From Lachnospiraceae bacterium (lineage in GTDB: Bacteria; Bacillota; Clostridia; Lachnospirales; Lachnospiraceae), in contig JAAUZL010000023.1 in NCBI GenBank assembly GCA_014804615.1, forward strand, positions 200,668 through 264,667: a stretch of DNA of 64,000 bases, given 5' to 3'. Positions 1 to 64,000 of this stretch are shown piece by piece. Numbering within the stretch: the first letter of the stretch is position 1; the number at the start of each line of letters is the position of its first letter. The notes beneath the pieces are model-generated. The model did not search any database, had not been told where the DNA came from, and was given only the letters and a program-made list of their open reading frames with translations. The translations under genes were made by a program, and so were the position numbers.

Positions 1-3000
1 GTGATAAAGTGAGTTCTTCCGTGTCACCATTCACGTTTCTTATTTTAATAACAGGCGTTACTGTGTATTTATACTTGGTCACAAATGTCTCGCCCTGTTT
101 CGCCCGAAGTTCGATCTTTGTGCCGGCGGCATCCCACTTAGCCCGGAACAAATGAGCATCCCGCCCCCGCAGTTCCACTTTTTTATCCTGCTCTACATCC
201 TCCGACCGCGGAACCACAAAGGTGCCGTTCACCGCCTTTAAGGCGGGTGTCAGAGTGATAAAGCTGTTCTCCCTGTTCAGCACGTCAATGCTGCCCTTTG
301 CGCTGATCTTCACCGCCTTGTCAGGTGCAGTATTCACTATCTTTAAGGTGAGAGGCGTTTTCCATACTTTTCCGTTTTGAGCCACCTGTACAATAAATTT
401 ATAGGTGCCGGAAGCCACGTCCTTGTTATTAAGCTGTGCGCCAATCTGATATTTCTGATACGTCTGCTCTTCCGGTCCCTTTTTCACAGAAAAGACCACC
501 TGACTGTTCTGCACCAGTTTCTTTGCCTTCTCGTCCTTTGCATCACAGTATACGCTGACTCGAAAACTCTTATCCTTGCCGTCCACAAGAAGCGTGCCGC
601 CGTTTTTCCACTTGACCGTAGTGTCTGCCGCATCATAACCCTTATATGCCGCATTGGCGTTCAGCTGTAAGGTCTTACTCGTCAATTCAATGCCCGGCTG
701 CCCCGTATTCACCTGGATCGTAAGCTTGCAGGTGAGCGGCTCTGTCCATCTGTCTGCCTGCAGGCTGATCGATGCCTTCACCGTCTCCGCCTGATTCAAA
801 TTGCTCCCTTTCAGGATAAAACCGCCGTTTTCCTTATCTACCTCTACCTTGCTGTCGTAGTTATTTTTTCCGCCTGCAGTCAGGGTCGCCGAAACCTCAT
901 TCCATGGAATGTTCTCCGGATTCTTAAGCCCGACCCATACGCTGGTCATGCCCGCATTGGGATAGAATATCGCCTTGCTGCTCTGCCAGGTGATCTTAGG
1001 CGCTTTTTTCTCCACGTTCGCCGTGAACGAAACCGTAAGCGGGTCCGTATAGCCCCGCAGGGTAATAGAAAGTTCTCCCTTCCTTATGCTGTTTAAAGCC
1101 ACATTCTCTCTGGCACGCAGATACCATTTTCCATCTTTCTGCTCCACATAATAATTGGCAGCGCCTTTCCCTTTCAACACCACGCCGGGCTTTCCATCTT
1201 CTGTCACAATCTCCACGCCGCCCGTGTCGATCTCCAAAAGACTGCACGCCTCTTTCTCAAATAGATTCAGTTTACCTACCTGTTTTACCTTGCACTTGGG
1301 TTTCGTTGAAACCACCTTGACGGTGAGGGGCAGCTCATAGTCCATACCTGCCGCCGTGGCAAGGAGCTTGACTTTATAGGTCCCGTTCCCCGTACCGCTC
1401 TTTGCCTCCAACACATAGCGAACCGTTCCCGCCTCCGTCTTCTCTTCCGGCTCCTCCGATGACAGGTTAGACAGCTTAAAGAGCTTGCTCTTATCATCCG
1501 CAGCCATTTTCACGTCTGTCACCGCATACGCTTCTCCCGAGAAGGATTTCGCCGGATACACCGTGATCTCCGCGCCTGTATCCTGCAGAGTGTTCACCGT
1601 GACAGTCTCCTCCGAAAGCCCCGGCTCGGCGTCATCCACCACCAGAGCGATCTCCTGCGAAGTCTTTCCCTCATCGTTTCCCGTCAGTGTGATCCGGGCT
1701 GTGCCCGCCGCCTTGACGATCAGGGATACCGCAAAGCCGTCTCCCTCCGCCGCCGAAGCCTTCACCGTCACCACCTTAGCGTTATTGCTCTTAGCCGTCA
1801 CCTTCGTCGCGCCGGGCAGGGTCAGCATGATCTTACTGTTGACCTGATTAGCTTTCTCCGTTTGAAACCCGGAGAGCAGTCCTGTATAGGTCTTCTCCGC
1901 CGTATTCGAAACAGGCGCAAAGCCCTCCACCGCCGTCACGGTAAGGGTTCCTGCTGCCTTCGTCACGGTGATCTTCCGGCTCGCACTGAAAGTCTTTTTG
2001 CCCAGCTTCATCTGTACCTTGAGGGTCGTGGTCCCCACTTCCTTCGCCGTCAGCTTCACGCCATTCCCCACAGACTCCACTTCCGCCACTTTGGGATTGC
2101 TGCTTGTCCACTGGATACTCTCTTCTATGTTCTCTTTATACTCTTTGTAAGCACGATTCTCCGCAAAAGCCGCCTCCGTGCCTTCAAATTTCTGTATCGT
2201 CTCCTCATCATAATAGTTTACATAACATTCTGTCGTCTGCCCGCTCTGTAACGAGGAAATCTCCTCACCATCCTTCTGCATCTCCATAGAAAGACTATTT
2301 ACTGTGATAAAATACACATCCAGAAGAGCTTCTGCCGGCAATGTGGTTTCCGGAGCGCCGGATTGATAAACCGCCGCAAACTTTTTAGACTTCCCTCCCG
2401 CAAACTGCGTCAGTACCGTCTCCGGCTCTTTCCAGCTCCATCCTGTGGGAAGCGCCACATCCTTCAACGTAGTCTGGAGGTTCGTCAACGCCACTGGTTG
2501 GTCAGCGGGCATTATTGCGGGCGCCTCCGCCTGTTCCTGCACCGTCACCGTGCAGAATGCCTGTCCCTTCCCCTGCTCCACAGGATTGCCCTCGTCATCC
2601 ACGATAGTGGCTGAGATTTTTGCACTTCCTGCTCCTGCCGCCTTTACGAGAACCGTTGTCTCTTCTCCAACGATCTCTGTCTTCTCCGTATCACCTTGCA
2701 GCAGCTTTACCGCAAACGGATTATCAGATTCCCACTTCACACGTTTCCACTTCGTATCAGTCTGATCAAGATAAACCTTCAACTGCCCGGTATCACCAAT
2801 GACAGTTCCCTCAGCATCCTTTCTCAGTCCCAGAGTGCAGTTCTCTTCCCACCCTTTAATCTGCAGATCCGACACTCCGGATTTCTCTACCGTCACCTCA
2901 CATTCAAGAACGGCCAGACCGTTCTCCACATTCACCCAGATCACCGTCTCTCCCACTGCGTGCGGTGTCACATTGCCTTTATCATCTACCGAGGCCACAC

Positions 3001-4852
3001 TCGCATTTTCACTCTTCCACTGAATCTGTTCACTGGAATCCGTAGCCGGACTGCCACCGTCCAGAAGCGCCAGCTTTTTCGATGCTGTGTCTGTGGTCAG
3101 GTCGAAAGATAGTTCCTCCGAGGACAGGGCATAATCGGACACCTTCACGACACAAACGTCCTGTTGCTTGGCTGCCGTGACGGAAACCGTTGTCTCTCCC
3201 ACGCCCACTGCTTCCACGTTACCATTCTCATCCACCGTGGCAACCTCTGGTTTTTCACTTGTCCAGTTCAGCCTCTTATCCGCCGCATTGCTGGGCGTTA
3301 TGGTCGCAAACAGGGTCTCCTTCTGCTTTCCTTCCTCATCTTTCAGTAAATGAAGGTAGTCCTTGCTGACCGTGACCTTCTGTACCTCTGCCGGTTTATC
3401 ACTTAAAGAAAAGAAATCCACGTTATAGCTTAAGGGCTCGGCTTCCGTCCCGTCCTTTTTTGTCAACCCGGTGATGGTCACCCGAAACTGAGAGGTCTTG
3501 CTGTAGCTGATACTGTTGGGACGGAAGATGATACAGTTAGCCATACCATAGTTGGCCGTATTCACCTTGAAGACGCCCTCCGCTTTCGTACCGGAAAAAG
3601 TGTAGGTCTTATTATTGGAAAGATTCTGCAGCATGACCGTCACCTTTTGAAAGTCCGCCTTCCCGTAATCGCTTCCAAGGCTCACCGTCCAGGGCGTCCC
3701 TGAGCCATTCATCAGTTCTATGGGCATATTCTGTGCTGGCCATGCCACAAAATCACTGATTCCCGAACCATTCCTGTCAAAAGCGTACATATTGGAATAT
3801 GCCTCAACAGCACCGAAACCGGTCTGCGTCATAGACGGATTTAAGACCCACCTTCGATGCCCCATGCTGGCAATGTTAGTGGAATCTCCGTCATACATCC
3901 AGCCGTTTAACAGGCTCTTGGCTATATTCCCGTAATTATACGCAATGTTACTGCTGCCGCACCCTTCTTTGCCTAACGCATAAAGATCATCTGGAAAGCC
4001 TTTCGGCTGTTGCGGTGTATGCGACAGTACTCCGTTGACGCAGTTTACCAACGCTCCCGCCTGAGCTTTTTCGATATACCCCTTTTCACTATTATCCAAC
4101 GTCACGTCAGAGGGAATCCCCGCCACATACCGGATAAAATTCATCAAATTCAGCGCATTTACCAGACTGTCATTCGAGAGATGCCCCGCCTTGTATGGAT
4201 TTTTCGTGGAGGGTTTATCGCTGTAGGTATTTGCCACGCTTAAACTCCATGGATAATCCTGATACCTTTGAATGATTTCCACTGTGCTGGGTGTCTGCCG
4301 CTTTCCGCTCTCTCCGCTTCTCGCACCGTCGGTACTGCTGTAAGAATATACCTTGTTTCCTCCCTCATATCCCGTCATCAGAGGCGGCTCACCCAAGGCA
4401 GGCTCTCCCGCAAAATCAAACTCCTCTAAGGATTCCTCTTCCTCCTGATCCATATCATTCTCCGAAACGGTATCCCCGGTCTCTTCTTCCAAGGCAGGAT
4501 CCGTCTCTTCCCCCTCTGTCTCACCAGATGCTTCTTCCTCCCCGGTATCAGGCAGTTCTCCCTCGTCCGGTTCTTCCGTCCCGCCGTTTTCTCCGGTCTC
4601 TCCGCTCTCCTCGTTCTCCCCATTTTCTTCTTTTGCCGGGTCTTCCGTCTCCTCAATTGTGCCGGTCTCCCCCGTCTCTGTCTCAGCCTTCTCGTCAGAC
4701 GCTGTATTTTCTCCCACGCCCACAGTCTGCTCCGCCTGCGGAACCGGCTCTGCCGCATAGACTGCTCCAAAGGTTCCCTCTATCCACAATACAGCCGCCA
4801 GCAGCGCCGGCAGCACTCTTTTACATTTCCCCTTATAGTTCTTCTTTCGCAT
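1..4852 (-). CDS. Giant secreted CAP-domain protein with bacterial Ig-like repeats (3' end off window)
   Basis: The frame is open from an ATG at 4852 to the window edge, more than 1,617 codons, so the C-terminus is missing. The start has a GAGG site about 7 bases upstream and overlaps the end of the yjbR gene by 20 bases. Residues 1-33 form a signal peptide (basic start, leucine/alanine core, AVYA cleavage site). An acidic Glu/Thr-rich linker runs to about residue 150. A CAP (SCP/PR-1) domain follows at about 215-345, seen from ALVNCVNGVLSH, SSNIAYNYG and SMGHRRWVLNP. The rest is beta-rich repeats of Big_2 character, such as WTSEKPEVATVDENGNV and WKSENASVASVDDKGNV. It is probably a cell-surface or adhesin-like protein; the anchoring signal would lie outside the window. 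Substrate or partner is unknown. The domain assignment is firm, the role inferred. Confidence 0.88.
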   Translation of the reverse strand, partial: MRKKNYKGKCKRVLPALLAAVLWIEGTFGAVYAAEPVPQAEQTVGVGENTASDEKAETETGETGTIEETEDPAKEENGENEESGETGENGGTEEPDEGELPDTGEEEASGETEGEETDPALEEETGDTVSENDMDQEEEESLEEFDFAGEPALGEPPLMTGYEGGNKVYSYSSTDGARSGESGKRQTPSTVEIIQRYQDYPWSLSVANTYSDKPSTKNPYKAGHLSNDSLVNALNLMNFIRYVAGIPSDVTLDNSEKGYIEKAQAGALVNCVNGVLSHTPQQPKGFPDDLYALGKEGCGSSNIAYNYGNIAKSLLNGWMYDGDSTNIASMGHRRWVLNPSMTQTGFGAVEAYSNMYAFDRNGSGISDFVAWPAQNMPIELMNGSGTPWTVSLGSDYGKADFQKVTVMLQNLSNNKTYTFSGTKAEGVFKVNTANYGMANCIIFRPNSISYSKTSQFRVTITGLTKKDGTEAEPLSYNVDFFSLSDKPAEVQKVTVSKDYLHLLKDEEGKQKETLFATITPSNAADKRLNWTSEKPEVATVDENGNVEAVGVGETTVSVTAAKQQDVCVVKVSDYALSSEELSFDLTTDTASKKLALLDGGSPATDSSEQIQWKSENASVASVDDKGNVTPHAVGETVIWVNVENGLAVLECEVTVEKSGVSDLQIKGWEENCTLGLRKDAEGTVIGDTGQLKVYLDQTDTKWKRVKWESDNPFAVKLLQGDTEKTEIVGEETTVLVKAAGAGSAKISATIVDDEGNPVEQGKGQAFCTVTVQEQAEAPAIMPADQPVALTNLQTTLKDVALPTGWSWKEPETVLTQFAGGKSKKFAAVYQSGAPETTLPAEALLDVYFITVNSLSMEMQKDGEEISSLQSGQTTECYVNYYDEETIQKFEGTEAAFAENRAYKEYKENIEESIQWTSSNPKVAEVESVGNGVKLTAKEVGTTTLKVQMKLGKKTFSASRKITVTKAAGTLTVTAVEGFAPVSNTAEKTYTGLLSGFQTEKANQVNSKIMLTLPGATKVTAKSNNAKVVTVKASAAEGDGFAVSLIVKAAGTARITLTGNDEGKTSQEIALVVDDAEPGLSEETVTVNTLQDTGAEITVYPAKSFSGEAYAVTDVKMAADDKSKLFKLSNLSSEEPEEKTEAGTVRYVLEAKSGTGNGTYKVKLLATAAGMDYELPLTVKVVSTKPKCKVKQVGKLNLFEKEACSLLEIDTGGVEIVTEDGKPGVVLKGKGAANYYVEQKDGKWYLRARENVALNSIRKGELSITLRGYTDPLTVSFTANVEKKAPKITWQSSKAIFYPNAGMTSVWVGLKNPENIPWNEVSATLTAGGKNNYDSKVEVDKENGGFILKGSNLNQAETVKASISLQADRWTEPLTCKLTIQVNTGQPGIELTSKTLQLNANAAYKGYDAADTTVKWKNGGTLLVDGKDKSFRVSVYCDAKDEKAKKLVQNSQVVFSVKKGPEEQTYQKYQIGAQLNNKDVASGTYKFIVQVAQNGKVWKTPLTLKIVNTAPDKAVKISAKGSIDVLNRENSFITLTPALKAVNGTFVVPRSEDVEQDKKVELRGRDAHLFRAKWDAAGTKIELRAKQGETFVTKYKYTVTPVIKIRNVNGDTEELTLS

Positions 4853-5204
4853 TCTTTTTCCTCTTTCCCCTGTTCTTTCCCATCACCAGATCATAGCTTT
4901 CTGCGATCATACGCTTGATGTCCTCGTCGGGAATCGTCCCGTCCAGGATCACCGTATTCCAATGCTCTTTATTCTGGTGATACCCCGGAAGCACAGCCTC
5001 GTAGGTCTGCCGCCAGAAATCCCGCCAGACCGGATCTACCTTAATATTGATCCGCATCGAGCTTTCATATTCATAGGTCCACAAAAAAGCTTTCTTATTT
5101 TTCTGACACCGCACCAGCACCCAATTCGTATCGTGAAAAGGCATGTCCTGATATACATCGGGAAATGTCATGCCGTAGCGCAATGCCTCTTCTCTTGTTT
5201 TCAT
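4833..5204 (-). CDS. MmcQ/YjbR family protein
   Basis: A 123-residue protein of the MmcQ/YjbR fold, a small family with a double-wing-like domain often annotated as DNA-binding. Family-like features are the N-terminal EEALRYGMTFPDVYQDMPF stretch, the central MRINIKVDP segment and the late HWNTVILDGTIPDEDIKRMI block. An upstream in-frame ATG at 5270 exists, but the ATG at 5204 has a GGGG-type ribosome site 7 bases away and fits the family start, so it is preferred. The gene ends inside the first codons of the CAP protein gene, suggesting co-transcription. The C-terminal tail is very basic. Function is unknown beyond the family. Confidence 0.85.
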   Translation of the reverse strand: MKTREEALRYGMTFPDVYQDMPFHDTNWVLVRCQKNKKAFLWTYEYESSMRINIKVDPVWRDFWRQTYEAVLPGYHQNKEHWNTVILDGTIPDEDIKRMIAESYDLVMGKNRGKRKKNAKEEL

Positions 5205-5230
5205 AGTTTTACCCCGATTTACATTATCGT

Positions 5231-5242
5231 GTATAGTATACC
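5231..5242 (-). promoter_or_regulatory. Extended -10 promoter for the yjbR gene
   Basis: On the minus strand TATGGTATACT gives an extended -10 (TGn plus TATACT) about 30 bases before the preferred yjbR start. No good -35 is visible, which is usual for extended -10 promoters. The assignment is by eye. Confidence 0.45.
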
Positions 5243-5272
5243 ATAAAATAAATCGCAAAGTGTGAAACATTT

Positions 5273-5302
5273 ATGAAAGAAACAATCAAAATATGTTATA
5301 CT
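5273..5302 (+). promoter_or_regulatory. Candidate promoter of glnA
   Basis: TATACT at 5297-5302 is a good -10. A weak -35 (ATGAAA) lies 18 bases upstream. It leaves a leader of about 90 bases before glnA in which I recognise no riboswitch or GlnR box. Confidence 0.4.
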
Positions 5303-5397
5303 GATGCTACACAGAAACGCAGTGCTTCGGGATCGTACCGCACACATCACCGCATCTGCAGTCCCGGAGAACTGCCACCAAAGAAAGGGATATGCTT

Positions 5398-6825
5398 ATG
5401 GAGAAAAGTGCAGAAATCAGAAAACTGTGTCAGGAGAAGGAGATCCGCATGATCGACTTCAAAATGACCGACATCGACGGACGTTGGCGTCACATCACGA
5501 TACCGGTGGAGCGGTTCGATGAGAATGTCTTCGTCTACGGGATCGGCTTCGACGGTTCCAACTACGGGTATGCTCCCATCGAGAAGAGCGATATGGTATT
5601 CTTGCCCGATCCGGACACCGCCTATGTGGATCCTTTCGCGGAGGTGCCCACACTGACCATGTGCGGCAATGTCTGTGTCATCGGAAAGGGCGAGAACACC
5701 CCCTTTGACCAGTATCCGAAAAATGTTACCCTCCGTGCTATGGACTATATGAAAAAGACCGGCATCGCAGATAACATGGTGATAGGGCCTGAGTTTGAAT
5801 TTTATCTGTTCGACTCCACACGTTACGAGGTTTCTCCCAGACAGTGCGCCTATCGGATCGACACCAGACAGGCCAACTGGAACTGCAGTCTGGACAATCC
5901 CGGAAACAACGGCTACGAGGTGACCCACGGCGGCTACCACATCGCCGCACCTCAGGATGTGGGTTATGACTTGAGAAGCCGTATGTGTACGGAAATAGAA
6001 AACTGGGGCGTTAAAGTAAAGTACCACCACCACGAGGTGGGCGGCCCCGGCCAGATGGAGATCGAGGTGGAACTAGCGGATATGCCCGCTATGGCCGACA
6101 ACACCATGATCATCAAATACATTATCAAGAATATGGCAGCCAGAGAGGGCAAGACAGCCACTTTCCTGCCCAAGCCCATCTATAAAGAAGCGGGAAGCGG
6201 CCTGCATGTACATATGCTGCTCACAAAGGACGGAAAGCCTGTCTTCTACGATGAGAACGGCTACTCCGGCTTGAGTCAGACAGCCCACTACTTTATCGGC
6301 GGCCTGCTGTCCCACATTGCGTCACTGTGCGCCTTCACCAATCCCTCCACCAACTCCTTCAAGCGTCTGGTGCCCGGATACGAGGCTCCCGTGACCATCG
6401 GCTATGCCACCTCCAACCGCAGCGCGGTGATCCGGATTCCGGCTTATGCAAAATCTCCGGAGACCAAGCGTTTTGAGCTGAGAAATCCCGACGCTACCGC
6501 CAATCCCTACTACGCTTATGCGGCTATCCTGATGGCAGGCTTAGACGGCATCGAGAAGAAGATCGATCCCGCCGCAAACGGCTGGGGCCCTTATGATTTC
6601 AACCTTTACACACTCTCTGCGGAGGAGCAGAAAAAGATCAAAGGACTTCCCAAGTCTCTGGATGAGGCGCTGGACGCGCTGGAAAAGGATCACGATTATC
6701 TGACCAAGGACGGGGTATTCCCGCAGAGGCTCATCGATGTGTGGATCGAGCGCAAACGTGCCGAGGCCAAGCAGGCCGGGGAGATTCCCACACCTGCGGA
6801 GTTTATGATGTATTACGATTTATGA
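5398..6825 (+). CDS. glnA: Glutamine synthetase, type I
   Basis: Makes glutamine from glutamate, ammonia and ATP in the cytoplasm. The protein is about 475 residues with the full GSI layout: an N-terminal beta-grasp part (DFKMTDIDGRWRHITIP), then catalytic motifs GPEFEFYLFD, a PGQMEIEVEL block, SGLHVHMLL, NRSAVIRIPAY and RFELRNPDATANPYYAYAAIL. Two ATGs lie six bases apart (5392 and 5398). The GAAAGGGA site is almost touching the first, so the second is preferred. It is the only recognised intact gene on the plus strand and is followed at once by a hairpin, so it is probably monocistronic. The family call is certain; the exact start is likely. Confidence 0.97.
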   Translation: MEKSAEIRKLCQEKEIRMIDFKMTDIDGRWRHITIPVERFDENVFVYGIGFDGSNYGYAPIEKSDMVFLPDPDTAYVDPFAEVPTLTMCGNVCVIGKGENTPFDQYPKNVTLRAMDYMKKTGIADNMVIGPEFEFYLFDSTRYEVSPRQCAYRIDTRQANWNCSLDNPGNNGYEVTHGGYHIAAPQDVGYDLRSRMCTEIENWGVKVKYHHHEVGGPGQMEIEVELADMPAMADNTMIIKYIIKNMAAREGKTATFLPKPIYKEAGSGLHVHMLLTKDGKPVFYDENGYSGLSQTAHYFIGGLLSHIASLCAFTNPSTNSFKRLVPGYEAPVTIGYATSNRSAVIRIPAYAKSPETKRFELRNPDATANPYYAYAAILMAGLDGIEKKIDPAANGWGPYDFNLYTLSAEEQKKIKGLPKSLDEALDALEKDHDYLTKDGVFPQRLIDVWIERKRAEAKQAGEIPTPAEFMMYYDL

Positions 6826-6834
6826 TATGCAAAA

Positions 6835-6863
6835 GGAAACTCTACCACCATGGTAGAGTTTCC
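6835..6863. terminator. Bidirectional hairpin after glnA
   Basis: A perfect 12-bp stem (GGAAACTCTACC with its complement) around a 5-base loop sits 10 bases after the glnA stop. The plus side is followed by CTTCTTATC and the minus side by TTTTGC, so it can end both glnA and the converging tetR gene, though neither T-run is long. Confidence 0.75.
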
Positions 6864-6890
6864 CTTCTTATCAAAATATGTATGTTAAGA

Positions 6891-7466
6891 CTAATTCTGC
6901 GCCTCCACCTTCTCAAAATTTCGGATCGCCCGGGCAAAGTTACCATGGAGCATAACGCTCATCTTCTCCACGATCTCCTCATGATCTTCCTTCATCTCAT
7001 GCCCGATCCAGTCCAGCATGATGCCCACAAACCCATATTTATAAAAGTCCGCGATGAATGCCTTATCACCCTCTGCCAACTCGATTCCCCGACACTTTTC
7101 CTCCACCACATCCTTTAACAGATCATAAGTGAATTTATAAAGATATCCCTCAATCTTTTCTCTGCCGATACTTCGGTATACATTTAGGATAAAAGGCTTA
7201 TTCTCCAGAACAGCCTCAAAGATCTGGCTCATCCCCTCCTGCCAGGTATCGTATGTCTTTTTATCCTGCAGCGCCTTCTTCCCGTCCTCCACACAGACCC
7301 ACTCCACCAAATCATAGATATCCTTGAAATGATAATAAAAGGCTATCCTGCTGATGCCGCAGTCCGCAGCGAGATCATTGATCGTTATCTTCTCCAGCTT
7401 TTTTGTCAACATCAGCTTTTTCAGGGATTCCGCAAGCGCCATCTTCGTCGTGTTTGTATTTGGCAT
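6891..7466 (-). CDS. TetR/AcrR family transcriptional regulator
   Basis: A 191-residue regulator. The N-terminal helix-turn-helix is clear (residues about 8-52: LAESLKKLMLTKKLEKITINDLAADCGISRIAFYYHFKDIYDLVEWV), followed by an all-helical ligand/dimer domain of the sort seen in DhaS-like TetR proteins. The ATG at 7466 has a strong GAGGAG site 6 bases upstream; an in-frame ATG at 7508 lacks one. It lies 53 bases after a polytopic membrane protein gene on the same strand and may be co-transcribed with it. The ligand and targets cannot be read from sequence. Confidence 0.9.
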   Translation of the reverse strand: MPNTNTTKMALAESLKKLMLTKKLEKITINDLAADCGISRIAFYYHFKDIYDLVEWVCVEDGKKALQDKKTYDTWQEGMSQIFEAVLENKPFILNVYRSIGREKIEGYLYKFTYDLLKDVVEEKCRGIELAEGDKAFIADFYKYGFVGIMLDWIGHEMKEDHEEIVEKMSVMLHGNFARAIRNFEKVEAQN

Positions 7467-7519
7467 TCTTATCTCCTCAGTTCTCAAAACATCTTCTGCA
7501 TCTATCATACTACAAAATT

Positions 7520-9070
7520 TTAATCTTCCAAATAGGAAAAATTATAATCGGAACTGTAGACAAAATAGGTTCCGATCTGTGTCTCAAGCTGCATCTCTTC
7601 CCCGTGAGCCTCCAGAAATTTCGCAAAATTTTCCATCTCCTCCTCCGGAATGATATAAGCTGTCTTTTCTTCATAAGGCATATTCGGTACATACCAGTTA
7701 GAACTGCTCAGCCATTTACTCACATTCATCTTATCCATAGATGAGATTGCCGCGCTCCTGACCTTTCCATTGGATAGAACCGTCAGATTATTGGCACGAT
7801 GAAAGGTAGAATACGCTATATGAAAATCATTTTCCTCCAGATATCCTGCAATTTCATAATCCTCTGTCTGCGGCGGCTCTTCCGCATTCATGATCGGAAC
7901 ATAAATGGCGGTCAGATTAGAAACCGTGATCACCACCACCGACAGTGAAAGCAAGAGGCTAAGTGCCATTCCGATCCATCTGCTGTGCAGCCTGTGCAGC
8001 TTACCAAACGCCAGGACCGCCGCAAACGCCATCGCATACGTAAACATGAAATAGTATCTCTCTGCCGTATCAAAAGTCGTAAACGCCATCATCAGAGCCG
8101 TTATAACGGGAGATGCACATATCACCAGAAAAGCCCATTCACCCGCCTCAATCTTCTGTTTCCTGCACATTCTCCACAAAATATCCAGCACCAGATACAG
8201 GATGAGTAACAGCATAAATATCAATGCGGTCTTTTCCGCCGGATTCGCAGCTTTCAAACCGATGGCAACGCCCATATTCGGTATGACTACGGTGAACAAT
8301 TTCTGTAAGCCGTTCCTGATATTTTTAGACATCTCCTGCTCGACGGACACCGGAAAAAGTGTTCCTATAAAACTGAGTGCCAACATCACTGCCACCCATA
8401 CACTGACGAGCCAATCCATTTTGTCCGCCTTTTCTCTGCAATAAATCCGGTATAGATTCCTGATCACTTCCATGCCGAACAGTGGTCCGTAAAAAACAAG
8501 AATTCCCCTTACCCCCTGTATACCCAATACAAGTGCAAGAAGCATGCTGAGTATGAAGATACCTCTGTTGATCCTTTTTCCTCCAAGCGCCGTCACATAA
8601 ACTCCCAGCGTCAGAAAAAGGTTGATGATATGGATCGCATAATAACCGGCAAACAGATACAACATTTCCAGAAAATCAAAAAGTACCGGAACTGCTAATC
8701 CCATAAAGATAAACAATAGATTGTCCTGAAATCTTAATCCGAGAGATTTTCCGAAAAAGAACATGCTGCACGTAATCAGCAACGTCATCGCAGAACAGGC
8801 AAGCCCCATTGCCAGCACCATATTATGTGTCAGTCCATAAAAAAGCGCCGCAAGATTCGGCGTTCCGATGATCCTGGCCTCTGTCGAGATATACCATGTA
8901 TCCGGAACGAGCTGCTTTACATCCCAGATCTCCCTTGCCAGCACAACCTCAGAAGAAATATCGGCATCCAAACGATATGTGAAATGCCAAACATTCGTAA
9001 CGATTATCATAAGCAGGAACACGGCTATCCCGAACAAAAGAAGCCCTGACACAATATTTTCTTTTTTCAT
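7520..9070 (-). CDS. Polytopic membrane protein, GT-C glycosyltransferase-like
   Basis: A 516-residue integral membrane protein with about ten hydrophobic segments from residue 9 (VSGLLLFGIAVFLLMIIVTNVW) to about 410, and a soluble C-terminal domain of about 120 residues. The layout of an early loop with acidic residues (YRLDADISSEVVLAREIW), many helices and a C-terminal extracytoplasmic part resembles lipid-linked sugar transferases of the GT-C fold, but I see no decisive catalytic motif. An in-frame TTG at 9103 with an AGGA site is an alternative start to the ATG at 9070. It precedes the TetR gene. Substrate is unknown. Confidence 0.6.
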   Translation of the reverse strand: MKKENIVSGLLLFGIAVFLLMIIVTNVWHFTYRLDADISSEVVLAREIWDVKQLVPDTWYISTEARIIGTPNLAALFYGLTHNMVLAMGLACSAMTLLITCSMFFFGKSLGLRFQDNLLFIFMGLAVPVLFDFLEMLYLFAGYYAIHIINLFLTLGVYVTALGGKRINRGIFILSMLLALVLGIQGVRGILVFYGPLFGMEVIRNLYRIYCREKADKMDWLVSVWVAVMLALSFIGTLFPVSVEQEMSKNIRNGLQKLFTVVIPNMGVAIGLKAANPAEKTALIFMLLLILYLVLDILWRMCRKQKIEAGEWAFLVICASPVITALMMAFTTFDTAERYYFMFTYAMAFAAVLAFGKLHRLHSRWIGMALSLLLSLSVVVITVSNLTAIYVPIMNAEEPPQTEDYEIAGYLEENDFHIAYSTFHRANNLTVLSNGKVRSAAISSMDKMNVSKWLSSSNWYVPNMPYEEKTAYIIPEEEMENFAKFLEAHGEEMQLETQIGTYFVYSSDYNFSYLED

Positions 9071-9103
9071 GAAAATCTTTTTTATGAGTTTTTGCGTGCG
9101 CAA

Positions 9104-9523
9104 TTCTACGTAGTCCTATTTTCATGTTCTCTGAATCTGTCTTCTTGTTCTCCCTCCTATCTTTGCCAGGAAGTCATCCTGTTATGCACCGTCCATATAT
9201 GGCAAATCAAAAATATCATTTTCTGGTGGCAGACCTTTTTCGCGATAAAAGGACCACCGTCTCGACTGTTGACTGCGATTCCAAAGGCAAGCATATTCTT
9301 GCAATAATAGTAATATCTTGTATACCTATCCTTGTATTAAAAACCTAATCTTTGATTGAGTTCGAATATGCTAACCGTTTTGCAACAAATGTCTTTCCAG
9401 CACCCGCTCATGTCAAGACTGGGACATAAACTTTTTCTTAAAAACAGGCAATGCCTGCCCAAAAGGCAGACATCGAAAGCCTCAAACAACTCTTTTATCA
9501 TCTGTCAATCAGTATAGTAATCA
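9104..9523. other. Intergenic region without a recognisable gene
   Basis: About 420 bases between the membrane-protein gene and the WYL-linked module. No ORF with a ribosome site is visible on either strand. Around 9450-9475 CAGGCAATGCCTG and the following CCCAAAAGGCAG could form small hairpins that end the module's transcript, but without a clear T-run. Confidence 0.5.
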
Positions 9524-11257
9524 TCAGCAAATCGATATGATCTTTGGTGTAATCTTGTCATTTTCCCTTATCCACAGCCATTTACCTAATCTCATATACT
9601 CTGATGGTTTCATAAATGAGCTTTTTCCAAAAAACAACCTGTCTGTGAATGAAGACTTCTCGGTTTCTCCAAAGTTTTTGAGCAACACCTTTTTCTTATT
9701 TTCTGCAAAATCATGTCTAACGAGCGAATACCCCTTATCTGCATTCACATAAATCAAATAATTCTTGTATTGTTCAATTTGGAAAACCCGTGCATTCCAC
9801 AAATAGAAACTATGCGGCTCTGCATTCGAACTATCTATATTGAAATAAAAACAATCAAATCCAACTCTTTCAGGACTTAAAACGCCTTGATAACCAAAAA
9901 CACAAAAATACTTATCAGCATAAATTCCTTCTGCTTCCAATTCATACAACGCTTTAATACCGTCCATCATATCATGTTTTCCAAATGCTTCTGAGACATT
10001 TGTTTCTTGGTCGTTCAAAATACCGTATTTTTTTAATCTGTACCCTGTTTTAATACCCTTGCCTTTAAAATCATCCACATCAGTGTCCATTTGTATATAG
10101 TAAAGATAATCACCTCGCATGAAACACTTTCCCGATTCGCTACTTATCGAGAAGCTCTTAATAGATTCCTTACCTTGCTCAAAGTCCAGAATATAATACT
10201 GATATCCATTATTATATATAATTTTTTCCCCTTTATATATCATCAATCTTCGAACCTCGTACAGTTCTCCTTGATCATCTTTTTTTTCCTCAATATGGCA
10301 TATTTTCCCAGACTCCATAGAACCTAAATTGATAAAAAACAAATCATTATTTATAACGTAATATACCATGTCTTGATAAGTCACGATCTTCCCTTCTCGT
10401 ATAAACTTCCCAGCTTCTTCCACATTTTCCAGAACTATTCTTTTGATTCCAGAACTCTTATGAATACATAAAATATTATTTCCTTCATTGTAAACTACAT
10501 AGCTTGAACTTTCTATATATGCCATATTCTTGTCATAGTCACAACAGTTTTTAAAATATATTTGGGCACACTCATTACTTATTTCTATGTATTCCTTTTC
10601 TTCCACATTTGAATAGGTGAAATTGCGCTCATCAGCTTCACCTGATTCTTCGAAATCACCATAAAACTCAACTAAACCGTCAACACCAAAGAGACAGTAA
10701 ATAGTTTCAATTATAGCATCGATTTCGTCAACGTCAACTGACCTAAGTACAAAATATGTAAAAAGATCATCTTCATGTTTATAAATTCCATCCATATTTG
10801 AATCTTCAAGGAATAAGTATATTCTCACTGCCTTAGCTATAGTCTTTATGGATTTTACTGATTCAATGGATTCAATTTTTCTAAAATCATAAGACTTATC
10901 TGGTTCATATCCTTCGATATTCAAATGATGTCTTAAATTATTGAAATATTTTTTTTGATCCTCATTCATACCCAAAGCACTTAAAGTTGCCAAAATATTA
11001 ATCAGCATTTTTTGCTCATGATCTTTTAATTCATTAGGACGCACGGAATTGCAAATTCCATATATACTCGCTATGGCACTCTCATCTGCATCCTCAACGA
11101 GATGATCTACCGCATTTTTCATCTCATCGTGCCCTTCAACAATAAGATCGACCTTGGACTTCAGATAATCCATTGCCTCTACTTCTTGTTCAACAATTTT
11201 CTGCACTACCTTGAGTCCTGATTCAACACCTTTGTTGTAAGTTTTTGCTTTACTCAT
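9524..11257 (-). CDS. Unrecognised protein: helical N-terminal domain plus beta-rich C-terminal domain
   Basis: 577 residues, no signal peptide or membrane helix. Residues about 1-70 are helical and acidic. Residues about 70-200 are a helical block (ELKDHEQKMLINILATLSALGM, IKTIAKAVRIYLFLEDSNMDGIYKHEDDLFTYFVLRSVD) that resembles TerB-like helical domains in pattern; that likeness is only by eye. Residues about 220-577 are a run of short beta-strand units rich in Tyr/Ile (YVVYNEGNNILCIHK, DMVYYVINNDLFFINLG, GDYLYYIQMD), as in beta-propellers. The ATG overlaps the stop of the upstream gene by 8 bases, so the two are translationally coupled and probably work together. No function is assigned. Confidence 0.7.
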   Translation of the reverse strand: MSKAKTYNKGVESGLKVVQKIVEQEVEAMDYLKSKVDLIVEGHDEMKNAVDHLVEDADESAIASIYGICNSVRPNELKDHEQKMLINILATLSALGMNEDQKKYFNNLRHHLNIEGYEPDKSYDFRKIESIESVKSIKTIAKAVRIYLFLEDSNMDGIYKHEDDLFTYFVLRSVDVDEIDAIIETIYCLFGVDGLVEFYGDFEESGEADERNFTYSNVEEKEYIEISNECAQIYFKNCCDYDKNMAYIESSSYVVYNEGNNILCIHKSSGIKRIVLENVEEAGKFIREGKIVTYQDMVYYVINNDLFFINLGSMESGKICHIEEKKDDQGELYEVRRLMIYKGEKIIYNNGYQYYILDFEQGKESIKSFSISSESGKCFMRGDYLYYIQMDTDVDDFKGKGIKTGYRLKKYGILNDQETNVSEAFGKHDMMDGIKALYELEAEGIYADKYFCVFGYQGVLSPERVGFDCFYFNIDSSNAEPHSFYLWNARVFQIEQYKNYLIYVNADKGYSLVRHDFAENKKKVLLKNFGETEKSSFTDRLFFGKSSFMKPSEYMRLGKWLWIRENDKITPKIISIC

Positions 11258-12533
11258 ACCTTGATTCCTCCAAAAACGAATACTTATTACTTGTAAAGTG
11301 ATTAAATAATTCTTGTTCCAAAAACTCTCTTCGCACTTCTTCTTGTAGTCTCTTACTCTTAAACACTTGATGAATCGCCTCTATCATTCCACCTATATCC
11401 AAATGACTAATAGATTTTTTTATTATCTCTCTATTTTCTGACAAGACACCTGCAACCGTCCCACCTGCAACAGCAGCTAAATTTATCGACTCCGCAATCA
11501 CATTAGATGTTGCCACTATTTTTCTAGTTCTAACAGAATATAACCTACGATTATCATCTTTATCCTCGCTATAACAAAACCCGTGTAATGTACCAACTAT
11601 CGTATTTATAACAACTGCAATTACAAAATTCTTTGCTATCCCATTTACCATACCTTTCGCAACATCTTCTAATTCTTTGCTATTCCATTTACTATCTAAC
11701 AATTTTTGCTGCATATCAGCTGATAGCAAAGGTATTGGCAATCCTGTTTTTGTATATTTATCTGATTGCAAATGTAAATTTTCTTTCAACAGTGCTGTTG
11801 TTATGCGGTCACAATCCTCTCTCGATGCCTTAATCACATCTTCTATCATCATTGGAATTGAATAAACTGGAGCTTTTACAACAACTTGAGTCCTACCGCA
11901 TGGAATCTCCACCTTTCTTGTTGTCATGGTTGCATCATGAAACGTAATAGATCTCGTCATAATATTAGCTGTCCCAATAACTTGTCCAACAAGTGGATCA
12001 TGTCCAAGAGTTGCAGAGTGATGATTCATACTGTATATTTGTTTTCCGTATTCAGTCACTCCAGGTATCACGATATCCTCCGTTCCTTTCATTGCATCAT
12101 AAGGAACGGGCAATAAAATAATATTTTTGTTATCCGGAAATTTTTGTTTATCTCTTTCCTCCTTGCCTTTGTCCAACTCTTTGCCGGTAGCTGTTTTATC
12201 ATTTTTTCCTTCTGATGCACTATCTTTTCTATCGTCTGTTGTGGGTGTTAGTGTCTCCAAATCGAATGTTGGAATCAGAATCCATCTTGCACATTGTATT
12301 GCAACCGCGCCCCACAAAAAAACCATATCTTTTGCATTTATAATACCCGTTTTCTCGGCGAACTGTTTATCTATATCAGAAATAATCACATTAACATTTA
12401 TAATATCCTCTCGCGTCTGTCCAGCATGGTCACGAATCTCATTAACTGCATTGGAAAAATTTTTAAATTCATTGGAGAATTTTTTCTCTCCTTCATCAAA
12501 TTCATCTTTTATTCTTTGGTATTTATCAAGCAT
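11250..12533 (-). CDS. Unrecognised protein with hydrophobic, glycine-rich segments
   Basis: 427 residues from the ATG at 12533 (AGGGG site upstream; a TTG at 12554 is an alternative). The N-terminal 75 residues are charged and coiled-coil-like. A short hydrophobic stretch follows (MVFLWGAVAIQCARWILI), then a Lys/Asp/Glu-rich linker at about 105-135. The centre has a striking block, HHSATLGHDPLVGQVIGTANIMTRSITFHDA. Two later segments are hydrophobic and Gly/Ala-rich (GMVNGIAKNFVIAVVINTIVGTLHGF; INLAAVAGGTVAGVL) and could insert in membranes. It sits between the WYL regulator gene (58-base gap) and the 577-residue partner gene (8-base overlap). A membrane-acting effector is possible but speculative. 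Confidence 0.7.
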   Translation of the reverse strand: MLDKYQRIKDEFDEGEKKFSNEFKNFSNAVNEIRDHAGQTREDIINVNVIISDIDKQFAEKTGIINAKDMVFLWGAVAIQCARWILIPTFDLETLTPTTDDRKDSASEGKNDKTATGKELDKGKEERDKQKFPDNKNIILLPVPYDAMKGTEDIVIPGVTEYGKQIYSMNHHSATLGHDPLVGQVIGTANIMTRSITFHDATMTTRKVEIPCGRTQVVVKAPVYSIPMMIEDVIKASREDCDRITTALLKENLHLQSDKYTKTGLPIPLLSADMQQKLLDSKWNSKELEDVAKGMVNGIAKNFVIAVVINTIVGTLHGFCYSEDKDDNRRLYSVRTRKIVATSNVIAESINLAAVAGGTVAGVLSENREIIKKSISHLDIGGMIEAIHQVFKSKRLQEEVRREFLEQELFNHFTSNKYSFLEESRYE

Positions 12534-12591
12534 ATGTATTATATCCCCTATCAAACATCAAATTTGTTTTTAATACAGTGTGTGTGCCGTT

Positions 12592-13542
12592 TCATTGTTC
12601 TCCTAACAATTTAACGTTATCGCCTTGGCTTTTTATCCACATCTCTATTCCTTTACCAAAGGTCTCTGCACTCACCATATACACTCCATCTTCCTCGTCT
12701 AAAACTTTTGCTGTCGGTAATCTATCCAATATTGCATCAATATCGCTACCAAAATAACTAAACTTAACCCTCTGCAGTTTACCTCCATACATAAACTGCA
12801 CTCTCTTCCTGAATTCGCCTTCCTCAAAACGACTGCTGTATGGAATATGGAATCCTTCATCCAACACCTTTAATTTTTTGATCCTATCTATACGATAAAT
12901 TGTAGGAAAAGAATCATTGATAACATCGAAGTTTTTTCGAATCTCTTCATCATCAATGAAAGCTGTCAGATAAAAATAATACTCTGAAAACATAATGGCT
13001 ACCGGTTTGACTTTGCGGGTTACTATGGTTTTATCTTTAGTTCTCGCATAATCCATCTCAATATATCTGCAATTTCTAATTGCTTGTCCAATATCCCACA
13101 TTGTATCTAGGAACTTTGTCTTATGCCTTGGCTCAACATAATGGAATTCTTCATTACTAATCAATTCTGTTACTAATTTCTGATTTTTCTTTGGCACACA
13201 ACATGAAATCAGTTTTTCCAACATATCAGTCAATTCTTCTTTAAGAAAAGCTCTGCTATCCAAAAGGATTTTGCATATGGCAAGAACTTCTGCATTTGTT
13301 AACTTGAGCTGATGAATTTGTTCAAGTCGATATCCTTTATCGATTCGACTATAAATTACCGAACTAATAATTCCGGTATTCTCCACATCAGATTCCAAAA
13401 AATTTCTGATATCGTCAATGTCTCTTTGGACAGTTCTCTCGTTTACCCCATACTTCTGGGCTTCCTCCGCTTTATTTACAAGATAACCTCCCATCAACTT
13501 TGTATATATACTAAGAACTCTGTCGATTTTACCGTTATCCAT
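12592..13542 (-). CDS. WYL-domain transcriptional regulator
   Basis: 316 residues. The N-terminal winged HTH is DeoR/HTH_11-like (DRVLSIYTKLMGGYLVNKAEEAQKYGVNERTVQRDIDDIRNFLE). The middle and C-terminal parts carry a WYL domain (residues about 140-225: AIRNCRYIEMDYARTKDKTIVTRKVKPVAIMFSEYYFYLTAFID, then YRIDRIKKLKVLDEGF) and a WCX-like tail. An AGGAGG site precedes the ATG. WYL proteins bind nucleic-acid-type ligands and often control phage-defence operons. Here the gene lies directly upstream of two unrecognised genes in the same direction, so it probably regulates them. The family call is firm; the targets are inferred. Confidence 0.9.
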   Translation of the reverse strand: MDNGKIDRVLSIYTKLMGGYLVNKAEEAQKYGVNERTVQRDIDDIRNFLESDVENTGIISSVIYSRIDKGYRLEQIHQLKLTNAEVLAICKILLDSRAFLKEELTDMLEKLISCCVPKKNQKLVTELISNEEFHYVEPRHKTKFLDTMWDIGQAIRNCRYIEMDYARTKDKTIVTRKVKPVAIMFSEYYFYLTAFIDDEEIRKNFDVINDSFPTIYRIDRIKKLKVLDEGFHIPYSSRFEEGEFRKRVQFMYGGKLQRVKFSYFGSDIDAILDRLPTAKVLDEEDGVYMVSAETFGKGIEMWIKSQGDNVKLLGEQ

Positions 13543-13574
13543 AATGACCTCCTACTATTATTTGGATAGTAACA

Positions 13575-13826
13575 TTATAGAATATTGCTGTGACAGTTTT
13601 TGTCACTCTCACAATTTATTTTATCCTTTTTTCTACAATTTTTGTACTCACCCGTGCTAACACATCCTTCTGTAGATCTTTCCGTATCTGCCGAAATTAC
13701 CCATTCGCGCCCAAATCTTGTTACTCTTAGTATCCTGTCCTGTGAACACAATGTCTGGACTCGCTTGCGTGTAATTCCCAATTTTCTGCTACTTCCTTAA
13801 TAGTTAAATATTCTTCAATTATACAT
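13575..13826 (-). pseudogene. Frameshifted small HTH (excisionase-type) DNA-binding gene
   Basis: Read on the minus strand, one frame gives EEYLTIKEVAEN and the next continues GITRKRVQTLCSQDRILRVTRFGREWVISADTERS, together a typical HTH_17/MerR-like protein of about 65-75 residues. The break falls in a G run at 13777-13779, where one extra G would restore TGG GGA ATT (WGI). No in-frame ATG is found upstream of EEYL; the nearest ATG (13826) meets a stop after three codons, so a second lesion or an unusual start is possible. It lies 32 bases upstream of the WYL gene in the same direction and was probably the first gene of that operon. Confidence 0.7.
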
Positions 13827-14105
13827 ATTTGTTCTTTCTTTATTCTAGCACAATGGATACATCAGTTTTATAAAAATGATTATAAAGATACAATGTTTAT
13901 TGTATTCCCAACAACGAGCCTCATCAATTAAACAACTATTCGGTTCCAAATTAAAGAGTCCACAACTATCCAGCACTCATCAGCTAACCATGGGCATACC
14001 CTAAAATCATATTAACTCCTTGCGATCCATTTAACAGTAATAAAATGTATGCATTTATTGTATCAAAATACTCGAAGAGAAACTCGGAATGTCCACAAAA
14101 GCTCC
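13827..14105. other. Intergenic region upstream of the WYL module
   Basis: AT-rich, with no ORF. It should contain the module promoter. TTGTAT with TATAAA 15 bases downstream (minus strand, about 13870-13900) is the best candidate but is poor. Confidence 0.4.
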
Positions 14106-14221
14106 TTATATCATCTTAAAATACTCCAACGCCGCCCTAATTACCTCTTACTTTTCCGGCAGACACTGTGCCATCTTAATATTTTCCTTCTTTGATAGAT
14201 TCATCCAATCCACATTTCCTT
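14106..14221 (-). pseudogene. Decayed C-terminal tail of the RlmD-type gene
   Basis: Beyond the current stop at 14222, the other minus-strand frames continue what family members have: IAQIKRKCGLDESIKEGKY, then QCLPEK, a stop, then EVIRAALEYFKMI and a stop at 14106. A small deletion in CTATATC shifted the frame, and further stops accumulated. The remnant shows that the enzyme once carried about 40 more residues. Confidence 0.6.
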
Positions 14222-15526
14222 TTAATCTGTGCGATATAGGGAAAATCCCGACAGTCCCGTCTGCTCCTCCACATAATCTTTTATTTCCTGATAAGTCGCG
14301 CCTTTCCGGAAACCAGACATATCCATATCCTCCAACGAAACCTCTACCCGTACCTTCTTTGAGTCGATTTCTCCCTTGGAAAGCAAGACCACCGTCTCCA
14401 CATGCTCCGTAAACGGGAACATATCCACCGGCGTCGCCTCCGCCATACGGTATGCGCTCTTCCCGGTCAAATATTTCAGATCTCTTGCCAGCGTCTCGGG
14501 ATTACAAGAGATATAGACTACCCGCTCCGGCTCCATACGAAGCAGCGCATCCAGAAATTCCTCCGTGCTGCCGCTTCTGGGCGGATCTAAAAATACCACA
14601 TCCACCCTCTCCCCTGCATCCGCCATCTGGGTCAGGAATCTGCCCGCATCGTTCTGATAAAAGTCCACATTTTTAATATGATTGATCTTTGCGTTGGTGA
14701 CGGCATCGCGCACCGCGTCCTTATTCAATTCCACGCCGATGACTTTCCGCGCCCCTTCGGCAGCCGCCAGAGATATGGTGCCGATACCGCAGTAAGCATC
14801 CACCACGGTCTCCTTTCCGGTAAGGCCGGCATACTCAACCGCCTTTTTGTAAAGCGCCTCCGTCTGCACGGCATTCACCTGATAGAAGGATTTTGCGGAT
14901 ATCTTAAACCGCTTGCCGCAGAGCACATCCTCAATATAGCCTTTGCCGTAAATGACCTGTTCCTTTTCTCCCAGCACCATGCTTGTCTTCTTATTATTTA
15001 CATTGACCAGGATCGTGGTGATTTCCGGATGTAGTTTACATAACTCATTCACAAAATTCTTTTTGGAGGGAAGGATCGGCGATCCAAGAACCAACACCAC
15101 CATGATCTCCCCCGTGGCATGCCCCACCCGGACAAGCACATGCCGCAGCAGACCATAACCGCTGTCCTCATCAAATGCCTTATACTTAAAGGATTTTGCC
15201 AGTTCACGGACAGACCGGATGATCTCTCCCGCCTTCCGATCCTCCAGCAGACATTCCTCCACCGGCACTACCCGATGGCTCTTCTCCTGATAGATGCCCG
15301 ACACAATGCCCCGGCCCTTCTGGAAGGCAAAAACCGCATGCACCTTATTTCGGTAGTTCGCAGGCTCCTCCATCCCGATAATAGGCTTCACTTTCCCCAA
15401 ACCCTTCAGCAAGGCTTCTACCTGTCTCTGCTTCTTTTTCAACTGTTCCCCATAGGGTATATCGATATATTGGCAGCCGCCGCATTTTTTTGACACCGGG
15501 CACTGCCCCGTCTTTCTCTTCTCCAT
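14222..15526 (-). CDS. rlmD: 23S rRNA (uracil-C5)-methyltransferase, RlmD/TrmA family
   Basis: A 434-residue SAM-dependent RNA m5U methyltransferase. The N-terminus has the iron-sulfur cysteines (CPVSKKCGGCQY, plus the Cys in PVEECLL) and no TRAM domain. The SAM-binding motif is VVDAYCGIGTISLAAA, the catalytic region is VVFLDPPRSG and the nucleophile is in VYISCNPETLARDL. A short C-terminal extension typical of clostridial members (KVRVEVSLEDMDMSGFRKGATYQEIKDYVEE) is present but is cut by a frameshift at SLYRTD; the remaining part lies decayed downstream. The core catalytic domain is complete, so activity is likely kept. The ATG at 15526 is preferred over 15541 because GAGGAAG sits 7 bases before it. 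Confidence 0.9.
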   Translation of the reverse strand: MEKRKTGQCPVSKKCGGCQYIDIPYGEQLKKKQRQVEALLKGLGKVKPIIGMEEPANYRNKVHAVFAFQKGRGIVSGIYQEKSHRVVPVEECLLEDRKAGEIIRSVRELAKSFKYKAFDEDSGYGLLRHVLVRVGHATGEIMVVLVLGSPILPSKKNFVNELCKLHPEITTILVNVNNKKTSMVLGEKEQVIYGKGYIEDVLCGKRFKISAKSFYQVNAVQTEALYKKAVEYAGLTGKETVVDAYCGIGTISLAAAEGARKVIGVELNKDAVRDAVTNAKINHIKNVDFYQNDAGRFLTQMADAGERVDVVFLDPPRSGSTEEFLDALLRMEPERVVYISCNPETLARDLKYLTGKSAYRMAEATPVDMFPFTEHVETVVLLSKGEIDSKKVRVEVSLEDMDMSGFRKGATYQEIKDYVEEQTGLSGFSLYRTD

Positions 15527-15547
15527 CTGTCTCTTCCTCATTCGCGC

Positions 15548-15576
15548 AAAAAAACCCCAAGAATACTCTCAGGGTT
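15548..15576 (-). terminator. Rho-independent terminator of the 89-residue gene
   Basis: On the minus strand AACCCTGAGAG...TCTTGGGGTT forms a stem with an internal loop, followed by seven T. It lies just before the rlmD start, so it separates the two genes. Confidence 0.65.
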
Positions 15577-15618
15577 ATTTTAACATATTCTATATGACTG
15601 TAACAATGTTTACTCTCT

Positions 15619-15888
15619 TTACGCCGACGCAATCTGCACGGATTCTATCCCCTCCGCCAGATTTCTGGCAAGGGTGGTGTCCGCCTCGTTGATATGTATG
15701 GTAAACACCTCTTCACCATCCGTTCTGAAAAAACGCTCCCAGAAACGTCTCTCCTGCCATTCCACAAAAAAGGAGATGCGGTTAGAGACAAGAAGCTTTT
15801 CTAATTTATCCTTGCTCTCCACATTATATACTTTACAAAAGGATATCTCATGGTTAAAAAATAAGGCATTCAGATTCAGTGCTGCCAT
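15619..15888 (-). CDS. Small protein of unknown function
   Basis: 89 residues with a strong GGAGG site before the ATG. It has a mixed alpha/beta pattern with paired aromatic residues (ISFFVEWQERRFWERFFRTDGEEVFTIHINEAD) and an acidic C-terminus. There is no signal, cysteine cluster or recognised motif. It stands alone between a terminator and a 145-base gap. I do not recognise the family. Confidence 0.6.
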   Translation of the reverse strand: MAALNLNALFFNHEISFCKVYNVESKDKLEKLLVSNRISFFVEWQERRFWERFFRTDGEEVFTIHINEADTTLARNLAEGIESVQIASA

Positions 15889-16033
15889 ATCGCTACCTCC
15901 GGTCCCCTGTCTTATGTCTTTCAGCTTTATGTCAACTTCTGAAATCTATTATATACCGCTTTTTTTGCATATTGCAAGATTTTTCTACATTTTCCACAAT
16001 ATGCCTAAATATTTATGTAAATCTTGTGTAAAA

Positions 16034-16336
16034 TCACTTCTCGGTCCATGGCCTATGCAGATTTTCCAGCCAATACTCTTTTCTGGCATCATACTGCTCA
16101 TTGAGCCAGTCCGCCGCCTGTTCCACTCCCTCCTGTGTCAGAGGCACCTCTGTCCAGGTCTGCTCCTCCTCAGGCGTCCGGTAGATTCCAAGGGGTTCCG
16201 GCCAGACGGTCACACGGATCACATCCTCCTCGCCGCTCTTCACCTTTTTGAGCAGATAGCGCATCCCTTCCATACTGCCGGAGTATTCTTCTTTTTTGAT
16301 ATAATTCAGGGGGTGAAATGTTTCCTTGTCGATCAT
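16034..16336 (-). CDS. Small protein of unknown function
   Basis: 100 residues, soluble, with features such as KEEYSGSMEGMRYLLKKV, IRVTVWPEPLGIYRTPEE and LTQEGVEQAADWLNEQY. The GAGAGG ribosome site is 12 bases from the ATG, which is long. It lies 108 bases downstream of the Y-family polymerase gene on the same strand. No function is assigned. Confidence 0.65.
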   Translation of the reverse strand: MIDKETFHPLNYIKKEEYSGSMEGMRYLLKKVKSGEEDVIRVTVWPEPLGIYRTPEEEQTWTEVPLTQEGVEQAADWLNEQYDARKEYWLENLHRPWTEK

Positions 16337-16444
16337 CTACAAACCCAGCCTCTCCCAGTAAGCAGAAAATCCCTTAAAATATCTGCTGATGGTATCATTA
16401 TAGCAGAAAAAAGGAGCTTCGCAATCCACAATTATTTTTGGCAG

Positions 16445-17728
16445 TCAGTCTCTGCGAGACTGACTGCGATGACCGCCGCTGCGCTTCTCTTTATTCAGCC
16501 CACCGGTCATGTGTGATACATTGCTTTTCAAAAAGCTGGCACGGAAAACCGCATCCTCCCCATACTTTCCACGAAGCTGGTCTACCGCCCTGTCAAGCTT
16601 TTCCAGCTTGTCGTTCTTTTCCAAATCAAAAATGCTGTACTGACGCGCGGCATGCTCCTGCACCTTGGATGTGTGGACGCCAATCTGCCGGATGGGAGTC
16701 TTCTTATCCCACAGTCGGCTCAGTATCTGACAGGACGCCTCATAGATTTCCTCCGTGATGTTGGTGGGTGAGTCTAACTGCATTTGCTTATTCATGCGCT
16801 TGAACTCACAAGTAGTCAGATGTACGCTGACCAGGCTGACCATTACATGATCAGCCCGGAGCCTTGCTCCCACCGTCTCACTTAAAGAGAGAAGTAAATG
16901 TCTTGCATACTCCTCCGTCACGATATCCACCGGAGCCGTCAGGCTGTTGCTGTAGCCCTTATTCTCCTCATGGGAGACCATGCCCGGGTCGAGATCACAT
17001 CCCCTCGCATAGCCCTGAATGGTCTGCCCGTGCTTTTTCAGATGGGCGTTGATCATTCCCTCGTCTGCCTTTGCCAGTTCCCCTATCGTCTGTATCCCCA
17101 GCCGGTGCAGCTTCTCCACTGTTGACCTGCCACAGAGAAACAGATCAGAAACGGGAAGCGGCCACATTTTCTTCTCAATCTCTTCCGGAAAAAGGGTGTG
17201 TACCTTATCCGGCTTAGAGAAATCTCCCGCCGTCTTGGACAACAGAAAGTTCGTAGACACGCCGACGTTTACGGTAAAACCAAGTTCCTCTCTGATCCTG
17301 TCCTTTAACTCATAAGCCAGGTTTATCATTTGGTCACATCCATACAGCTTTTCAAAACCTTCAAACACGATCCATGCTTCGTCGATGCTGTACTGAATCA
17401 CGTTGTCGCTGTATTCCTTCAATATTTTCATAAAAGCTCTGGACGAGGCGACATACAGGCCATTGTCCGGCGGCACGATCACCAGACCCGGACATTTTCT
17501 CTGTGCCGCCACGATAGGCTCTCCTGTCTGAATGCCGTATTTCTTGGCCGGCGTGCTCTTGGCAAGAACAACGCCGTGGCGCTTTTCCTGATCGCCGCCC
17601 ACAATACTGGGAATCTCTCTGAGATCCTCTTTCTCCCCCAGCACATTGACCCGGTAGGCGGCAGTCCAGGAAAGAAAGGCGCTGTTGACATCGATATGAA
17701 AGACATATTTCCCCACTGTTTCTTTCAT
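16445..17728 (-). CDS. dinB: DNA polymerase IV-type Y-family polymerase
   Basis: About 427 residues of error-prone translesion polymerase. The palm shows FHIDVNSAFLSW (first metal-binding Asp) and YSIDEAWIVFEG (catalytic SIDE). Finger and thumb parts follow, with LGFTVNVGVSTNFLLSKTAGDFSKPD, and the little-finger domain runs to a basic tail. Family members of this clostridial branch also carry the VNSAF variant. The ATG at 17728 has GGGGAGGGG 8 bases upstream and is preferred to 17755. A LexA-type box lies 43 bases upstream, so it should be SOS-induced. A second, broken copy sits at 43.2-44.4 kb. Confidence 0.93.
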   Translation of the reverse strand: MKETVGKYVFHIDVNSAFLSWTAAYRVNVLGEKEDLREIPSIVGGDQEKRHGVVLAKSTPAKKYGIQTGEPIVAAQRKCPGLVIVPPDNGLYVASSRAFMKILKEYSDNVIQYSIDEAWIVFEGFEKLYGCDQMINLAYELKDRIREELGFTVNVGVSTNFLLSKTAGDFSKPDKVHTLFPEEIEKKMWPLPVSDLFLCGRSTVEKLHRLGIQTIGELAKADEGMINAHLKKHGQTIQGYARGCDLDPGMVSHEENKGYSNSLTAPVDIVTEEYARHLLLSLSETVGARLRADHVMVSLVSVHLTTCEFKRMNKQMQLDSPTNITEEIYEASCQILSRLWDKKTPIRQIGVHTSKVQEHAARQYSIFDLEKNDKLEKLDRAVDQLRGKYGEDAVFRASFLKSNVSHMTGGLNKEKRSGGHRSQSRRD

Positions 17729-17770
17729 TTCCGGCACCCCTCCCCATTGATGCATGTAACATTATATTAA

Positions 17771-17784
17771 CAAACGTATGTTCT
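17771..17784 (-). promoter_or_regulatory. LexA (DinR) box upstream of dinB
   Basis: On the minus strand AGAACATACGTTTG matches the Gram-positive SOS box CGAACN4GTTCG except at the ends. A near-identical box stands before the second dinB unit at 44755-44768, which supports it. Confidence 0.75.
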
Positions 17785-17905
17785 TGTGTAAAGATGAAAT
17801 ATTTATCTGTATCTGAAGAACCTAGTCTCGCAAACGATGAAAATGTGCGACACGAAGCTCACAAAAAAACTCTGTATGACTTCTCACACAGAGCATTTCT
17901 TTTCG

Positions 17906-18244
17906 CTATGAATTTATTTGAATCCATCGTTGAATTATGTATTCCCAATCCATACCATCCTGTAAAATACGGAGTACAGTTACGGTATCCCTATCATCAT
18001 CTATCACATAAAACAATAAATGGTTACTTTGTGATTTCATATAAATATCATATCCACGATATTGAAAGCCTGTTGTTTGGTGGCTGGTTGGAAACATCGC
18101 TAATTCCTCAACTGCTTTTCTGACCTTCATGGAAAAATTTTCGGCATATTCACGGTACTTGAAATTTTGGATGATATAATGTTTTTTATTCTTTACATCA
18201 ATTTTGCCGCTTTGTGCGATTACAACCCTATATCGCTTATTCAT
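17906..18244 (-). CDS. ParE/RelE-family toxin
   Basis: 112 residues with the plasmid-stabilisation fold: YRVVIAQSGKIDVKNKKHYIIQNFKYREYAENFSMKVRKAVEELAMFP, then RGYDIYMKSQSNHLLFYVIDDDRDTVTVLRILQDGMDWE. ParE toxins poison gyrase and RelE toxins cleave mRNA; which applies here cannot be told. AAGGGG stands before the ATG. The start lies 9 bases after the stop of a small antitoxin-like gene, giving the usual antitoxin-toxin order. Confidence 0.85.
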   Translation of the reverse strand: MNKRYRVVIAQSGKIDVKNKKHYIIQNFKYREYAENFSMKVRKAVEELAMFPTSHQTTGFQYRGYDIYMKSQSNHLLFYVIDDDRDTVTVLRILQDGMDWEYIIQRWIQINS

Positions 18245-18253
18245 CTGTACCCC

Positions 18254-18412
18254 TTATATACTGTCAATTTCTTTCCACGCTTCTTCAATGGTCTGTACTC
18301 TTCCACTTTCCATATCGTCAATCGCTTCATCAAGTTTGCCAAACAACACTTCCATTGCATCATCTATGGAAGATGCGTTTTCTACTGCTTTTGCCGCTAT
18401 TGCTGTTGCCAT
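18254..18412 (-). CDS. Putative antitoxin of the ParE-type pair
   Basis: A 52-residue ORF, ATG at 18412, acidic and helical: AKAVENASSIDDAMEVLFGK, then AIDDMESGRVQTIEEAWKEI. Short acidic proteins of this form pair with ParE/RelE toxins and bind them through the C-terminal half. It has no clear DNA-binding domain, so operon autoregulation may depend on other factors. The gene is tightly linked to the toxin gene (9 bases). Confidence 0.75.
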   Translation of the reverse strand: MATAIAAKAVENASSIDDAMEVLFGKLDEAIDDMESGRVQTIEEAWKEIDSI

Positions 18413-18509
18413 ATAGATCATCCTTTCTTAATGCCGTTATAAATAACATATCACAGAATTAAAAATTTATCCATTCCCTTTATCATTCTTTTTTTGCTTG
18501 TTAAAAATC

Positions 18510-18522
18510 GGTACAAAATGAT
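18510..18522 (+). repeat. 13-mer shared with the integrase arm region
   Basis: GGTACAAAATGAT here is identical to 46969-46981, next to the broken integrase and tRNA-Pro. Here it lies 24 bases from an excisionase-like gene. It could be a recombinase arm site or a remnant of an end; chance cannot be excluded. Confidence 0.35.
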
Positions 18523-18546
18523 TAATCTCCAAGAATCATCTTGATT

Positions 18547-18729
18547 CTATATATCAATTATCGCACCACTGTACTTTTCTATATATCCATCCAGTTCACT
18601 CTCTTTTACCAATAACTTCTTCCCAATCGTTATCTTTGGGAAATCCCTCCTTTGAAACAGCTTATATGTATTCGTCTTTCCCAGATGTAACGCCTCTGAT
18701 ACTTCTTTCACAGTTAAAAACTTTTCCAT
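18547..18729 (-). CDS. Excisionase-type HTH_17 DNA-binding protein
   Basis: 60 residues, nearly all a MerR-like winged helix: EKFLTVKEVSEALHLGKTNTYKLFQRRDFPKITIGKKLLVKESELDGYIEKY. Such proteins are excisionases or small regulators of mobile elements. GGGGG stands upstream of the ATG. No integrase lies beside it; the nearest tyrosine recombinase is the broken one at 45.8-46.9 kb. It is probably a leftover of an integrated element together with the neighbouring toxin-antitoxin pair. Confidence 0.85.
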   Translation of the reverse strand: MEKFLTVKEVSEALHLGKTNTYKLFQRRDFPKITIGKKLLVKESELDGYIEKYSGAIIDI

Positions 18730-19422
18730 AGCCCATTCCCCCTTATCTTAGTCATCTTCCACAGCTTTACACTTATCTGATCACCCTGTTATCTCCAGCA
18801 TCCCTCTTATTACATTCCATGTTTTTCTGCATAGTCTCATCCCCCTCTCAGCAAAAACTATGGCTGCGGGAGAAAGCATAAGCATACTTTCCCCCGTCTG
18901 CCATAAAAGCAAAGGCTCTACCAAAAAAAGCCCCTATCTCAAATCCTCATTTGCACCGTATTCCAGGACGGCATGACCGCCCCTCTGCTCTCCCCCCGGT
19001 ACAGGAATATCCAAGCCGCCTGTGGTTGACAGACGCCATGATACCGACAGAAGGTGGCGGCAGTTGACGAAGCTGCCCAGGCCGTTCCCTCAGTATCCCC
19101 CTTTCACCCTGCGGTACGGGAAATCTCTGGTCCTTCCCTTCGATGGATCATGGCGGTTAAGGTGTTACCAACACCCCTTACAGACCCTCCGATTTACCGC
19201 TCGTGCCTTAGATACGATCCCTTTTACAGTATGTACAAAAAACGGCCACACCACAGGCAGTCGTCGCGTCCGTGTCTGGGCCGCTTGCCGTGCTGACAGC
19301 TCCATGCGAAGGAAGAAACTTGAATACTGATTATGAACAGAATGTCTCTGTTATTTGTCAAAGTACCCGGGCGTCCCAAGACTTCCCTGTGCCTCCGCTG
19401 TCCCAATGCTGTCTATAAAAGC
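18730..19422. other. Non-coding block, partly GC-rich, origin unknown
   Basis: Nearly 700 bases without a credible gene. At 18865-18895 GGGAGAAAG and CTTTCCCCC form a hairpin. Positions about 18960-19330 are clearly more GC-rich than the surroundings and carry short open frames on both strands without ribosome sites. It may be a structured RNA or the remnant of a mobile element. Confidence 0.4.
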
Positions 19423-19464
19423 AAAAAAACCAACAGACTTCCCGCAAGGCTATTGGTTTTCTTT
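19423..19464. terminator. Bidirectional terminator hairpin
   Basis: An imperfect long stem: AAACCAACAG...CTATTGGTTT with loop CCCGC. It is followed by TTTTCTTTT on the plus strand and by TTTTTTTGCTTTT on the minus strand. It ends the minus-strand gene whose stop is at 19480. Confidence 0.8.
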
Positions 19465-19479
19465 TCCGGCTTTATGAAA

Positions 19480-20352
19480 TTAGTTCTCTTCCGCCCGTTT
19501 TCGCGGCGGCCATTTCACATCGTAAATATCTGCTCCGTATGGAAGATCTAACTTTTTGTCTTCACTCAGGACATATTCCTTACCGCCAACTCGGAAAACG
19601 GAACCCGGTTCATAGTCTCGGAACAAAACCTCAGTTTGTGTCATAAACATTTGATAGGTGTCATCATATCTCTCCTTTAGCACCGCTGCTCCCGCATTCC
19701 CATTGGAATAAAAATATTCCTGCTTGCGATCCCCTACCTGCACGGAGAAAAACCCCTCCGTAATGCCCGCTTCATTCAAACGTCTTCTCTCCGTTTCTTC
19801 AGAGCAGTGTAATCCGATAAAAGTGTTATTTCTTGAATACAAGTTCCAAAATTGTCCGATCTGGAAACTTGTATCATCTACGATCCCCCTGTTTATATCG
19901 GAATAAGGCTGTGTCAACCCTCCATATCCACAGGTAAGGATATGCGTCTTTCCAGCTTCATCCGTAAACTGATAATATTTCCCTGTCTGAATAACGATAG
20001 CATTGTTTTCTGCAACGACCTTTTCACACCTATCCAGACTGATACTCGGAATATCCTTATTAAGATATTTGACGCCATCGAAAATGAAACCATCCGGCGT
20101 CTCTGTTCCATCAAGATATGCAAAATTGATCTTATCCAGGATCTCATCCGAAACCTTTCCGGCAGTTTTACATACAGAGGCCGTGTATAATCCTATTTCC
20201 GCTAAACGATTGTCGCTTCTGATAAATAAATCTTTCTGTCCCTTCTTGACAGTATTCTGCTTGCCGAGCAAAACATCAAGAAGGCGCTGGTTTCTGCTTA
20301 GCGTTGTCATCGGATTTGAATTTATGTTTTTCCAGTTGACCATTCCCTTCAT
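19480..20352 (-). CDS. Protein of unknown function
   Basis: 290 residues from the ATG at 20352, which has GGAAGG 8 bases upstream; the ATG at 20409 has no ribosome site. It has no signal peptide. The N-terminal part is basic (NWKNINSNPMTTLSRNQRLLDVLLGKQNTVKKGQKDLFIRS). The middle has LDGTETPDGFIFDGVKYLNKDIPSISLDRCEKV and the C-terminal half is beta-rich (GKYYQFTDEAGKTHILTCGYGG; SVFRVGGKEYVLSEDKKLDLPYG). It is 89 bases downstream of the last permease gene of the BlaI operon. I do not recognise the family. Confidence 0.6.
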   Translation of the reverse strand: MKGMVNWKNINSNPMTTLSRNQRLLDVLLGKQNTVKKGQKDLFIRSDNRLAEIGLYTASVCKTAGKVSDEILDKINFAYLDGTETPDGFIFDGVKYLNKDIPSISLDRCEKVVAENNAIVIQTGKYYQFTDEAGKTHILTCGYGGLTQPYSDINRGIVDDTSFQIGQFWNLYSRNNTFIGLHCSEETERRRLNEAGITEGFFSVQVGDRKQEYFYSNGNAGAAVLKERYDDTYQMFMTQTEVLFRDYEPGSVFRVGGKEYVLSEDKKLDLPYGADIYDVKWPPRKRAEEN

Positions 20353-20441
20353 TGCATGAGCCTTCCTTTCTTTGACTGATACACTTTTATCTATATCGAC
20401 TCGATTCATGGACTTGATGAGTCTTTGAGGTTGTACGGCTC

Positions 20442-22298
20442 CTACTCCCTACACAAAATCTCCATCGGCTCCCGTTTCAGACTCCTGTTCATCCTCATAA
20501 GCGCGATTCCCGTTCCCGCCGCCGTGATCAATAAGCTGCAGCAGACCGCGATCCCTATCCCATTCTTTAACGGCGTCTCTTCCACCACGACCTCGTTGAT
20601 ATCAACAGCCTTCCCCACACTGTAAGCGCTGTCATAATAATCCGGGGCTGCGTTTTTCACAGAGATAGACCGGGAAAAGTGCATTCCTCCTGCCGCGCCC
20701 GCCATACTGCCGATCAGGACAATCAGGATAAATCCAGACAGGATCGACCGCCTGCACTGTCCGCGCGTCATGCCGAGAGAACGCTCCACCGCCGTCCGCT
20801 TCATCTGCCTCGTGACAAACAGATAACTGTAAAAAACTAACAGAAGTCCCGTCAGTATCACTCCCGCCGCCAATAAGACCAGAGAGAAGTTTTTCATGTT
20901 GTCGATCCCGGCTTTCAGCTGTGTATACCCACGGTCATAAAAAGTAAACTCCAGATCTTTCGTCCCATACTTCTCCCAGGCCGCCAGAAATTCCTCTATA
21001 GTCCCGTTCGGAATCCGGAAAGAAGTAGTGGCATCCATCATCGGCCCGCAAGACTGCAGATTCTTTCCGCTTCGCTCTTTGATCGAATGCATCGGAACGA
21101 TCAATTCGTCCGTACCTGAACGGAAACTTAAATCCGTATCCCCCACTGTAGTATCATAGATACCCACCACCGTGTATGCAGATGTCTCGAACGGCTCCAT
21201 TGAATTTCCCTCTGCATCAATCAGAGAACCGACCGAAGCGCCGTTTTCCATATCAAAGCGCCATCCCGCCGTCCAGCGGGTATCCGTATACAGCAGCTGC
21301 ACCTGGATCTGATCGCCCAGTGAAAGGCCATTATTTTCCATGAAGCTTCTCGGCGCCAGACAAACCTTCGCCCCGTCCCTGTACTCTTCCCCGCTGATAT
21401 CTCTTCCTTCTGTAATATAGGCATCCCCATTATAAAACGGCATCAACAGACAGGTTTCATTTGTTTCTGTGACCGGCTGCATATCCCACCAGTATGTTCT
21501 GGTCTCTACAAGACTTAACAATCTCCTCCCCGCATCCGTCTCATAGAAACCGTCGGTGACCTCAAAAATTTCCGGTCCATCCCGGAAAGGATCCTCTATC
21601 ACGCTCCCGTCCAGACGGTAAAGCTGCGAGGAAAGAGACACCGGTGCATACTCAAGGCTCATCATTGGGGATTCCTTCCTGACCTCTTCCGCCCTCTCTC
21701 CATGAAAATAACCATAACAGCTTAAAAAGGCAGCATAGGTTTTATCCTGATACAGCATCTCAGGCTCTGGATTATCATGGTCACAGAACCAGAGCGTGGT
21801 TCCCTCCAGCCTGCTGTCGCCGCCAAGCACTTTCGTGATACGAATCTTCACGGATTCCTCCGGTATACAGTCCTCCAGCGGCGTAAATTCTGCAACCAGC
21901 GCTTCCGTGGCCAGTCCATTGGGATACAGGTTCCTCCAAAATTTGATGTACTGCGGTGTATAGGACCCGTAGTGAGCCCTCTGCTCCGGCCCCGCAAGAT
22001 ATGTCACACCCGGAATATCCAAATCCTCCACCGTATCATACGATGTGTACTGCGCTCTTTTGAAAATACTGTAACTCTTTTCCTCCGCGTCCCATGTCCT
22101 GATCTGTTCAAAAGATTCCGGCCGTTGGCGCACCGTCCCTATCGTTACGAACTGATCCTCATACTTCTCCATCATGCTGCTGCTCTTCTGCCAGATGCAG
22201 ACTCCAAGAGTCATCAGCAGCGCAGCCAATACATTCAGCAGAAAGAACAGCGTTGTCTTTATGGGCGTCCGGGCCATCTGTCTTAAACTGTTTTTCAT
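20442..22298 (-). CDS. ABC transporter permease, FtsX/MacB type (large, copy 2)
   Basis: 618 residues. One membrane helix at about 14-36 (TTLFFLLNVLAALLMTLGVCIW), an extracytoplasmic domain of about 420 residues, then three C-terminal helices around 475-610 including SLVLLAAGVILTGLLLVFYSYLFV and the FtsX-type ERSLGMTRGQCRRSILSGF. It closely matches the 612-residue permease at 25518-27356 in layout and motifs (MLRTPLQ/MARTPIK start; YEDQFVTIGTV/YEDDFITIGTV; FYDRGYTQLKAGI/FYDRGYSALMEGI), so the two are paralogues. It is the last ABC gene of the operon; GGAGG lies before the ATG. Confidence 0.88.
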   Translation of the reverse strand: MKNSLRQMARTPIKTTLFFLLNVLAALLMTLGVCIWQKSSSMMEKYEDQFVTIGTVRQRPESFEQIRTWDAEEKSYSIFKRAQYTSYDTVEDLDIPGVTYLAGPEQRAHYGSYTPQYIKFWRNLYPNGLATEALVAEFTPLEDCIPEESVKIRITKVLGGDSRLEGTTLWFCDHDNPEPEMLYQDKTYAAFLSCYGYFHGERAEEVRKESPMMSLEYAPVSLSSQLYRLDGSVIEDPFRDGPEIFEVTDGFYETDAGRRLLSLVETRTYWWDMQPVTETNETCLLMPFYNGDAYITEGRDISGEEYRDGAKVCLAPRSFMENNGLSLGDQIQVQLLYTDTRWTAGWRFDMENGASVGSLIDAEGNSMEPFETSAYTVVGIYDTTVGDTDLSFRSGTDELIVPMHSIKERSGKNLQSCGPMMDATTSFRIPNGTIEEFLAAWEKYGTKDLEFTFYDRGYTQLKAGIDNMKNFSLVLLAAGVILTGLLLVFYSYLFVTRQMKRTAVERSLGMTRGQCRRSILSGFILIVLIGSMAGAAGGMHFSRSISVKNAAPDYYDSAYSVGKAVDINEVVVEETPLKNGIGIAVCCSLLITAAGTGIALMRMNRSLKREPMEILCRE

Positions 22299-22320
22299 CT
22301 TTCCTCCCTATCCGGGCAGC

Positions 22321-23535
22321 TTACTGTGAAACGGCCAGAAGCCCCATCACGCTCTTCCTGCCCATACGCCAATATGCCATGATGATACCGATGCCATACG
22401 CCGCAAGCACGACCCCGTTTACCCGGATCACGACACCCGGCTCTACAAAAAACAGCATAAACGCATCTCCCAACAGATTCCCAAGCAGGACCAGAATAAA
22501 CTGTTCTCCCAGAAAAGGAACGGTCCCTTTTACGCTCCCCATCCCCTGTAAACGCAGCAAGGCGTATTCCCCCATCCTGCCGTTCCCCAGAAGATAACTT
22601 ACGATATACCCGATCGCAAAAGTCAGGACACATACGATTGGCAGGAAAGACCGCATCACTTCAATAGACTGCCGCAACTGTGTCGCCATGGTAACGAAAT
22701 TGCCGTCCCTGACTGCCAGTGTATATCCGATATACGAATCCATTGCTGTCGGATCTCTTTCCATCAGTCCTATAGACTTCATCTCTTCCTTAAAATCATT
22801 GAGCCGCATCGGGTCATCCACATAAAACGAGACCGTATCTGCAAAGAACGGGATCTCCTGCTGATGATAGATCCCACGGACAGCCTCAAATGGCAGGACC
22901 ACATCCGGGGGAACCGCATCTGTCACTCCCATAAGACTTTCCATGCTGCCCACGATCTCCAGTTCGACCAGTGCCAGCGGAAATGCCTCGAGTTTAAAAA
23001 GCTCACTGGAGGCGTTGTAATAGTACATGGTCAACTGTATCTTATCGCCGGTTTCCCAACCGTGCTTCCTCATCTCGCTCTCCTCCACAATACACACCGG
23101 CCTGTCAGACGTGAAAACGGATTCATCATACTGCTGACTGAATTGGATCTTATCAACCGACAGACCGTCTACCGTCTCCGTTCGGTTGACCCCGCAAACC
23201 TGTAGATGCGCACTTCTTTCCCACTCCGCCTGTGTAAATTTCCCTTCTCCTGCCAGCAGCCAGACCGCGCAGGACTCGTCCGCTGTCAGATCAGAGGTAA
23301 GCAGGCCATCCAGCACGTTCTCTGAGATGAACAGGCCGCTGTCCCGGCTCCCGTTCTTATTGGTGACCCGGCAGTAGACCGGGGCATTCTCCGCCAGTTC
23401 GTCAAGCTGCCTTTCATAGCTGTGCATCGTTCCAAAATACAGATTCAGAAGGACTACTAAAAGAAGGCTGATCCCTACGGTGATCAGATTTGCCGCTTTT
23501 CTTCTTTTCAGACTATATAAGATGTATGTTAACAT
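22321..23535 (-). CDS. ABC transporter permease, FtsX type (small, copy 2)
   Basis: 404 residues: an N-terminal helix (AANLITVGISLLLVVLLNLYFG), an outside domain of about 220 residues, then three C-terminal helices with IVCVLTFAIGYIVSYLLGNGRMGEYALLRLQGMG. It is a paralogue of the 409-residue permease upstream of the ATPase (both have LLNLYFG, RQLDELAENAPVYC/VQLHDLAANTPIKC, VSFYVDDPMRLNDFKEEM/VSFYVKDPLALNEFKEEM). It lies 22 bases from the large copy-2 gene, with which it probably forms a heterodimer. Confidence 0.88.
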   Translation of the reverse strand: MLTYILYSLKRRKAANLITVGISLLLVVLLNLYFGTMHSYERQLDELAENAPVYCRVTNKNGSRDSGLFISENVLDGLLTSDLTADESCAVWLLAGEGKFTQAEWERSAHLQVCGVNRTETVDGLSVDKIQFSQQYDESVFTSDRPVCIVEESEMRKHGWETGDKIQLTMYYYNASSELFKLEAFPLALVELEIVGSMESLMGVTDAVPPDVVLPFEAVRGIYHQQEIPFFADTVSFYVDDPMRLNDFKEEMKSIGLMERDPTAMDSYIGYTLAVRDGNFVTMATQLRQSIEVMRSFLPIVCVLTFAIGYIVSYLLGNGRMGEYALLRLQGMGSVKGTVPFLGEQFILVLLGNLLGDAFMLFFVEPGVVIRVNGVVLAAYGIGIIMAYWRMGRKSVMGLLAVSQ

Positions 23536-23561
23536 TTCGTCTCTCCACTTTTTATTTCCTG

Positions 23562-24239
23562 CTACTCCCGCACCACCGAGAGCGTCCCGTCCAGCATACC
23601 ATAGACCACATCCGCAGCAGCCGCCACCGTCTCATTGTGGGTGACCACGATCACCGCATAGTTATCCTCATGGGCCAGCTTGCACAGCAGTTCCACGATC
23701 ACCTTCTCATTCTGGCTGTCCAGGTTCCCCGTAGGCTCGTCTGCCAGAAGAATCTCCCCGCCGGAAGCAATGGCTCTGGCGATAGCCACCCTCTGCTGTT
23801 CCCCGCCGCTGATCATGCTGGGCATCTTCTTATAAAGAGCCTCCGGCAGATCCACCTTTTTCAGATACTCCTGTGCCCTCGCCTTCGCCTCTTTCTTCGG
23901 CACGTGCTGCAACTCCATAGGGAACATCACGTTCTCCAGCACCGTCAGCAGCGGGAACAGATGAAACGCCTGATAGATCACGGAAGCCCGGTTCAGCCGG
24001 TAAGCGTCCCGGTTCATCTTCCGCATATCCTCTCCCTCTATGTTGAGCGTCCCCTCCGTGGGCACATCCAGCCCCGCAAGGAGAGAAAGAAAGGTACTCT
24101 TTCCGCTGCCGGACTTCCCCGTGATGGCGTACACCTTCCCTCTCTCAAAAGAACAGCTTACCTCAGAGAGCGCCTTTGTCTTCTGGTACTTCGTCTGATA
24201 GATATAACTCACATTTACTGCCTCGATCATCTTTTTCAT
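23562..24239 (-). CDS. ABC transporter ATP-binding protein (MacB/LolD type)
   Basis: 225 residues with all motifs: Walker A GKSGSGKST, Q-loop YQAFHLFPLLTV, signature ISGGEQQRVAIARA, Walker B ILLADEPTGNLD and H-loop VVTHNE. It is the only ATPase in an operon with four FtsX-type permeases, so it presumably energises both pairs. The ATG at 24239 has AAAGG upstream; the longer reading up to 24404 only overlaps the end of the upstream permease gene. Confidence 0.95.
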   Translation of the reverse strand: MKKMIEAVNVSYIYQTKYQKTKALSEVSCSFERGKVYAITGKSGSGKSTFLSLLAGLDVPTEGTLNIEGEDMRKMNRDAYRLNRASVIYQAFHLFPLLTVLENVMFPMELQHVPKKEAKARAQEYLKKVDLPEALYKKMPSMISGGEQQRVAIARAIASGGEILLADEPTGNLDSQNEKVIVELLCKLAHEDNYAVIVVTHNETVAAAADVVYGMLDGTLSVVRE

Positions 24240-24253
24240 TTCTACATCCTTTC

Positions 24254-25483
24254 TCATTCCGATGTCAAAAGTTCTAACGGTTTCTCCTTTGCAAGCAGCG
24301 CAAGAGCCACCGTGGTCCCCAGCATATAGCCCCCAAAGGCCGCACCGCACACCGTCAGGATCTCCCGGATCCCCTGACTGCCCACAACCAATGCCGACAG
24401 ACACCCGATCACATTTCCGATAAGTACAAGGACAAGCTGCTCACACCAGAACGCCCACACCGCGCGGGGCGCACCCACTCCCAGCGACCTAAACAGGGCA
24501 AACTCCTTCACCCTGCCGTTTGCCAGCAAATGGCTGATCACATAGCCCACGATAAAGACCAATATCCCCATAGGCAGTAAAAACGCCGTCAGAATACGGA
24601 TCGCCGTATTCAACCGGTCCGCCATTGTGATAAAGGTGCCGTCCTGCACATAGAGGGCGGTTCCCTTGTAGGAAAACCTGACGTTGTCCCCCTTATAGAT
24701 CTCCATAAGGCCAAGCTCTCCAATCTGCCCCATCTCTTCCTTAAATTCGTTGAGGGCAAGAGGATCTTTTACATAAAAGGAGACCGCGTCAGCCGTAAAA
24801 TCCACCTGATTCTCCTCCACCAGATCCCATGCCGTCCGAAAGGGCAGCAGAACATCGGGATATTCGTAAGATGCCGCCGGATCAGAATCATCGATCTGCC
24901 CCACAACTTTAACCGTTACAGGGGGCAGTTCACCACACCAGAGCTCATCTTTCTCATTATAATAAAAATAGTACACAGTGAGCAGAAACTCCTCTCCGCA
25001 GACATATCCCTGCTTATCCATCTCAGTTTTTCTCATGACACACACGCGCTCACTCCCGGTAAATACGGTTTCATCCCATCCATCCAGATACTGTATCCCC
25101 ATGTCCTCAGGCAGGACGCTGCTGTCGCTCTTATTGACCGCGCTTACAACCAGATTCAGATGCTCCTTCCAATCTTCGATGGCAAACTCACCATAGCCCG
25201 CCTTCATCTGTACGGAACAGTCCAGATCCCTTACCTGCTCTGCCGCCTGCAGTCCGCGCAGGATATCACTGCTCACAGCAATGCCTAACTCCCGTGTCCC
25301 GTCCGGATTCGTGATCGTACACTTGATGGGCGTGTTCGCCGCCAAATCGTGAAGCTGGACCTGATAGCTGCCGATAAGCCCAAAATACAGATTTAACAGA
25401 ACAGCCAGCACGCAGTTTACAAGAATCACCAGTATGCTTCTGCTCTTTTGACGCTGAATACTCTTTTGAATATAGTAGTACAT
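24254..25483 (-). CDS. ABC transporter permease, FtsX type (small, copy 1)
   Basis: 409 residues, same plan as copy 2: helix at about 16-38 (ILVILVNCVLAVLLNLYFG), an outside domain, and C-terminal helices with IRILTAFLLPMGILVFIVGYVISHLLANGRVKEFALFRSLGVG. AGGAGG lies before the ATG. It sits 14 bases before the ATPase gene and 34 bases after the large copy-1 gene. Confidence 0.88.
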   Translation of the reverse strand: MYYYIQKSIQRQKSRSILVILVNCVLAVLLNLYFGLIGSYQVQLHDLAANTPIKCTITNPDGTRELGIAVSSDILRGLQAAEQVRDLDCSVQMKAGYGEFAIEDWKEHLNLVVSAVNKSDSSVLPEDMGIQYLDGWDETVFTGSERVCVMRKTEMDKQGYVCGEEFLLTVYYFYYNEKDELWCGELPPVTVKVVGQIDDSDPAASYEYPDVLLPFRTAWDLVEENQVDFTADAVSFYVKDPLALNEFKEEMGQIGELGLMEIYKGDNVRFSYKGTALYVQDGTFITMADRLNTAIRILTAFLLPMGILVFIVGYVISHLLANGRVKEFALFRSLGVGAPRAVWAFWCEQLVLVLIGNVIGCLSALVVGSQGIREILTVCGAAFGGYMLGTTVALALLAKEKPLELLTSE

Positions 25484-25517
25484 TGTCTCCTCCTTTTCGC
25501 AGACACATTTACGGCAT

Positions 25518-27356
25518 TTATACTTTTTCCTGAGATTCCAGCAGATAAAGAGGCTCTCCTTTCAAAAGGCTGTGTACCGTAACACTTGAAATACTCATAC
25601 ACAGCACAAGCACCAGAACGCCCATCCCGCAGGAAACCGCAAGATCCCCCTGGGCCTGTCCGGATAAGTCGATCTCTGTCTGCGCCGAAAGTCCGAGGTT
25701 GCTGTATTTTCGGTTAAAACCATCCTGTCCTATATCCTCGACTTTTACCTGCTCCGAAACCGCCATACCCACCGCCACGCCGGGAACCGTTCCCAGGATC
25801 AAAAGGATCAGGATACCCGCCAGACAGATATTGCGGCACCGCTTCCCCGTCATCCCCAGCAGCCGCTCGATGGAAAGCCGCCTCTTTTGCTTCGTGATAT
25901 AAATATGAGAGATCTGCAAGGTCAATATCACCGCTGCGATCGATCCCATGATCAGCAAAGCGGCCGACATATTTTTCAGATTTTGTATCCCCTCCATCAA
26001 CGCAGAATACCCTCTGTCGTAAAAAGTATAGATCAGGTTATCCACACCGTTCTTTGCACTGGCTTCTATGAAATCTGCGATGGTTCCATTTTCGATCTGA
26101 AACGAGGTGTTTTCATCCGACATGGCTCCGAAATCCGCAATATTCTCCAATCTATTCTGCACGGATGCAAGCGGTACGATCAACTCCTCTCTCCCGATCC
26201 CTTTTACAGATGGCGTATAATCATAGAGACCGACTATGGTGTACGCATTTTCCTCAAAGGGCGAGAGCAGTTTCCCGTCAGGTCCCAATAACGAGATGCT
26301 AAAGCCTCCTCCTCCTGTAATCTGAAAGTTATAATCCACCCAATCCGCCCTACCTGTATAATAGAGGCGTGTCATGACCTGGTCTCCCACCGACAGTCTG
26401 TTGTTCTCCGCAAATTCTTTGGGCGCCAGACACACAGGGCTTCCCTGTGCGTACTCTTCCGCTGTGGGATACCGCCCCTCATATACCCATGCGTTCTCCT
26501 CATAGAAGGGCATCAAAAGATTCGTGCTGTTCGTTCCCACCACAGGCTGGGTATCGTTGTATACTGCCCCAATGTTCGAGATTGCCAGCAGGCGTTTCCC
26601 TTCATCCGTCTCATAAAATCCTTCCGTCACTTCATAGATACTCTGCATCTTAAGCGTATCTTCTATTCTCTTTCCCTCCGGCGTATACAATATGGGCATG
26701 ACACTATCCGGAACATATTCCGAGTCTATAATCAGATCTCCGCTCTCTTCCAATCGACTTCCGTGCGGCCAAAGCAACTGGCGAATCTTTGCCACATAAG
26801 TTTTGTCGGCCTTTAACTCGTCCGGATACCGGTTATTATGATCGCAGAACCACACCACAGAACCTTCCAACATTTTGGCATCACCCAAAATCTTCGTGAT
26901 CTTGATCTTTACGGACTCATTCGGGATACAGTCTTCCAAAGGGGAAAACTCCGCCACGATTATAAAATCGTCATTAGAATCCATCCGCAGATCACTATCA
27001 TGTACATACTCAGGAGTATAGGAGCCCCAATAGACCCTTTTCTCCGGTTCCATAAGATACGTTATTTCCGGGAACGCCAGATCCTCCTCCGTGGCATACC
27101 GATTATAGACAGAACTTTTGTATATCTGGTAATCCCCTTTCTCCGCATCCCACTCTGTACGTTCCCGTATGGTGTCAGGCTTCTGACTGACCGTTCCGAT
27201 CGTAATAAAATCATCCTCATAAGCCTTCGAGATCCGGTCGCTGGTAACCCAGAGATTGCCGCCCACCACAAGCATCACCGTCACGATCATAACTAACACA
27301 ATTATTAGTAAAAGCTGCAGCGGCGTTCTTAACATCTGTTTTACATGATTTTTCAT
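25518..27356 (-). CDS. ABC transporter permease, FtsX/MacB type (large, copy 1)
   Basis: 612 residues: helix at about 13-36 (LLLIIVLVMIVTVMLVVGGNLW), a long outside domain, then helices near 470-600 with ERLLGMTGKRCRNICLAGILILLILG. First ABC gene after BlaR1 (23-base gap, GAGGGG site). Homologous to the 618-residue permease at the other end of the operon. In such systems the large outside domain usually senses or handles cell-envelope peptides or lipids; the substrate here is unknown. Confidence 0.88.
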   Translation of the reverse strand: MKNHVKQMLRTPLQLLLIIVLVMIVTVMLVVGGNLWVTSDRISKAYEDDFITIGTVSQKPDTIRERTEWDAEKGDYQIYKSSVYNRYATEEDLAFPEITYLMEPEKRVYWGSYTPEYVHDSDLRMDSNDDFIIVAEFSPLEDCIPNESVKIKITKILGDAKMLEGSVVWFCDHNNRYPDELKADKTYVAKIRQLLWPHGSRLEESGDLIIDSEYVPDSVMPILYTPEGKRIEDTLKMQSIYEVTEGFYETDEGKRLLAISNIGAVYNDTQPVVGTNSTNLLMPFYEENAWVYEGRYPTAEEYAQGSPVCLAPKEFAENNRLSVGDQVMTRLYYTGRADWVDYNFQITGGGGFSISLLGPDGKLLSPFEENAYTIVGLYDYTPSVKGIGREELIVPLASVQNRLENIADFGAMSDENTSFQIENGTIADFIEASAKNGVDNLIYTFYDRGYSALMEGIQNLKNMSAALLIMGSIAAVILTLQISHIYITKQKRRLSIERLLGMTGKRCRNICLAGILILLILGTVPGVAVGMAVSEQVKVEDIGQDGFNRKYSNLGLSAQTEIDLSGQAQGDLAVSCGMGVLVLVLCMSISSVTVHSLLKGEPLYLLESQEKV

Positions 27357-27379
27357 CAGAAATTACCCCTCTCTCACCA

Positions 27380-28735
27380 TCAATGCGGGCATACCTCATA
27401 TGTATACACAGCAATCCTTTCCCCTCTGACTACATAGCCGCATTTGCTGCATCTCTGCGCATGATATTGCTTTATCTCACAGCTTGCATCTGATTTCTTT
27501 GTATGTCCTGCTAGTGCTCCGGATACGAAATCATGGCTGCAGCTTTCATACGTTGTATCTGTCTCTTCATCCATACACGGATAGATATTTCTCTCCGTAT
27601 CTATGAATTGCTTATCATATATAATCTCAAACTCTTCCACTTCTCCGTAGTCCTTAATTGCTTCCCCATCTGCCCCGTCAGGCGTAAAAGAAAAATCATG
27701 CACTCGGAGGGCTCCCGTTACTTCTTCCTGCGAAGCATTCTCTGACAGCTCTTGATGATATGTATCCCTATACGCAAATACCGTCATGGAATTGGCAAAA
27801 GCCAACACTGCCGCCAGCATCCATGCCACATACCGGTTCCATTTCTTCTTTGTGCTTAAATTCCTTATCCTATTCTTTATATGTTCCGCATCATCTGCAA
27901 ATCCATTCTGCCATCCCATAGAAGCCGCGTCTTTATCTGATGCAGCACACGACTCATCAATCAGCTGACCCAGATACTCCTTTACCTCCCCACTCGTTCT
28001 CCCCTGCATCACGATCTCATCACAGGAATATTCACAGATCCGCTCAAATTCACGCCGCAGCATCCACGCGAAAGGATTCCACCAATGCAGGATCAAAACA
28101 AGCCGCGCGAGCATCTTCCAAAGGACATCCAGCCGTTTGATATGTACCATCTCATGGCGGACATGCATCTCTGCCTCCCAGCTGCCTGTTTCCTTGCCAC
28201 ATATAATGACTGGTCTGCAGACGCCGAATGTCATCGTATGATCCCCGTTGCGCCCTTGGCATAGCATCACCGGACGCTTCACTCCATACTGCTTTTTCAT
28301 TTCCGCCAAAAAAGACTGCTGCTTCTCCGTCATTTCTGTGACTTCATATGTTAGGATCAGCCGTCGTATCCGGAAATATTTCAAAAACAGCCTCACCATC
28401 ATGATACAGACTATGAGCAGCCATACCGCCACTACTGCCGTCTGAATGATCCCGTAGGAATTGACATACGTCTTCTCTCCCACATGAACCACATACCTCG
28501 TCCATGCAACAGGGATCCGCACACCTTTCGGCTGTCTCCTCGGTATAGCAGTCCGAATCAGCTTCCTGTACCAGCCCTTCAAAAAGGGCATCGGGATCAG
28601 GAAGAACAGTACAGCCTCCTTTAGGATCAGATAGTACAATCTTGCGCTGACCTTATCCTTCAGCGGATACTTCAGCAATAGATAGAGCACCATCATTGTG
28701 CTTCCTGAAAGCGACATGACCAATAAGTATTCCAT
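27380..28735 (-). CDS. BlaR1/MecR1-type M56 zinc metallopeptidase sensor
   Basis: 451 residues. Membrane helices at about 5-22, 33-51 and 96-117, zinc peptidase motif HEMVH (194-198) with the third ligand in the ERICEYSCDE block, and another helix at about 308-325 (WMLAAVLAFANSMTVFA). The outside part is only about 120 residues and lacks a penicillin-binding domain; it ends with a Cys pair (CSKCGYVVRGE) and other Cys/His. So it senses something other than beta-lactams by the classic route. It overlaps the blaI stop by one base (TAATG), the standard regulator-protease pairing: on signal the protease inactivates the BlaI repressor. Confidence 0.92.
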   Translation of the reverse strand: MEYLLVMSLSGSTMMVLYLLLKYPLKDKVSARLYYLILKEAVLFFLIPMPFLKGWYRKLIRTAIPRRQPKGVRIPVAWTRYVVHVGEKTYVNSYGIIQTAVVAVWLLIVCIMMVRLFLKYFRIRRLILTYEVTEMTEKQQSFLAEMKKQYGVKRPVMLCQGRNGDHTMTFGVCRPVIICGKETGSWEAEMHVRHEMVHIKRLDVLWKMLARLVLILHWWNPFAWMLRREFERICEYSCDEIVMQGRTSGEVKEYLGQLIDESCAASDKDAASMGWQNGFADDAEHIKNRIRNLSTKKKWNRYVAWMLAAVLAFANSMTVFAYRDTYHQELSENASQEEVTGALRVHDFSFTPDGADGEAIKDYGEVEEFEIIYDKQFIDTERNIYPCMDEETDTTYESCSHDFVSGALAGHTKKSDASCEIKQYHAQRCSKCGYVVRGERIAVYTYEVCPH

Positions 28736-29124
28736 TATATATCCTCCAGGAACTTTCGCAGTTCATCCGCCTCATCACTGGTGATCTTCTCTCCTCCGTT
28801 TAATGCTACCATGAACTGATTCAGAGAACCGTCAAAGTAAGAATCCAAAAGATGCCTCGCCCTTCTCTGTTCATACTGCTGCCTGTTGAGCGCCGCTCGA
28901 TAATAACGCTTTCCCTGAAATTTCCTCTCCCCATTATACCGTACAGATACGACGCCCTTCTGTTCCATCTTGGACAGAAAGGTATACAACGTCTGTTTCT
29001 TCCATCCCTTATCCGAATTTTCACCAAACTGCAGGAAGATATCCTTGTAGGAATACTCCTTATCTTCCTTCCACATCCACTCCAATATCTCTTTCTCGGA
29101 TGCGGTAAGTATTATTTCATCCAT
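28735..29124 (-). CDS. BlaI/MecI-family repressor
   Basis: 129 residues, winged helix of the Penicillinase_R family: LTASEKEILEWMWKEDKEYSYKDIFLQF, then KKQTLYTFLSKMEQKGVVSVRYNGERKFQGKRYYRAAL, and a helical dimer/cleavage domain. AGGAGG lies before the ATG. As first gene it should repress its own operon (BlaR1 and five ABC genes) from an operator at the promoter just upstream. Confidence 0.93.
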   Translation of the reverse strand: MDEIILTASEKEILEWMWKEDKEYSYKDIFLQFGENSDKGWKKQTLYTFLSKMEQKGVVSVRYNGERKFQGKRYYRAALNRQQYEQRRARHLLDSYFDGSLNQFMVALNGGEKITSDEADELRKFLEDI

Positions 29125-29151
29125 CGTCTTGTCCTCCTCGCCTTTTACAAA

Positions 29152-29180
29152 ATTGTACTATAATACGATAGGACAGTCAA
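29152..29180 (-). promoter_or_regulatory. Promoter and likely operator of the BlaI-BlaR1-ABC operon
   Basis: TTGACT, 17-base spacer, TACAAT on the minus strand, 28 bases before the blaI start. The spacer and -10 contain GTATTATAGTAC, an imperfect inverted repeat with the GTA/TAC half-sites expected for BlaI-type operators. The operator call is inferred. Confidence 0.8.
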
Positions 29181-29926
29181 CAAAGAATGCCCGTTCCACT
29201 TTTCCAAATGTTCCTATAAAAATTTCTTAAACCAGAAGATTGTTTGTGAACAACGATTTCAAATTCAGAAAAATTCCTATTCATTCAAGACAGATCTGCT
29301 TTAGATATGTAAAAGTATTCAACCCGCTTTGTACTGAGATAAAGCGGTTATATGCCCTTCCCCCTATTGATGCGCAATATTTCTGATATTTTTATAGGAA
29401 TGTTCCTATAATATTGGTAATCAGAAATCTCGTTTTATCAGAAATTCAAAGTGAAACCGTTGCAAGTCAAAGAAGCTACCGCAATAGTTTTCTGATAAAA
29501 AAGTGACCATTGACTGTCCATGCCTTATAACTATAAGACTGGCAGGGATAAAAATTTCTGATAAAAATATGCTCATAGTAATTCGGCTACTGTCTGTTTT
29601 CAAAACATCAATTCTAATGAAGAATTAGCTGTTTAGGAGCATTGTCATAGATTCATACCGTTATCTGTAAAAAAACAGTTTATCATGGCATGAAGTAATT
29701 GTTTGTGAACTTCTCAGCAAGCAATTTAACGCTCATTTTTATCGGAAATTATTATGTGAGCGGAGTATACTGTTCTGGTTCAAAATATAGGTAAATCTAT
29801 ATTTTTATCAGAAACTTTTTCTGCTTTTAACCAGTGTTTTCAATGCTTTCAAAAATCATTTCTGATAAAACTATATTTCTGATAACCGATTTTATCAGAA
29901 ATTTCCGATAAAATTGGCAAGCAATC
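29181..29926. repeat. AT-rich non-coding stretch with about ten copies of a 12-bp motif in both orientations
   Basis: The motif TTTTATCAGAAA or its complement TTTCTGATAAAA, exact or with one or two changes, is seen near 29380, 29418, 29433, 29488, 29555, 29737, 29812, 29869, 29876 and 29890, plus a variant at 29903. Spacing is irregular and orientation alternates, so it is not a CRISPR. Separate copies of a TTCCTATAA element occur near 29210 and 29393-29410. No ORF with a ribosome site is present. It may be a protein-binding field (iteron-like) or a degenerate mobile-element end. Confidence 0.7.
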
Positions 29927-29957
29927 GATGGGGATATCCTTTTCGGATATCCCCATC
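29927..29957. other. Perfect 13-bp stem hairpin
   Basis: GATGGGGATATCC and its complement around a 5-base loop. Without a T-run it is not a normal terminator. Just after it, at about 29997-30011, TTGGGGACACCCCAA forms a second small hairpin in an unusually GC-rich 120-base segment. The layout recalls mobilisation or origin regions, but no relaxase gene is nearby. Confidence 0.55.
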
Positions 29958-30141
29958 ACCGCTTCACCGCCACAGGCGTCTCGCTTTGCTTGTTGGGGAC
30001 ACCCCAAGCCCCGGTGAAATCCGCTTCGCGCATTTCCCGAACACGCCTTAACTTGATAAGCCTGCCATACAATAATGCACTCACGGCATTAAATTCTAGG
30101 TACACACAACTATCAAATCTTGAATCATAATCATTAGCCCT

Positions 30142-30864
30142 CTATGTATTAACCTCAACTTCATCCCATGAAGTATTTCCCATTATCCATTCAAATGCGT
30201 GATGTCTCCATAGGGATATTACTTCAATATATCTTTTTTCTTTATCACTTAAATTGGCAAACATACCATTCTTTAATACAAAATCTTTCTCGTTAATATT
30301 TATGTATGGAATTTGTGAAAGTATATTCAAATATTGCTTACCAAATGTATTTTCAACTATACTACCAATACTTTCTTCCGTAAAAATCGGGTTATATGCT
30401 TCCCGTGTTCTCCAATGCCATAGCATGGCTATCTCTGTTTGTAATTCAATCTCCTTTTTTTCTCTAAGCTTACATTGCTCCTCTACTTTTTCATAAGAAT
30501 GCCTTATTCCGATTTGCAATATTGGATGAAAATCTTCCAAAACAAATTGCTCATAATCAGATAATCTGTTTACTAATCCTAAAGACCATAAACATGGTTC
30601 AACTGCTTCATATTGAACTTGATAGCGTAAAAGATCATTTTTATTTCCCTTTCCTATGCTTTTGTCAAATAAATACCTTTCCTCCCGTGTTGCATATTGC
30701 ATATAGCCTACATTATCTAGCCAATTTCTTATGGCTTCTCTTTGTTTTTCTCTTTCACTTATAGAATACCGCTTACCTTCAATTATCTTTTCTTCCAACG
30801 CACACCTATCCGATAAGCATACAAGAATAATTGCCCTCACCATAATTTCTTTTATACTTTTCAT
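30142..30864 (-). CDS. DUF4272-like protein
   Basis: About 240 residues from the ATG at 30864 (AAGGAG 10 bases upstream). The pattern REAIRNWLDNVGYMQYATREERYLFDKSIG, YQVQYEAVEPCLWSLGLVNRLSDYEQ and REAYNPIFTEESIG matches the DUF4272 family as I know it. The C-terminal part carries EKRYIEVISLWRHHAFEWIMG. DUF4272 proteins are common in toxin-immunity neighbourhoods. It is the last gene of the immunity-type array; its role as an immunity protein is inferred from context. Confidence 0.65.
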   Translation of the reverse strand: MKSIKEIMVRAIILVCLSDRCALEEKIIEGKRYSISEREKQREAIRNWLDNVGYMQYATREERYLFDKSIGKGNKNDLLRYQVQYEAVEPCLWSLGLVNRLSDYEQFVLEDFHPILQIGIRHSYEKVEEQCKLREKKEIELQTEIAMLWHWRTREAYNPIFTEESIGSIVENTFGKQYLNILSQIPYININEKDFVLKNGMFANLSDKEKRYIEVISLWRHHAFEWIMGNTSWDEVEVNT

Positions 30865-30949
30865 TTCTTCAGTTCTCCTTACCAATACATTCCACATCTC
30901 TGATATATTCTTTTAGATTAATTTGTAATTTCTCCGCCATAAACTCTCT

Positions 30950-31369
30950 CTATACCGTTGCAAAATAAAGATCATCGAGACTAAAATGATTTATATTCAC
31001 AGCGTCCTCAGATGTATGCCAATATATTTCCGGTATTTCTTGCTTCAGTTTATCTACATCAATTGTCCATTCATCAGAGCAAAAATCTTCTGTCAATACC
31101 ACTTCATAATCACAAAGAAGATACTGAATATTTTGAAATCGGTATTTACTTCTAACAAACGCCAACCTTATCTTGCTGTTTATCATACATACCGTTCCAT
31201 CTGTTTGATTACTGAACCGCGCCCATTCTTCTCCCGCGCCATCATCCCAATCTATTTTCAGCGTTTTATCCGCTTCTTGAATTTGCGCCAGTGTTTCCTT
31301 AAATTCTTTTTGATCCGCAAATACCTTTTTATGTTTTGCTCGTCTCAGGACTTCTAACATATCTCTCAT
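30950..31369 (-). CDS. Small protein of the immunity-type array, family not recognised
   Basis: 139 residues, soluble, acidic. The middle has IDWDDGAGEEWARFSNQTDGTVCMINSKIRLAFVRSKYRFQNIQYLLCDYEVVLTEDF. An AAAGG site lies upstream of the ATG. Codon use is AT-rich like its neighbours. It is unlinked to any toxin here; immunity function is suggested only by company. Confidence 0.5.
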   Translation of the reverse strand: MRDMLEVLRRAKHKKVFADQKEFKETLAQIQEADKTLKIDWDDGAGEEWARFSNQTDGTVCMINSKIRLAFVRSKYRFQNIQYLLCDYEVVLTEDFCSDEWTIDVDKLKQEIPEIYWHTSEDAVNINHFSLDDLYFATV

Positions 31370-31445
31370 TTATAATGTACCTTTGATTATACAGGATGGA
31401 TTCTTTCCTGATCAAATTCTTGTAACTTTTATATGGACACGATCT

Positions 31446-31973
31446 CTATAGGGAACTTTGTTTTAATAAATAATGATTCCCTCCTGCCAACGGCTTAATA
31501 ATGACGCCCCTTTCGTAAGCATCTTTTGCACCTATAGTATACCAATGATGAGGATAATATCCACTACCCCCATTTCGATTTACGACATAAGCACCTTTCA
31601 ATAATCCCTTTTTAAATTGAGTAATCACTTTTTTCCAAAGAGGATCAATATTATCAATTGAAAGAGCTCCCATACAAGATTCAACTAACTCTGTTTCATC
31701 ATCTTTTCCTAATAGTATGATCAAATCACCTCTTTTCTCATTCAAATATTCGTTGTATTGTTCTCTGCTGCAAATATCTATCCAACTTTTACATACAATA
31801 ATTTCTCTAAAATTTTCATACTTCTCTCTATCAGAAAGAAATATTTCTTTTGCTTCATATTCTGGAAATATTGTTATCCCATATGCCTTCAGATTATATT
31901 GTTGAACAATATTTCTTAAAAAATTTACTATTTCATCTCTTTTTGCATGAAATTGCATATTTATCTGTCTCAT
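31446..31973 (-). CDS. Small protein of the immunity-type array, family not recognised
   Basis: 175 residues, start with a GAGG site 7 bases upstream. A helical N-terminus (FHAKRDEIVNFLRNIVQQYNL) leads to an alpha/beta middle (GITIFPEYEAKEIFLSD, GDLIILLGKDDETEL) and a Gly/Tyr-rich end (VVNRNGGSGYYPHHWYTIGAKDAYERGVIIKPLAGGNHYLL). No catalytic motif is recognised. Confidence 0.5.
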   Translation of the reverse strand: MRQINMQFHAKRDEIVNFLRNIVQQYNLKAYGITIFPEYEAKEIFLSDREKYENFREIIVCKSWIDICSREQYNEYLNEKRGDLIILLGKDDETELVESCMGALSIDNIDPLWKKVITQFKKGLLKGAYVVNRNGGSGYYPHHWYTIGAKDAYERGVIIKPLAGGNHYLLKQSSL

Positions 31974-31979
31974 AAACTA

Positions 31980-32240
31980 CCTCACTTATCATATCCAACA
32001 AAATACATGGGTAAATCAGCATCTTCTAAGTCATAGAAAGTTTCCACTTCTCTTCTTTTTGGAACTCCACCAGCCATCGCTCGCTCAAGGTTTATTCCAG
32101 AGAAAAACCGAACGCACTTAATTGAGCATTCCCTTTGCAGATTGTACATTCACTCATTTGCTTTTTGTCTCTCGTTTTTCTAAAACTAACTTACCTGCTC
32201 TAAGTAACTTGTCAGTTAAATCTATATCTTACGCCATGAT
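31980..32240 (-). pseudogene. Fragments of decayed small genes
   Basis: On the minus strand three partial readings follow one another: DIDLTDKLLRAGKLVLEKRETKSK and stop; an overlapping ATG frame MSECTICKG..., resembling the start of a YgiT-type zinc-finger antitoxin; then, in another frame, INLERAMAGGVPKRREVETFYDLEDADLPMYFVGYDK and stop. None has a complete frame. This looks like collapsed remains of toxin-antitoxin or immunity genes. Confidence 0.4.
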
Positions 32241-32253
32241 ACTGGTTCACCAG

Positions 32254-32622
32254 CTAATTGTCGTATTTATACTTCTCATACATATATTCAGTCCTGTCAT
32301 ATGCAGTTTCTACTACTGTCTTATCGGTTGTTGCCAAAATCCATTGTTTTGCTATAGTATAATGAAATCCCCATTTCTTCTCATAATACTCCAAAAATGA
32401 ATACGTCTTTTCCATTATATTATTTACATCAACCGCTTGCGACTCAATAAAACTTTGCCATTCATAAAAGATCGCCATATCCATAGGTTTCCCATTTCCC
32501 CATAATTCTGGACAGATAGCACTCAGAAACCACGGCAGATCATCTTCCTCAACGTCCTTATTTCTATAACAATGATCGTAGCATTGATCTAAAATATAGA
32601 AAAACATTAAGAACGATTGCAT
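32254..32622 (-). CDS. Small protein of the immunity-type array, family not recognised
   Basis: About 122 residues from the ATG at 32622 (AAAAGG 9 bases upstream, better than the ATG at 32631). All-helical and acidic (FYILDQCYDHCYRNKDVEEDDLPWFLSAICPELWGNGKPMDMAIFYEWQSFIE, EKTYSFLEYYEKKWGFHYTIAKQWILATTD). The helical, Asp/Trp-rich form resembles known immunity proteins, but no family is assigned. Confidence 0.5.
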   Translation of the reverse strand: MQSFLMFFYILDQCYDHCYRNKDVEEDDLPWFLSAICPELWGNGKPMDMAIFYEWQSFIESQAVDVNNIMEKTYSFLEYYEKKWGFHYTIAKQWILATTDKTVVETAYDRTEYMYEKYKYDN

Positions 32623-32721
32623 TATTTTCATCCTTTTCTCCTTTTTACATTTTTATAATCCGCTCTTCTTATCCTACCATTGCACTATCGAGGATCATTA
32701 TGCAGCCTCTTCTCTCCATGC

Positions 32722-33690
32722 TCATGGATGTTCAATATCACTGAAAAGTTCATCGAATGTGATACCTGTAACCGCATTGTCTATCGCCTCAAAATAATCA
32801 TGCAGCATCTCATCTCCGCTTTCTTTATCTATCTCCACATCCACATTTGTAAACTCCCCTACCGCGTCTATAATATATCGTTCTGAAGGATGGTATGAGG
32901 ACGGATACGCAAGTCGGAATTTCACCTCTTCAACCACATTGCCCTGCGGATCTATTTCCTGATAACCATATTGGATCGAATCGGCTGATCCTTTATATTC
33001 ATAATAAAATTTACCAGCACATAGAGGCCTGTATCTCATAAAACGATATCCATCTACATATACTTTCTTGCTATCCCTGTCATACTTGAATATACGCGGT
33101 CCCCCAAAACGGACATACGCCCCGCATGGATCTACGATCAATTCCGGGAATCCATCTCCATCAAAGTCAAGATAGCAATACACAAAGAACTCCTTTATCA
33201 TGGTAATATTATCCGTATTAAGTTTTTCCTTATCGGTATCGATATCTTCAAAATAGGTTTCCTCTCCATCTTCATATTGTACCGGTATCTGATTTAACAA
33301 GACCTGTAAAAAGACTTCTTTATATTCTCTATCCATCTCCTCCGTATATACTTCTGTATCGATCGGGTATTCCTTTATTGTGAAATCGACTTCCCGCAGT
33401 CTTTTACAAACCAGTTCGGAAATGATCTCTTCTGTAATTTCTTCCTGCGTCAATTCCGTTTCCTCTGTAACGGCTTCTGATTCGCTTTCGACGTATTCCG
33501 ACTCATTTTCCTCATCCTCTGAAATCATCGCTTCACTGTCAGATGCCTCGTTTGCTGTGATTTCATCAGCTTGTCCGGGATCCAGAGCCGTTTTTTCTCT
33601 TTCATACAAAAGCTTGCCTGACAACAAAAATATCCCACTCAAAAGAAGAATGATATACAATAATCTCTTTACAAATACTGTGTTCTTCAT
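32722..33690 (-). CDS. Membrane-anchored DxDGD-motif protein (paralogue A)
   Basis: 322 residues. One N-terminal helix (LLYIILLLSGIFLLSGKLL), a Glu/Ser-rich spacer to about residue 85, then a folded domain with a calcium-loop-like motif CYLDFDGDGFPELIVDP and aromatic strands (FFVYCYLD, KFYYEYKGSADSIQYGYQEID). No lipobox. The ribosome site is weak. It shares the plan and the GDGxPEL motif with the next three genes. Confidence 0.65.
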   Translation of the reverse strand: MKNTVFVKRLLYIILLLSGIFLLSGKLLYEREKTALDPGQADEITANEASDSEAMISEDEENESEYVESESEAVTEETELTQEEITEEIISELVCKRLREVDFTIKEYPIDTEVYTEEMDREYKEVFLQVLLNQIPVQYEDGEETYFEDIDTDKEKLNTDNITMIKEFFVYCYLDFDGDGFPELIVDPCGAYVRFGGPRIFKYDRDSKKVYVDGYRFMRYRPLCAGKFYYEYKGSADSIQYGYQEIDPQGNVVEEVKFRLAYPSSYHPSERYIIDAVGEFTNVDVEIDKESGDEMLHDYFEAIDNAVTGITFDELFSDIEHP

Positions 33691-33724
33691 ATGTTTTACT
33701 TTTTCAGACGGCTATCAATTTGTT

Positions 33725-35488
33725 TCAGTCAAATAACTCTGTATAGGTATATGTTACAGCATCAAGAGCTGCTTCCCTGTCTTTTATCGCCTCGTCATAA
33801 TCTTTTGTCAGTTCCTCAAACTGTTCTTCGGTAACCCTGAAAAAATATCCTTCATCTGCTTCAAAATAAATAGCCTGCTCAATCATATCATTTCTCAGCT
33901 CTATGTATTCCGGCAAGGATACCAGATATCCATATTCCTCTATGTCGTTTTGATAGCGTCTTCCCCCTTCTACCTTAAAAAATATAGAATAGACATAATC
34001 ACCATTTTCATCTAAACGAATCATTCCCTCTCCTAACCATCCCCCGAATGCCAGCTTCTGGGTTCCCATTAAAGATATAGTGCTGGATATATACTCTTTC
34101 CACAATACAATTTGATCCTGCTCTTCATTGTACTGAAAAGCATAAACAAACCTTGCCTTATTCGTGACACACAACTCGGGATCTTCATCTCCATTGATAT
34201 CAAAAAAGTAATAACAATACTTACCGGCATCATATTCCCCGGGTTCAAAATCCATCCGGAATTCTGCCATCTCATAAATATACTGTTCTTCTCCTGTCTC
34301 CTTAATGTGGACGGTTCTTTCCCCGTCCATAAACTCTTTAAACTTTTCCTTGTACAGACCATATTTCGTAACATCGCCCGGATCAAAGGAAGCGGTAAAG
34401 TCAATGCTTTCATAGATTTCCTTTATTTCAGCATACAGTTTTTCATCAACATAATCTACTGCGTCCGAAGCAGTTGTATCATACTCCCCAAACAGCTCCT
34501 GATATGTATATCTTTCCTCCTGCATTCTATCTCCTGCCTGTTCGAGCTCTTCCTTATATGGCTTTGCCAGTTCCTCAAATTGTTCGTCGGTTATTCTGAA
34601 AAACCATTGCCCACTGCTTTCCTCAAAAACGCCCTGCTCCTTCATCTCCTCTGTGATCTCCCATCTTTTTTCACTGTCAGCATAATTGGGGAACATCACC
34701 ATGTTAATATCATAACGACAAAGGTCTGCGTACTCTGCCCAGAGCAGGGTGTTTAGTTCAAAGTCTCCTTCCTGATCCAGCTGAAAAAATTCATATATAT
34801 CGATAGCATAGTCCGGATTCCACACGGCTTTTCGTGTTCCGACTATTTCCTTTCCATTAAGCCATGTCCACAGTATACATTGGTCCATATCAGGATCGTA
34901 TGCATAGACACAATAATCTACACACAATTCTGGTAAGCCGTCTCCGTTCATGTCAAAAAAATAATAGCCGTAATGAGAGGATTTGAAATCATCCAGCACA
35001 TACCATCCCTTAGAATCATACCAGTCTTTTATATATACTTCTTTGCCTGTTTCCCTGTCCAGAAAAGGAACTTCATTTTTTATCAGCCCATAGAATTTCT
35101 GTTTACATTTTTCATATACCTCCGGGTTCCCTTTTTCAAATTCAGCAGAATACTCCACCCCCTCATAGGCTTCCCGGATCAATGCAAAGGTTTCATCATC
35201 CACAAAAGGAACCTCTTCTGGCTCATAATACATCCACATATGACCCACCAAAGTATGATCATATAGAATCTCTTCTTTTTCCCTTGCAGATTCCTCCTGT
35301 TCAATCGCTGCTTCTGATTCGATATTCGCCGCCTCTTCTGCCTGTAATGCCATTTCTTCTGATGGCTCCTCATCCTGTAAAGCTATTTCCTCTGAAAGCC
35401 TTTTCTGCTCATTCTTCACAGACAGCAGGATGGTACATACGATCAGGCATATCATCAATAAAGCGAATCCGTATTTCTTTATCCTCAT
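33725..35488 (-). CDS. Membrane-anchored DxDGD-motif protein with internal duplication (paralogue B)
   Basis: About 587 residues from the ATG at 35488, which has GAAGG upstream. N-terminal helix RIKKYGFALLMICLIVCTILLSV, a Glu/Ala-rich spacer, then two copies of one domain: the first with GYYFFDMNGDGLPELCVD and FRITDEQFEELAKPYKEE, the second with YYFFDINGDEDPELCVTN and FRVTEEQFEELTKDYDEA. The second copy has lost one Asp of the loop (GDEDPEL). The first 110 bases are almost identical to the start of paralogue C, as is the 40-base stretch before the ATG. Confidence 0.7.
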   Translation of the reverse strand: MRIKKYGFALLMICLIVCTILLSVKNEQKRLSEEIALQDEEPSEEMALQAEEAANIESEAAIEQEESAREKEEILYDHTLVGHMWMYYEPEEVPFVDDETFALIREAYEGVEYSAEFEKGNPEVYEKCKQKFYGLIKNEVPFLDRETGKEVYIKDWYDSKGWYVLDDFKSSHYGYYFFDMNGDGLPELCVDYCVYAYDPDMDQCILWTWLNGKEIVGTRKAVWNPDYAIDIYEFFQLDQEGDFELNTLLWAEYADLCRYDINMVMFPNYADSEKRWEITEEMKEQGVFEESSGQWFFRITDEQFEELAKPYKEELEQAGDRMQEERYTYQELFGEYDTTASDAVDYVDEKLYAEIKEIYESIDFTASFDPGDVTKYGLYKEKFKEFMDGERTVHIKETGEEQYIYEMAEFRMDFEPGEYDAGKYCYYFFDINGDEDPELCVTNKARFVYAFQYNEEQDQIVLWKEYISSTISLMGTQKLAFGGWLGEGMIRLDENGDYVYSIFFKVEGGRRYQNDIEEYGYLVSLPEYIELRNDMIEQAIYFEADEGYFFRVTEEQFEELTKDYDEAIKDREAALDAVTYTYTELFD

Positions 35489-35516
35489 ATTCTTCCTTCT
35501 CTTACTTATATGAGCC

Positions 35517-36956
35517 TTATTTAGCATTTTCCGCCAATAAGTCCCCAAAAACTTCTTCCAGTGTTTTTCGCTGGACAGCATGATTCTCTACCATCTCAAA
35601 AAAGGGCTTCGTGAGTTCATTCCATTCTTCTTCACTTACATCTACATAAGATACATCATAGATTGGAGCCTCACTTACCCCTATCTCATAGTAATGACGG
35701 TTCGGAGTTACTCCCTCATCTATCCGCAGGATATACTGAAAACTTCCGTCTTCCACCAAACCGATCAAATCATCCCGAACAGTATTCGCGTGCAGTCCAT
35801 CATGGCACCAGATCTGCCCTGTGCCGACTATTGATTCAAAATAGCAAGATTCTGTTTGATAAAGAATCCTGCATTCCCGTTGTTCCTCATCATATTTGAA
35901 CAGAAACATACACCCCTGATTGATCGCAAATTCCGGCTTGCCGTCTCCGTCCAGGTCATCATAATAATATAGATAAGGATATTCTCTCGTATCTTTTTCC
36001 TTTAATAGCTGTCCAAACTCTGTTCCCGCCTTCCACAAATCTTTGTAATACTTCACTTCCACTTGACCAATAGCCGGGATTTCATTTTTCAACACTTTCA
36101 GATATCCTTCCAGATAGGCCCGGTTTTCCTCCGGTGTGATATCCAGCCGTGGTTCTCTTGCAGTAAAGTCCATTGCTCTTACCATATCACATACGGGGAT
36201 TTCTTCCTCCTCTGTCTGGATTTCGCTATCACCCCAATATAATAATTCTGTTTTTTCAATGTAATGATAAGATTCACCTGAGTTGTAAGTGATAAGTAAT
36301 GTATCCTCATCCTTAAATTCTGCAGATACAACAGGCCATATAGCATCCGCAAAATCCAAGAAAAACTCCTGATAACAGTTTCCTTCATCAAACATATCTT
36401 TAATAATTAAGGGCCCTTCCCCATCTCTATTATAAGGCAGTAAGGCTACTCTATGATAATCTGCCGCTATGGGACTCTCATACTGCTCTGAAAATCTGTC
36501 ATTAGTGATATCATAATAAGTGCAATAGTTTACATAACTCCCAGCGTTAATCGATATCTCAATCGTTTCCTGATCAACATAAAATATCCCTGGATCACGA
36601 TAGCTCTCTCCTTTTTTCACTTCCTGTCCGTCTGTATTATAAATTGTATAAACATATTTCCATTCTTCTGCATCAATAATTTCAATGACTTTAAAATATT
36701 TATCATTTACTAATATTGTTTCTTCAATCGTTTCGTCTTCTTTGGCGCTTTCAGATCCCTCCGGTCCGATCATGGCATCCGCTTCGATAGTTACCGGCTC
36801 TTCTTCTGCCTGTATTGCCACTTCTTCTAATGGTTCCTCTTCCTGTAACGCCATTTTTTCTGAAAGCCTTTTCTGTTCATTCTTCACAGACAACAGGATG
36901 GTACATACGATCAGGCATATCATCAGTAGAACGAATCCGTATTTCTTTATCCTCAT
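35517..36956 (-). CDS. Membrane-anchored DxDGD-motif protein (paralogue C)
   Basis: About 479 residues from the ATG at 36956 with the same GAAGG site as paralogue B. N-terminal helix RIKKYGFVLLMICLIVCTILLSV, a Glu/Ala spacer, then a first domain (about residues 85-240) unlike the others (TILVNDKYFKVIEIIDAEEWKYVYTIYNTDGQEV) and a second with the loop YYYDDLDGDGKPEFAINQG. The C-terminus reads EVFGDLLAENAK. The same words occur as a fossil just upstream of this gene. Confidence 0.7.
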   Translation of the reverse strand: MRIKKYGFVLLMICLIVCTILLSVKNEQKRLSEKMALQEEEPLEEVAIQAEEEPVTIEADAMIGPEGSESAKEDETIEETILVNDKYFKVIEIIDAEEWKYVYTIYNTDGQEVKKGESYRDPGIFYVDQETIEISINAGSYVNYCTYYDITNDRFSEQYESPIAADYHRVALLPYNRDGEGPLIIKDMFDEGNCYQEFFLDFADAIWPVVSAEFKDEDTLLITYNSGESYHYIEKTELLYWGDSEIQTEEEEIPVCDMVRAMDFTAREPRLDITPEENRAYLEGYLKVLKNEIPAIGQVEVKYYKDLWKAGTEFGQLLKEKDTREYPYLYYYDDLDGDGKPEFAINQGCMFLFKYDEEQRECRILYQTESCYFESIVGTGQIWCHDGLHANTVRDDLIGLVEDGSFQYILRIDEGVTPNRHYYEIGVSEAPIYDVSYVDVSEEEWNELTKPFFEMVENHAVQRKTLEEVFGDLLAENAK

Positions 36957-36992
36957 ATTCTTCCTTCTCTTACCTATATGAGCCTTATTTAG

Positions 36993-37030
36993 CATTTTCT
37001 GCCATCAAGTCCCCGAAAACTATCATCTTC
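36993..37030 (-). pseudogene. Fossil C-terminus of a lost paralogue
   Basis: Immediately after the end of paralogue D, the minus strand reads VFGDLMAENAK and stop, followed by the same leader as before paralogue B. This matches the true C-terminus of paralogue C and marks a deletion between tandem copies. Confidence 0.65.
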
Positions 37031-37690
37031 TTACCTTTTGAATGTACAATACCTCGTCCATTCCGCCGCATTCCGCACTTCTTCATCACCAGTTACCGAA
37101 GTTCTCAGGTACTTTCGCGTCAGGGCATACCATTCCTCGTAGGTACATGTCTGTCCGTCAAACTCATATATATCTTTTTCCTGATATGTCCAGTAGTCCG
37201 TATCCCTGCTGACCCATGAAAATTTCACCTCATTTATAGGCTCACCTGTAGCATCTAACTCAAAATATTCATAGTACTCGCCATAATCCTCAAACCTGTC
37301 ATTCTCTTTGAATAAAAATGCTCCATTTTCCAGCGGATGATACTCACGCATATAGCTTTGAAAATATCCGAATTGATACATCTCTCCATCTTTCACAGAA
37401 AAAATCACATATTCGCTTCTTGCACCATATATATGTAATTCAGGGATTCCATCACTGTTCACATCTACCATAGTGTATTTTGTCTCAACCCTTCGCTCTG
37501 GTTCTCCCGTTGGCGTTGAAAGTGTCTTTATATCCCAGCCACTTGCCGTTCGCTCACCCTCTATAAATTCCTGATACATCTTGACTGCCTGATCCACCTT
37601 CTTTTGTTTTTGAACAAATAAAGATATGATTCCCAAAGATATGCAGGCGGTTAAAATTGCTATAACGGCAATTAGTTTTTTCTTATTCAT
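37031..37690 (-). CDS. Membrane-anchored DxDGD-motif protein (paralogue D)
   Basis: 219 residues from the ATG at 37690. N-terminal helix LIAVIAILTACISLGIISLFV, then a domain with TKYTMVDVNSDGIPELHIYGA, FSVKDGEMYQFGYF and YEFDGQTCTYEEWYAL. It ends in ...AEWTRYCTFKR right at a recombination junction (the neighbouring fossil), so its own C-terminus may be altered. Function is unknown. Confidence 0.65.
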   Translation of the reverse strand: MNKKKLIAVIAILTACISLGIISLFVQKQKKVDQAVKMYQEFIEGERTASGWDIKTLSTPTGEPERRVETKYTMVDVNSDGIPELHIYGARSEYVIFSVKDGEMYQFGYFQSYMREYHPLENGAFLFKENDRFEDYGEYYEYFELDATGEPINEVKFSWVSRDTDYWTYQEKDIYEFDGQTCTYEEWYALTRKYLRTSVTGDEEVRNAAEWTRYCTFKR

Positions 37691-37799
37691 CGTTAAATTT
37701 TCCACCATATAAATATACTCAAATTAATATGAGACCTGTAATTATAGAATATGCCTGTACTTAAATTCTACTATACTAACAATAAAATCTCCTTTAACT

Positions 37800-38231
37800 T
37801 CAGTTTAAGCCATACTTCAATAATGCATCGTAAAAATCCATTTCTAAATCTTGTAATTCATTTTCCTCATGTAAATATAATGCAACTGTATTTTGACATT
37901 TCCCACCTAATGTTTTAAATCCAATGAGGTCCCCTGTTTCCAAATCAATAATTGGCAAAAAAGCGCTTTCCAAAACCAACTCCTTTGCCACATTTTTCTT
38001 AATATAAAACATACCATTGTAATCACAAGAATACACTATAATATAACCAAAATATCCCCCTCCATATTGCTTTAGATATTCTTTATAGCTATCTGGCAAT
38101 TTAATATTATAATACTCCTCAACATCTTTTATCATCGTCATACTAGCCTTATTATCTGAATGAAGAGCCAATAATCTAGGTCTTTTTTCAACCATTTCTT
38201 TAACTTTATTATCAAAAATGTACTTGTCCAT
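37800..38231 (-). CDS. SMI1/KNR4 (SUKH) family immunity-type protein
   Basis: 143 residues from the ATG at 38231 (AGAAAG 5 bases upstream; a GTG at 38237 is an alternative). The SUKH pattern is clear: IKDVEEYYNIKLPDSYKEYLKQYGGGYFGYIIVYSCD, later LIGFKTLGGKCQNTVALYLH. SUKH proteins are the commonest immunity proteins of contact-dependent and other polymorphic toxins, and also serve other roles. No cognate toxin lies in the window. Confidence 0.8.
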   Translation of the reverse strand: MDKYIFDNKVKEMVEKRPRLLALHSDNKASMTMIKDVEEYYNIKLPDSYKEYLKQYGGGYFGYIIVYSCDYNGMFYIKKNVAKELVLESAFLPIIDLETGDLIGFKTLGGKCQNTVALYLHEENELQDLEMDFYDALLKYGLN

Positions 38232-38308
38232 ATGCACTTTCTCTGCGCAATATATTGTATCATTGATATTTATTAAATCTATTGCCCTGACTCTCTTTAG
38301 TAAAGTAC

Positions 38309-38764
38309 TTAAAAAATCGGCGGCTTATTAGACTTCTGAGATATTTCCTCAAAAAAACAGATGGGACTCTGACAAAATTTATTTGCATTTGATTTTTTTA
38401 TTACTTCTACTATCTCATCAATCTTAGGAGTATAAATTTTGTTCTCATAAAATATCATACCATCTATTTCTTGTGCATAACCTAATATCTTTTCCAGAAT
38501 TTTTTTTGATAGCGACCGCAAATCCAACCTACAATAAATTTCTATTAGAATTTCTTTTTCATACAAAAATTCGATACAGGTTTCATCGCTTTTTCCATAT
38601 TGAGATATTTTGGGGGACCAACTTTTTTGTTTTTCTAAAAAATCAATTTTCTCTATTGCTGCAGTTTGTTTGCCCCAAACTAATATTTCATCACTTTCCA
38701 AGCAAGCATTTGCAGTCACATTCTTCTTAGGTATTATGTAACAATCAAATTGCCATACTGCCAT
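38309..38764 (-). CDS. Small protein of the immunity-type array, family not recognised
   Basis: 151 residues from the ATG at 38764 with GGAGG upstream. Alpha/beta content: VWQFDCYIIPKKN, EILVWGKQTAAIEKIDFLEKQKSWSPKISQYG, DETCIEFLYEKEILIEIYCRLDLRSLSKKILEKILGYAQEIDGMIFYENKIYTP. The layout (Trp-Phe start, paired edge strands, ILEKILGYAQ helix) resembles immunity proteins but no family is assigned. Confidence 0.55.
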   Translation of the reverse strand: MAVWQFDCYIIPKKNVTANACLESDEILVWGKQTAAIEKIDFLEKQKSWSPKISQYGKSDETCIEFLYEKEILIEIYCRLDLRSLSKKILEKILGYAQEIDGMIFYENKIYTPKIDEIVEVIKKSNANKFCQSPICFFEEISQKSNKPPIF

Positions 38765-38894
38765 ATATGCCTCCACATCTTATGAATTAACTTTTGTCAA
38801 GAAATAAAATCTAAAACAACAAGCTAACAAATCTTCAATTTTTATCTCTCATGCCAAATCACAATTCTAATATTACTATTGTGATTTATCAAAA

Positions 38895-39035
38895 AAACTG
38901 TTTTTGCAACTCGCCGTGATACCTAACGTCATCCTCTTTATCTAAATCAAGCGCCGTATCTTTAATCGTCAAGATGACATTTTGAAATGACAGGAGTTTC
39001 ATTCATTATTTTATGGATTTTTTCCATACCTATTG
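38895..39035 (-). pseudogene. Partial duplicate of the C-terminus of the Imm52-like gene
   Basis: About 140 bases here match 39635-39780 at most positions, covering the codons for the last 45 or so residues (ending RYHGELQKQ-). It has small changes, including a deletion of AAATG, and no upstream part, so it cannot be expressed as a full gene. The surrounding 38765-39167 holds no other gene. Confidence 0.65.
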
Positions 39036-39167
39036 TACTAATATCTTCAAAATCTTCTCTACTGATATGTTTTTCACAAAAAACTCTTCTTGGTCGATGC
39101 CGGAATAAGGCCAATGACAATTTTTCAAATTACTATTCCTCCATGAAATCTTATATGATTCTCCTGT

Positions 39168-39566
39168 TTACTTTTGCAAAACCTCTACTGTCGGCTCCCA
39201 TTCCGTAACAATATCAACATTATAATTTTGAGTAATCACCACATAATGTTTTAAATTTAAAGCCTTTCCATAGCCACCCGAAACTTGATTAATTTGTTTA
39301 GCAAATTCACCTTGCTGCACTTCATAAATGACATTCGAGAAACCGTCCTCTTTATACCGTTTTATTTCAGAATCAGCGTATAAGCCTCTTTGTACAATTC
39401 CCTCGTCTATCATCCGTACCGCCTGAACAATACCAAACTTAATCATTACACATACATCAGCACTCGACAATTCTATGATCAGCCCTTGCTTCTCACCATT
39501 TATTAGCTGCATTTGATAAACTGCCTTGGGAATCTTGCCAATAAATACTTCGCGCCAGTTTTCCAT
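39168..39566 (-). CDS. Small protein of the immunity-type array, family not recognised
   Basis: 132 residues, GGAGA site before the ATG. Pattern: NWREVFIGKIPKAVYQMQLINGEKQGLIIELSSADVCVMIKFGIVQAVRMIDEGIVQRGLY, then FSNVIYEVQQGEFAKQINQVSGG and the C-terminal HYVVITQNYNVDIVTEWEPTVEVLQK. A fossil of a close relative's C-terminus (DVDIITEWKPTVEK) lies at 40355-40395, so the family was once present at least twice here. Confidence 0.6.
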   Translation of the reverse strand: MENWREVFIGKIPKAVYQMQLINGEKQGLIIELSSADVCVMIKFGIVQAVRMIDEGIVQRGLYADSEIKRYKEDGFSNVIYEVQQGEFAKQINQVSGGYGKALNLKHYVVITQNYNVDIVTEWEPTVEVLQK

Positions 39567-39623
39567 TGTGACAATCTCCTGTTAAAAATACACTGACCGG
39601 CAAATGGTCATGCTTTCATTAAG

Positions 39624-40337
39624 TTAATCCAAAAACTGTTTTTCCAACTCGCCGTGATACCTAATGTCATCCTCTTTATCTAAATCAAGTGCTGTATCTT
39701 TAATCATCAGAATGCCATTTTGAAATGAAATGACAGGAGTTTCATTCATTATTCTATGGATCTTTTCCCTACCTATTGTGCTAATAATGTCTTCTGACCA
39801 ATAATTCACCCAATGTACGGTTGTTGGCAAATTCCCTTCTAAATATTTTCCATACTTTCTGGATAAAGCTTTATTGGAAATACATCCCCAAAACGGATGA
39901 TAAATGTGTACAAGTTCTTCAAACATATTTCTTATCATATTTGCTGTTTTTTCATCATAAAGATTTAACGCTAAAGGCAAATTTACAATAAATGTATTAT
40001 AAAACTTTTCAACTTTATTACCTGCTCTCATTTGAAAGCCGCACGAATTATCCTCATCCGTCGATGAAAAAAATGAGATCGAGTATCCTAACTCTTCAAA
40101 TACCGTTGCGCCTTCCCGGTTTATTCCCTGCTTCAACTCACTACTAAAATTTTCATAATCCCATTCAAATCTCTTCACATCTTTTAGGGATTTAACCGTT
40201 AAATAATGTGGTCTTAATTCCTGCGGATAGTTTTGAAATATATTAAAAACATCATAAGCTTCTTTTGCAAGTTCCTCAAAGTTTTTGTCTTCTCTTTCTG
40301 CTTTTTTCCATAAAATAATTGAGTGCCTTTGCCTCAT
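39624..40337 (-). CDS. Imm52-like immunity-type protein
   Basis: 237 residues from the ATG at 40337 (GGGAGGG upstream). Features: HSIILWKKAEREDKNFEELAKEAYDVFNIFQNYPQELRPHYLTVKS, GYSISFFSSTDEDNSCGFQMRAGN, NTFIVNLPLALNL, and the C-terminal TVHWVNYWSEDIISTIGREKI...ISFQNGILMIKDTALDLD. Order and motifs resemble immunity protein 52, though this is recognition by eye. A decayed partial copy of its C-terminus is at 38895-39035. Confidence 0.6.
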   Translation of the reverse strand: MRQRHSIILWKKAEREDKNFEELAKEAYDVFNIFQNYPQELRPHYLTVKSLKDVKRFEWDYENFSSELKQGINREGATVFEELGYSISFFSSTDEDNSCGFQMRAGNKVEKFYNTFIVNLPLALNLYDEKTANMIRNMFEELVHIYHPFWGCISNKALSRKYGKYLEGNLPTTVHWVNYWSEDIISTIGREKIHRIMNETPVISFQNGILMIKDTALDLDKEDDIRYHGELEKQFLD

Positions 40338-40354
40338 TTTCCCTCCCGTTACTT

Positions 40355-40395
40355 CTCTACTGTTGGTTTCCATTCCGTAATAATGTCAACATCAC
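40355..40395 (-). pseudogene. Fossil C-terminus of a second copy of the 132-residue gene
   Basis: The minus strand reads ERDVDIITEWKPTVEK and stop, overlapping the ribosome site of the Imm52-like gene. It matches the C-terminus of the protein encoded at 39168-39566. Confidence 0.6.
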
Positions 40396-40397
40396 GC

Positions 40398-40772
40398 TCA
40401 TTTTTTTATATTAACTTCTTGATTTATTTCGTATTCAACTCTTTCTAATCCTATATGGTCTGTGTCTATTTGTGTTGAATCTGCCGTAAGAATCTCTAAC
40501 TCATCTATCATGCCGTCAACAATATGTAACAAGAATAGGATCGGTGCCGATGACTGTTGAAAAGCTCTCATTTCTACGGGCACTCTCACATGATATGGGT
40601 AAGGTTCGATTTCGCCTTCTACTTTAAATTTTATTGAAATAAAAGCATACTCCCGCTTATAAATAATCTTTGCTTTTGAAAGCTGTTGAAGTAAAATGTC
40701 TCTGCCTTGAAACTCAACATCCATCAATTTATCAATCCACTGTAGTTCTTTTTCCTTTAACCTACGATACAT
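40398..40772 (-). CDS. Small protein of the immunity-type array, possibly DUF6984-like
   Basis: 124 residues, AAAGGG site before the ATG. RRLKEKELQWIDKLMDVEFQGRDILLQQLSKAKIIYKREYAFISIKFKVEGE, then PVEMRAFQQSSAPILFLLHIVDGMIDELEILTADSTQIDTDHIGLERVEYEI. The RxLxEKE start and the DGMIDELEI strand recall DUF6984 proteins of toxin-immunity loci; the resemblance is weak. Confidence 0.5.
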   Translation of the reverse strand: MYRRLKEKELQWIDKLMDVEFQGRDILLQQLSKAKIIYKREYAFISIKFKVEGEIEPYPYHVRVPVEMRAFQQSSAPILFLLHIVDGMIDELEILTADSTQIDTDHIGLERVEYEINQEVNIKK

Positions 40773-40846
40773 TTTCCCTTTACTATCATCCTCAATACCG
40801 TGCCCCTAAGATCAAATTTGGCACCATTCTATTATCTACCATACCA

Positions 40847-41164
40847 TCAACCGGATGCATTGTATTCTTCTAAATCCACTGCAGATTCATTCTTTTCTCG
40901 CAGCAAGTCAACAATACTATCCTTTTTACTGATAAAAACAGTCGCTGAACTGTCCCACGCAATGATCTCTATTTCTGCAAGCGGATGTTGAATACTCACC
41001 GGATTCTGCCAGATCTCCACATTTCCATCGGCCTCCGGTAATGCATATTCCAGAACTTTCTCTTCGGAAATATCTTTAGGAAACGCGGAAAATACTCCCC
41101 AGATCCATAGTTTTTTAAGATGAGTAAAGTATTTTTCTCCCTTTTCTATTACTATCCCTTTCAT
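40847..41164 (-). CDS. Small protein of the immunity-type array, family not recognised
   Basis: 105 residues with a good AAGGAG site. KYFTHLKKLWIWGVFSAFPKDISEEKVLEYALPEADGNVEIWQNPVSIQHPLAEIEIIAWDSSATVFISKKDSIVDLLREKNES. Single compact alpha/beta domain, no signal sequence. Confidence 0.5.
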   Translation of the reverse strand: MKGIVIEKGEKYFTHLKKLWIWGVFSAFPKDISEEKVLEYALPEADGNVEIWQNPVSIQHPLAEIEIIAWDSSATVFISKKDSIVDLLREKNESAVDLEEYNASG

Positions 41165-41260
41165 TTTTGCTCCTTACCTTCTTGGATAAAGAAAACAATC
41201 TTAATACTATTATCAAATCTTTAAGCAGGAATTGAAAAATATGAGAAAATTTTAAGTATA

Positions 41261-41583
41261 TCAGCAAAGAATATTCTCCATATGTGCATCAAGCACTTCT
41301 TTTAGTTCATTTAAATAATCTGGTACAGCACATAGTTTCTCTTTTTCCACCAATGGACAGTTTCTCCAATATTCTGGTACATAGATTGAACCGTGAGAAA
41401 ATGTATGGCATTCACTACACCAAATCCATAGCCCGCCCCTTCTCGTCCTTTCTTCATAAATGTGCATATATATGTGTGCGGCATCCTTTTTGCATATGGG
41501 CATATTGTAGGGAATTTTTTGATTCCTTGCAAATTGTTATATAATTCTTCTATTTTATGGTTGCCATCTCTCCACATTTTCAT
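41261..41583 (-). pseudogene. Frameshifted small zinc-ribbon protein gene
   Basis: The first frame gives MKMWRDGNHKIEELYNNLQGIKKFPTICP and the second continues ICKKDAAHIYMHIYEERTRRGG...LWIWCSECHTFSHGSIYVPEYWRNCPLVEKEKL...LKEVLDAHMENIL. One extra base at the GGG run (41498-41500, plus strand) would join them into a protein of about 105 residues with CPxC...CxxC zinc ligands. A GAGG site precedes the ATG. Either recently inactivated or a sequencing error in the run. Confidence 0.65.
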
Positions 41584-41659
41584 CTTACACCTCTTATATA
41601 CTCTGCTAATGCATCACCAGCAAGGCAGACGCCTATTTATAAGAGTTGCTATGCTGTCA

Positions 41660-41914
41660 CTATGCTTCCTTTTTTAATATTTTCTCAGCAGCCAGCATAC
41701 ATTGTTCCATATTTTGATGATAGACATCTTCCCCGAATGCTTCCACAAATATCCTATTTATCATCTCTGCTAATATGGGGATCTGAAGATTTTGAGTCAA
41801 AGAAACCTGTTCATATATTCTTTTTATTTCGATGCTGTATTCATCTTCCGGAGCCATTGGAAAGAACCCAATGGGATCCCATTCATTTATAATTTCTGCT
41901 ATAAGTTTCAACAT
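41660..41914 (-). CDS. DUF1871-like protein
   Basis: 84 residues from the ATG at 41914, which has GGAG 8 bases upstream; in-frame starts up to 41986 exist. Family-like words: IAEIINEWDPIGFFPMAPEDEYSIEIKRIYEQV, AEMINRIFVEAFGED, CMLAAEKIL. DUF1871 proteins are small helical proteins of unknown role, common in immunity-type arrays. First gene of the array in transcription order. Confidence 0.7.
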   Translation of the reverse strand: MLKLIAEIINEWDPIGFFPMAPEDEYSIEIKRIYEQVSLTQNLQIPILAEMINRIFVEAFGEDVYHQNMEQCMLAAEKILKKEA

Positions 41915-42080
41915 TTCACCCACTCCAGCTAAAGCTAAGTATCTCTTCATTCCTCTCATTATACCGATACCCCTCCGCCTCGTCAACGGGACCGCTCTGT
42001 TGCTTTTCTCTTATCAAACAGTTCCCGCACAGATCACAGGCACACCGCTCCCCTGTGTACCTTTCTTCCCACTCCTTTAC

Positions 42081-42109
42081 TTGACACCCCTGCCCTCCAA
42101 TGATACACT
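42081..42109 (+). promoter_or_regulatory. Near-consensus promoter on the plus strand
   Basis: TTGACA, 17-base spacer, TACACT. It points to the decayed small ORF starting at 42159. It is one of the best promoters in the window yet has no intact gene behind it. Confidence 0.65.
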
Positions 42110-42158
42110 CGCCATATTAAATCGCAGGTATACAGGAAAGAGGTAAGGTAAATACGAT

Positions 42159-42365
42159 ATGAAAAAAGTGTCTTAGCTGCGATTATTGCCATTTGTGTCT
42201 GCATTTTGGGATTAGTATCAGAGCGGCGTTTTAAGCCATCAGGATCTTTATTATGATGAATCAGAGGAGATCCCAGAAGATGAGGATGGATTGACTCCCA
42301 GAAGATGAGGATGGATTGACTCCCATAAGTTCAGATACTTATTGGGCTGTTGAAGAAGAGTGAAA
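42159..42365 (+). pseudogene. Decayed small secreted-peptide gene with a 25-bp tandem duplication
   Basis: ATGAAAAAAG after an AGGAAAGAGG site, but the frame hits TAG at once. In the shifted frame LAAIIAICVCILGLVSERRF follows, a signal-peptide-like stretch. Further on a 25-bp unit (CCCAGAAGATGAGGATGGAT...) occurs twice in tandem at 42272-42296 and 42297-42321, again breaking the frame. Probably a former short secreted acidic peptide. Confidence 0.5.
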
Positions 42366-42384
42366 GAAGATCGAATGTTCCCCT

Positions 42385-42540
42385 TTACTCCCTCTTTTTC
42401 TCAAGATCTATCTCCATCTGATCCCCTACCGCAGCATCCTCCGCAAACCATCGGCGGGCAATGTCAATCCTTCCCCCGTCTCCGTTTAATATCTCGCAGG
42501 TGACGATGTTTCTTTCAATCTTAGCTATCTTTATCTGCAT
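42385..42540 (-). CDS. Small DUF3006-like protein
   Basis: 51 residues: QIKIAKIERNIVTCEILNGD, GGRIDIARRWFAEDAAVGDQMEIDLEKKRE. The pattern of a beta-barrel-like start (IERNIVTCEI) and a late GDQMEID strand is that of DUF3006. GAGAGG lies 9 bases before the ATG. It is 42 bases downstream of the SRAP gene, same strand, probably co-transcribed. Confidence 0.65.
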   Translation of the reverse strand: MQIKIAKIERNIVTCEILNGDGGRIDIARRWFAEDAAVGDQMEIDLEKKRE

Positions 42541-42582
42541 ACGATCTGCCTCTCATTTATCGTTTGTTGATTCCTACGGCCT

Positions 42583-43179
42583 TCAAAACAAACTCATCTG
42601 CCGATACCCGTCCGCCTCACTCTTCTGCCTCTGCAGTTCCGCGAAGTGTACTTCCAACAGTTTCTCTGCCTCCGTTAATGAAAACAGCCAAGCTTCTCTC
42701 TCCTCTTTGTGCAGGATGAGCGGCATACGGTGGTGTATTCCGGTCATACACCCCTCCGCTTCTCTGGTGAGGATGGTGAAGCGGTCACCCTCTGGGTCTT
42801 TATGGTAGATTCCCGCCAGATACAGAATCTCTCCCGGCGCGGAAAACTCATACTTCTCCTTTTTCTTCTCCCCGATACGTTTCCACTCATAAAACTTCGA
42901 TGCCGGGATCAGGCAGCGGTGCGTCTCATAGTCATGGCGGAACATCGGCTTCTCCCCCACCGTCTCGCTCCTTGCGTTAAAGATCAGCGTATTCTTCCGC
43001 GCCGCCTCATAACCCCATTTTAGCACTTCCGCCACCATGCTGTCACTATCCGCCCGCAGGACAAGGGCTGGCTCCGATGGATGCACGTCCCCTGTTTTTG
43101 CATTCTTCTGATCTATCTTTCTGGCGATCTTTTCAATCTCCCGCGCCGTCTCGTCATCGATATAAAATCTTCCGCACAT
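42583..43179 (-). CDS. SRAP (HMCES/YedK) abasic-site protein
   Basis: 198 residues. The catalytic Cys2 (MCGRF), NARSET, the PASKFYEWKR motif with the active Glu, and GIHHRMPLIL with the active His are all present. These proteins crosslink to abasic sites in single-stranded DNA and protect them. Strong GGAAGG site. It lies downstream of a broken dinB with a LexA box, so the unit was probably an SOS-induced lesion-tolerance operon. Confidence 0.95.
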   Translation of the reverse strand: MCGRFYIDDETAREIEKIARKIDQKNAKTGDVHPSEPALVLRADSDSMVAEVLKWGYEAARKNTLIFNARSETVGEKPMFRHDYETHRCLIPASKFYEWKRIGEKKKEKYEFSAPGEILYLAGIYHKDPEGDRFTILTREAEGCMTGIHHRMPLILHKEEREAWLFSLTEAEKLLEVHFAELQRQKSEADGYRQMSLF

Positions 43180-43208
43180 AGTTTCCCTTCCTATACGACT
43201 TTCTGCCC

Positions 43209-44435
43209 TTACCGCCCTTTGACCTTTTCGTTTTCAACGTCTATTCCTAGTGTAACCCCACTTCTTCTCTCTTTATCCAGACCGCCGCTCATGTGGCCTA
43301 CGTTGCTCTTCAAAAAGCTGGCGCGAAAGACGGCATCCTCCCCATACTTTTCACGAAGCCGATCAACCGCCTTATCCAGTTTCTCCAGCTTGTCGCTCTT
43401 TTCCAGATCAAAAATGCTGTACTGTCTGGCGGCGTTCTCCTGTACCTTTGACGTATGGACGCCGATCTGCCGGATGGGCGTTTTCTTATCCCACAGCCGG
43501 CTCAGTATCAGACAGGCCGCCTCATAGATCTCCTCTGTGATATTGGTGGGGAGTCTAACTGCATCTGCTTATTCATGCGGCTAAATTCACAGGTTGTCAG
43601 ATGGACACTGACCAGACTGACCATCACATCGTCGGCCCGAAGCCTTGCCCCCACCGTCTCACTCAGAGAAAGAAGTAAGTGCTTCGCATACTCCTCCGTC
43701 ACGATATCCACCGGTGCCGTCAGACTGTTGCCGTAGCCCTTGTTGGCCTCATGGGCGATCATGCACTGATCAAGATCGCCGCCCCTGGCAAAGCCCTGAA
43801 TGGTCTGCCCGTGCTTTTTCAGATGGGCGCGTATCATGCCCTCATCTGCCTTTGCCAGTTCCCCTATCATCTGTATGCCCAGCCGGTGCAGCTTCTCCAC
43901 GGTTGAACGGCCACAAAAGAACAGATCGGAGACCGGGAGCGGCCACATTTTCTTCTCGACCTCCTCCGGGAACAGGGTGTGAACCTTATCCGGTTTGGAG
44001 AAATCTCCCGCCGTCTTAGAAAGCAGAAAGTTTGTGGACACGCCCACATTTACCGTAAAGCCGAGTTCCTCTCTGATCCTGTCTTTGATCTCATAAGCCA
44101 GCTTCACCATCTGCCCTCGTCCATACAGCTTTTCAAACCCGTCAAACACGACCCATGCCTCGTCAATGCTGTACTGGAGTACGGTGTCGCTGTACTCCTT
44201 CAGTATCTTGATAAAAGCTCTGGATGCCGTATTTCTTCGCCGGTGTACTCTTTGCAAGGACGATGCCGTGACGCTTTTCCTGATCACCGCCCACAATGCT
44301 CGGTATCTGCCTGAGATCCTCTTTCTCCCCTGACACCCCCACCCGGTAGGCTGCCGTCCATGAGAGGAAGGCGCTGTTGACATCGATATGGAAAACATAG
44401 GTCCCCACACTTACAGGAATTGGAAGATCCTCCAC
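43209..44435 (-). pseudogene. Second dinB-type polymerase gene, broken
   Basis: Homologous to the dinB at 16.4-17.7 kb over its full length (about 80-90% by eye), starting at VGTYVFHIDVNSAFLSW and ending GGLDKERRSGVTLGIDVENEKVKGR. Two lesions: about 75-80 bases are missing between KYGIQ and AFIKILKEYSD, which changes the frame, and one C is missing in the run coding DSPTNI (about 43550). The two frames still open are 44163-44435 and, after the first lesion, 43553 upward. The SIDE motif survives. Confidence 0.9.
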
Positions 44436-44710
44436 CGCTGCGTCTCGATGTTGTAGCGCATATCCAGTGTCTTGCAGATCTCTCCCATGCTGATCTTACA
44501 GACAAACTGCTTTTCACGCACCCCGACCGTTCTCTTTTCATCTCTCGACACCACCTGCGTGATCCGGCACATCCGGACCGCATGATTCTCCATCTCCAGC
44601 CGGAACCACAACGGCGTCATCCTGCCGTCCCTGTCGATCAGCGTCATCATCTGCACCGGTATGTTGACCGGACCGTCGATCAGAATACCCGCCTGCATAT
44701 TCTCTTCCAT
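44411..44710 (-). CDS. Small protein cotranscribed with the broken dinB
   Basis: 99 residues from the ATG at 44710 (GGAGGGGG upstream). MEENMQAGILIDGPVNIPVQMMTLIDRDGRMTPLWFRLEMENHAVRMCRITQVVSRDEKRTVGVREKQFVCKISM, ending DMRYNIETQRWRIFQFL. It resembles the small partner often found beside clostridial Y-family polymerases, but I cannot name a family. It lies between the LexA box and the dinB pseudogene and overlaps the start of the latter. Confidence 0.7.
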   Translation of the reverse strand: MEENMQAGILIDGPVNIPVQMMTLIDRDGRMTPLWFRLEMENHAVRMCRITQVVSRDEKRTVGVREKQFVCKISMGEICKTLDMRYNIETQRWRIFQFL

Positions 44711-44754
44711 TCCCGTCACCCCCTCCCCTATCAATGAGTGTAAGACTATATTAG

Positions 44755-44768
44755 CAAACATACGTTCG
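44755..44768 (-). promoter_or_regulatory. LexA (DinR) box of the second dinB unit
   Basis: CGAACGTATGTTTG on the minus strand, a close match to CGAACN4GTTCG. About 45 bases before the start of the small partner gene; counterpart of 17771-17784. Confidence 0.78.
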
Positions 44769-44820
44769 GATGTAAAGATGTAAAATTTCCCTAAAATTCT
44801 TCTGCTGTTTTTAGCAAATA

Positions 44821-44864
44821 AAAACCGCCCGATAACAAGTACGTCACCTGTTACCGGACGGTAT
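44821..44864 (-). terminator. Rho-independent terminator of the PD-(D/E)XK gene
   Basis: Minus strand: ACCGTCCGGTAACAGG...TTGTTATCGGGCGGT stem, then TTTTTATTT, about 30 bases after the stop. Confidence 0.82.
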
Positions 44865-44894
44865 TTACCTTTTCTTATGATTCTGTAAACGAAT

Positions 44895-45716
44895 CTACAG
44901 TTCCTTCAAAAGTACATCCTTATCCGCATCTGATATCTTCAAAGCCGCCATTGCCTGTTCCGCAGACCACTTCATGGATTCCATTAAGTTTTTCACAGCA
45001 TCCAACAGGCCGTTCAGCCTTGCAATTTCAGCCTTTTGCTCCGCATACTTTTCCGCGTAATTTTGTACCGCCTCACACATATACTTCCGACCTCCCTCTT
45101 CCTTGAAATGCTTCATACCCTTCGCCAGCTCCGGGTAATACATATCGCTCGCGTCTTTACAGGAAAAATCATGTATCAGATTTCCTATCGCATCATCGCC
45201 CTTGTAAGCCCCGTTGACATATATGATATGCGATCCATCATCAAATAACTCATTCGACCCTTCAAAACGGCGGTTTATCGTGTAGACCGGTATCCCCTGT
45301 CCGAATATATCCGTCCTGGTGATAAATATCATATAGGAATCCTGCAGTTCTGAGAAATCCTGACCTTCCTTAAGCATCCGGGAGTCCATCATGCTGCTGT
45401 TGAATCTGGCCCTCCGGATATGCGCCCCTTCCGGCCTCTGTTGAACCTCCACGTTGTAGTGCTTCCCCGTACCGTCTTTCGCCCAGATATCCAAGCGGAT
45501 ATCCCGGCCTCCCACCACAGGACTCTTAAATTCGCGCTGCCCCACAACGCTTTCCACCTGGATATCGTCCTGTTTCAGTATGATCCTTAACAGAAGTTCT
45601 GCCGCTTCTTTATTTTTGTCAAAGACCATCGACATCAGGTCATCGTCAAACAGGCTCATATCATCAATGATCTGTTCGACTGTTCTGAGATCCTGCTTTT
45701 GCTCCTCTCCTATCAT
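44895..45716 (-). CDS. PD-(D/E)XK nuclease family transposase-type (Rpn-like) protein
   Basis: 273 residues. N-terminal FDDDLMSMVFDKNKEAAELLLRIIL, then the nuclease core VVGGRDIRLDIWAKDGTGKHYNVEVQQ with Asp and ExQ at the expected places, then HIRRARFNSSMMDSRMLKEGQDFSELQDSYMIFITRTDIFGQGIPVYTINR. The C-terminus is coiled-coil-like. These proteins promote recombination and are often called transposases without inverted repeats. No terminal repeats are seen here. It sits between the broken integrase and the broken dinB. Confidence 0.88.
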   Translation of the reverse strand: MIGEEQKQDLRTVEQIIDDMSLFDDDLMSMVFDKNKEAAELLLRIILKQDDIQVESVVGQREFKSPVVGGRDIRLDIWAKDGTGKHYNVEVQQRPEGAHIRRARFNSSMMDSRMLKEGQDFSELQDSYMIFITRTDIFGQGIPVYTINRRFEGSNELFDDGSHIIYVNGAYKGDDAIGNLIHDFSCKDASDMYYPELAKGMKHFKEEGGRKYMCEAVQNYAEKYAEQKAEIARLNGLLDAVKNLMESMKWSAEQAMAALKISDADKDVLLKEL

Positions 45717-45807
45717 TAGTTCACCATCTTTCTTTATATTTTATGGGATAAACGCCGATTTTTCAATCTGTTCCTTACGAAAATCGGCATTTATCCAACC
45801 ATGCACA

Positions 45808-46874
45808 TCAAATCTGATTTAATTTCATAACCGCATCATGCTTATCTCTGTCAAAAATCCCGATATACACGTTATAGGTAAACGATACATCACTGTGTCC
45901 CAGCAGTTCCGATACGATCTTGATATCCGTCCCCATCGACAGGAGGATCGATCCATATCCATGCCGCAGGGAGTGGGGCGTATAATCTTTTGTCCGGCAC
46001 CGGGAATTATTCACGATCCTATCCATCGACCGCTCGATCTGTCGTCTGGTATAATGATTCCGGTTTTTTGCATTCACACATACAAAATCCTCTTCGTTCG
46101 TATAATACTGCCTGAAATAGAGGAGCGCTTCCAACGCCTTATCCGGCAGGACGATCTTGCGCCTGCTGTCTTTTGTCTTGGCTGCCTTGACTTTATAGCT
46201 GTAGGAAGCTCCCTCCTCTTTCTCTTCGCGGATCATGGCAAGGGACTGATTGATTGCAATCTCTCTCCGCTCTAAATCCACATCTTTCCATTGCAGCCCT
46301 ATCGCCTCAGACACCCGCATCCCCGTATACATGATGAGGGTGATCACATAGGCGGCATTCCCATACTTCTTCGCCCCGTTAGCGCAGGCGCTCATCGCCT
46401 CCTCATATATCAACTGGACTTCATCTGCCGAAGGGATCTTTATCTCCTTCTTCTTGACCGCTACATTTGCCTCCGATGGCGTTTTTACCGTCACTTCTAA
46501 GTACAAAGGCTCTATATCTTTCTTCGCCTCAGCATACCGGACGCAGGTTTTGATCAGCCCCCATACCTTCTTGATACTGTTCAGCGAATATCTCTTCGCA
46601 AGGGAATCGAGATAGTCCTGAAACATCTTGTCCCTTAGGTCTTTCAGCCGGACATTCGCCAGATCGTATGCCTTATAGTTGATCAGCCTTGCATTAACGG
46701 CGTCCAGATACGACTGATATGTCGTTGCTTCTATTCCTTAATCTTAGCTTTTACTTCCTTTTCTGTTCTCCCATAAAAATACCTTCCATCTGCATTGCGA
46801 TAAAAGAAATACTCATCTCCATGTATCTTCTTTTTACCCCATGTGCCTTCGCCATTTTTTCTTTTCCCTGCCAT
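45808..46874 (-). pseudogene. Tyrosine-recombinase integrase, broken in the N-terminal part
   Basis: From the ATG at 46874 (AGGAGG upstream) the frame gives the arm-binding domain (GEGTWGKKKIHGDEYFFYRNADGRYFYGRTEKEVKAKIKE) and then stops. In another frame YQSYLDAVNARLINYKAYDLANVRLKDLRDKMFQDYLD continues into the catalytic domain, with the conserved Arg (GMRVSEAIGLQW), HSLRHGYGSILLSMG, LLGHSDVSFTYNVY and the Tyr. About 30 residues of linker are missing at the break. The catalytic part alone (45808-46626) is open but lacks the N-terminal domains. It lies beside tRNA-Pro, the usual target arrangement. Confidence 0.85.
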
Positions 46875-46901
46875 ACTCATTCCTCCTGCTTAGTCTCTAA
46901 A

Positions 46902-46981
46902 GGAATTTGTACCCTAATTTGTACCACAATTTGTACCACAACCAGGATGATAAAAGTTGATAAAAGATGGTACAAAATGAT
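46902..46981. repeat. Direct and inverted AATTTGTACC repeats (integrase arm-type sites)
   Basis: AATTTGTACC occurs three times in 12-base steps (about 46903-46936), and the complement GGTACAAA at 46969. They lie between the integrase start and the tRNA, where arm-type binding sites of tyrosine recombinases are expected. The function is inferred. Confidence 0.6.
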
Positions 46982-47004
46982 AAATTACCCTAAAACGAAA
47001 AAAT

Positions 47005-47036
47005 CCTGATAACCACGAAAGCCCGTGATTATCAGG
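47005..47036 (-). terminator. Terminator after tRNA-Pro
   Basis: CCTGATAA...TTATCAGG stem with inner CACG/CGTG, then ATTTTTT on the minus strand, 11 bases after the tRNA. Confidence 0.8.
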
Positions 47037-47046
47037 TATTTTTCTA

Positions 47047-47119
47047 TCGGAGTGACAAGACTTGAACTTGCGGCCTCTACTTCCCTAAAGTAGCGCTCTA
47101 CCACCTGAGCCACACCCCG
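47047..47119 (-). tRNA. tRNA-Pro (anticodon AGG)
   Basis: 73 bases fold as a full cloverleaf on the minus strand. The acceptor stem CGGGGTG/CACTCCG has one G-U pair, the D arm is GCTC/GAGC, the anticodon stem CTACT/AGTAG holds loop TTAGGGA, and the T arm is GCAAG TTCAAGT CTTGT. C1-G72 with A73 fits proline identity. CCA is not encoded. It is the likely integration site of the neighbouring island. Confidence 0.93.
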
Positions 47120-47190
47120 AAAAACCTTTACTATTATAACGAATTTCCCTACGAAATGCAAGACTTATTCACAAACTTTTTATAGCGTTC

Positions 47191-48522
47191 TTATGTTTGC
47201 ATTACCGTTTTCGAACTCGTATCAATAAAGCTCTCAAACATCTCCTGCGGAATGGGCCGTGAGAAATAAAATCCCTGCTGCATCTGACATCCCACCTCTT
47301 TCAGGTAGTTGCTCTGCTCCAATGTCTCCACACCTTCACACAGGGATGCGATCTTTAATCTGTTTGCCATATCTACCACACAGGAAATAATGACCCGGTC
47401 ACTCTCCTGCATTTCCCCTTCTTTCAAGAACACTCTATCCAGCTTGATAATGTCGATGGGCAGTTTGCTGAGCAAATTCAGGGAAGAATATCCGGAACCG
47501 AAATCATCCATGGAAACCTTGATTCCCATTTTATGTAAACCTTCCACCAATTCCAGCGCACGCTCCGTATTTTCCAGATAAATGCTCTCTGTCAGCTCAA
47601 ATTCCACCAAAGAACAGGGAATCTGAAACTCCTCCAAAAGCTCCTTGACATACTTTAAGATATGCATCTTATTCAAGTGCATTCTGGACACATTCAAAGA
47701 AATCGGCACTACCTTTTTGCCGGCCTTGATCCGCTCCGCCAGAAAGCGGAAAACCTCTCTGTAAACATAGTAATCCACATCCACGATCTGACCGCTGCGC
47801 TCGATCAGGGGAATAAACTCATCCGGATAAACAAATTCACCATCGGGTTTCTGCCAGCGCACCAACGCCTCCGCACCGATCAGCTCCATCGTATCCGTCT
47901 CCATCTTAGGCTGAAAATAAACCTGAAACTCCTTATGTTCCAGCGCCTTGGGAATACAGGACGTGATCTCCACCTCTCGCCTAATTCCTTCCATCATGCT
48001 CTGGTCAAACAGCACACAGCAGTCATTTTCCATTTCTTTAGCCACTTTTCTGGCCAGATTGGCATTGGAAACTGCGGTCTCTGCCTCCAGACTTCGGCTG
48101 TTCTTATCCGTAATACTGATCCCCGTACAAAACTGCAGCCGGCTGTTTAAGTATTTCTCCCGAAATTCCCGTTCACGATCCTTATTGATCTGATCGATCA
48201 AATTGCGAAATTCTTCGTTACTCAAGCCATCATTGGTAAGTCTGCTGGCCGTCACAAAATTGTCCGAATAGACTCTGGCTGCACAGATAAGGTTTTCACT
48301 CGCTTTCATGAACTGATTCACGAATTCTTTTAAGAGCTTGTCACCCACCTTATAGCCATAAGTATCGTTGATATACTTAAAATGCTTAATATCTGTGTAC
48401 ACGATCACAATACGATCATCACCGATCTCTTGCATTTCCTTTTCCAGTTTTTGCAAAAAGATTTCGTAGGAATCCAGTCCTGTCAATGTGTCTTTCATAT
48501 CCCTTTTCACCCTGCCATACAT
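47191..48522 (-). CDS. EAL-domain c-di-GMP phosphodiesterase with degenerate GGDEF domain
   Basis: 443 residues. N-terminal GGDEF fold (about 10-165): DTLTGLDSYEIFLQKL, YTDIKHFKYINDTYGYKVGDKLLKEF; the signature position reads YSDNF, so cyclase activity is not expected. EAL domain (about 185-435) keeps the catalytic set: EALVRW, SLNVSR, EFELTES, DDFGSGYSSL, IKLDR, EGVET, QQGFYFSRP. It should hydrolyse c-di-GMP, the first half acting as a regulatory domain. No membrane segment. A second ATG at 48498 is possible. Confidence 0.93.
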   Translation of the reverse strand: MYGRVKRDMKDTLTGLDSYEIFLQKLEKEMQEIGDDRIVIVYTDIKHFKYINDTYGYKVGDKLLKEFVNQFMKASENLICAARVYSDNFVTASRLTNDGLSNEEFRNLIDQINKDREREFREKYLNSRLQFCTGISITDKNSRSLEAETAVSNANLARKVAKEMENDCCVLFDQSMMEGIRREVEITSCIPKALEHKEFQVYFQPKMETDTMELIGAEALVRWQKPDGEFVYPDEFIPLIERSGQIVDVDYYVYREVFRFLAERIKAGKKVVPISLNVSRMHLNKMHILKYVKELLEEFQIPCSLVEFELTESIYLENTERALELVEGLHKMGIKVSMDDFGSGYSSLNLLSKLPIDIIKLDRVFLKEGEMQESDRVIISCVVDMANRLKIASLCEGVETLEQSNYLKEVGCQMQQGFYFSRPIPQEMFESFIDTSSKTVMQT

Positions 48523-48589
48523 TATTTACCCACTACCCTAGATATACTCTACCCCTTTTATCCACTCCCTGTCAATATATGACAAAAAT

Positions 48590-50047
48590 TTAACAGACTG
48601 TCTGAGTCAAAACAGCAAGCAGGTATTCCCAGACTCTCTTCACGGAAGCAATGCTCATGCTCTCCTGCGCCGTGTGCACATCAAAAAGATCAGGGCCGAT
48701 AGAAACACAGTCAAGCCCGGGGAGTTTTCCCGCCAGGATCCCACATTCCAGCCCCGCATGGATCGCCTGCAGCACAGGGGGCTTGCCATACATATCTTCA
48801 TAAATCTGCACCATCTTTTCGCGCAGCGGCGAATCCTTCCGGTAAGCCCAGCCGGGATAAGGATTCCTGACAGACACCGTCGCGCCCGACTTCCCGGCAA
48901 TGTCCCGCATCTGACCGCACAGGATTTCCTTCTCCTGATCCACCGAGCTTCTGACCGCATACTGCAAATGCAGTCCTTCTTCCTCCAAGGCAAGAATCCC
49001 CAGATTCAGGGATGTCTCCACCAATCCCTCCACGTCTTTACTCATGGCAGCCACACCGTTGGGAAGCTCCATCAGACAGGCAAGCGCCTTTTTCGTGGAT
49101 TCTTCTGTCATAACGATGGAACTCTCTCCCTCTGTGAGCCGGCGGCAGACAACCTGTGCCTGTTTTTCCTCCGCCGTCATCTGCTCTCTGATCTTTTCCT
49201 CCTGCTCCTTAATCACAGACTCCACCACCGGCAGATCCGCCGCTTCCACCGCAAGCACCGCAGAAGCCTCCCGAGGAATCGCATTATCCGCCATACCGCC
49301 GTTCATGCCTGCGAGACGAATCCGGCAGCGCTCGCCCACAGCCTGCAGGACTTGCCCCAACAAGTAGTTTGCATTCCCACGGCCCTTGTCGATCTCTATC
49401 CCGGAGTGACCGCCCAGAAGTCCCGTAACCCTAATTTCCACAAGCTTGTCTGCGCTCTCCGGATCCTGCTCCATGGGAATAGTCACATCTACCCTGGCGC
49501 CACCGGCGCAGCTGGTGATAAAGATACCCTCTTCCTCCTGATCCAGATTGATCATGCGTCTTCCGCGCAGCATGGAGAGATCGATCCCGGTAGCGCCTTC
49601 CATACCGATCTCCTCGTCCACCGTCAGGATAACTTCCAGCCGAGGCAGAGACAGATCTCCGGCATCCAGAAGCGCCAGACAATAAGCCACTCCGATTCCG
49701 TCATCACCGCCCAAACTGGTCTCCTCTGCATAAATCTTATCGCCCTCAACCCGCAGTCTGAGAGGTTCCTTTTTCATATCGATCCGACTGCCTTGCGCTG
49801 TCACCGCCACCATATCCATATGTGCCTGCAGGATATAGGGTTCTTCCTGCTCACGTTCCGGCGAAGCCTCCCTGATGATAACAATATTTCCCAGAGCGTC
49901 CTGTCTGCAAAAAAGCGCCCTTTCTTCAGCAAATTTTTTCAAATGATCACTGATCTGCTTTACATTGCCGGAACCATGCGGAATCCCGCATAGCTGCTCA
50001 AAAAAATGAAATACACTCTGTGGTTCTAATCCTTCCAACACTCTCAT
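48590..50047 (-). CDS. pepD: Aminoacyl-histidine dipeptidase (Xaa-His, M20 family)
   Basis: 485 residues. Metal ligands and catalytic residues of M20C enzymes: LQAHMDMVAV, ETSLGGDDGIGVAYCLALLD, LTVDEEIGMEGA, TSCAGGARVDV, GLLGGHSGIEIDKGRGNA, ending with AIHAGLECGIL and CVSIGPDLFDVHTAQESM. Cleaves dipeptides such as carnosine-type and Xaa-His in the cytoplasm. The ATG at 50047 has GGAGG 8 bases upstream. Confidence 0.95.
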   Translation of the reverse strand: MRVLEGLEPQSVFHFFEQLCGIPHGSGNVKQISDHLKKFAEERALFCRQDALGNIVIIREASPEREQEEPYILQAHMDMVAVTAQGSRIDMKKEPLRLRVEGDKIYAEETSLGGDDGIGVAYCLALLDAGDLSLPRLEVILTVDEEIGMEGATGIDLSMLRGRRMINLDQEEEGIFITSCAGGARVDVTIPMEQDPESADKLVEIRVTGLLGGHSGIEIDKGRGNANYLLGQVLQAVGERCRIRLAGMNGGMADNAIPREASAVLAVEAADLPVVESVIKEQEEKIREQMTAEEKQAQVVCRRLTEGESSIVMTEESTKKALACLMELPNGVAAMSKDVEGLVETSLNLGILALEEEGLHLQYAVRSSVDQEKEILCGQMRDIAGKSGATVSVRNPYPGWAYRKDSPLREKMVQIYEDMYGKPPVLQAIHAGLECGILAGKLPGLDCVSIGPDLFDVHTAQESMSIASVKRVWEYLLAVLTQTVC

Positions 50048-50137
50048 GCCATCTTCCTCCAAACTGTCCCCATTCTATGGTTCCTATCTATAAAATATAT
50101 TTTACCATGATTTTCATATTTTACGACATAAATTTGT

Positions 50138-51508
50138 CTACCGTTTCTCCCATTTGATACTTAATCTCCATGCCGGACGACGTATCGTCTCATCCGTAAT
50201 GATCCTCTCATTGCGATGCACAGTGAGCAGCAGCCCGATCAGTATGGCATAGGTTATTGCCGTGCAGACGCCGTCAGATACAAACGGAAGCTGCATACTG
50301 TTCACAAGACAATATCCGGTGTTGATCAAAACCCCTTCCAAACAGTTGATCAGAAATACCATAAAGCAGGCTGCGGATATCATGAAGCCCAATTGGTTTT
50401 TCTGGTTTTTCACAATACAAAAAGCCCGTATGACCACTGCCGAAAATGCCGCAACCATAGCCAGCCCCGCCAATATTCCGTAGTTACAGATCAGCTGCAG
50501 CAAAACGAAAGGTTCCGTGGGATATGGTATCGGAGCTCCTATGAGCCAGGCCTTTGCACCCTGTGTGACTCCCTCCTTCTTAACAAATATGCTGTCGGAT
50601 GGGCCGATGAATTTCGCCGAGCTCAATTCCTGCCTGATAAACTGATACAAATATCCTGCTCCCTCCGCATATTTCTCAGGATGTAACCACGCCTGCAAGC
50701 GCATTGTCTGAAACCCGTATGCCGCGCCGAAAAGCACCCCCCTGCCGATAAGCAGAACTGTCGGTAATCCAAACAGTGCACCTATGACTATGAAAGCCGC
50801 CTTCTTCCTGTCAACAGCAAACCATCTCTTCCGGATTGCCAGGATAAGCAATACCGCACATATCATATAGACATTTAATGTCGTATACAGCGTACTCGAA
50901 AAAGTCAGCACGAAAACCGCATTGACCATCTGTATCACGATACCCCAGACGAGCGCACCGTATGCCCCTCCTCTCAACCTGTACAGTATTCCCGCATAAA
51001 CCGGAACATAGAGATAGGAAAGCATAAACGTTCTGGGAACCATTCCGCCTCTCGCTGCATACATACTGCCAATAAATGTGACTATCGTTACAAGCACATA
51101 GATCCCGTAAGCATACCGCCCCACAAAACTATAATCAAGAAAATACATGCCGGCCATCACGCCAAAAGACAAAAACACCACCAAACACTGTTTGATCAAA
51201 TATTCCGGATAATGCGTCAGACCATTCACTCCACATAGCACAAAGAATCCCGCAGCACTGAATGCAAAGGCCATCCCGATCATCTTAAAATCTGTCTGCG
51301 GTCTGTGTATCCTGTCCAGTTCCACACCGACTTCTACCGGGTCCCCCATCTCCCGCACCGCTCTTCTTACTGCTTCTTCATGAAGCTCCCCCTCTTCTTC
51401 ATAGGCTGCCGCCTGATCCTCAATATGATCGAACAGCTCTTTCGCAACACCAGCCCTTGCTCTGACGCACCTGATCTGATCCGTAACACTCTTGATAAAC
51501 TCCTCCAT
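50138..51508 (-). CDS. FtsW/RodA/SpoVE-like (SEDS) membrane protein with N-terminal HAAS domain
   Basis: 456 residues. Residues 1-70 are a helical HAAS domain (EFIKSVTDQIRCVRARAGVAKELFDHIEDQAAAYEEEGELHEEAVRRAVREMGDPVEVG) that normally contacts a PadR-type partner. Then about ten membrane helices in SEDS arrangement, with RLQAWLHPEKYAEGAGYLYQFIRQELSSAKFIG in the large outside loop. By eye the essential loop Asp of RodA/FtsW is Tyr here, and TDF is PTEPF, so it may not be an active glycan polymerase. Its ATG shares one base with the padR stop. Confidence 0.8.
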   Translation of the reverse strand: MEEFIKSVTDQIRCVRARAGVAKELFDHIEDQAAAYEEEGELHEEAVRRAVREMGDPVEVGVELDRIHRPQTDFKMIGMAFAFSAAGFFVLCGVNGLTHYPEYLIKQCLVVFLSFGVMAGMYFLDYSFVGRYAYGIYVLVTIVTFIGSMYAARGGMVPRTFMLSYLYVPVYAGILYRLRGGAYGALVWGIVIQMVNAVFVLTFSSTLYTTLNVYMICAVLLILAIRKRWFAVDRKKAAFIVIGALFGLPTVLLIGRGVLFGAAYGFQTMRLQAWLHPEKYAEGAGYLYQFIRQELSSAKFIGPSDSIFVKKEGVTQGAKAWLIGAPIPYPTEPFVLLQLICNYGILAGLAMVAAFSAVVIRAFCIVKNQKNQLGFMISAACFMVFLINCLEGVLINTGYCLVNSMQLPFVSDGVCTAITYAILIGLLLTVHRNERIITDETIRRPAWRLSIKWEKR

Positions 51509-51840
51509 CACGCCATCGCCTCCCAAAGTACATTCAGTACGGCAGTCTGGTACTCCTGCCACTCTTCTTTTCTGGATTTCAAATATTTCCGTCCCTCTTT
51601 CGTAATACTGTAATACTTGCGCTGTTTTCCGTTTACCTCACTCTCATAGGAAGTCAGATAATTCTTCCCCTCCAACGAATGAAGCAGCGGATAGAGCGTC
51701 CCTGCTTTCAGCATAAATATGTTGTTGGATTTCTTTTGGAGAGTTTCAATCATCTCATAACCATACATATCCTTGTCCTCCAACAGACGCAGTAAGAGCA
51801 TGGAAGTGCTTCCCGAAATCAAAGCTTTATCTATTGCCAT
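51508..51840 (-). CDS. PadR-family transcriptional regulator
   Basis: 110 residues, winged helix: ALISGSTSMLLLRLLEDKDMYGYEMIETLQKKSNNIFMLKAGTLYPLLHSLEGKNYLTSYESEVNGKQRKYYSITKEGRKYL. It is translationally coupled with the HAAS-SEDS gene (TGATG). Two palindromes at the promoter are probable autoregulatory operators. Confidence 0.95.
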   Translation of the reverse strand: MAIDKALISGSTSMLLLRLLEDKDMYGYEMIETLQKKSNNIFMLKAGTLYPLLHSLEGKNYLTSYESEVNGKQRKYYSITKEGRKYLKSRKEEWQEYQTAVLNVLWEAMA

Positions 51841-51861
51841 TTCAATATCTCCCTTCTTTTA

Positions 51862-51919
51862 TATATAGATTATCTATATACTCTATTGTCAGTATATATA
51901 GATAGTCTATATATGTCAA
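51862..51919 (-). promoter_or_regulatory. padR promoter with two near-identical palindromic operators
   Basis: TTGACA, 17-base spacer, TATACT on the minus strand (-35 at 51914-51919, -10 at 51891-51896). One palindrome, TATATAGA-TAG-TCTATATA, fills the spacer. A second, TATATAGAT-T-ATCTATATA, lies downstream at 51862-51880. Occupation of either would block transcription. Confidence 0.8.
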
Positions 51920-51928
51920 GATGCTTAT

Positions 51929-52052
51929 GCGCATAAGCAGATTCGAGATGCTTCGCATCTCTCATTCGCGTTGCTCGTCATAAGCCGACAGAGACAGTCT
52001 TACATGCAAGCATGTATCCTGTCTCTGCCATCTTCTGACTCTGCTTATGCGC
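51929..52052. repeat. MITE-like element, copy 1
   Basis: 124 bases bounded by perfect 13-bp inverted ends (GCGCATAAGCAGA ... TCTGCTTATGCGC), with an inner imperfect hairpin around GACAGAGACAG...CTGTCTCTG and TACATGCAAGCATGTA. A related copy with the same ends stands at 60281-60446. Confidence 0.7.
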
Positions 52053-52055
52053 GCA

Positions 52056-52088
52056 AAAAGAGACACGGCTTTTTCACCATGTCTCTTA
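52056..52088 (-). terminator. Terminator of the infC-rpmI-rplT operon
   Basis: AAGAGACATGG...CCGTGTCTCTT stem and a short T-run on the minus strand, 31 bases after the rplT stop. Confidence 0.75.
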
Positions 52089-52118
52089 CATTCTCTCATA
52101 TGATCCGCTTCGGCAATG

Positions 52119-52475
52119 TTATTTTAAATTTGCCTTTGCAAGCTCTGCCAAGGTAGTGAAGCCTGCCGCATCATTGACTGCCATCTCTGCCAGCATCTTT
52201 CTGTTCATGTCCACGCCTGCATTCTTTAAGCCGTACATGAATCTGCTGTAAGACAGACCATTCATTCTTGCCGCCGCATTGATACGAGCGATCCAGAGCT
52301 GTCTGAACTGACGCTTTCTCTCTTTTCTGCCGGCATAAGAAGACGCCAGCGCCCGCATTACGGACTGCTTTGCCACTCTATACTGCTTAGATCTCGCGCC
52401 TCTGTAACCCTTCGCGAGCTTTAAAACTCTGTTATGCTTCTTTTTGGCGTTCATACCGCCCTTTATTCTTGCCAT
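52119..52475 (-). CDS. rplT: Ribosomal protein L20
   Basis: 118 residues, full-length: [67 protein letters not shown]. Binds 23S rRNA early in 50S assembly and in many Firmicutes represses its own operon through the leader. Strong AGGAGG. Third gene of infC-rpmI-rplT. Confidence 0.98.
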
Positions 52476-52523
52476 GTCTTTTTCCTCCTAAACTTTACAA
52501 TCTCTTTGTCTGCGCCGCTCCTC

Positions 52524-52721
52524 TTACAGATAAGGTAAGATCTTCTTCATATTCTTAACGTTCGTAGCGTCTGTCATCGCAGGCTTTCTGAGATTTCTCT
52601 TATTCTTGGTTGTTTTCTTGGTTAAGATATGGCGCTTGTACGCTTTATTTCTCTTTAACTTACCCGTTCCGGTCACCTTGAAACGTTTTGCAGCAGCTCT
52701 GCTGGTTTTCATTTTCGGCAT
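52524..52721 (-). CDS. rpmI: Ribosomal protein L35
   Basis: 65 residues, very basic: [46 protein letters not shown]. Complete, AGGAGG site; 48 bases upstream of rplT and 110 bases downstream of infC. Confidence 0.98.
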
Positions 52722-52831
52722 TTTACTATTCCTCCTGTATTTTTATTCCTGTAACAAGATATCTTATTTGGATATCATTTATATTTAACTGAGAAATTAC
52801 CACTTTCTCGGAAGATATCTCTTCTCTGAAG

Positions 52832-53338
52832 CTATCGCTTCTCAGCTAAAAACATAGTCATACTTCTACCCTCTACCTTGGGCGCTTTATCCATCACCGC
52901 AATATCGGAAAGCGCCTCGGCAAAATCGTCTAAAATATGCTTGCTGGTGTTCATGTGCGCCATCTCACGGCCACGGAAACGAAGCGTTACCTTCACCCGG
53001 TCTCCCTTAGTGATGAATTTTCTGGCAGCATTCACCTTCGTATTCAAATCGTTGGTGTCGATATTAGGAGAAAGACGAATCTCCTTGATCTCCACTATCT
53101 TCTGTTTCTTCTTGGCTTCCTTGTCTTTTCTGGCCTGCTCGTACTTGAATTTTCCGTAATCCACGATCTTACAGACCGGCGGCTTGGCTGTAGGTGCGAT
53201 CTTAACCAGATCCACACCGGCCTCCTCCGCAAGCTTCAGGGCCTCTTTCGTCGGCATGACACCGAGCTGTTCTCCATCCTCACCGATCACTCGTACTTCT
53301 CTGTCTCTGATCTGCTCATTGATAAATAAATCGCTAAT
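52832..53338 (-). CDS. infC: Translation initiation factor IF-3, start codon ATT
   Basis: 168 residues: SDLFINEQIRDREVRVIGEDGEQLGVMPTKEALKLAEEAGVDLVKIAPTAKPPVCKIVDYGKFKYEQ, linker, and C-domain VKVTLRFRGREMAHMNTSKHILDDFAE. An ATG at 53353 is in frame but has no ribosome site, and itself forms part of GGAGGGTAG. That GGAGG lies 8 bases before the ATT at 53338, so the rare AUU start, known from infC as the basis of its autoregulation, is preferred. Confidence 0.93.
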   Translation of the reverse strand: MSDLFINEQIRDREVRVIGEDGEQLGVMPTKEALKLAEEAGVDLVKIAPTAKPPVCKIVDYGKFKYEQARKDKEAKKKQKIVEIKEIRLSPNIDTNDLNTKVNAARKFITKGDRVKVTLRFRGREMAHMNTSKHILDDFAEALSDIAVMDKAPKVEGRSMTMFLAEKR

Positions 53339-53353
53339 CTTTCTACCCTCCAT

Positions 53354-53525
53354 AAAGAAAACAAATTAAAAAGCGGACAGCCCTGCTATCCACTCGATCA
53401 TAAACACCCACGCACTGCCCCCTCGGCAGTGAAATAAGGCTATGAACGCTTGCGAACCCGATCGTTGCAAGGTGAGAGCGGATACTCTGCTTGGTTGTCA
53501 GTGCTTTCACACAGATGATACTATA
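53354..53525 (-). promoter_or_regulatory. Leader of the infC-rpmI-rplT operon with attenuator hairpin
   Basis: About 170 transcribed bases before infC. They contain hairpin CACTGCC...GGCAGTG and, just before infC, the stem GGATAGC-AGG-GCTGTCC followed by GCTTTTT, a terminator. The arrangement fits an L20-type leader in which ribosomal protein binding decides read-through; the specific mechanism is inferred. Confidence 0.7.
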
Positions 53526-53548
53526 TCACAGGATACGGGCAATGTCAA
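53520..53548 (-). promoter_or_regulatory. Promoter of infC operon
   Basis: TTGACA, 17-base spacer, TATAGT on the minus strand, close to consensus, at the head of the leader. Confidence 0.85.
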
Positions 53549-53592
53549 CACAAAAAACAGACCGTTCTCGAAAGACCGGCCTGTTTGTCCAC
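53549..53592 (-). terminator. Terminator of secreted-protein gene 1
   Basis: Minus strand AAACAGGCCGGTC...GAACGGTCTGTTTTTT, a long stem with T-run, directly abutting the infC promoter. Confidence 0.8.
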
Positions 53593-53638
53593 ACTTGTCA
53601 TTAATAGTATTTTTTAAGCTAACTCTGTTTTAGTATAA

Positions 53639-54163
53639 TTATTTAATGATTGTGTAGATACCCTGGAAATCAAAAGCGATGGTAACAGCACCGTCAGCTA
53701 CTGCTGCAACGTTAACTGCTTCCCACTCACCCTTAACGCACTTGTAAACGGAAACTGCATCGCCGGCATTAACGCCATCAACAGCGAGTGTAACCTGAGC
53801 GTCTAAAAGATTCACGCCGGGAGCGGAAAGGTTTACTACTGTCAACATATTGCCGCCCACCTGAGCTGCCTTCTGCTGTGCATATCTGATTGCTGTCACA
53901 TCTACCTTATCTACAACACAGGTAGCGTTGGTCTCTTTGCCCTCGGTAACCATGTTGCTTGCGGAAGCAGACACTGCAACCTTCTCCACGCCGTCCATCA
54001 CTGCTACTGCATTGGAAGTATACTCGGGAAGAGCCTTCTCAGTGTCTACAGACAACTCGTCAAGAATGTCAAAATCCTTCTCCGGTACTACAGTCTCTGC
54101 TGCACATACAGTTGTAGAGAAAGTAAGCGCTAAAGCGAAGCCTAATGCTAAAAATTTTTTCAT
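53639..54163 (-). CDS. Secreted protein of unknown function (tandem paralogue 1)
   Basis: 174 residues. Signal peptide KKFLALGFALALTFSTTVCA with cleavage near CAA-ET. The mature part is acidic then beta-rich: VVPEKDFDILDELSVDTEKALPEYTSNAVAVMDGVEKVAVSASASNMVTEGKETNATCVVDKVDVTAIRYAQQKAAQVGGNMLTVVNLSAPGVNLLDAQVTLAVDGVNAGDAVSVYKCVKGEWEAVNVAAVADGAVTIAFDFQGIYTIIK. The two Cys (in ATCVV and YKCVK) could pair. AGGAGG site. It has its own terminator. The copy at 54412 is about 90% identical. Probably extracellular. Confidence 0.75.
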   Translation of the reverse strand: MKKFLALGFALALTFSTTVCAAETVVPEKDFDILDELSVDTEKALPEYTSNAVAVMDGVEKVAVSASASNMVTEGKETNATCVVDKVDVTAIRYAQQKAAQVGGNMLTVVNLSAPGVNLLDAQVTLAVDGVNAGDAVSVYKCVKGEWEAVNVAAVADGAVTIAFDFQGIYTIIK

Positions 54164-54340
54164 TTCCTAAAATCCTCCTTTATGTTCAAGTGTGGTCTAT
54201 ATCAGCACAAATGTGCCAATATTCTTATAAGCTCCGGGATATTTTTATCCCATGTATGATTTTAAAATTTAGCTTATCTAATGTCAATAGCCTTTTCCAA
54301 AAAAAGGAAAAACTACCTTCTTATATACTTAGCAAAAACA

Positions 54341-54378
54341 GACTGCTCCCCAAGGAACAGCCTGTTTTTCCACACTTG
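54341..54378 (-). terminator. Terminator of secreted-protein gene 2
   Basis: AAAACAGGCTGTTCC...GGAGCAGTCTGTTTTT on the minus strand, about 34 bases after the stop. Confidence 0.8.
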
Positions 54379-54411
54379 TCATTTCTGTTATGTTTATAAT
54401 CTGATGTCTAA

Positions 54412-54936
54412 TTATTTGATGAGTGTGTAGATACCCTGGAAATCAAAAGCAATGGTAACAGCGCCGTCAGCTACTGCCGCAACGTTAACTGCTTCCCACT
54501 CACCTTTAACGCACTTGTAAACGGAAACTGCATCGCCGGCATTAACACCCTCAACAGCGAGTGTAACCTGCGCGTCTACAAGGTTCACGCCGGGAGCGGA
54601 AAGGTTTACTACTGTCAGCATATTGCCGCCCACCTGAGCTGCCTTCTGCTGTGCATATCTGATAGCAGCCACATCTACCTTATCTACAATACAGGTAGCG
54701 TTGGTCTCTTTGCCCTCGGTAACCATGTTGCTGCCGGAAGCAACCACTGCAAGATCATATACACCGTCCATCACTGCTACTGCATTAGAAGTGTACTCCG
54801 GAAGAGACTTCTCGGCATCTATAGCCAGCTCGTCAAGAATGTCAAAATCCTTCTCCGGTACTACGGTCTCTGCTGCACATACAGCGGTAGAGAAGGTGAG
54901 TGCTGCTGCAAAGCTCAAAGCTAAAAATTTCTTCAT
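54412..54936 (-). CDS. Secreted protein of unknown function (tandem paralogue 2)
   Basis: 174 residues from the ATG at 54936 with AGGAGG upstream. Same plan as paralogue 1: signal peptide KKFLALSFAAALTFSTAVCA and a mature part that differs mainly in DELAIDAEKSLPEY and GVYDLAVVASGSN. Each copy has its own ribosome site, an almost identical upstream stretch (CACACTTGAACATAAAGGAGG) and its own terminator, so this is a duplicated whole transcription unit. Confidence 0.75.
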   Translation of the reverse strand: MKKFLALSFAAALTFSTAVCAAETVVPEKDFDILDELAIDAEKSLPEYTSNAVAVMDGVYDLAVVASGSNMVTEGKETNATCIVDKVDVAAIRYAQQKAAQVGGNMLTVVNLSAPGVNLVDAQVTLAVEGVNAGDAVSVYKCVKGEWEAVNVAAVADGAVTIAFDFQGIYTLIK

Positions 54937-55010
54937 GTCAAAATCCTCCTTTATGTTCAAGTGTGGTCGAGTCTCTATCATTTTATAATTTACCGGGTTT
55001 CATGTCAATT

Positions 55011-55775
55011 CTAAAATTCCAGCCGGATCGTCTCTGCGCTGGCCTCATATTCTTCCATCCGGTCGTAATCTGATGTCTGGGAATAGGTGATCACATAGCT
55101 CTTATCCGCATTGATCGCATACTCCAGTTGGGATATCTCAGTGTCTCCCACCTGATAATGGCACAGAATACGGAAAGCCGGACAGCCGTCTATCTGTATT
55201 CTTTCGAAGCTGTCGATCGTCACCTCAATATCCTCTCCATATTCTTTGCGGAAATTCTCCTCCGTCTGCGCCTTAAAATTCTCCTCCGTCATCAGCTGCA
55301 GCGCCACATCCCTGCCTAACGCCACATAATAGATCGTGGAAGCGTCAATGGGATAGCGTTTCGTCACATACATTCCTTCGATGTCCTCTGATTCCGCGAA
55401 GGCTTCCGGCAGTGTGAAGCTGCATCCCTTGGTCACGGGCGCATTCTCCACTATCGACACATCCATCTCATTTTCTTCCAGCATCTCCTCCGTCAGCTGC
55501 TCTCTGAGCGTCTCATCCATCTCCACAGGCGCCATAAAGTTGCCTTCTACTGCCGCCGCCTCATGTCCACTCATCTGTGCAGACTCGTCATCGTCTTCCT
55601 CTTCCGGCCCTGCATTCCCGTCGTCCTGTATCTCAGCCTCGCCGTCCTGCACCGCATCGGAAATATCTTCACTGCTTTGCGCCTCTGCGCTGGTATGTAC
55701 TGCTGTCTCCCCGCCACAGCCTGCGATCAGGAGGGAACAGGCCAACAGGAGACCACCCACTGTCTTTCTCTTCAT
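55011..55775 (-). CDS. Lipoprotein of unknown function
   Basis: 254 residues from the ATG at 55775. Lipobox LLIAGC within KRKTVGGLLLACSLLIAGCGG, an acidic Glu/Asp/Ser spacer to about residue 85, then one folded domain: TLREQLTEEMLEENEMDVSIVENAPVTKGCSFTLPEAFAESEDIEGMYVTKRYPIDASTIYYVALG, and FERIQIDGCPAFRILCHYQVGDTEISQLEYAINADKSYVITYSQTSDYDRMEEYEASAETIRL. The C-terminal PsbP/DUF-like sheet is common in clostridial lipoproteins. Anchored outside the membrane; function unknown. Confidence 0.8.
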   Translation of the reverse strand: MKRKTVGGLLLACSLLIAGCGGETAVHTSAEAQSSEDISDAVQDGEAEIQDDGNAGPEEEDDDESAQMSGHEAAAVEGNFMAPVEMDETLREQLTEEMLEENEMDVSIVENAPVTKGCSFTLPEAFAESEDIEGMYVTKRYPIDASTIYYVALGRDVALQLMTEENFKAQTEENFRKEYGEDIEVTIDSFERIQIDGCPAFRILCHYQVGDTEISQLEYAINADKSYVITYSQTSDYDRMEEYEASAETIRLEF

Positions 55776-55897
55776 ACTTCGGGCTGCCTTTCTCTCATTT
55801 TTCGATATATCTAAAGACGCAAGCCAAACGGCCTGCGTCCAACACATATTCCTATTGTAATATAAAAATCAGAAACTGGCAATTACCAATTCCCGCC

Positions 55898-56212
55898 TTA
55901 CCCTTCTCTAAAGGTCGCACACTGGGTCTGTTTGCAGTCGCAGGCACCTCCGCCTCGGATGTCCACATGTTCTGCATGGCATTTATAGTTTGCATTATAC
56001 TTACATTTCTCCGCCTCACAGTCAATGCTTATCGTCCTGCAGGGGTGATCCAGAGAACTCACATAGGCGCCGTCCCGCCTCCTGGAAAAGCTCTCACAAC
56101 AGGTGTCCTCACAATCACAGGCTCGGCTGCCTCCCACCATGATATCTCCTTTACAACAGCAATCCTCCTGATTGTAGCTGCAGTTAGTCACACCACATTT
56201 TAATTCCGCCAT
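55898..56212 (-). CDS. Protein with two DUF1540 cysteine-rich domains
   Basis: 104 residues. Two units of the DUF1540 pattern: KCGVTNCSYNQEDCCCKGDIMVGG...ACDCEDTCCESF and SIDCEAEKCKYNANYKCHAEHVDIRGGGACDCKQTQCATF. Sixteen or so Cys suggest metal binding. The family is linked with spore-forming and anaerobic Firmicutes; function is unknown. The ATG at 56212 has AAAGG upstream. Confidence 0.88.
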   Translation of the reverse strand: MAELKCGVTNCSYNQEDCCCKGDIMVGGSRACDCEDTCCESFSRRRDGAYVSSLDHPCRTISIDCEAEKCKYNANYKCHAEHVDIRGGGACDCKQTQCATFREG

Positions 56213-56273
56213 AATACCCCACCTTTCCACGTTTGCCGTTATTGATATTTATCATGGAATATTATGTCCGGAC

Positions 56274-57965
56274 TTATGAAATTTTATACAGATTAAACCA
56301 GTAGCGCTCCAACAGAAAGCTTCCCACTTCCTCCACAGAAAGACCCGCTTCCCGCCATTCCTCCACAATGGCATCCCGGCTGTTGAAGCTGCCGATAAAC
56401 CAGAGGTTTCCTTCTTTACCCGCCAGTTCGCTGATTTCATCCACATTCTCCAGCGTGCCACAGGGTCCAATCATCTCCTGGATCAGAGATTCCGCACTCC
56501 CGCCCCACAAAAAACGCTCTGTGCTCTCAGGCAGATAGTAAGCCGTCACTGCCTGCACCTGATCAAAATTATAGATGACCGTATCTTCCGGAGCGATCAG
56601 GGAAAGCGCTGTCTCCGTCTCTCTCATGGAGACGATCTTATACTCTTCCTCGCCGCGAAAAGCACGGAAATCCCGCAGGCCGACTGCGATAATGAAAGCA
56701 ATAAGGGAAAGTGCCAAGGCGGTTTTTAGTTTACATAATTTTCCCTTCATCTCTGCCCGGTCTTCCGGTTTACATAACACATCTTCAGTCTGCTCTTGGT
56801 ATTTTGGTTTACATAAAATTCCATCCATTCCCAACGCAAAGCTGAACCAGAAGCAGCCCAGCGCAGGAATCATATAGCGGTATACAAAGATGGGACGGAT
56901 CAGAATCGACGCCGCGAAGCCAAATGCCACCAGCCCTGCCAAGACGCCCACGCCAGCAATCATATACGTAATCTGATTCACTTCGGCCGCATGCTCTCCG
57001 CTGTCTGTACCGCCCTGTGAAAAACCACCTCTTTCTTGTCTGCCATTACGGTAGAGTTTTTTCTCTTTTATTTTATTTTTCGACATAAATGCGGAAAGCA
57101 CAGGATATCCTACCACTACCACATACGCCGCAAACAACACCACCGCCAGCACCGTATTCAACACATCATTCGTGAAGGCCGGCTTCATCAGGAACTTGAC
57201 ACAGCCTCCCAGAGACCGCCAGCTAAGCGGCAGAATCCAGTAATTCTCACGGACTGCGCTGATCTGTCCCGCCAGCGCAAAAAGCCAGGGCACATAGCAG
57301 ACGACAGAGATCGCCACATAACAGAACCACTCCCGCAGGCGGCTCCTGTCCCGACACAGAAACATAATAAGCAAATACAGGTAGACCATCCCCACTGCCA
57401 CAGCGGCAAAATATTGGGTGTAGGCTGCCGCCAGACTATACAGCACAAAGGCCGCGCCGTGAAGATACCGCCTATTTTCCGTCAGGCATCCTTGGGCGTG
57501 CCAAAAGGCCGCCGTCACGAAAAGAAGCGCCCAGCCATACATCCGCACCTCCACCGTGTAGGCCGGAAGCTGAGGCATGGCCGTCACACAGAAGAGAAAC
57601 AATCCCCCCGTAAAGATACCCCACCGTTTCCGGATCCATGTCACGCTGTATAGCAGCAGCAATAAAAAGGGCAGCGTAGATACCAGCTTTGCCGGGATCA
57701 CCGTTCCGGTTCCCGGCATTAATAGTTTACATAACTCTGCAAAAAATTTGACAATGATATAATACAGCGGCGGATGTACGTCTGCCGCTGTAAAACGAAC
57801 CAGCTCCCCGTAAGAATGTTCTGCCATGCTCACGGTAAAAAGCTCATCATACCAGATATCCTGACTAAAACACAGGAGGATGCTCCTGCCAAGCATCCCT
57901 GTGCTCAGGCAGATAAGCAGCCATCCTATGATCTCCCTGCCGGAGATTTTACGTTCCCGTATCAT
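56274..57965 (-). CDS. GT39-type membrane glycosyltransferase
   Basis: 563 residues, about eleven membrane helices. Early loop motif WYDELFTVSMAEHSYGELVRFTAADVHPPLYYIIVKFF is that of dolichol/undecaprenyl-phosphate-sugar using GT-C enzymes (Asp-Glu catalytic pair). A cytoplasmic loop at about 385-425 carries three 13-residue units beginning LCKP/LCKL. The last about 140 residues are a soluble outside domain (EEYKIVSMRETETALSLIAPEDTVIYNFDQVQAVTAYYLPESTERFLWGG). Substrate unknown; likely modifies cell-surface glycan or protein. Confidence 0.82.
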   Translation of the reverse strand: MIRERKISGREIIGWLLICLSTGMLGRSILLCFSQDIWYDELFTVSMAEHSYGELVRFTAADVHPPLYYIIVKFFAELCKLLMPGTGTVIPAKLVSTLPFLLLLLYSVTWIRKRWGIFTGGLFLFCVTAMPQLPAYTVEVRMYGWALLFVTAAFWHAQGCLTENRRYLHGAAFVLYSLAAAYTQYFAAVAVGMVYLYLLIMFLCRDRSRLREWFCYVAISVVCYVPWLFALAGQISAVRENYWILPLSWRSLGGCVKFLMKPAFTNDVLNTVLAVVLFAAYVVVVGYPVLSAFMSKNKIKEKKLYRNGRQERGGFSQGGTDSGEHAAEVNQITYMIAGVGVLAGLVAFGFAASILIRPIFVYRYMIPALGCFWFSFALGMDGILCKPKYQEQTEDVLCKPEDRAEMKGKLCKLKTALALSLIAFIIAVGLRDFRAFRGEEEYKIVSMRETETALSLIAPEDTVIYNFDQVQAVTAYYLPESTERFLWGGSAESLIQEMIGPCGTLENVDEISELAGKEGNLWFIGSFNSRDAIVEEWREAGLSVEEVGSFLLERYWFNLYKIS

Positions 57966-58004
57966 TCATTCTTTCCTTTGCTGTCCGGATTCCGATCCTA
58001 CCGA

Positions 58005-59969
58005 TTACTTTTGTCCCTCTACGACCTCTTCCTTGCGGATCTCCTTTGTACGGATCTCCTTACAGATCTGGTCAATAAAGTCGCCAAGCGGTTTTACGCC
58101 CTCGTCTCCCGCGTAACGGCTTCTGACAGACACGGTCTTATCCTCCGCTTCCTGGGCGCCTACCACCAGCATGTAGGGCACCTTGTTCAGACGAGCCTCT
58201 CTGATCTTAAAGCCGATCTTCTCGGAGCGGTTATCCACCGTCACATCCACATCGTTTCTCGCAAGCTCTTTTCTGACCTCTTCCGCATACTCCTCATACT
58301 TCTCGGAGATAGGCAGCACACGAACCTGCTCAGGACACAGCCATGTAGGGAACTTACCCGCATATTTCTCAATCAGCCATGCCAGCGTTCTCTCATAGCA
58401 TCCCAGAGAAGTCCTGTGAATGATGTAAGGACGAACGCGGTCGCCGTTTGCGTCGATAAAGTACATGTCAAACTGTTCTGCCAGCAGCGCATCCCACTGG
58501 ATGGTGATCATAGTGTCATCTTTGCCGTAGACGTTCTTTGCATTGATATCCACCTTCGGCCCGTAGAAAGCGGCCTCACCCACATCCTCGGTAAAGGGAA
58601 TATGAAGCTCCGTCAGGATATCCCGAATATGCGCTTCCGTCTCGTTCCAGACCTCCGGCTCACCGATATATTTCCCCGGATTCTCCGGATCCCACTTGGA
58701 CAGATGCCATGTGGTATCCTCCATCACGCCCAAGGTTGACATAACATGTTTTGCCAAAGCGATACAACCCTTAAACTCCTCCACCATCTGATCCGGGCGC
58801 ACGATCAAGTGTCCCTCGGATATGGTGAACTGGCGCACACGGGTCAGGCCGTGCATCTCGCCAGAGTCCTCGTTTCTGAAAAGTGTGGAGGTCTCGCCGT
58901 AACGGATAGGCAGGTCACGGTAAGAGTGCTGTGTATTCTTATAACAGTAATACTGGAAGGGGCAGGTCATAGGACGCAGGGCGAACACCTCTTTGTCCTT
59001 CTCCTCGTCTCCCAGAACAAACATGCCTTCCTTGTAGTGATCCCAGTGGCCGGACATCTTATAAAGGTCACTCTTTGCCATAAGGGGGGTCTTCGTCCGC
59101 ACATAACCCCACTCCTTATCCTCCAGATCCTCGATCCAGCGCTGTAATTTCATTACCATCTTGGTGCCCTTAGGCAAAAGCAGCGGCAGGCCCTGTCCGA
59201 TCACATCCACTGTGGTGAAAAGCTCCATCTCCCGCCCCAGCTTATTGTGATCGCGGCGTTTGATGTCCTCAAGATGCTCCAGATAAGCCTCCAGCTCTTC
59301 CTTCTTGGCAAAGGCCGTTCCATAGATACGCTGCAGCTGGGCTCTGTTAGAGTCACCCCGCCAGTAAGCCATAGAGGACGAGATCAGCTTGTAAGCCTTG
59401 ATGTTTTTCGTGCTCATCAGATGGGGGCCGGCGCACAGATCCACAAAGCCGCCCTGATCATAGAAGGAAATTTCCGCATTCTCCGGCAAATCCTGAATCA
59501 GCTCCACCTTGTAAGGCTCGTTTCTCTCTTCCATATATTTGACAGCCTCATCTCTGGGCAGGGTAAAGCGCTCCAGCTTATGCCCTTCCTTGATGATCTT
59601 CTTCATCTCCGCCTCCAGCTTATCCAGATCCTCTCTGGAAAAAGGCGCCGCATCGAAATCATAGTAGAAGCCCTCCTCAATGGCAGGACCGATGGTCACC
59701 TTCGCCTCCGGGAACAGCCGCTTCACCGCCTCCGCCAATACATGGGACGTTGTATGTCTGACAACCTTAAGCCCCTCCGGGTCGTTGGCTGTCAAAATAT
59801 TTAACTGGCAGTCCGCATCAATGACGGTCCGCAGATCTTTCACCTCTCCGTCCACCTCACCGGCACAGGCCATCCGGGCAAGGCCCTCGGAGATGTCTAA
59901 CGCGATGTCGTAGATACTCATCGCCTGTGCATATTCTTTACAGGAACCGTCTTTTAATGTAATTTTCAT
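58005..59969 (-). CDS. thrS: Threonyl-tRNA synthetase
   Basis: 654 residues, full length. TGS domain (about 1-62), editing domain with HTTSHVLA and CAGPHLMSTK (zinc-type ligands), class II core with motif 2 FRNEDSGEMHGLTRVRQFTISEGHL and motif 3 SLGCYERTLAWLIEKYAG, and the anticodon-binding domain (LCPEQVRVLPI..., VTVDNRSEKIGFKIREA). AAGGATGGG site. It is 24 bases after a small membrane-protein gene, both downstream of a T-box leader. Confidence 0.98.
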   Translation of the reverse strand: MKITLKDGSCKEYAQAMSIYDIALDISEGLARMACAGEVDGEVKDLRTVIDADCQLNILTANDPEGLKVVRHTTSHVLAEAVKRLFPEAKVTIGPAIEEGFYYDFDAAPFSREDLDKLEAEMKKIIKEGHKLERFTLPRDEAVKYMEERNEPYKVELIQDLPENAEISFYDQGGFVDLCAGPHLMSTKNIKAYKLISSSMAYWRGDSNRAQLQRIYGTAFAKKEELEAYLEHLEDIKRRDHNKLGREMELFTTVDVIGQGLPLLLPKGTKMVMKLQRWIEDLEDKEWGYVRTKTPLMAKSDLYKMSGHWDHYKEGMFVLGDEEKDKEVFALRPMTCPFQYYCYKNTQHSYRDLPIRYGETSTLFRNEDSGEMHGLTRVRQFTISEGHLIVRPDQMVEEFKGCIALAKHVMSTLGVMEDTTWHLSKWDPENPGKYIGEPEVWNETEAHIRDILTELHIPFTEDVGEAAFYGPKVDINAKNVYGKDDTMITIQWDALLAEQFDMYFIDANGDRVRPYIIHRTSLGCYERTLAWLIEKYAGKFPTWLCPEQVRVLPISEKYEEYAEEVRKELARNDVDVTVDNRSEKIGFKIREARLNKVPYMLVVGAQEAEDKTVSVRSRYAGDEGVKPLGDFIDQICKEIRTKEIRKEEVVEGQK

Positions 59970-59993
59970 GGTTTTATCCCATCCTTTCCTTTT

Positions 59994-60248
59994 CTATTCC
60001 GTTCTCGCTCCAACACTGCTGTTCTCGTTGTGTCCGTTGTTATTTCCATTATTACAGCCATTGTGACTGCCGATACTAATCCCATGTGTAAAAGGCGCTG
60101 TCAAAAGCCCAATACAGATGCCCGCAAGAAGCAAAACTGCACCAAGCAGACAGAAATCCAGTTTCGTGAATGTGATCTCGTCTCTCATAAAATCACCCGT
60201 CATTTCTTTCAGCTCCGCCGCTCTCTCCTTTAATTCTGTTGTGGTCAT
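59994..60248 (-). CDS. Small membrane protein between T-box and thrS
   Basis: 84 residues: helical charged start (TTTELKERAAELKEMTGDFMRDEITFTKLDF), one membrane helix (CLLGAVLLLAGICIGLLTAPF), and an Asn/Gly/His-rich tail (GSHNGCNNGNNNGHNENSS). Strong AGGAG site. The T-box transcript would include it, so it should respond to threonine-tRNA charging together with thrS. I do not recognise the family. Confidence 0.75.
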   Translation of the reverse strand: MTTTELKERAAELKEMTGDFMRDEITFTKLDFCLLGAVLLLAGICIGLLTAPFTHGISIGSHNGCNNGNNNGHNENSSVGARTE

Positions 60249-60280
60249 AGTTTTCTCTCCTTTCCTTTCTATTCTGCCAT

Positions 60281-60446
60281 ATAAGCAGATTCGAGATGCT
60301 CCGCATTTCTCATTCGCGGTCTCCGTTCCACTTCGGTCCGCGCAGAGCAGACGTCCCCCGGACGTCTTGCGCCTCGTCAGAAACCGTCACAGACAGCCTC
60401 GTATGCAAGCATACGTCTGTCTCTGCCGCTTTCTGACTCTGCTTAT
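60281..60446. repeat. MITE-like element, copy 2
   Basis: 166 bases with ends ATAAGCAGA ... TCTGCTTAT and the same inner words as copy 1 (TTCGAGATGCT, TCTCATTCGCG, TATGCAAGCATAC, CTGTCTCTGCC, TTCTGACTC). It has about 42 extra bases (CGGTCCGCGCAGAGC...GACGTCTTGCG) in the middle. It lies just behind the T-box terminator, within the thrS leader transcript. Confidence 0.7.
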
Positions 60447-60452
60447 ACGCGC

Positions 60453-60709
60453 AAAAAAATCCCCTGCACTGCCGCTATGGCAATGCAGAGGACGTAAGTT
60501 TACGCGGTTCCACCTCTCTTGTTCCGTGCGCACTGGCGTCTTACCGGAACCTCTCATTCGACTGTAACGTAAGTCAACGGACCGTATTAGGGTCACTCGG
60601 AGTTGGTCTTCAAATGCTTCCTGCAAAAGCGCTTTCAGCACATGGCGCTTCTCTCTGTTACGTTCCACATCCTACTCTTCTCGTCAACGTATTATTTCTT
60701 ATAATGTTT
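60453..60709 (-). promoter_or_regulatory. T-box riboswitch (threonine) controlling thrS unit
   Basis: The minus strand contains the T-box signature GAGGTGGAACCGCG, the antiterminator/terminator stem CCTCTGCATTGCC...GGCAGTGCAGGGG followed by seven T, and an upstream stem I with AGAGAGAAG. ACC triplets in GAAGACCAAC and GTGACCC are possible threonine specifiers. Uncharged tRNA-Thr should open the terminator. The promoter TTGCCT-17-TATTTT (60716-60744) lies just upstream. Confidence 0.92.
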
Positions 60710-60784
60710 TGTACAAAAATATATTCTTATTCTATGCCAGGCAATGAAAAATGTAAAGTGTGAATTTTACTTTTCCTATCACAT

Positions 60785-61270
60785 TCATGCCTCACCCGGC
60801 GCTTTAGGTTTACATAACAATTCTTCCTCTATAATCCGAGCCGCACAGGCGATCAACTTCGGACAGGGACGGGACTCATAATACTCCTTCGTCCTCTTTT
60901 GCGGTTTTGCACTCTCCTGCGCCCCCGGCTCTATCCCCAGAAGCTCCCTGCACACAATACTTCCGTTTTCCTGACGGAACCGGTCGCTCAGCTTGCGCAC
61001 CAACGTATAAATACGCTCCTTAGCTTCCTCATCCTCCGGGTCGGCATTACCATCCTGCAATCCGGCAAGCATAGCCATCGAGGACACCGCACCGCAGATC
61101 TCACGCATCCTGCCCACGCCCGCGCCCATAGCGCTTGACATACGAAGGGCCGTCTCTCTGTCCATGCCAAAGAGATCCGCGTAGGTCGCAAAGACCGACT
61201 GGGCACAGTTATAACCCTCATAAAATGTTTCAACCGCCTGCTTTTTGCGGGAATTTTCCAGCTTTTCCAC
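60785..61270 (-). CDS. C_GCAxxG_C_C family redox-cysteine protein
   Basis: 161 residues, GTG start with GGAGG 6 bases upstream. The family cysteines are in place: GYNCAQSVF, ICGAVSSMAML, IVCRELLG, RPCPKLIACAARIIEE. Small helical proteins of this family may bind a metal or redox cofactor. The C-terminus adds LLCKPKAPGEA, coded by one copy of the over-represented 10-mer TTATGTAAAC. Confidence 0.92.
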   Translation of the reverse strand: MEKLENSRKKQAVETFYEGYNCAQSVFATYADLFGMDRETALRMSSAMGAGVGRMREICGAVSSMAMLAGLQDGNADPEDEEAKERIYTLVRKLSDRFRQENGSIVCRELLGIEPGAQESAKPQKRTKEYYESRPCPKLIACAARIIEEELLCKPKAPGEA

Positions 61271-61322
61271 CCAAAACCTCCGCCGTCCTGCAATCTGTCT
61301 CTATGATAAGTATGTCCAAATA

Positions 61323-61829
61323 TTACGCATTCTTACCGCAGCATTTTTTATATTTCTTGCCGCTGCCGCAGGGACAGGGATCATTGGGATAAACCTTCTT
61401 CTCCTTATGAACAGTGGTAGAAAGCTTCTGCTCCCTGTAGAGCGCCTTTCTTGTATCCTCATCGAAGATATCGTTCCACTCCTCCAACTCATAAAGCCAG
61501 TCCGCGCCTGCCGCTACCATGTTTTTATAGAGCAGTTCCTTGTCAAAGCCAAGACTTACCTTGGTGTCCTCCTCCATCTCCTCGATGGGATTCGGCTTCT
61601 TTAAGCTGTCATTGATGCCGTCCAGAAAGCCCACCATAGTCATCAGATCCACTTCGTATTTATCTGCCAGCTCCTTGACTGTGCCCTTCACCGCCTTGGT
61701 TGGTGTCTTTAAGAGCTGTGCATAAATTTCCTTCTCCTTCTGGAAATAATCGGACCAGAGTCTCTGCAGATCTCCTTTGTTCGCCGTTTCCGAATACGCC
61801 ATATCGCGCCACTGTTGTAATAAAGCCAT
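61323..61829 (-). CDS. SEC-C metal-binding protein
   Basis: 168 residues: a helical domain ([104 protein letters not shown]) and a C-terminal SEC-C zinc motif [17 protein letters not shown]. The zinc motif is as in SecA tails. Role unknown. AGGTGG site before the ATG. Confidence 0.9.
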
Positions 61830-61972
61830 TGTACTGTACCACCTTTATCCTATAATCTTAGACAAGTATATACCATTTTAGAAAAAAAGTAAAATTTTAT
61901 ATGTATAATTCTTCAAAAACGGGCAAGAATGATAGTAGTCAAAAGATAAGAAATACTTATCCTCCCCTAAAA

Positions 61973-62010
61973 GAAGCCCCCGATGCTGCATGCGCAGTGC
62001 CGGGGGCTTC
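61973..62010 (-). terminator. Terminator of feoB
   Basis: GAAGCCCCCG...CGGGGGCTTC stem with an inner CTGCGCATGCAG, then TTTT, 16 bases after the feoB stop on the minus strand. Confidence 0.85.
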
Positions 62011-62026
62011 GCAATGACAATCGACC

Positions 62027-64000
62027 TTATCCCAATCCCATCGCCATCCCGATCAGTCTTACGATCAATGCCGCTATCCAGGCGATCACACACTGCCAGA
62101 TCACAACACCGACAGCCCATTTTCCGCCAAGCTCCCGTTTCACAGAAGCGACAGCCGCCACGCAGGGCGTATAAAGAAGACAGAATACCAGCAGACTGGC
62201 TGCTGTCAGTGGAATCATGGATGCCATCAGATTGTCCGTTGTACCGTATAAAATATTCAGGGTAGAAACAACGCTCTCCTTTGCCATGAAACCGGTGATC
62301 AGTGCGGTGGAGATGCGCCAGTCCCCTAGCCCCAGCGGGGCAAGAAGCGGAACGATCAGTCCTGCTGCTATAGCCAGCATACTATTCTGGGAATCCTCCA
62401 CAATGTTCAGACCAAAATCAAAGGTCTGCAAAAACCAGATCAGGATCGTCGCCAGAAAGATCACCGTAAAGGCTCTTTGTAGAAAATCCTTGGCTTTGTC
62501 CCACAAAAGATGTCCTACATTCTTTGCGCCCGGCATGCGATAATTGGGCAGTTCCAGAACAAAGGGAACCGCTTCGCCCTTAAAAATGGTTCCTTTCATC
62601 AATAGTGCCATAACAACCGCAAGAACCATACCAAGCACATACAGACCGATCATGACGATGGCGCCGTACTCCGGAAAGAAAGCCGCGGTAAAGAAAGCGT
62701 AAATGGGCAGCTTCGCGGTACAGCTCATGAATGGCGTGAGCAAAATGGTCATCTTGCGATCCCGTTCCGAGGGCAGCGTCCGTGTCGCCATGACGCCCGG
62801 CACCGTGCAGCCAAAGCCAATGAGCATGGGAACAATACTGCGCCCCGACAAACCGATTTTTCGCAAAAGCTTGTCCATCACAAAGGCAACCCTGGCGATA
62901 TACCCGCTGTCTTCCAACAGTGACAGGAAAAAAAACAACGTCACAATAATCGGAAGGAAGCTCAACACGCTGCCGACGCCGTTAAAGATACCGTCAATGA
63001 TGAGGGAATGAAGCACCTCATTCACATTTGCCGCCACAAGAGCCGCATCCACCACATCGGAAAGCCAGGTGATCCCTATGTCCAACACTTCCTGAAGCCA
63101 TGCGCCTATGACGTTAAACGTCAGCCAGAACACCAGTCCCATGATACCGATAAAGGCAGGTATCGCTGTGTATTTTCCCGTCAGGATTTTATCGATCTTA
63201 ACGCTGCGCTCACGTTCTTTGCTCTCTCTGGGCTTCACGACAGTGGCGTCACACACCTCCTGAATAAAGGAAAAGCGCATATCCGCAATGGCCGCCGCCC
63301 GGTCCATGCCGCTTTCCGTCTCCATCTGCTGAATAATGTGTTCCAGCCCTTCTCTCTCATTCTGATCCAGATGCAGACTGTCTAAAATGCTCTGGTCTCC
63401 CTCCGCCACTTTGCTGGCAGCAAACCGGACCGGAATATCCGCCTGTTCGGCGTGATCTTCTATCAAGTGCATAATGGCATGAAGACACCTGTGTACCGCA
63501 CCACCCTTCTGATTCGCACCGCAGAAATCAATCCTTCTGGGCGGCTCCTGATACTTCGCAACATGAAGGGCGTGATCAACCAGCTCGTCAATGCCCTCGT
63601 TTTTAACTGCGGAGATGGGTACCACCGGGATTCCCAGCATCTCCTCCATCTCGTTGATCTGCACGGAGCCGCCGTTTCCACGGACTTCGTCCATCATATT
63701 CAAAGCCAGCACCATCGGCACATCCAGCTCCATGAGCTGCATCGTCAGATAGAGGTTTCGCTCCATATTGGAGGCATCCACAATATTGATAATACCCTTG
63801 GGCTTCTCTCTCAGCACAAACTCTCTTGTGACCATTTCCTCGCTGGAATAGGGCGACATCGAATATATGCCGGGAAGATCCGTGATCAATGTATTGCCAT
63901 GTCCTTTGATCGCACCATCCTTCCGGTCGACTGTGACGCCGGGAAAATTACCAACGTGCTGGTTGGAGCCGGTCAACTGATTGAAAAGCGTAGTCTTCCC
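62027..64000 (-). CDS. feoB: Ferrous iron transport protein B (5' end off window)
   Basis: At least 657 residues; the start lies beyond the right edge. G-protein motifs: GKTTLFNQ (end of G1), NFPGVTVDRK, DLPGIYSM, NMMD, SAVKNEG. Then the GDI-like helical part and membrane domain with the gate motifs GFGCTVPGVMATRTL and MSCTAKLPIYAF. Imports Fe2+ coupled to GTP hydrolysis. FeoA, if present, would be upstream outside the window. Confidence 0.97.
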   Translation of the reverse strand, partial: GKTTLFNQLTGSNQHVGNFPGVTVDRKDGAIKGHGNTLITDLPGIYSMSPYSSEEMVTREFVLREKPKGIINIVDASNMERNLYLTMQLMELDVPMVLALNMMDEVRGNGGSVQINEMEEMLGIPVVPISAVKNEGIDELVDHALHVAKYQEPPRRIDFCGANQKGGAVHRCLHAIMHLIEDHAEQADIPVRFAASKVAEGDQSILDSLHLDQNEREGLEHIIQQMETESGMDRAAAIADMRFSFIQEVCDATVVKPRESKERERSVKIDKILTGKYTAIPAFIGIMGLVFWLTFNVIGAWLQEVLDIGITWLSDVVDAALVAANVNEVLHSLIIDGIFNGVGSVLSFLPIIVTLFFFLSLLEDSGYIARVAFVMDKLLRKIGLSGRSIVPMLIGFGCTVPGVMATRTLPSERDRKMTILLTPFMSCTAKLPIYAFFTAAFFPEYGAIVMIGLYVLGMVLAVVMALLMKGTIFKGEAVPFVLELPNYRMPGAKNVGHLLWDKAKDFLQRAFTVIFLATILIWFLQTFDFGLNIVEDSQNSMLAIAAGLIVPLLAPLGLGDWRISTALITGFMAKESVVSTLNILYGTTDNLMASMIPLTAASLLVFCLLYTPCVAAVASVKRELGGKWAVGVVIWQCVIAWIAALIVRLIGMAMGLG

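Follow-up and report, generated by a model that had tools for sequence, protein, structure and literature searches.

A BlaI/BlaR1-headed operon with one ABC ATPase between two FtsX-type permease pairs, a candidate immunity locus for CcpM-type RiPPs

Introduction

What does a bacterium gain from an operon in which one ABC ATPase gene lies between two mirrored pairs of FtsX-type permease genes, all behind a BlaI repressor and a BlaR1 protease? We analyzed such an operon in a Lachnospiraceae bacterium (GCA_014804615.1, contig JAAUZL010000023.1), in a DNA stretch of 64,000 nucleotides, hereafter the window. A first-pass annotation had pointed to a cell-envelope stress or peptide-antibiotic defence system.

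RiPP clusters with CcpM, a CLI_3235-like radical SAM protein, are known from Firmicutes of the gut and of soil, and their immunity is only guessed at (PMC10731318). SacP23, a CLI_3235-class peptide, is reported there to be antimicrobial, and its authors assign immunity to the TIGR04066 protein; the SacP23 cluster as tabulated contains no FtsX permease (PMC10731318). Searches of open-access literature for BlaR1/BlaI with FtsX ABC transporters, or for FtsX permeases linked to radical SAM genes and bacteriocin immunity, turned up no account of this arrangement.

Results

Organization of the operon

The operon occupies positions 20442-29124 on the minus strand. All seven genes were confirmed as intact, in the order given by the first-pass annotation (large-small-ATPase-small-large behind BlaI/BlaR1). 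The features, in the direction of transcription, are as follows.

29146..29180, minus strand: candidate promoter, TTGACT-17-TACAAT, whose second hexamer is covered by the dyad TACAATTTTGTA (29157-29146)
28735..29124, minus strand: blaI, BlaI-type repressor, 129 aa (Pfam Penicillinase_R, 70.8 bits)
27380..28735, minus strand: blaR1, BlaR1-type M56 membrane protease that carries an HEMVH motif and ends in a short outer domain at the C-terminus (Pfam M56, 104.3 bits)
25518..27356, minus strand: large1, FtsX/MacB-type permease subunit, 612 aa (Pfam FtsX 35.8 bits, MacB_PCD 29 bits)
24254..25483, minus strand: small1, FtsX-type permease subunit, 409 aa (FtsX 23.4 bits, under the cut-off of 25.5)
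23562..24239, minus strand: ATPase, single LolD/MacB-like ABC ATPase, ~225 aa (ABC_tran, 120 bits)
22321..23535, minus strand: small2, 404-aa permease subunit, paralogous to small1 (38%)
20442..22298, minus strand: large2, 618-aa permease subunit of the FtsX type, paralogous to large1 (41%; FtsX 26.3 bits)
19480..20409, minus strand: ORF309, 309 aa, after large2; its conserved part begins near 20352

The intergenic gaps within the operon are about 10-35 bp, blaR1 overlaps blaI, and an earlier in-frame ATG of the ATPase gene overlaps the small1 stop codon. No terminator-like sites were found between the operon genes. The sole listed minus-strand promoter 5' of any operon gene lies before blaI (29180-29152), although promoter matches of this kind are no more numerous than chance would give; the end coordinate of 29180 given at first pass includes this promoter. 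ORF309 may be the last gene of the operon. Neither Pfam nor NCBIfam assigned it to a family above cut-off, and its homologues also adjoin the related loci L059 (96%) and L104 (88%). PADLOC matched the ATPase only to generic entries of the ATPase type and BlaI to a single weak CARF/winged-helix entry, and a reading as an anti-phage system was therefore dropped.

Two paralogous permease pairs and one ATPase

The two pairs proved to be paralogous, as had been proposed: large1 and large2 are 41% identical, and small1 and small2 are 38% identical, aligned over their full length. Both large subunits passed the Pfam cut-off for FtsX, and large1 also matched MacB_PCD; small2 had no Pfam match and was assigned to the FtsX type by its paralogy with small1. 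The proteins have the features of four-helix FtsX/MacB (type VII) permeases with a LolD/MacB-like ATPase. The predicted model of large2 (pLDDT 87.5) has the MacB/LolCDE/HrtB/YtrF fold, with helices at 12-47, 458-507, 512-542 and 577-607 and a domain (48-457) between the first two. Its best Foldseek match was 5xu1_M (E 6e-11), followed by MacB. In profile searches the large alignment matched only LolF in the PDB, over the FtsX helices, and among solved structures the small-subunit profile came closest in sequence to the lantibiotic permease PsdB (E 0.002).

The window's genome has five such pairs in all and three family ATPases, that of the operon among them, each beside a pair. The first-pass annotation would have been refuted by another ATPase, encoded elsewhere, for either pair of the operon; none was found, as all three lie at pair loci. 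We infer that one ATPase serves both pairs; this remains an inference because a pair could use in trans the ATPase at C5 of the same genome, which is 93% identical to that of the window. Compared with close copies, the window ATPase gave Kn of 0.03-0.06 and Ks of 0.45-0.99, which indicates purifying selection.

BlaI, BlaR1 and a candidate operator

The annotated absence of a penicillin-binding sensor from BlaR1, and its short Cys-bearing outer tail, were borne out. Pfam found only the M56 domain, the generic BlaR1 model scored 77 bits against a cut-off of 400, and the C-terminal penicillin-binding sensor domain of beta-lactam-sensing BlaR1/MecR1 is absent from the window protein. The residues H194, E195 and H198 (M56 HExxH) were invariant in 7/7 relatives, as expected of an M56 receptor-protease, and so were five Cys and three His of the tail. 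The AlphaFold model of BlaR1 was too poor for structural interpretation (mean pLDDT 50), with block means of 72-82 and three strands in the tail at 401-440. Two of the six M56 proteins of the genome adjoin two of its three pair loci.

The dyad TACAATTTTGTA is a candidate BlaI operator; both it and the promoter are consensus matches. It was not found upstream of the BlaI gene of L104. After the promoters of six other BlaI genes (L067, L080, L083, L090, L096 and C19 of the same genome) we found a dyad of the form GACTA(C/T)-N5/7-TAGTC or TGATTACA-N-TAATCA, which resembles the C. thermocellum BlaI motif (PMC8457756). The window dyad differs from these, and no operator common to all blaI promoters was found.

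Relatives in RiPP clusters

By sequence comparison, both window pairs have their nearest relatives inside CcpM-type RiPP clusters that carry precursor peptides of their own. Positions 23559-27362 of the window match L104 at 93.8% nucleotide identity, a value lowered by the many N in L104, and the match ends directly after the ATPase stop codon. At the protein level, large1 is 98% identical to L104:6572-8410 over 603 codons and small1 97% identical to L104:8445-9674 over 371 codons. In L104 the large-small-ATPase unit comes after an exporter, CcpM (TIGR04068, 551.5 bits, cut-off 500), TIGR04066 (292 bits, cut-off 200), a gene resembling TIGR04069, and a precursor. It is followed by a protease that matches the subtilisin type weakly, by BlaI, and by a BlaR1 gene 80% identical in nucleotides to that of the window; the BlaI gene at the head of this RiPP cluster (L104:762-1189) is likewise 80% identical to the window blaI over 428 bases. 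On the other side of the window ATPase, small2 is 89% identical in amino acids to the C5 copy of the same genome, and large2 is 93% identical to the L057 copy.

The mirrored order was seen in 2/81 loci, the window operon and L058, so the composition is as uncommon as had been thought. L058 is flanked on each side by genes for CcpM (561 and 563 bits) and TIGR04066, each set with a different precursor next to it, and in G024, on the same contig as L058, TIGR04066 was found twice (266 and 271 bits, cut-off 200). L104 and L058 each combine TIGR04068, TIGR04066 and a precursor, as CcpM/CLI_3235 RiPP clusters do, the precursors being called by sequence with a TIGR04065 match below cut-off or absent. 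Three of the eight precursors tested matched TIGR04065, all weakly and below cut-off. L104, L058 and the locus L119 are metagenome-assembled.

CcpM/TIGR04066 genes lie beside 8/78 named loci, a count that includes L072, where CcpM is cut by the contig edge, and leaves out L089, whose radical SAM gene is only 28% identical. TIGR04066 was over cut-off in 10/397 family genomes and in 4/61 relatives, and adjacency to RiPP genes is far above this frequency. At 73/81 loci neither gene is present in the available DNA, which at many of them ends at a contig end. An MsbA-like exporter also occurs at 6/8 RiPP-linked loci; the FtsX unit is therefore not needed as an exporter, which fits immunity. Among 18 TIGR04066 loci examined, only four carry an FtsX-type unit with an ATPase of the window kind, so that most producers would protect themselves otherwise; most of the 18 have an exporter and an S8-like protease without the FtsX unit. 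Fusions resembling large plus small (1040 and 1087 aa) lie beside an ATPase in the TIGR04066 loci L207 and L217.

The window itself lacks a CcpM/CLI_3235 biosynthetic cluster. A profile search of its genome found neither TIGR04066 nor CcpM (TIGR04068) over cut-off, a type of search that finds TIGR04066 twice in G024, and no RiPP-like short Cys-rich ORF was found at 18300-32000 of the window. Regulators near family members included ECF sigma factors (16/81 loci), a 228-aa protein of no assigned family (11), LytTR (8) and OmpR-type proteins (7).

ATPase exchange and the L119 array

The trees show that ATPases have moved between distant permeases. Within one large-permease clade (100% support), 7/10 loci carry window-type ATPases (L087, L088 and C21 of the window's genome do not); at those seven the ATPases are 82-92% identical, beside large permeases that are 36-38% identical. 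Since Ks between the window ATPase and the seven exchanged copies was 0.74-1.15, recent copying between loci as the sole cause of the high identity was rejected; the exchange is old and the protein strongly constrained. At ten loci a pair lies without a family ATPase, with at least 4 kb of sequence on each side; L076 and L112, with split or partial ATPase matches, were excluded from this count.

L119 contains two cassettes of precursor plus large permease with one small, one ATPase and one CcpM-like gene. Its precursors are identical over residues 1-26 and 23-38% alike thereafter; its large permeases are 33-57% alike in the ectodomain (121-280) and 95-97% alike at 441-560. This tandem array suggests that the ectodomain of the large subunit goes with the peptide. 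Gene conversion explains part of the contrast, because synonymous divergence is also low at 481-560. Hypervariability of the ectodomain across the whole family was unsupported: the segment 120-270 was no more variable than TM2-4 (0.35 vs 0.35).

Discussion

We lean towards reading the locus as a free-standing, inducible operon for resistance to Cys-rich bacteriocins of the CcpM/CLI_3235 RiPP class, which are made with radical SAM enzymes, and as having one ATPase for both heterodimers. The peptides would be made by neighbours, not by the cell itself. Each small and large pair would assemble into a heterodimer like LolCE. This would capture one kind of peptide, or what that peptide attacks, on the outer side of the membrane and clear it at the cost of ATP, and one LolD-like ATPase would serve both heterodimers. 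Such an arrangement may have arisen when a large-small-ATPase unit, as in L104, was joined at the ATPase gene to an ATPase-small-large unit, as in C5 and L057. BlaI would repress the operon, and the outer Cys/His domain of BlaR1, in place of a penicillin-binding sensor, would detect the peptide or its effect, whereupon BlaR1 would cleave BlaI.

The system resembles several known ones. Like LolCDE, it combines a separate LolD-like ATPase with FtsX permeases of two kinds, each having four helices and a domain inserted after TM1 and before TM2, and the large2 model aligns to LolC/LolE (VIA Z ~16). It is not LolCDE proper: the best NCBIfam model of the ATPase, LolD, scored 209.7 bits, below the equivalog cut-off of 307.75, the large ectodomain is much longer, and the cell is of the Gram-positive type, with no lipoprotein-sorting role suggested. 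The Foldseek matches of large2 and the MacB_PCD domain of large1 recall MacB and 5xu1, a transporter of Streptococcus pneumoniae R6, but the window ATPase is not fused to the permease and the permease would be a heterodimer, not a homodimer. It also differs from a MacAB tripartite pump, with a separate ATPase gene and no MacA-like gene among the operon proteins. BceAB-type transporters have a single 10-helix permease and a BceRS two-component system with a sensor kinase. BceAB/PsdAB share with the window the FtsX helices, the PsdB match and the proposed peptide-antibiotic resistance function; the window has two four-helix subunits per pair, and BlaI/BlaR1 with no kinase among the operon genes. 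As in BlaI/BlaR1 and MecI/MecR1 operons, a winged-helix repressor accompanies an M56 membrane protease, but here the sensor is replaced by a Cys/His-rich outer tail and the targets are transporters, not beta-lactamase. One ATPase for several permease sets is an established idea from the MsmK-type shared ATPase of sugar importers (PMC4519317); those are importers with unrelated permeases, and they lack an ATPase gene between two mirrored pairs.

The peptide-antibiotic half of the first-pass reading gained from the RiPP-cluster kinship of both pairs, while general cell-envelope stress is still a possible function. A broad detoxification transporter for cell-envelope stress or antimicrobial peptides (like BceAB, HrtBA or PsdAB), acting on a peptide from the host or the environment, on a cell-wall antibiotic or on a lipid, and only sometimes recruited into RiPP clusters, would suit the diverse regulators (ECF sigma, LytTR, OmpR), the PsdB match and the 73/81 loci with no RiPP genes in view. 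We consider it possible but rather doubtful, for the nearest relatives of both pairs sit in clusters with dedicated precursors and RiPP adjacency far exceeds the TIGR04066 frequency. That the unit exports or helps to mature a RiPP or signal peptide, the window copy being a remnant without substrate, seems very improbable: the unit is indeed embedded in RiPP operons, and biosynthesis genes are missing from the window's genome, but most RiPP-linked loci have a separate MsbA-like exporter, most TIGR04066 loci have an exporter and S8-like protease without the unit, and seven intact genes with an ATPase under purifying selection do not suggest decay.

Two independent adjacent transporters, one served by the ATPase beside it and the other in trans by that of C5 or C21, are unlikely. 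The C5 ATPase, 93% identical, favours such an arrangement, and the ten loci with a pair but no family ATPase indicate that trans supply probably exists; against it stand the operon-like gene spacing, the same mirrored order in L058, and the want of a spare ATPase among three that each lie at a pair locus.

As an immunity candidate for CcpM-type RiPPs, the operon is testable. It suggests what BlaI/BlaR1 pairs that lack a beta-lactam sensor may do, and a putative resistance operon outside any producer genome bears on predicting which gut bacteria resist such peptides. More speculatively, BlaR1 sensing of the RiPP by its Cys/His domain might relieve repression of a modular immunity system, in which an interchangeable ATPase drives two heterodimers with peptide-specific large ectodomains. 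Permease cassettes would be acquired, dropped and exchanged about the shared motor, and non-producers might collect them as immunity alleles against their neighbours' peptides. L119, with two peptide and permease cassettes and one motor, is a natural experiment, one pointing to specificity in the ectodomain of the large subunit.

Organization of the operon

The genes under study are as follows.

20442-29124, minus strand: BlaI, BlaR1, large1, small1, ATPase, small2 and large2
19480-20409: ORF309, after large2

The seven genes share the minus strand, and their spacing is operon-like; the BlaI and BlaR1 genes overlap, and gaps of approximately 10-35 bp run along large1, small1, ATPase, small2 and large2, in that order. 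Small and large denote the two FtsX-type permease subunits of one pair. Over their full lengths, large1 and large2 were 41% identical and small1 and small2 38%, confirming the gene order and paralogy claimed in the first-pass annotation. Both large subunits gave a Pfam FtsX match; the ATPase was LolD/MacB-like, with a score below the LolD cut-off. BlaR1 contained M56 alone, and five Cys and three His of its tail were invariant in all seven aligned relatives.

The predicted model of large2 (mean pLDDT 87.5, pTM 0.79, 59 sequences) showed the FtsX/MacB layout, and its best Foldseek matches were 5xu1_M (E 6e-11), MacB and LolCDE. Since the VIA-align scores were comparable, the predicted fold places large2 in the FtsX/MacB superfamily without singling out a subfamily.

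Table. VIA-align comparison of the large2 model (structure, score, rmsd, residues aligned)
HrtB, 16.9, 13.0, 299
5xu1_M, 16.8, 13.4, 347
LolC, 16.0, 10.2, 360
YtrF, 15.1, 8.5, 360
BceB, 15.1, 3.4, 178

Kinship with RiPP clusters

The segment carrying large1, small1 and the ATPase (23559-27362) was 93.8% identical over 3.8 kb to L104, a locus of a Lachnospiraceae metagenome-assembled genome, and the match ended just past the ATPase stop. The neighbors of the transporter in L104 include genes of CLI_3235-like cysteine-rich RiPP clusters, among them the radical SAM maturase CcpM (TIGR04068).

Table. Genes of L104
Neighbor: first BlaI, 80% nucleotide identity to the window BlaI
Neighbor: MsbA-like exporter
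Neighbor: CcpM, TIGR04068 551.5 bits (cut-off 500)
Neighbor: TIGR04066 protein, 292 bits (cut-off 200)
Neighbor: TIGR04069-like protein, 59.7 bits (below the cut-off of 70)
Neighbor: precursor of 59 aa with a Cys-rich core, then large1-small1-ATPase
After the transporter unit: weakly subtilisin-like protease, then second BlaI
After the transporter unit: BlaR1, 80% identical in nucleotides to the window BlaR1
After the transporter unit: homologue of ORF309

A second locus, L058 (UBA7143), has the five-gene transporter order of the window, preceded by an exporter, CcpM, TIGR04066, an ACP-related gene and one precursor, and followed by a second CcpM, TIGR04066, a different precursor and an S8 protease. 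According to the excerpts of one report, SacP23, a CLI_3235-class peptide, is active against Gram-positive bacteria; its cluster holds CcpM, TIGR04066, TIGR04069, an exporter, an ECF sigma factor and a protease, and immunity is credited to TIGR04066 by prediction (PMC10731318). Excerpts of another list a similar cluster in Roseburia intestinalis L1-82 (PMC4573289).

In the DNA examined, CcpM/TIGR04066 genes were present at eight of the 78 named loci (L058, L064, L072, which lies at a contig edge, L073, L079, L104, L108 and L119), six of which held a separate exporter. TIGR04066 exceeded its cut-off in 10 of 397 family genomes and 4 of 61 relatives. In the reverse check on 18 TIGR04066 loci drawn from other genomes, four combined an FtsX-type permease with this kind of ATPase; two of the four encoded large+small-like fusions (1040 and 1087 aa), supporting a small/large heterodimer.

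A search of the window's genome found no TIGR04066, nor any CcpM above its cut-off, and the same kind of search gave two TIGR04066 matches in G024, the genome of L058. Given the RiPP kinship, the separate exporters and the absence of biosynthesis genes from its own genome, the window locus looks, from gene content, like one for immunity without production. The peptide-antibiotic defense suggested by the first-pass annotation was thus the right direction, as a function predicted through the RiPP-cluster context of relatives; new beyond it are this context, the apparent non-producer genome, an exchangeable ATPase and a candidate specificity domain. No paper on this BlaI/BlaR1 and mirrored FtsX pair arrangement was found in the open-access library searched.

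Candidate specificity domain

In L119 (9403-14206), a precursor and a large permease, together with the end of an ACP-related gene, are duplicated in tandem. The resulting two precursor+large cassettes stand with one small subunit, one ATPase and one CcpM-like maturase. Residues 1-26 of the precursors were identical and residues 27-52 were 23-38% alike; the large subunits were 33-57% alike at residues 121-280 and 95-97% at 441-560, with pN/pS near 1 at 201-240. Synonymous divergence was low in 481-560, indicating that gene conversion contributed to the contrast. The diverged part of the large subunit lies in the outer domain, adjoining the diverged peptides. Because its divergence goes with that of the peptides, the large ectodomain may recognize the peptide. 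Across the whole family, the ectodomain segment did not exceed the membrane helices in variability. The L119 cassettes offer a natural test of peptide-transporter matching.

A proposed common ATPase

Five small and five large subunits of this family are encoded in the window's genome (98.8% complete, 29 contigs), distributed over the window, C5 (one pair) and C21 (two pairs). Each of these three places has one family ATPase, making three in all, and the next best ATPase scores only 155 bits; no family ATPase was thus found away from a pair in this genome, which fits the initial proposal of one ATPase common to both window pairs. In nine genomes of the genus, we counted 27 small subunits (28 rows, one gene being split in G021) against 19 family ATPases, and small subunits were in excess in four of the nine. 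At G021:C51:2095-14650, a small-subunit gene is split by an insertion of ~11 kb whose genes include a BlaI/BlaR1 pair.

Among 81 loci (window, C5, C21 and the 78 named loci, several from one genome), small-ATPase-large was the commonest order (39 loci); the window's five-gene order occurred at two, and at approximately nine, in one form or another, a single ATPase stood with at least two permease genes of the same kind. A pair without an ATPase was scored at 15 loci, two of which had split or partial ATPase matches; 10 of the remainder had at least 4 kb examined on each side. At L090 (2088-8614) and L096 (9465-15251), BlaI and BlaR1 accompany two large-small pairs and the DNA examined shows no family ATPase, which would fit a motor encoded at another place.

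Ten loci formed one fully supported clade in the large-subunit tree (55 rows). In the ATPase tree, seven of them grouped with the window, C5, L057, L058 and L080 (12-row clade, SH-aLRT 99), and L087, L088 and C21 fell outside. The seven exchanged ATPases were 82-92% identical to that of the window, beside large subunits only 36-38% identical; a near-constant ATPase therefore served very different permeases. Their Ks of 0.74-1.15 indicates that the exchange was not recent. This pattern supports, short of proof, a predicted ATPase common to both pairs.

Regulation

BlaR1-type proteins were present at 12 scanned loci (window, C5 and ten of the 78 named loci), and the BlaR1-permease gap was <420 bp at six (window, C5, L083, L090, L096 and L126). 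The window's genome encodes six M56 proteins, two of which adjoin two of the three pair loci. A second BlaI/BlaR1 pair on its contig C19 (L224:10741-12482) shares this Cys/His tail (55% over 84 aa), and no FtsX permease was found near it. We infer that the BlaR1 tail senses peptide. Regulators of the ECF sigma, LytTR or OmpR kind lie near other family loci.

Neighboring features

Upstream of blaI, a TTATCAGAAA / TTTCTGATAAAA unit recurs several times, by eye, in the intergenic stretch 29380-29900. Beside the putative resistance operon lies a low-GC stretch (30142-41164, 32-41%) with many small minus-strand ORFs, including a DUF4272 protein (30142-30897) and a SUKH/SMI1-KNR4 protein (37800-38237); it resembles an array of genes of toxin-immunity type. 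Four adjacent proteins of 225-618 aa (32722-37708) have a membrane anchor or signal-like start, clearly alike in those at 33725 and 35517; one gave a weak FG-GAP match, the group being otherwise without a family match. A ParE-type toxin (Pfam 34.9 bits) is encoded at 17906-18244.

Follow-up and report, generated by a model that had tools for sequence, protein, structure and literature searches.

Recombinase in trio (RIT) elements are said to have been described by Van Houdt in 2009 and 2012 and by Ricker in 2013, and ordinary bacterial MITEs derive from IS elements with a DDE transposase. One search of RITs for binding sites gave nothing convincing apart from an inverted repeat of 28-29 bp and a palindrome overlapping it (PMC3414803), a table note lists the terminal repeats as 34 bp (PMC10214605), and RitA, RitB and RitC are described as simple recombinases without an arm-binding domain, with RitA having two core-binding domains (PMC8138268). 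GInts, SEs (PMC5385486, PMC10214605) and Tn554 likewise rely on several cooperating tyrosine recombinases and show site preference, with SEs also carrying a 6-bp flank, but they differ in encoding an additional protein (GinD, Srap, TnpC), and none was found in the 3.6-kb RITs considered here. The Tn916 and Tn1549 integrases are comparable in that core half-sites surround a 6-bp crossover region with accessory sites further in; the differences are the lack of an arm-binding domain in the Rit proteins (PMC8138268) and, in the ends dealt with below, core and inner sites that are nearly one sequence.

The locus at issue is a field of short motifs at 29380-29915 of a 64-kb window (the whole stretch of Lachnospiraceae DNA that was analysed), and comparison with full-length relatives makes it very probable that the field is a non-autonomous, gene-less miniature RIT element of ~500 bp. 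An earlier note had reported that a motif, TTTTATCAGAAA, is enriched there in both orientations in non-coding DNA, and the counts bear this out. Six exact copies, all within 29433-29901, two with one mismatch and one with two are present in the ~540-bp field, and the 10-base core, TTATCAGAAA, has 11 sites in both orientations when one mismatch is tolerated. For the window as a whole, 35 matches to TTTTATCAGAAA with up to two mismatches compare with 10.6 expected and with 18 in the highest of 100 shuffles. Equal frequency elsewhere, which the earlier note had named as the observation that would count against it, was not what a genome-wide count gave: the genome (3.63 Mb in 29 contigs) has 14 exact copies, and the eight beyond the field are all isolated singles. 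The spacing, which had been called irregular, is on the contrary exactly mirror-symmetric, with four site pairs symmetric to the base around 29651.5. In 200,000 trials of random placement of 11 sites, none reached four mirror pairs, the maximum being three. Folded on this centre, the sequence matches itself mainly at the motifs and little elsewhere.

That the field is neither a CRISPR nor a gene was correctly seen at the outset. Its sole listed ORF is a 60-aa TTG frame, no ORF longer than 60 aa is present within 29416-29885, and Rfam and tRNA scans gave no match in the field. Neither a phage collection searched with the field DNA nor viral contigs searched with the motif pattern yielded a match, and plasmid matches by BLASTN were to the adjacent oriT-like module only. 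Since BLASTN against 98 relatives returned just that module or the field itself, a pattern based on geometry was needed, and 84,980 genomes were scanned for one + and one - motif 34-60 bp apart. In addition to scattered matches, this led to gut Clostridia contigs with the motif pair at contig ends, some of them ~3.6 kb with a pair at both ends, as expected of a repeated mobile element. Archaeal matches in Altarchaeum (L028, L031, L035, L055) comprise the motif pair only, without arrays at both ends, and are treated as chance or unrelated.

The same arrays bound both ends of 3.6-5 kb elements of gut Clostridia that encode a recombinase trio. In L066, L049, L058 and L061 there are three overlapping tyrosine-recombinase genes (Pfam Phage_integrase) for products of ~411, 319 and 349 aa, with ritA, ritB and ritC adjacent and overlapping in the full-length relatives L066, L058 and L061 (the ORF lists split ritB of L049 and ritA of L061), and L061 has an additional 346-aa gene between ritA and the ritA-side array. 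With RitA as query, tblastn found trios of tyrosine recombinases encoded on proteobacterial and Rhodococcus plasmids. Over 172 bp the left end of the window element shares 79% identity with the ritA-side end of L061, and over 88 bp its right end shares 82% with the ritC-side end, so that both match RIT ends in the right order and orientation, and because its halves correspond in this way the window element is taken to be a RIT without its genes. The ritA-ritB-ritC trio of an autonomous RIT is absent from the window copy, which is the feature that separates it from its full relatives of ~3.6 kb with their overlapping trio, terminal inverted repeats and homologous ends. Given that several mobile elements have multi-site ends, and that several tyrosine recombinases are likewise at work in GInts and Tn554, derivation from another complex-ended element (Tn7-like, Tn554, GInt or SE) might be considered. 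It is, though, a very improbable origin: the full elements with homologous ends encode a trio of RIT sizes that is sequence-related to annotated trios in other phyla, and the 3.6-kb elements have neither a DDE transposase nor a fourth, ginD- or tnpC-like gene. Multiple short repeats in AT-rich DNA beside an oriT-like module would also be in keeping with an integrated plasmid, as the iterons of its replication origin or as its partition site, but mixed, mirror-symmetric orientation is unlike that of direct iterons, no rep gene is among the adjacent genes searched, and the same arrays are at the ends of recombinase-trio elements and of one cargo-only element, making this extremely improbable. 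Of the binding arrays suggested in the earlier note, the one for a recombination protein, as the ends of a RIT acted on by tyrosine recombinases, was the best of its suggestions, and the one for replication does not survive.

The element proper begins at ~29416, and the motif sites at 29380-29411 and 29892-29911 fall in the flanking palindromes. Its parts are given in the table.

Table. Parts of the miniature RIT element and its flanks (window coordinates), with occurrences of the adjacent module
Feature	Position	Strand	Basis or counterpart
Left flanking 20-bp palindrome TTATAGGAATGTTCCTATAA, half-site type TTATAGGAAA	29392..29411	.	Sequence; same half-site type as L066 RIT core
Left junction 6-bp spacer TATTGG, putative crossover region	29412..29417	.	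Junction comparison
Left core half-site TAATCAGAAA, left end of element	29418..29427	+	L034 homology begins at 29416
Left site 2, TTATCAGAAA, 17 bp inward of core	29435..29444	+	
Left site 3, inverted, 54 bp inward	29489..29498	-	
Left site 4, inverted, 66 bp inward	29555..29564	-	
Internal spacer without coding capacity; position of rit genes in full elements	29565..29738	.	
Right site 4, TTATCGGAAA, mirrors left site 4	29739..29748	+	
Right site 3, mirrors left site 3	29805..29814	+	
Right site 2, mirrors left site 2	29859..29868	-	
Right core half-site, TTATCAGAAA on minus strand; right end of element proper	29876..29885	-	
Right junction 6-bp spacer CCGATT, putative crossover region	29886..29891	.	
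Right flanking 20-bp palindrome TTATCAGAAATTTCCGATAA, motif-matched to element	29892..29911	.	Common to L034 copy; counterparts in L049, L051, L061, L067, L076, L094
oriT-like module: GCAAGCAAT, stem GATGGGGATATCC/GGATATCCCCATC (29927-29957), GCTTGTTGGGGACACCCCAAGCCCC	29917..30012	.	Similar module in Tn1549 beside vanR-B
Occurrences of module	window 29917-30012; L010, L011, L012, L014, L015, L018, L019; L023:4024-4121; G000:C24:398140-398238		

Read inward, a RIT end has a core half-site, 17 bp further in site 2, oriented like the core, then after another 53-57 bp site 3 and after another 65-67 bp site 4, both inverted, and the window array follows this 17 / 53-57 / 65-67 bp geometry, its two ends using the same motif. 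Among the Bacillota RITs examined there are six variants of the motif, TTATCAGAAA, TTATCGGAAA, TTATACCGAA, TTATCCCGAA, TTATCCCGAC and TTATCCACGG. Where their ends are present and correctly placed, 9-10 of the 10 columns are identical in the inner-site triple, against a maximum of 6-7 in mononucleotide shuffles; ends that did not score are truncated at contig borders, moved away by cargo genes, or wrongly placed because gene starts are approximate. In L058 and L061 the array is displaced, yet present, and L106, which is cut at one end, has a strict score of only 6 and carries TTATCCCGAA sites in its downstream flank. In several elements the core copy is one base off the inner copies (e.g. core TTATACCGAA with inner TTATCCCGAA). 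Motif type broadly follows similarity of the Rit proteins, the same motif mostly going with similar proteins: identity is 59-90% within the CAG/CGG motif group and 88-100% among L108, L110, L111 and L112, and L106, with a CCC motif, is an outlier with ~39% RitA identity to these four.

Outside the Bacillota, a strict scan for three inner sites missed the proteobacterial RITs, and a joint scan including the core site found the geometry in some. The core-17-site 2-55-site 3 arrangement is clear in two Bradyrhizobium RITs (score 129 versus a null maximum of 80-84). It also exceeds shuffles in Rhodococcus, Sinorhizobium and Sphingobium, but not in Paraburkholderia, where only the ritC end shows it. 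Among the eight proteobacterial and actinobacterial RITs scored, it is weak in Cupriavidus pHG1 and was not found in Mesorhizobium AR07, negatives that carry little weight as some gene starts are approximate. Compared with the 28-29 or 34 bp of described RIT ends, there are here four sites per end extending ~150 bp inward in a fixed geometry. The published short repeat is about as long as the core and site 2 together. No description of sites 3 and 4, of the constant spacing or of gene-less or cargo-only derivatives was found in PMC3414803, PMC10214605 and PMC8138268, and the novelty of the end structure is put forward provisionally.

On this reading, the window element retains both terminal arrays of a full RIT and has lost the intervening ritA-ritB-ritC. 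The sequence comparisons suggest that Rit proteins likely bind the motifs, though we know of no demonstration of this, each motif being a presumptive half-site for these tyrosine recombinases. The outermost copy at each end, together with the flanking half-site across the 6-bp spacer, would then be the core for strand exchange, and the three inner copies (17, then ~54, then ~66 bp) may act as accessory sites, keeping the recombinases together in a single complex that joins both ends. The array offers a concrete map for the question of how three recombinases cooperate, with eight sites in the element plus the flanking core partners, and with variants of the motif accompanying different Rit proteins. 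Mobilisation in trans would need an active RIT of the same motif class. The only RIT found in the genome's own assembly, at C11, has the motif TTATCCCGAA and not TTATCAGAAA, and its RitA is 34-36% identical to the matching class; no RIT with a matching motif was found in that assembly, so a trans-acting partner is absent there, and the window copy is probably stranded and not mobile in its own genome now. At 500 bp and without genes, the element is a convenient substrate for an assay of trans-mobilisation.

In its own genome the miniature is single copy. Being short and non-coding, with two inverted ends, and presumably mobilised in trans, it resembles MITEs, from which it differs in derivation from a tyrosine-recombinase element and in its multi-site ends. 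A 512-bp stretch in Bacterium 1XD42-54 (L034; also L043, L048) is 83% identical to window 29416-29925, with unrelated sequence on its left and a different hairpin module on its right. The complete miniature is thereby present at more than one genomic location, with different flanks, at two clearly different loci (the window, and L034 with its near-identical relatives), with a partial one in L107/L067; no exact empty site for the window insertion was found. Between window and L034 the ten motif sites are 94% identical and the remainder 80% (Fisher p = 0.0004). The position of the L034 copy, flanked by genes for a Crp-like regulator and a relaxase, is relevant to whether the field is instead an operator array for a transcription regulator. 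Just left of the field in the window, a BlaI/BlaR1-type operon starts at 29124 and runs leftward; it has genes for a BlaI-family repressor and an M56 (BlaR1-like) protein, and the field is upstream of both. However, the L034 copy is not beside blaI, arrays are at both ends of RITs whatever the neighbouring genes, and mirror symmetry over 500 bp would be left unexplained; there is very little likelihood of such an operator function, and the full RIT ends had already largely ruled it out.

Further searches with three-site patterns are in keeping with a miniature RIT, matches being found in 6 of 397 genomes of the family and 2 of 392 of the order, while a reversed control pattern had none in any of the 397 + 392 genomes. 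With the exception of G180, the matched places are RIT ends or the two miniatures. The exception (G180:C3, L138:1907-5820) is a 3.9-kb element with arrays at both ends and three unrelated ORFs, one of them DUF5104, but no rit genes; another array in G180 has next to it no more than the final codons of a decayed ritC. A clean empty site for this cargo element is unconfirmed, relatives of the interrupted gene aligning only to about the junction. Non-autonomous RITs thus occur both with and without cargo, and not in the window alone. The architecture can serve as an annotation signature with which to find the ends of RITs, RITs that carry cargo, and orphan elements next to conjugation origins.

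A further aspect is the company that these elements keep. On the ritC side of many there is a hairpin ending (A)TTGCTTGC or a close variant, then ~5-6 bp, a 20-bp palindrome that is usually built of the element's own half-site, 6 bp, and the element. Such hairpin-palindrome junctions are in the window, L034, L049 (at both ends), L051, L061, L067, L076, L094, L108, L111 and L115. The hairpin is part of a module with CTTGTTGGGGACACCCCAAGCCCC or similar at its end. Relatives have this module in conserved form, as does Tn1549 beside the vanB2 cluster, and changes in the stem compensate one another. The module is termed oriT-like because of its likeness to sequence upstream of mobC in Tn1549 and the relaxase or mobC genes close to it in L034, L049, L051 and L108. 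The earlier proposal that the field is the edge of a genomic island fails in that form, though the field does abut this oriT-like module, of the kind in Tn1549-type conjugative elements. In L107/L067 a RIT of another motif class is inserted exactly between module and miniature, the two being joined directly in L034, and its spacers, CCGTTT and CCCATG, differ on the two sides in a manner that may recall the coupling sequences of Tn916. A RIT preference for oriT-like hairpins is suggestive, in a sample chosen by motif. Chance neighbourhood would fit the location of several RITs (L058, L110) and the cargo-only L138, which do not adjoin the module, and a sample that was not designed to give a rate. 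Against it are the ~ten junctions, mostly on the ritC side, with the hairpin, few bp and palindrome in the same order, and the exact placement of the L107 RIT. That the hairpin is a chance neighbour and not a preferred insertion site is considered rather unlikely, and this bears on the insertion site, not on the identity of the element.

A broader proposal, tentative and on balance doubtful as a whole, is that RITs in at least three phyla share one fixed terminal architecture (core, +17, ~+55 inverted, ~+65 inverted, with TTATNNNGAA-type half-sites) as the platform for assembly of the three recombinases, that miniature and cargo-only derivatives use the same one, and that oriT-like hairpins of conjugative elements are docking sites for stacking units, of which the Tn1549 vanB2 edge may be one more product. 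In Tn1549 of pMG2200 (L023:4000-4135) the vanB2 cluster ends at the module, and 6 bp on is TATCGGGATG, which resembles a RIT half-site and may mark one more unit docked at this place. In a member of the same genus, L012:1588-1660 retains part of a RIT end (module, palindrome and GGTTATAGGAATAAAATTTTTATCGAAA), again at a module of this type.

The module also recurs beside varied genes in many relatives, with compensating stem changes and with no Tn1549-type relaxase nearby in the stretch read. In the window it is followed, at 30142-38776, by a run of small genes whose products include DUF4272 and SMI1/KNR4 (SUKH) proteins, a content like that of immunity gene clusters. Elsewhere in the 64 kb, there are two Y-family DNA polymerase genes (16445-17755 and 43508-44410), the second apparently truncated and near a SRAP gene (42583-43179), and a tyrosine integrase gene (45808-46626) is next to a tRNA-Pro gene (47046-47120), which is likely an island attachment site.
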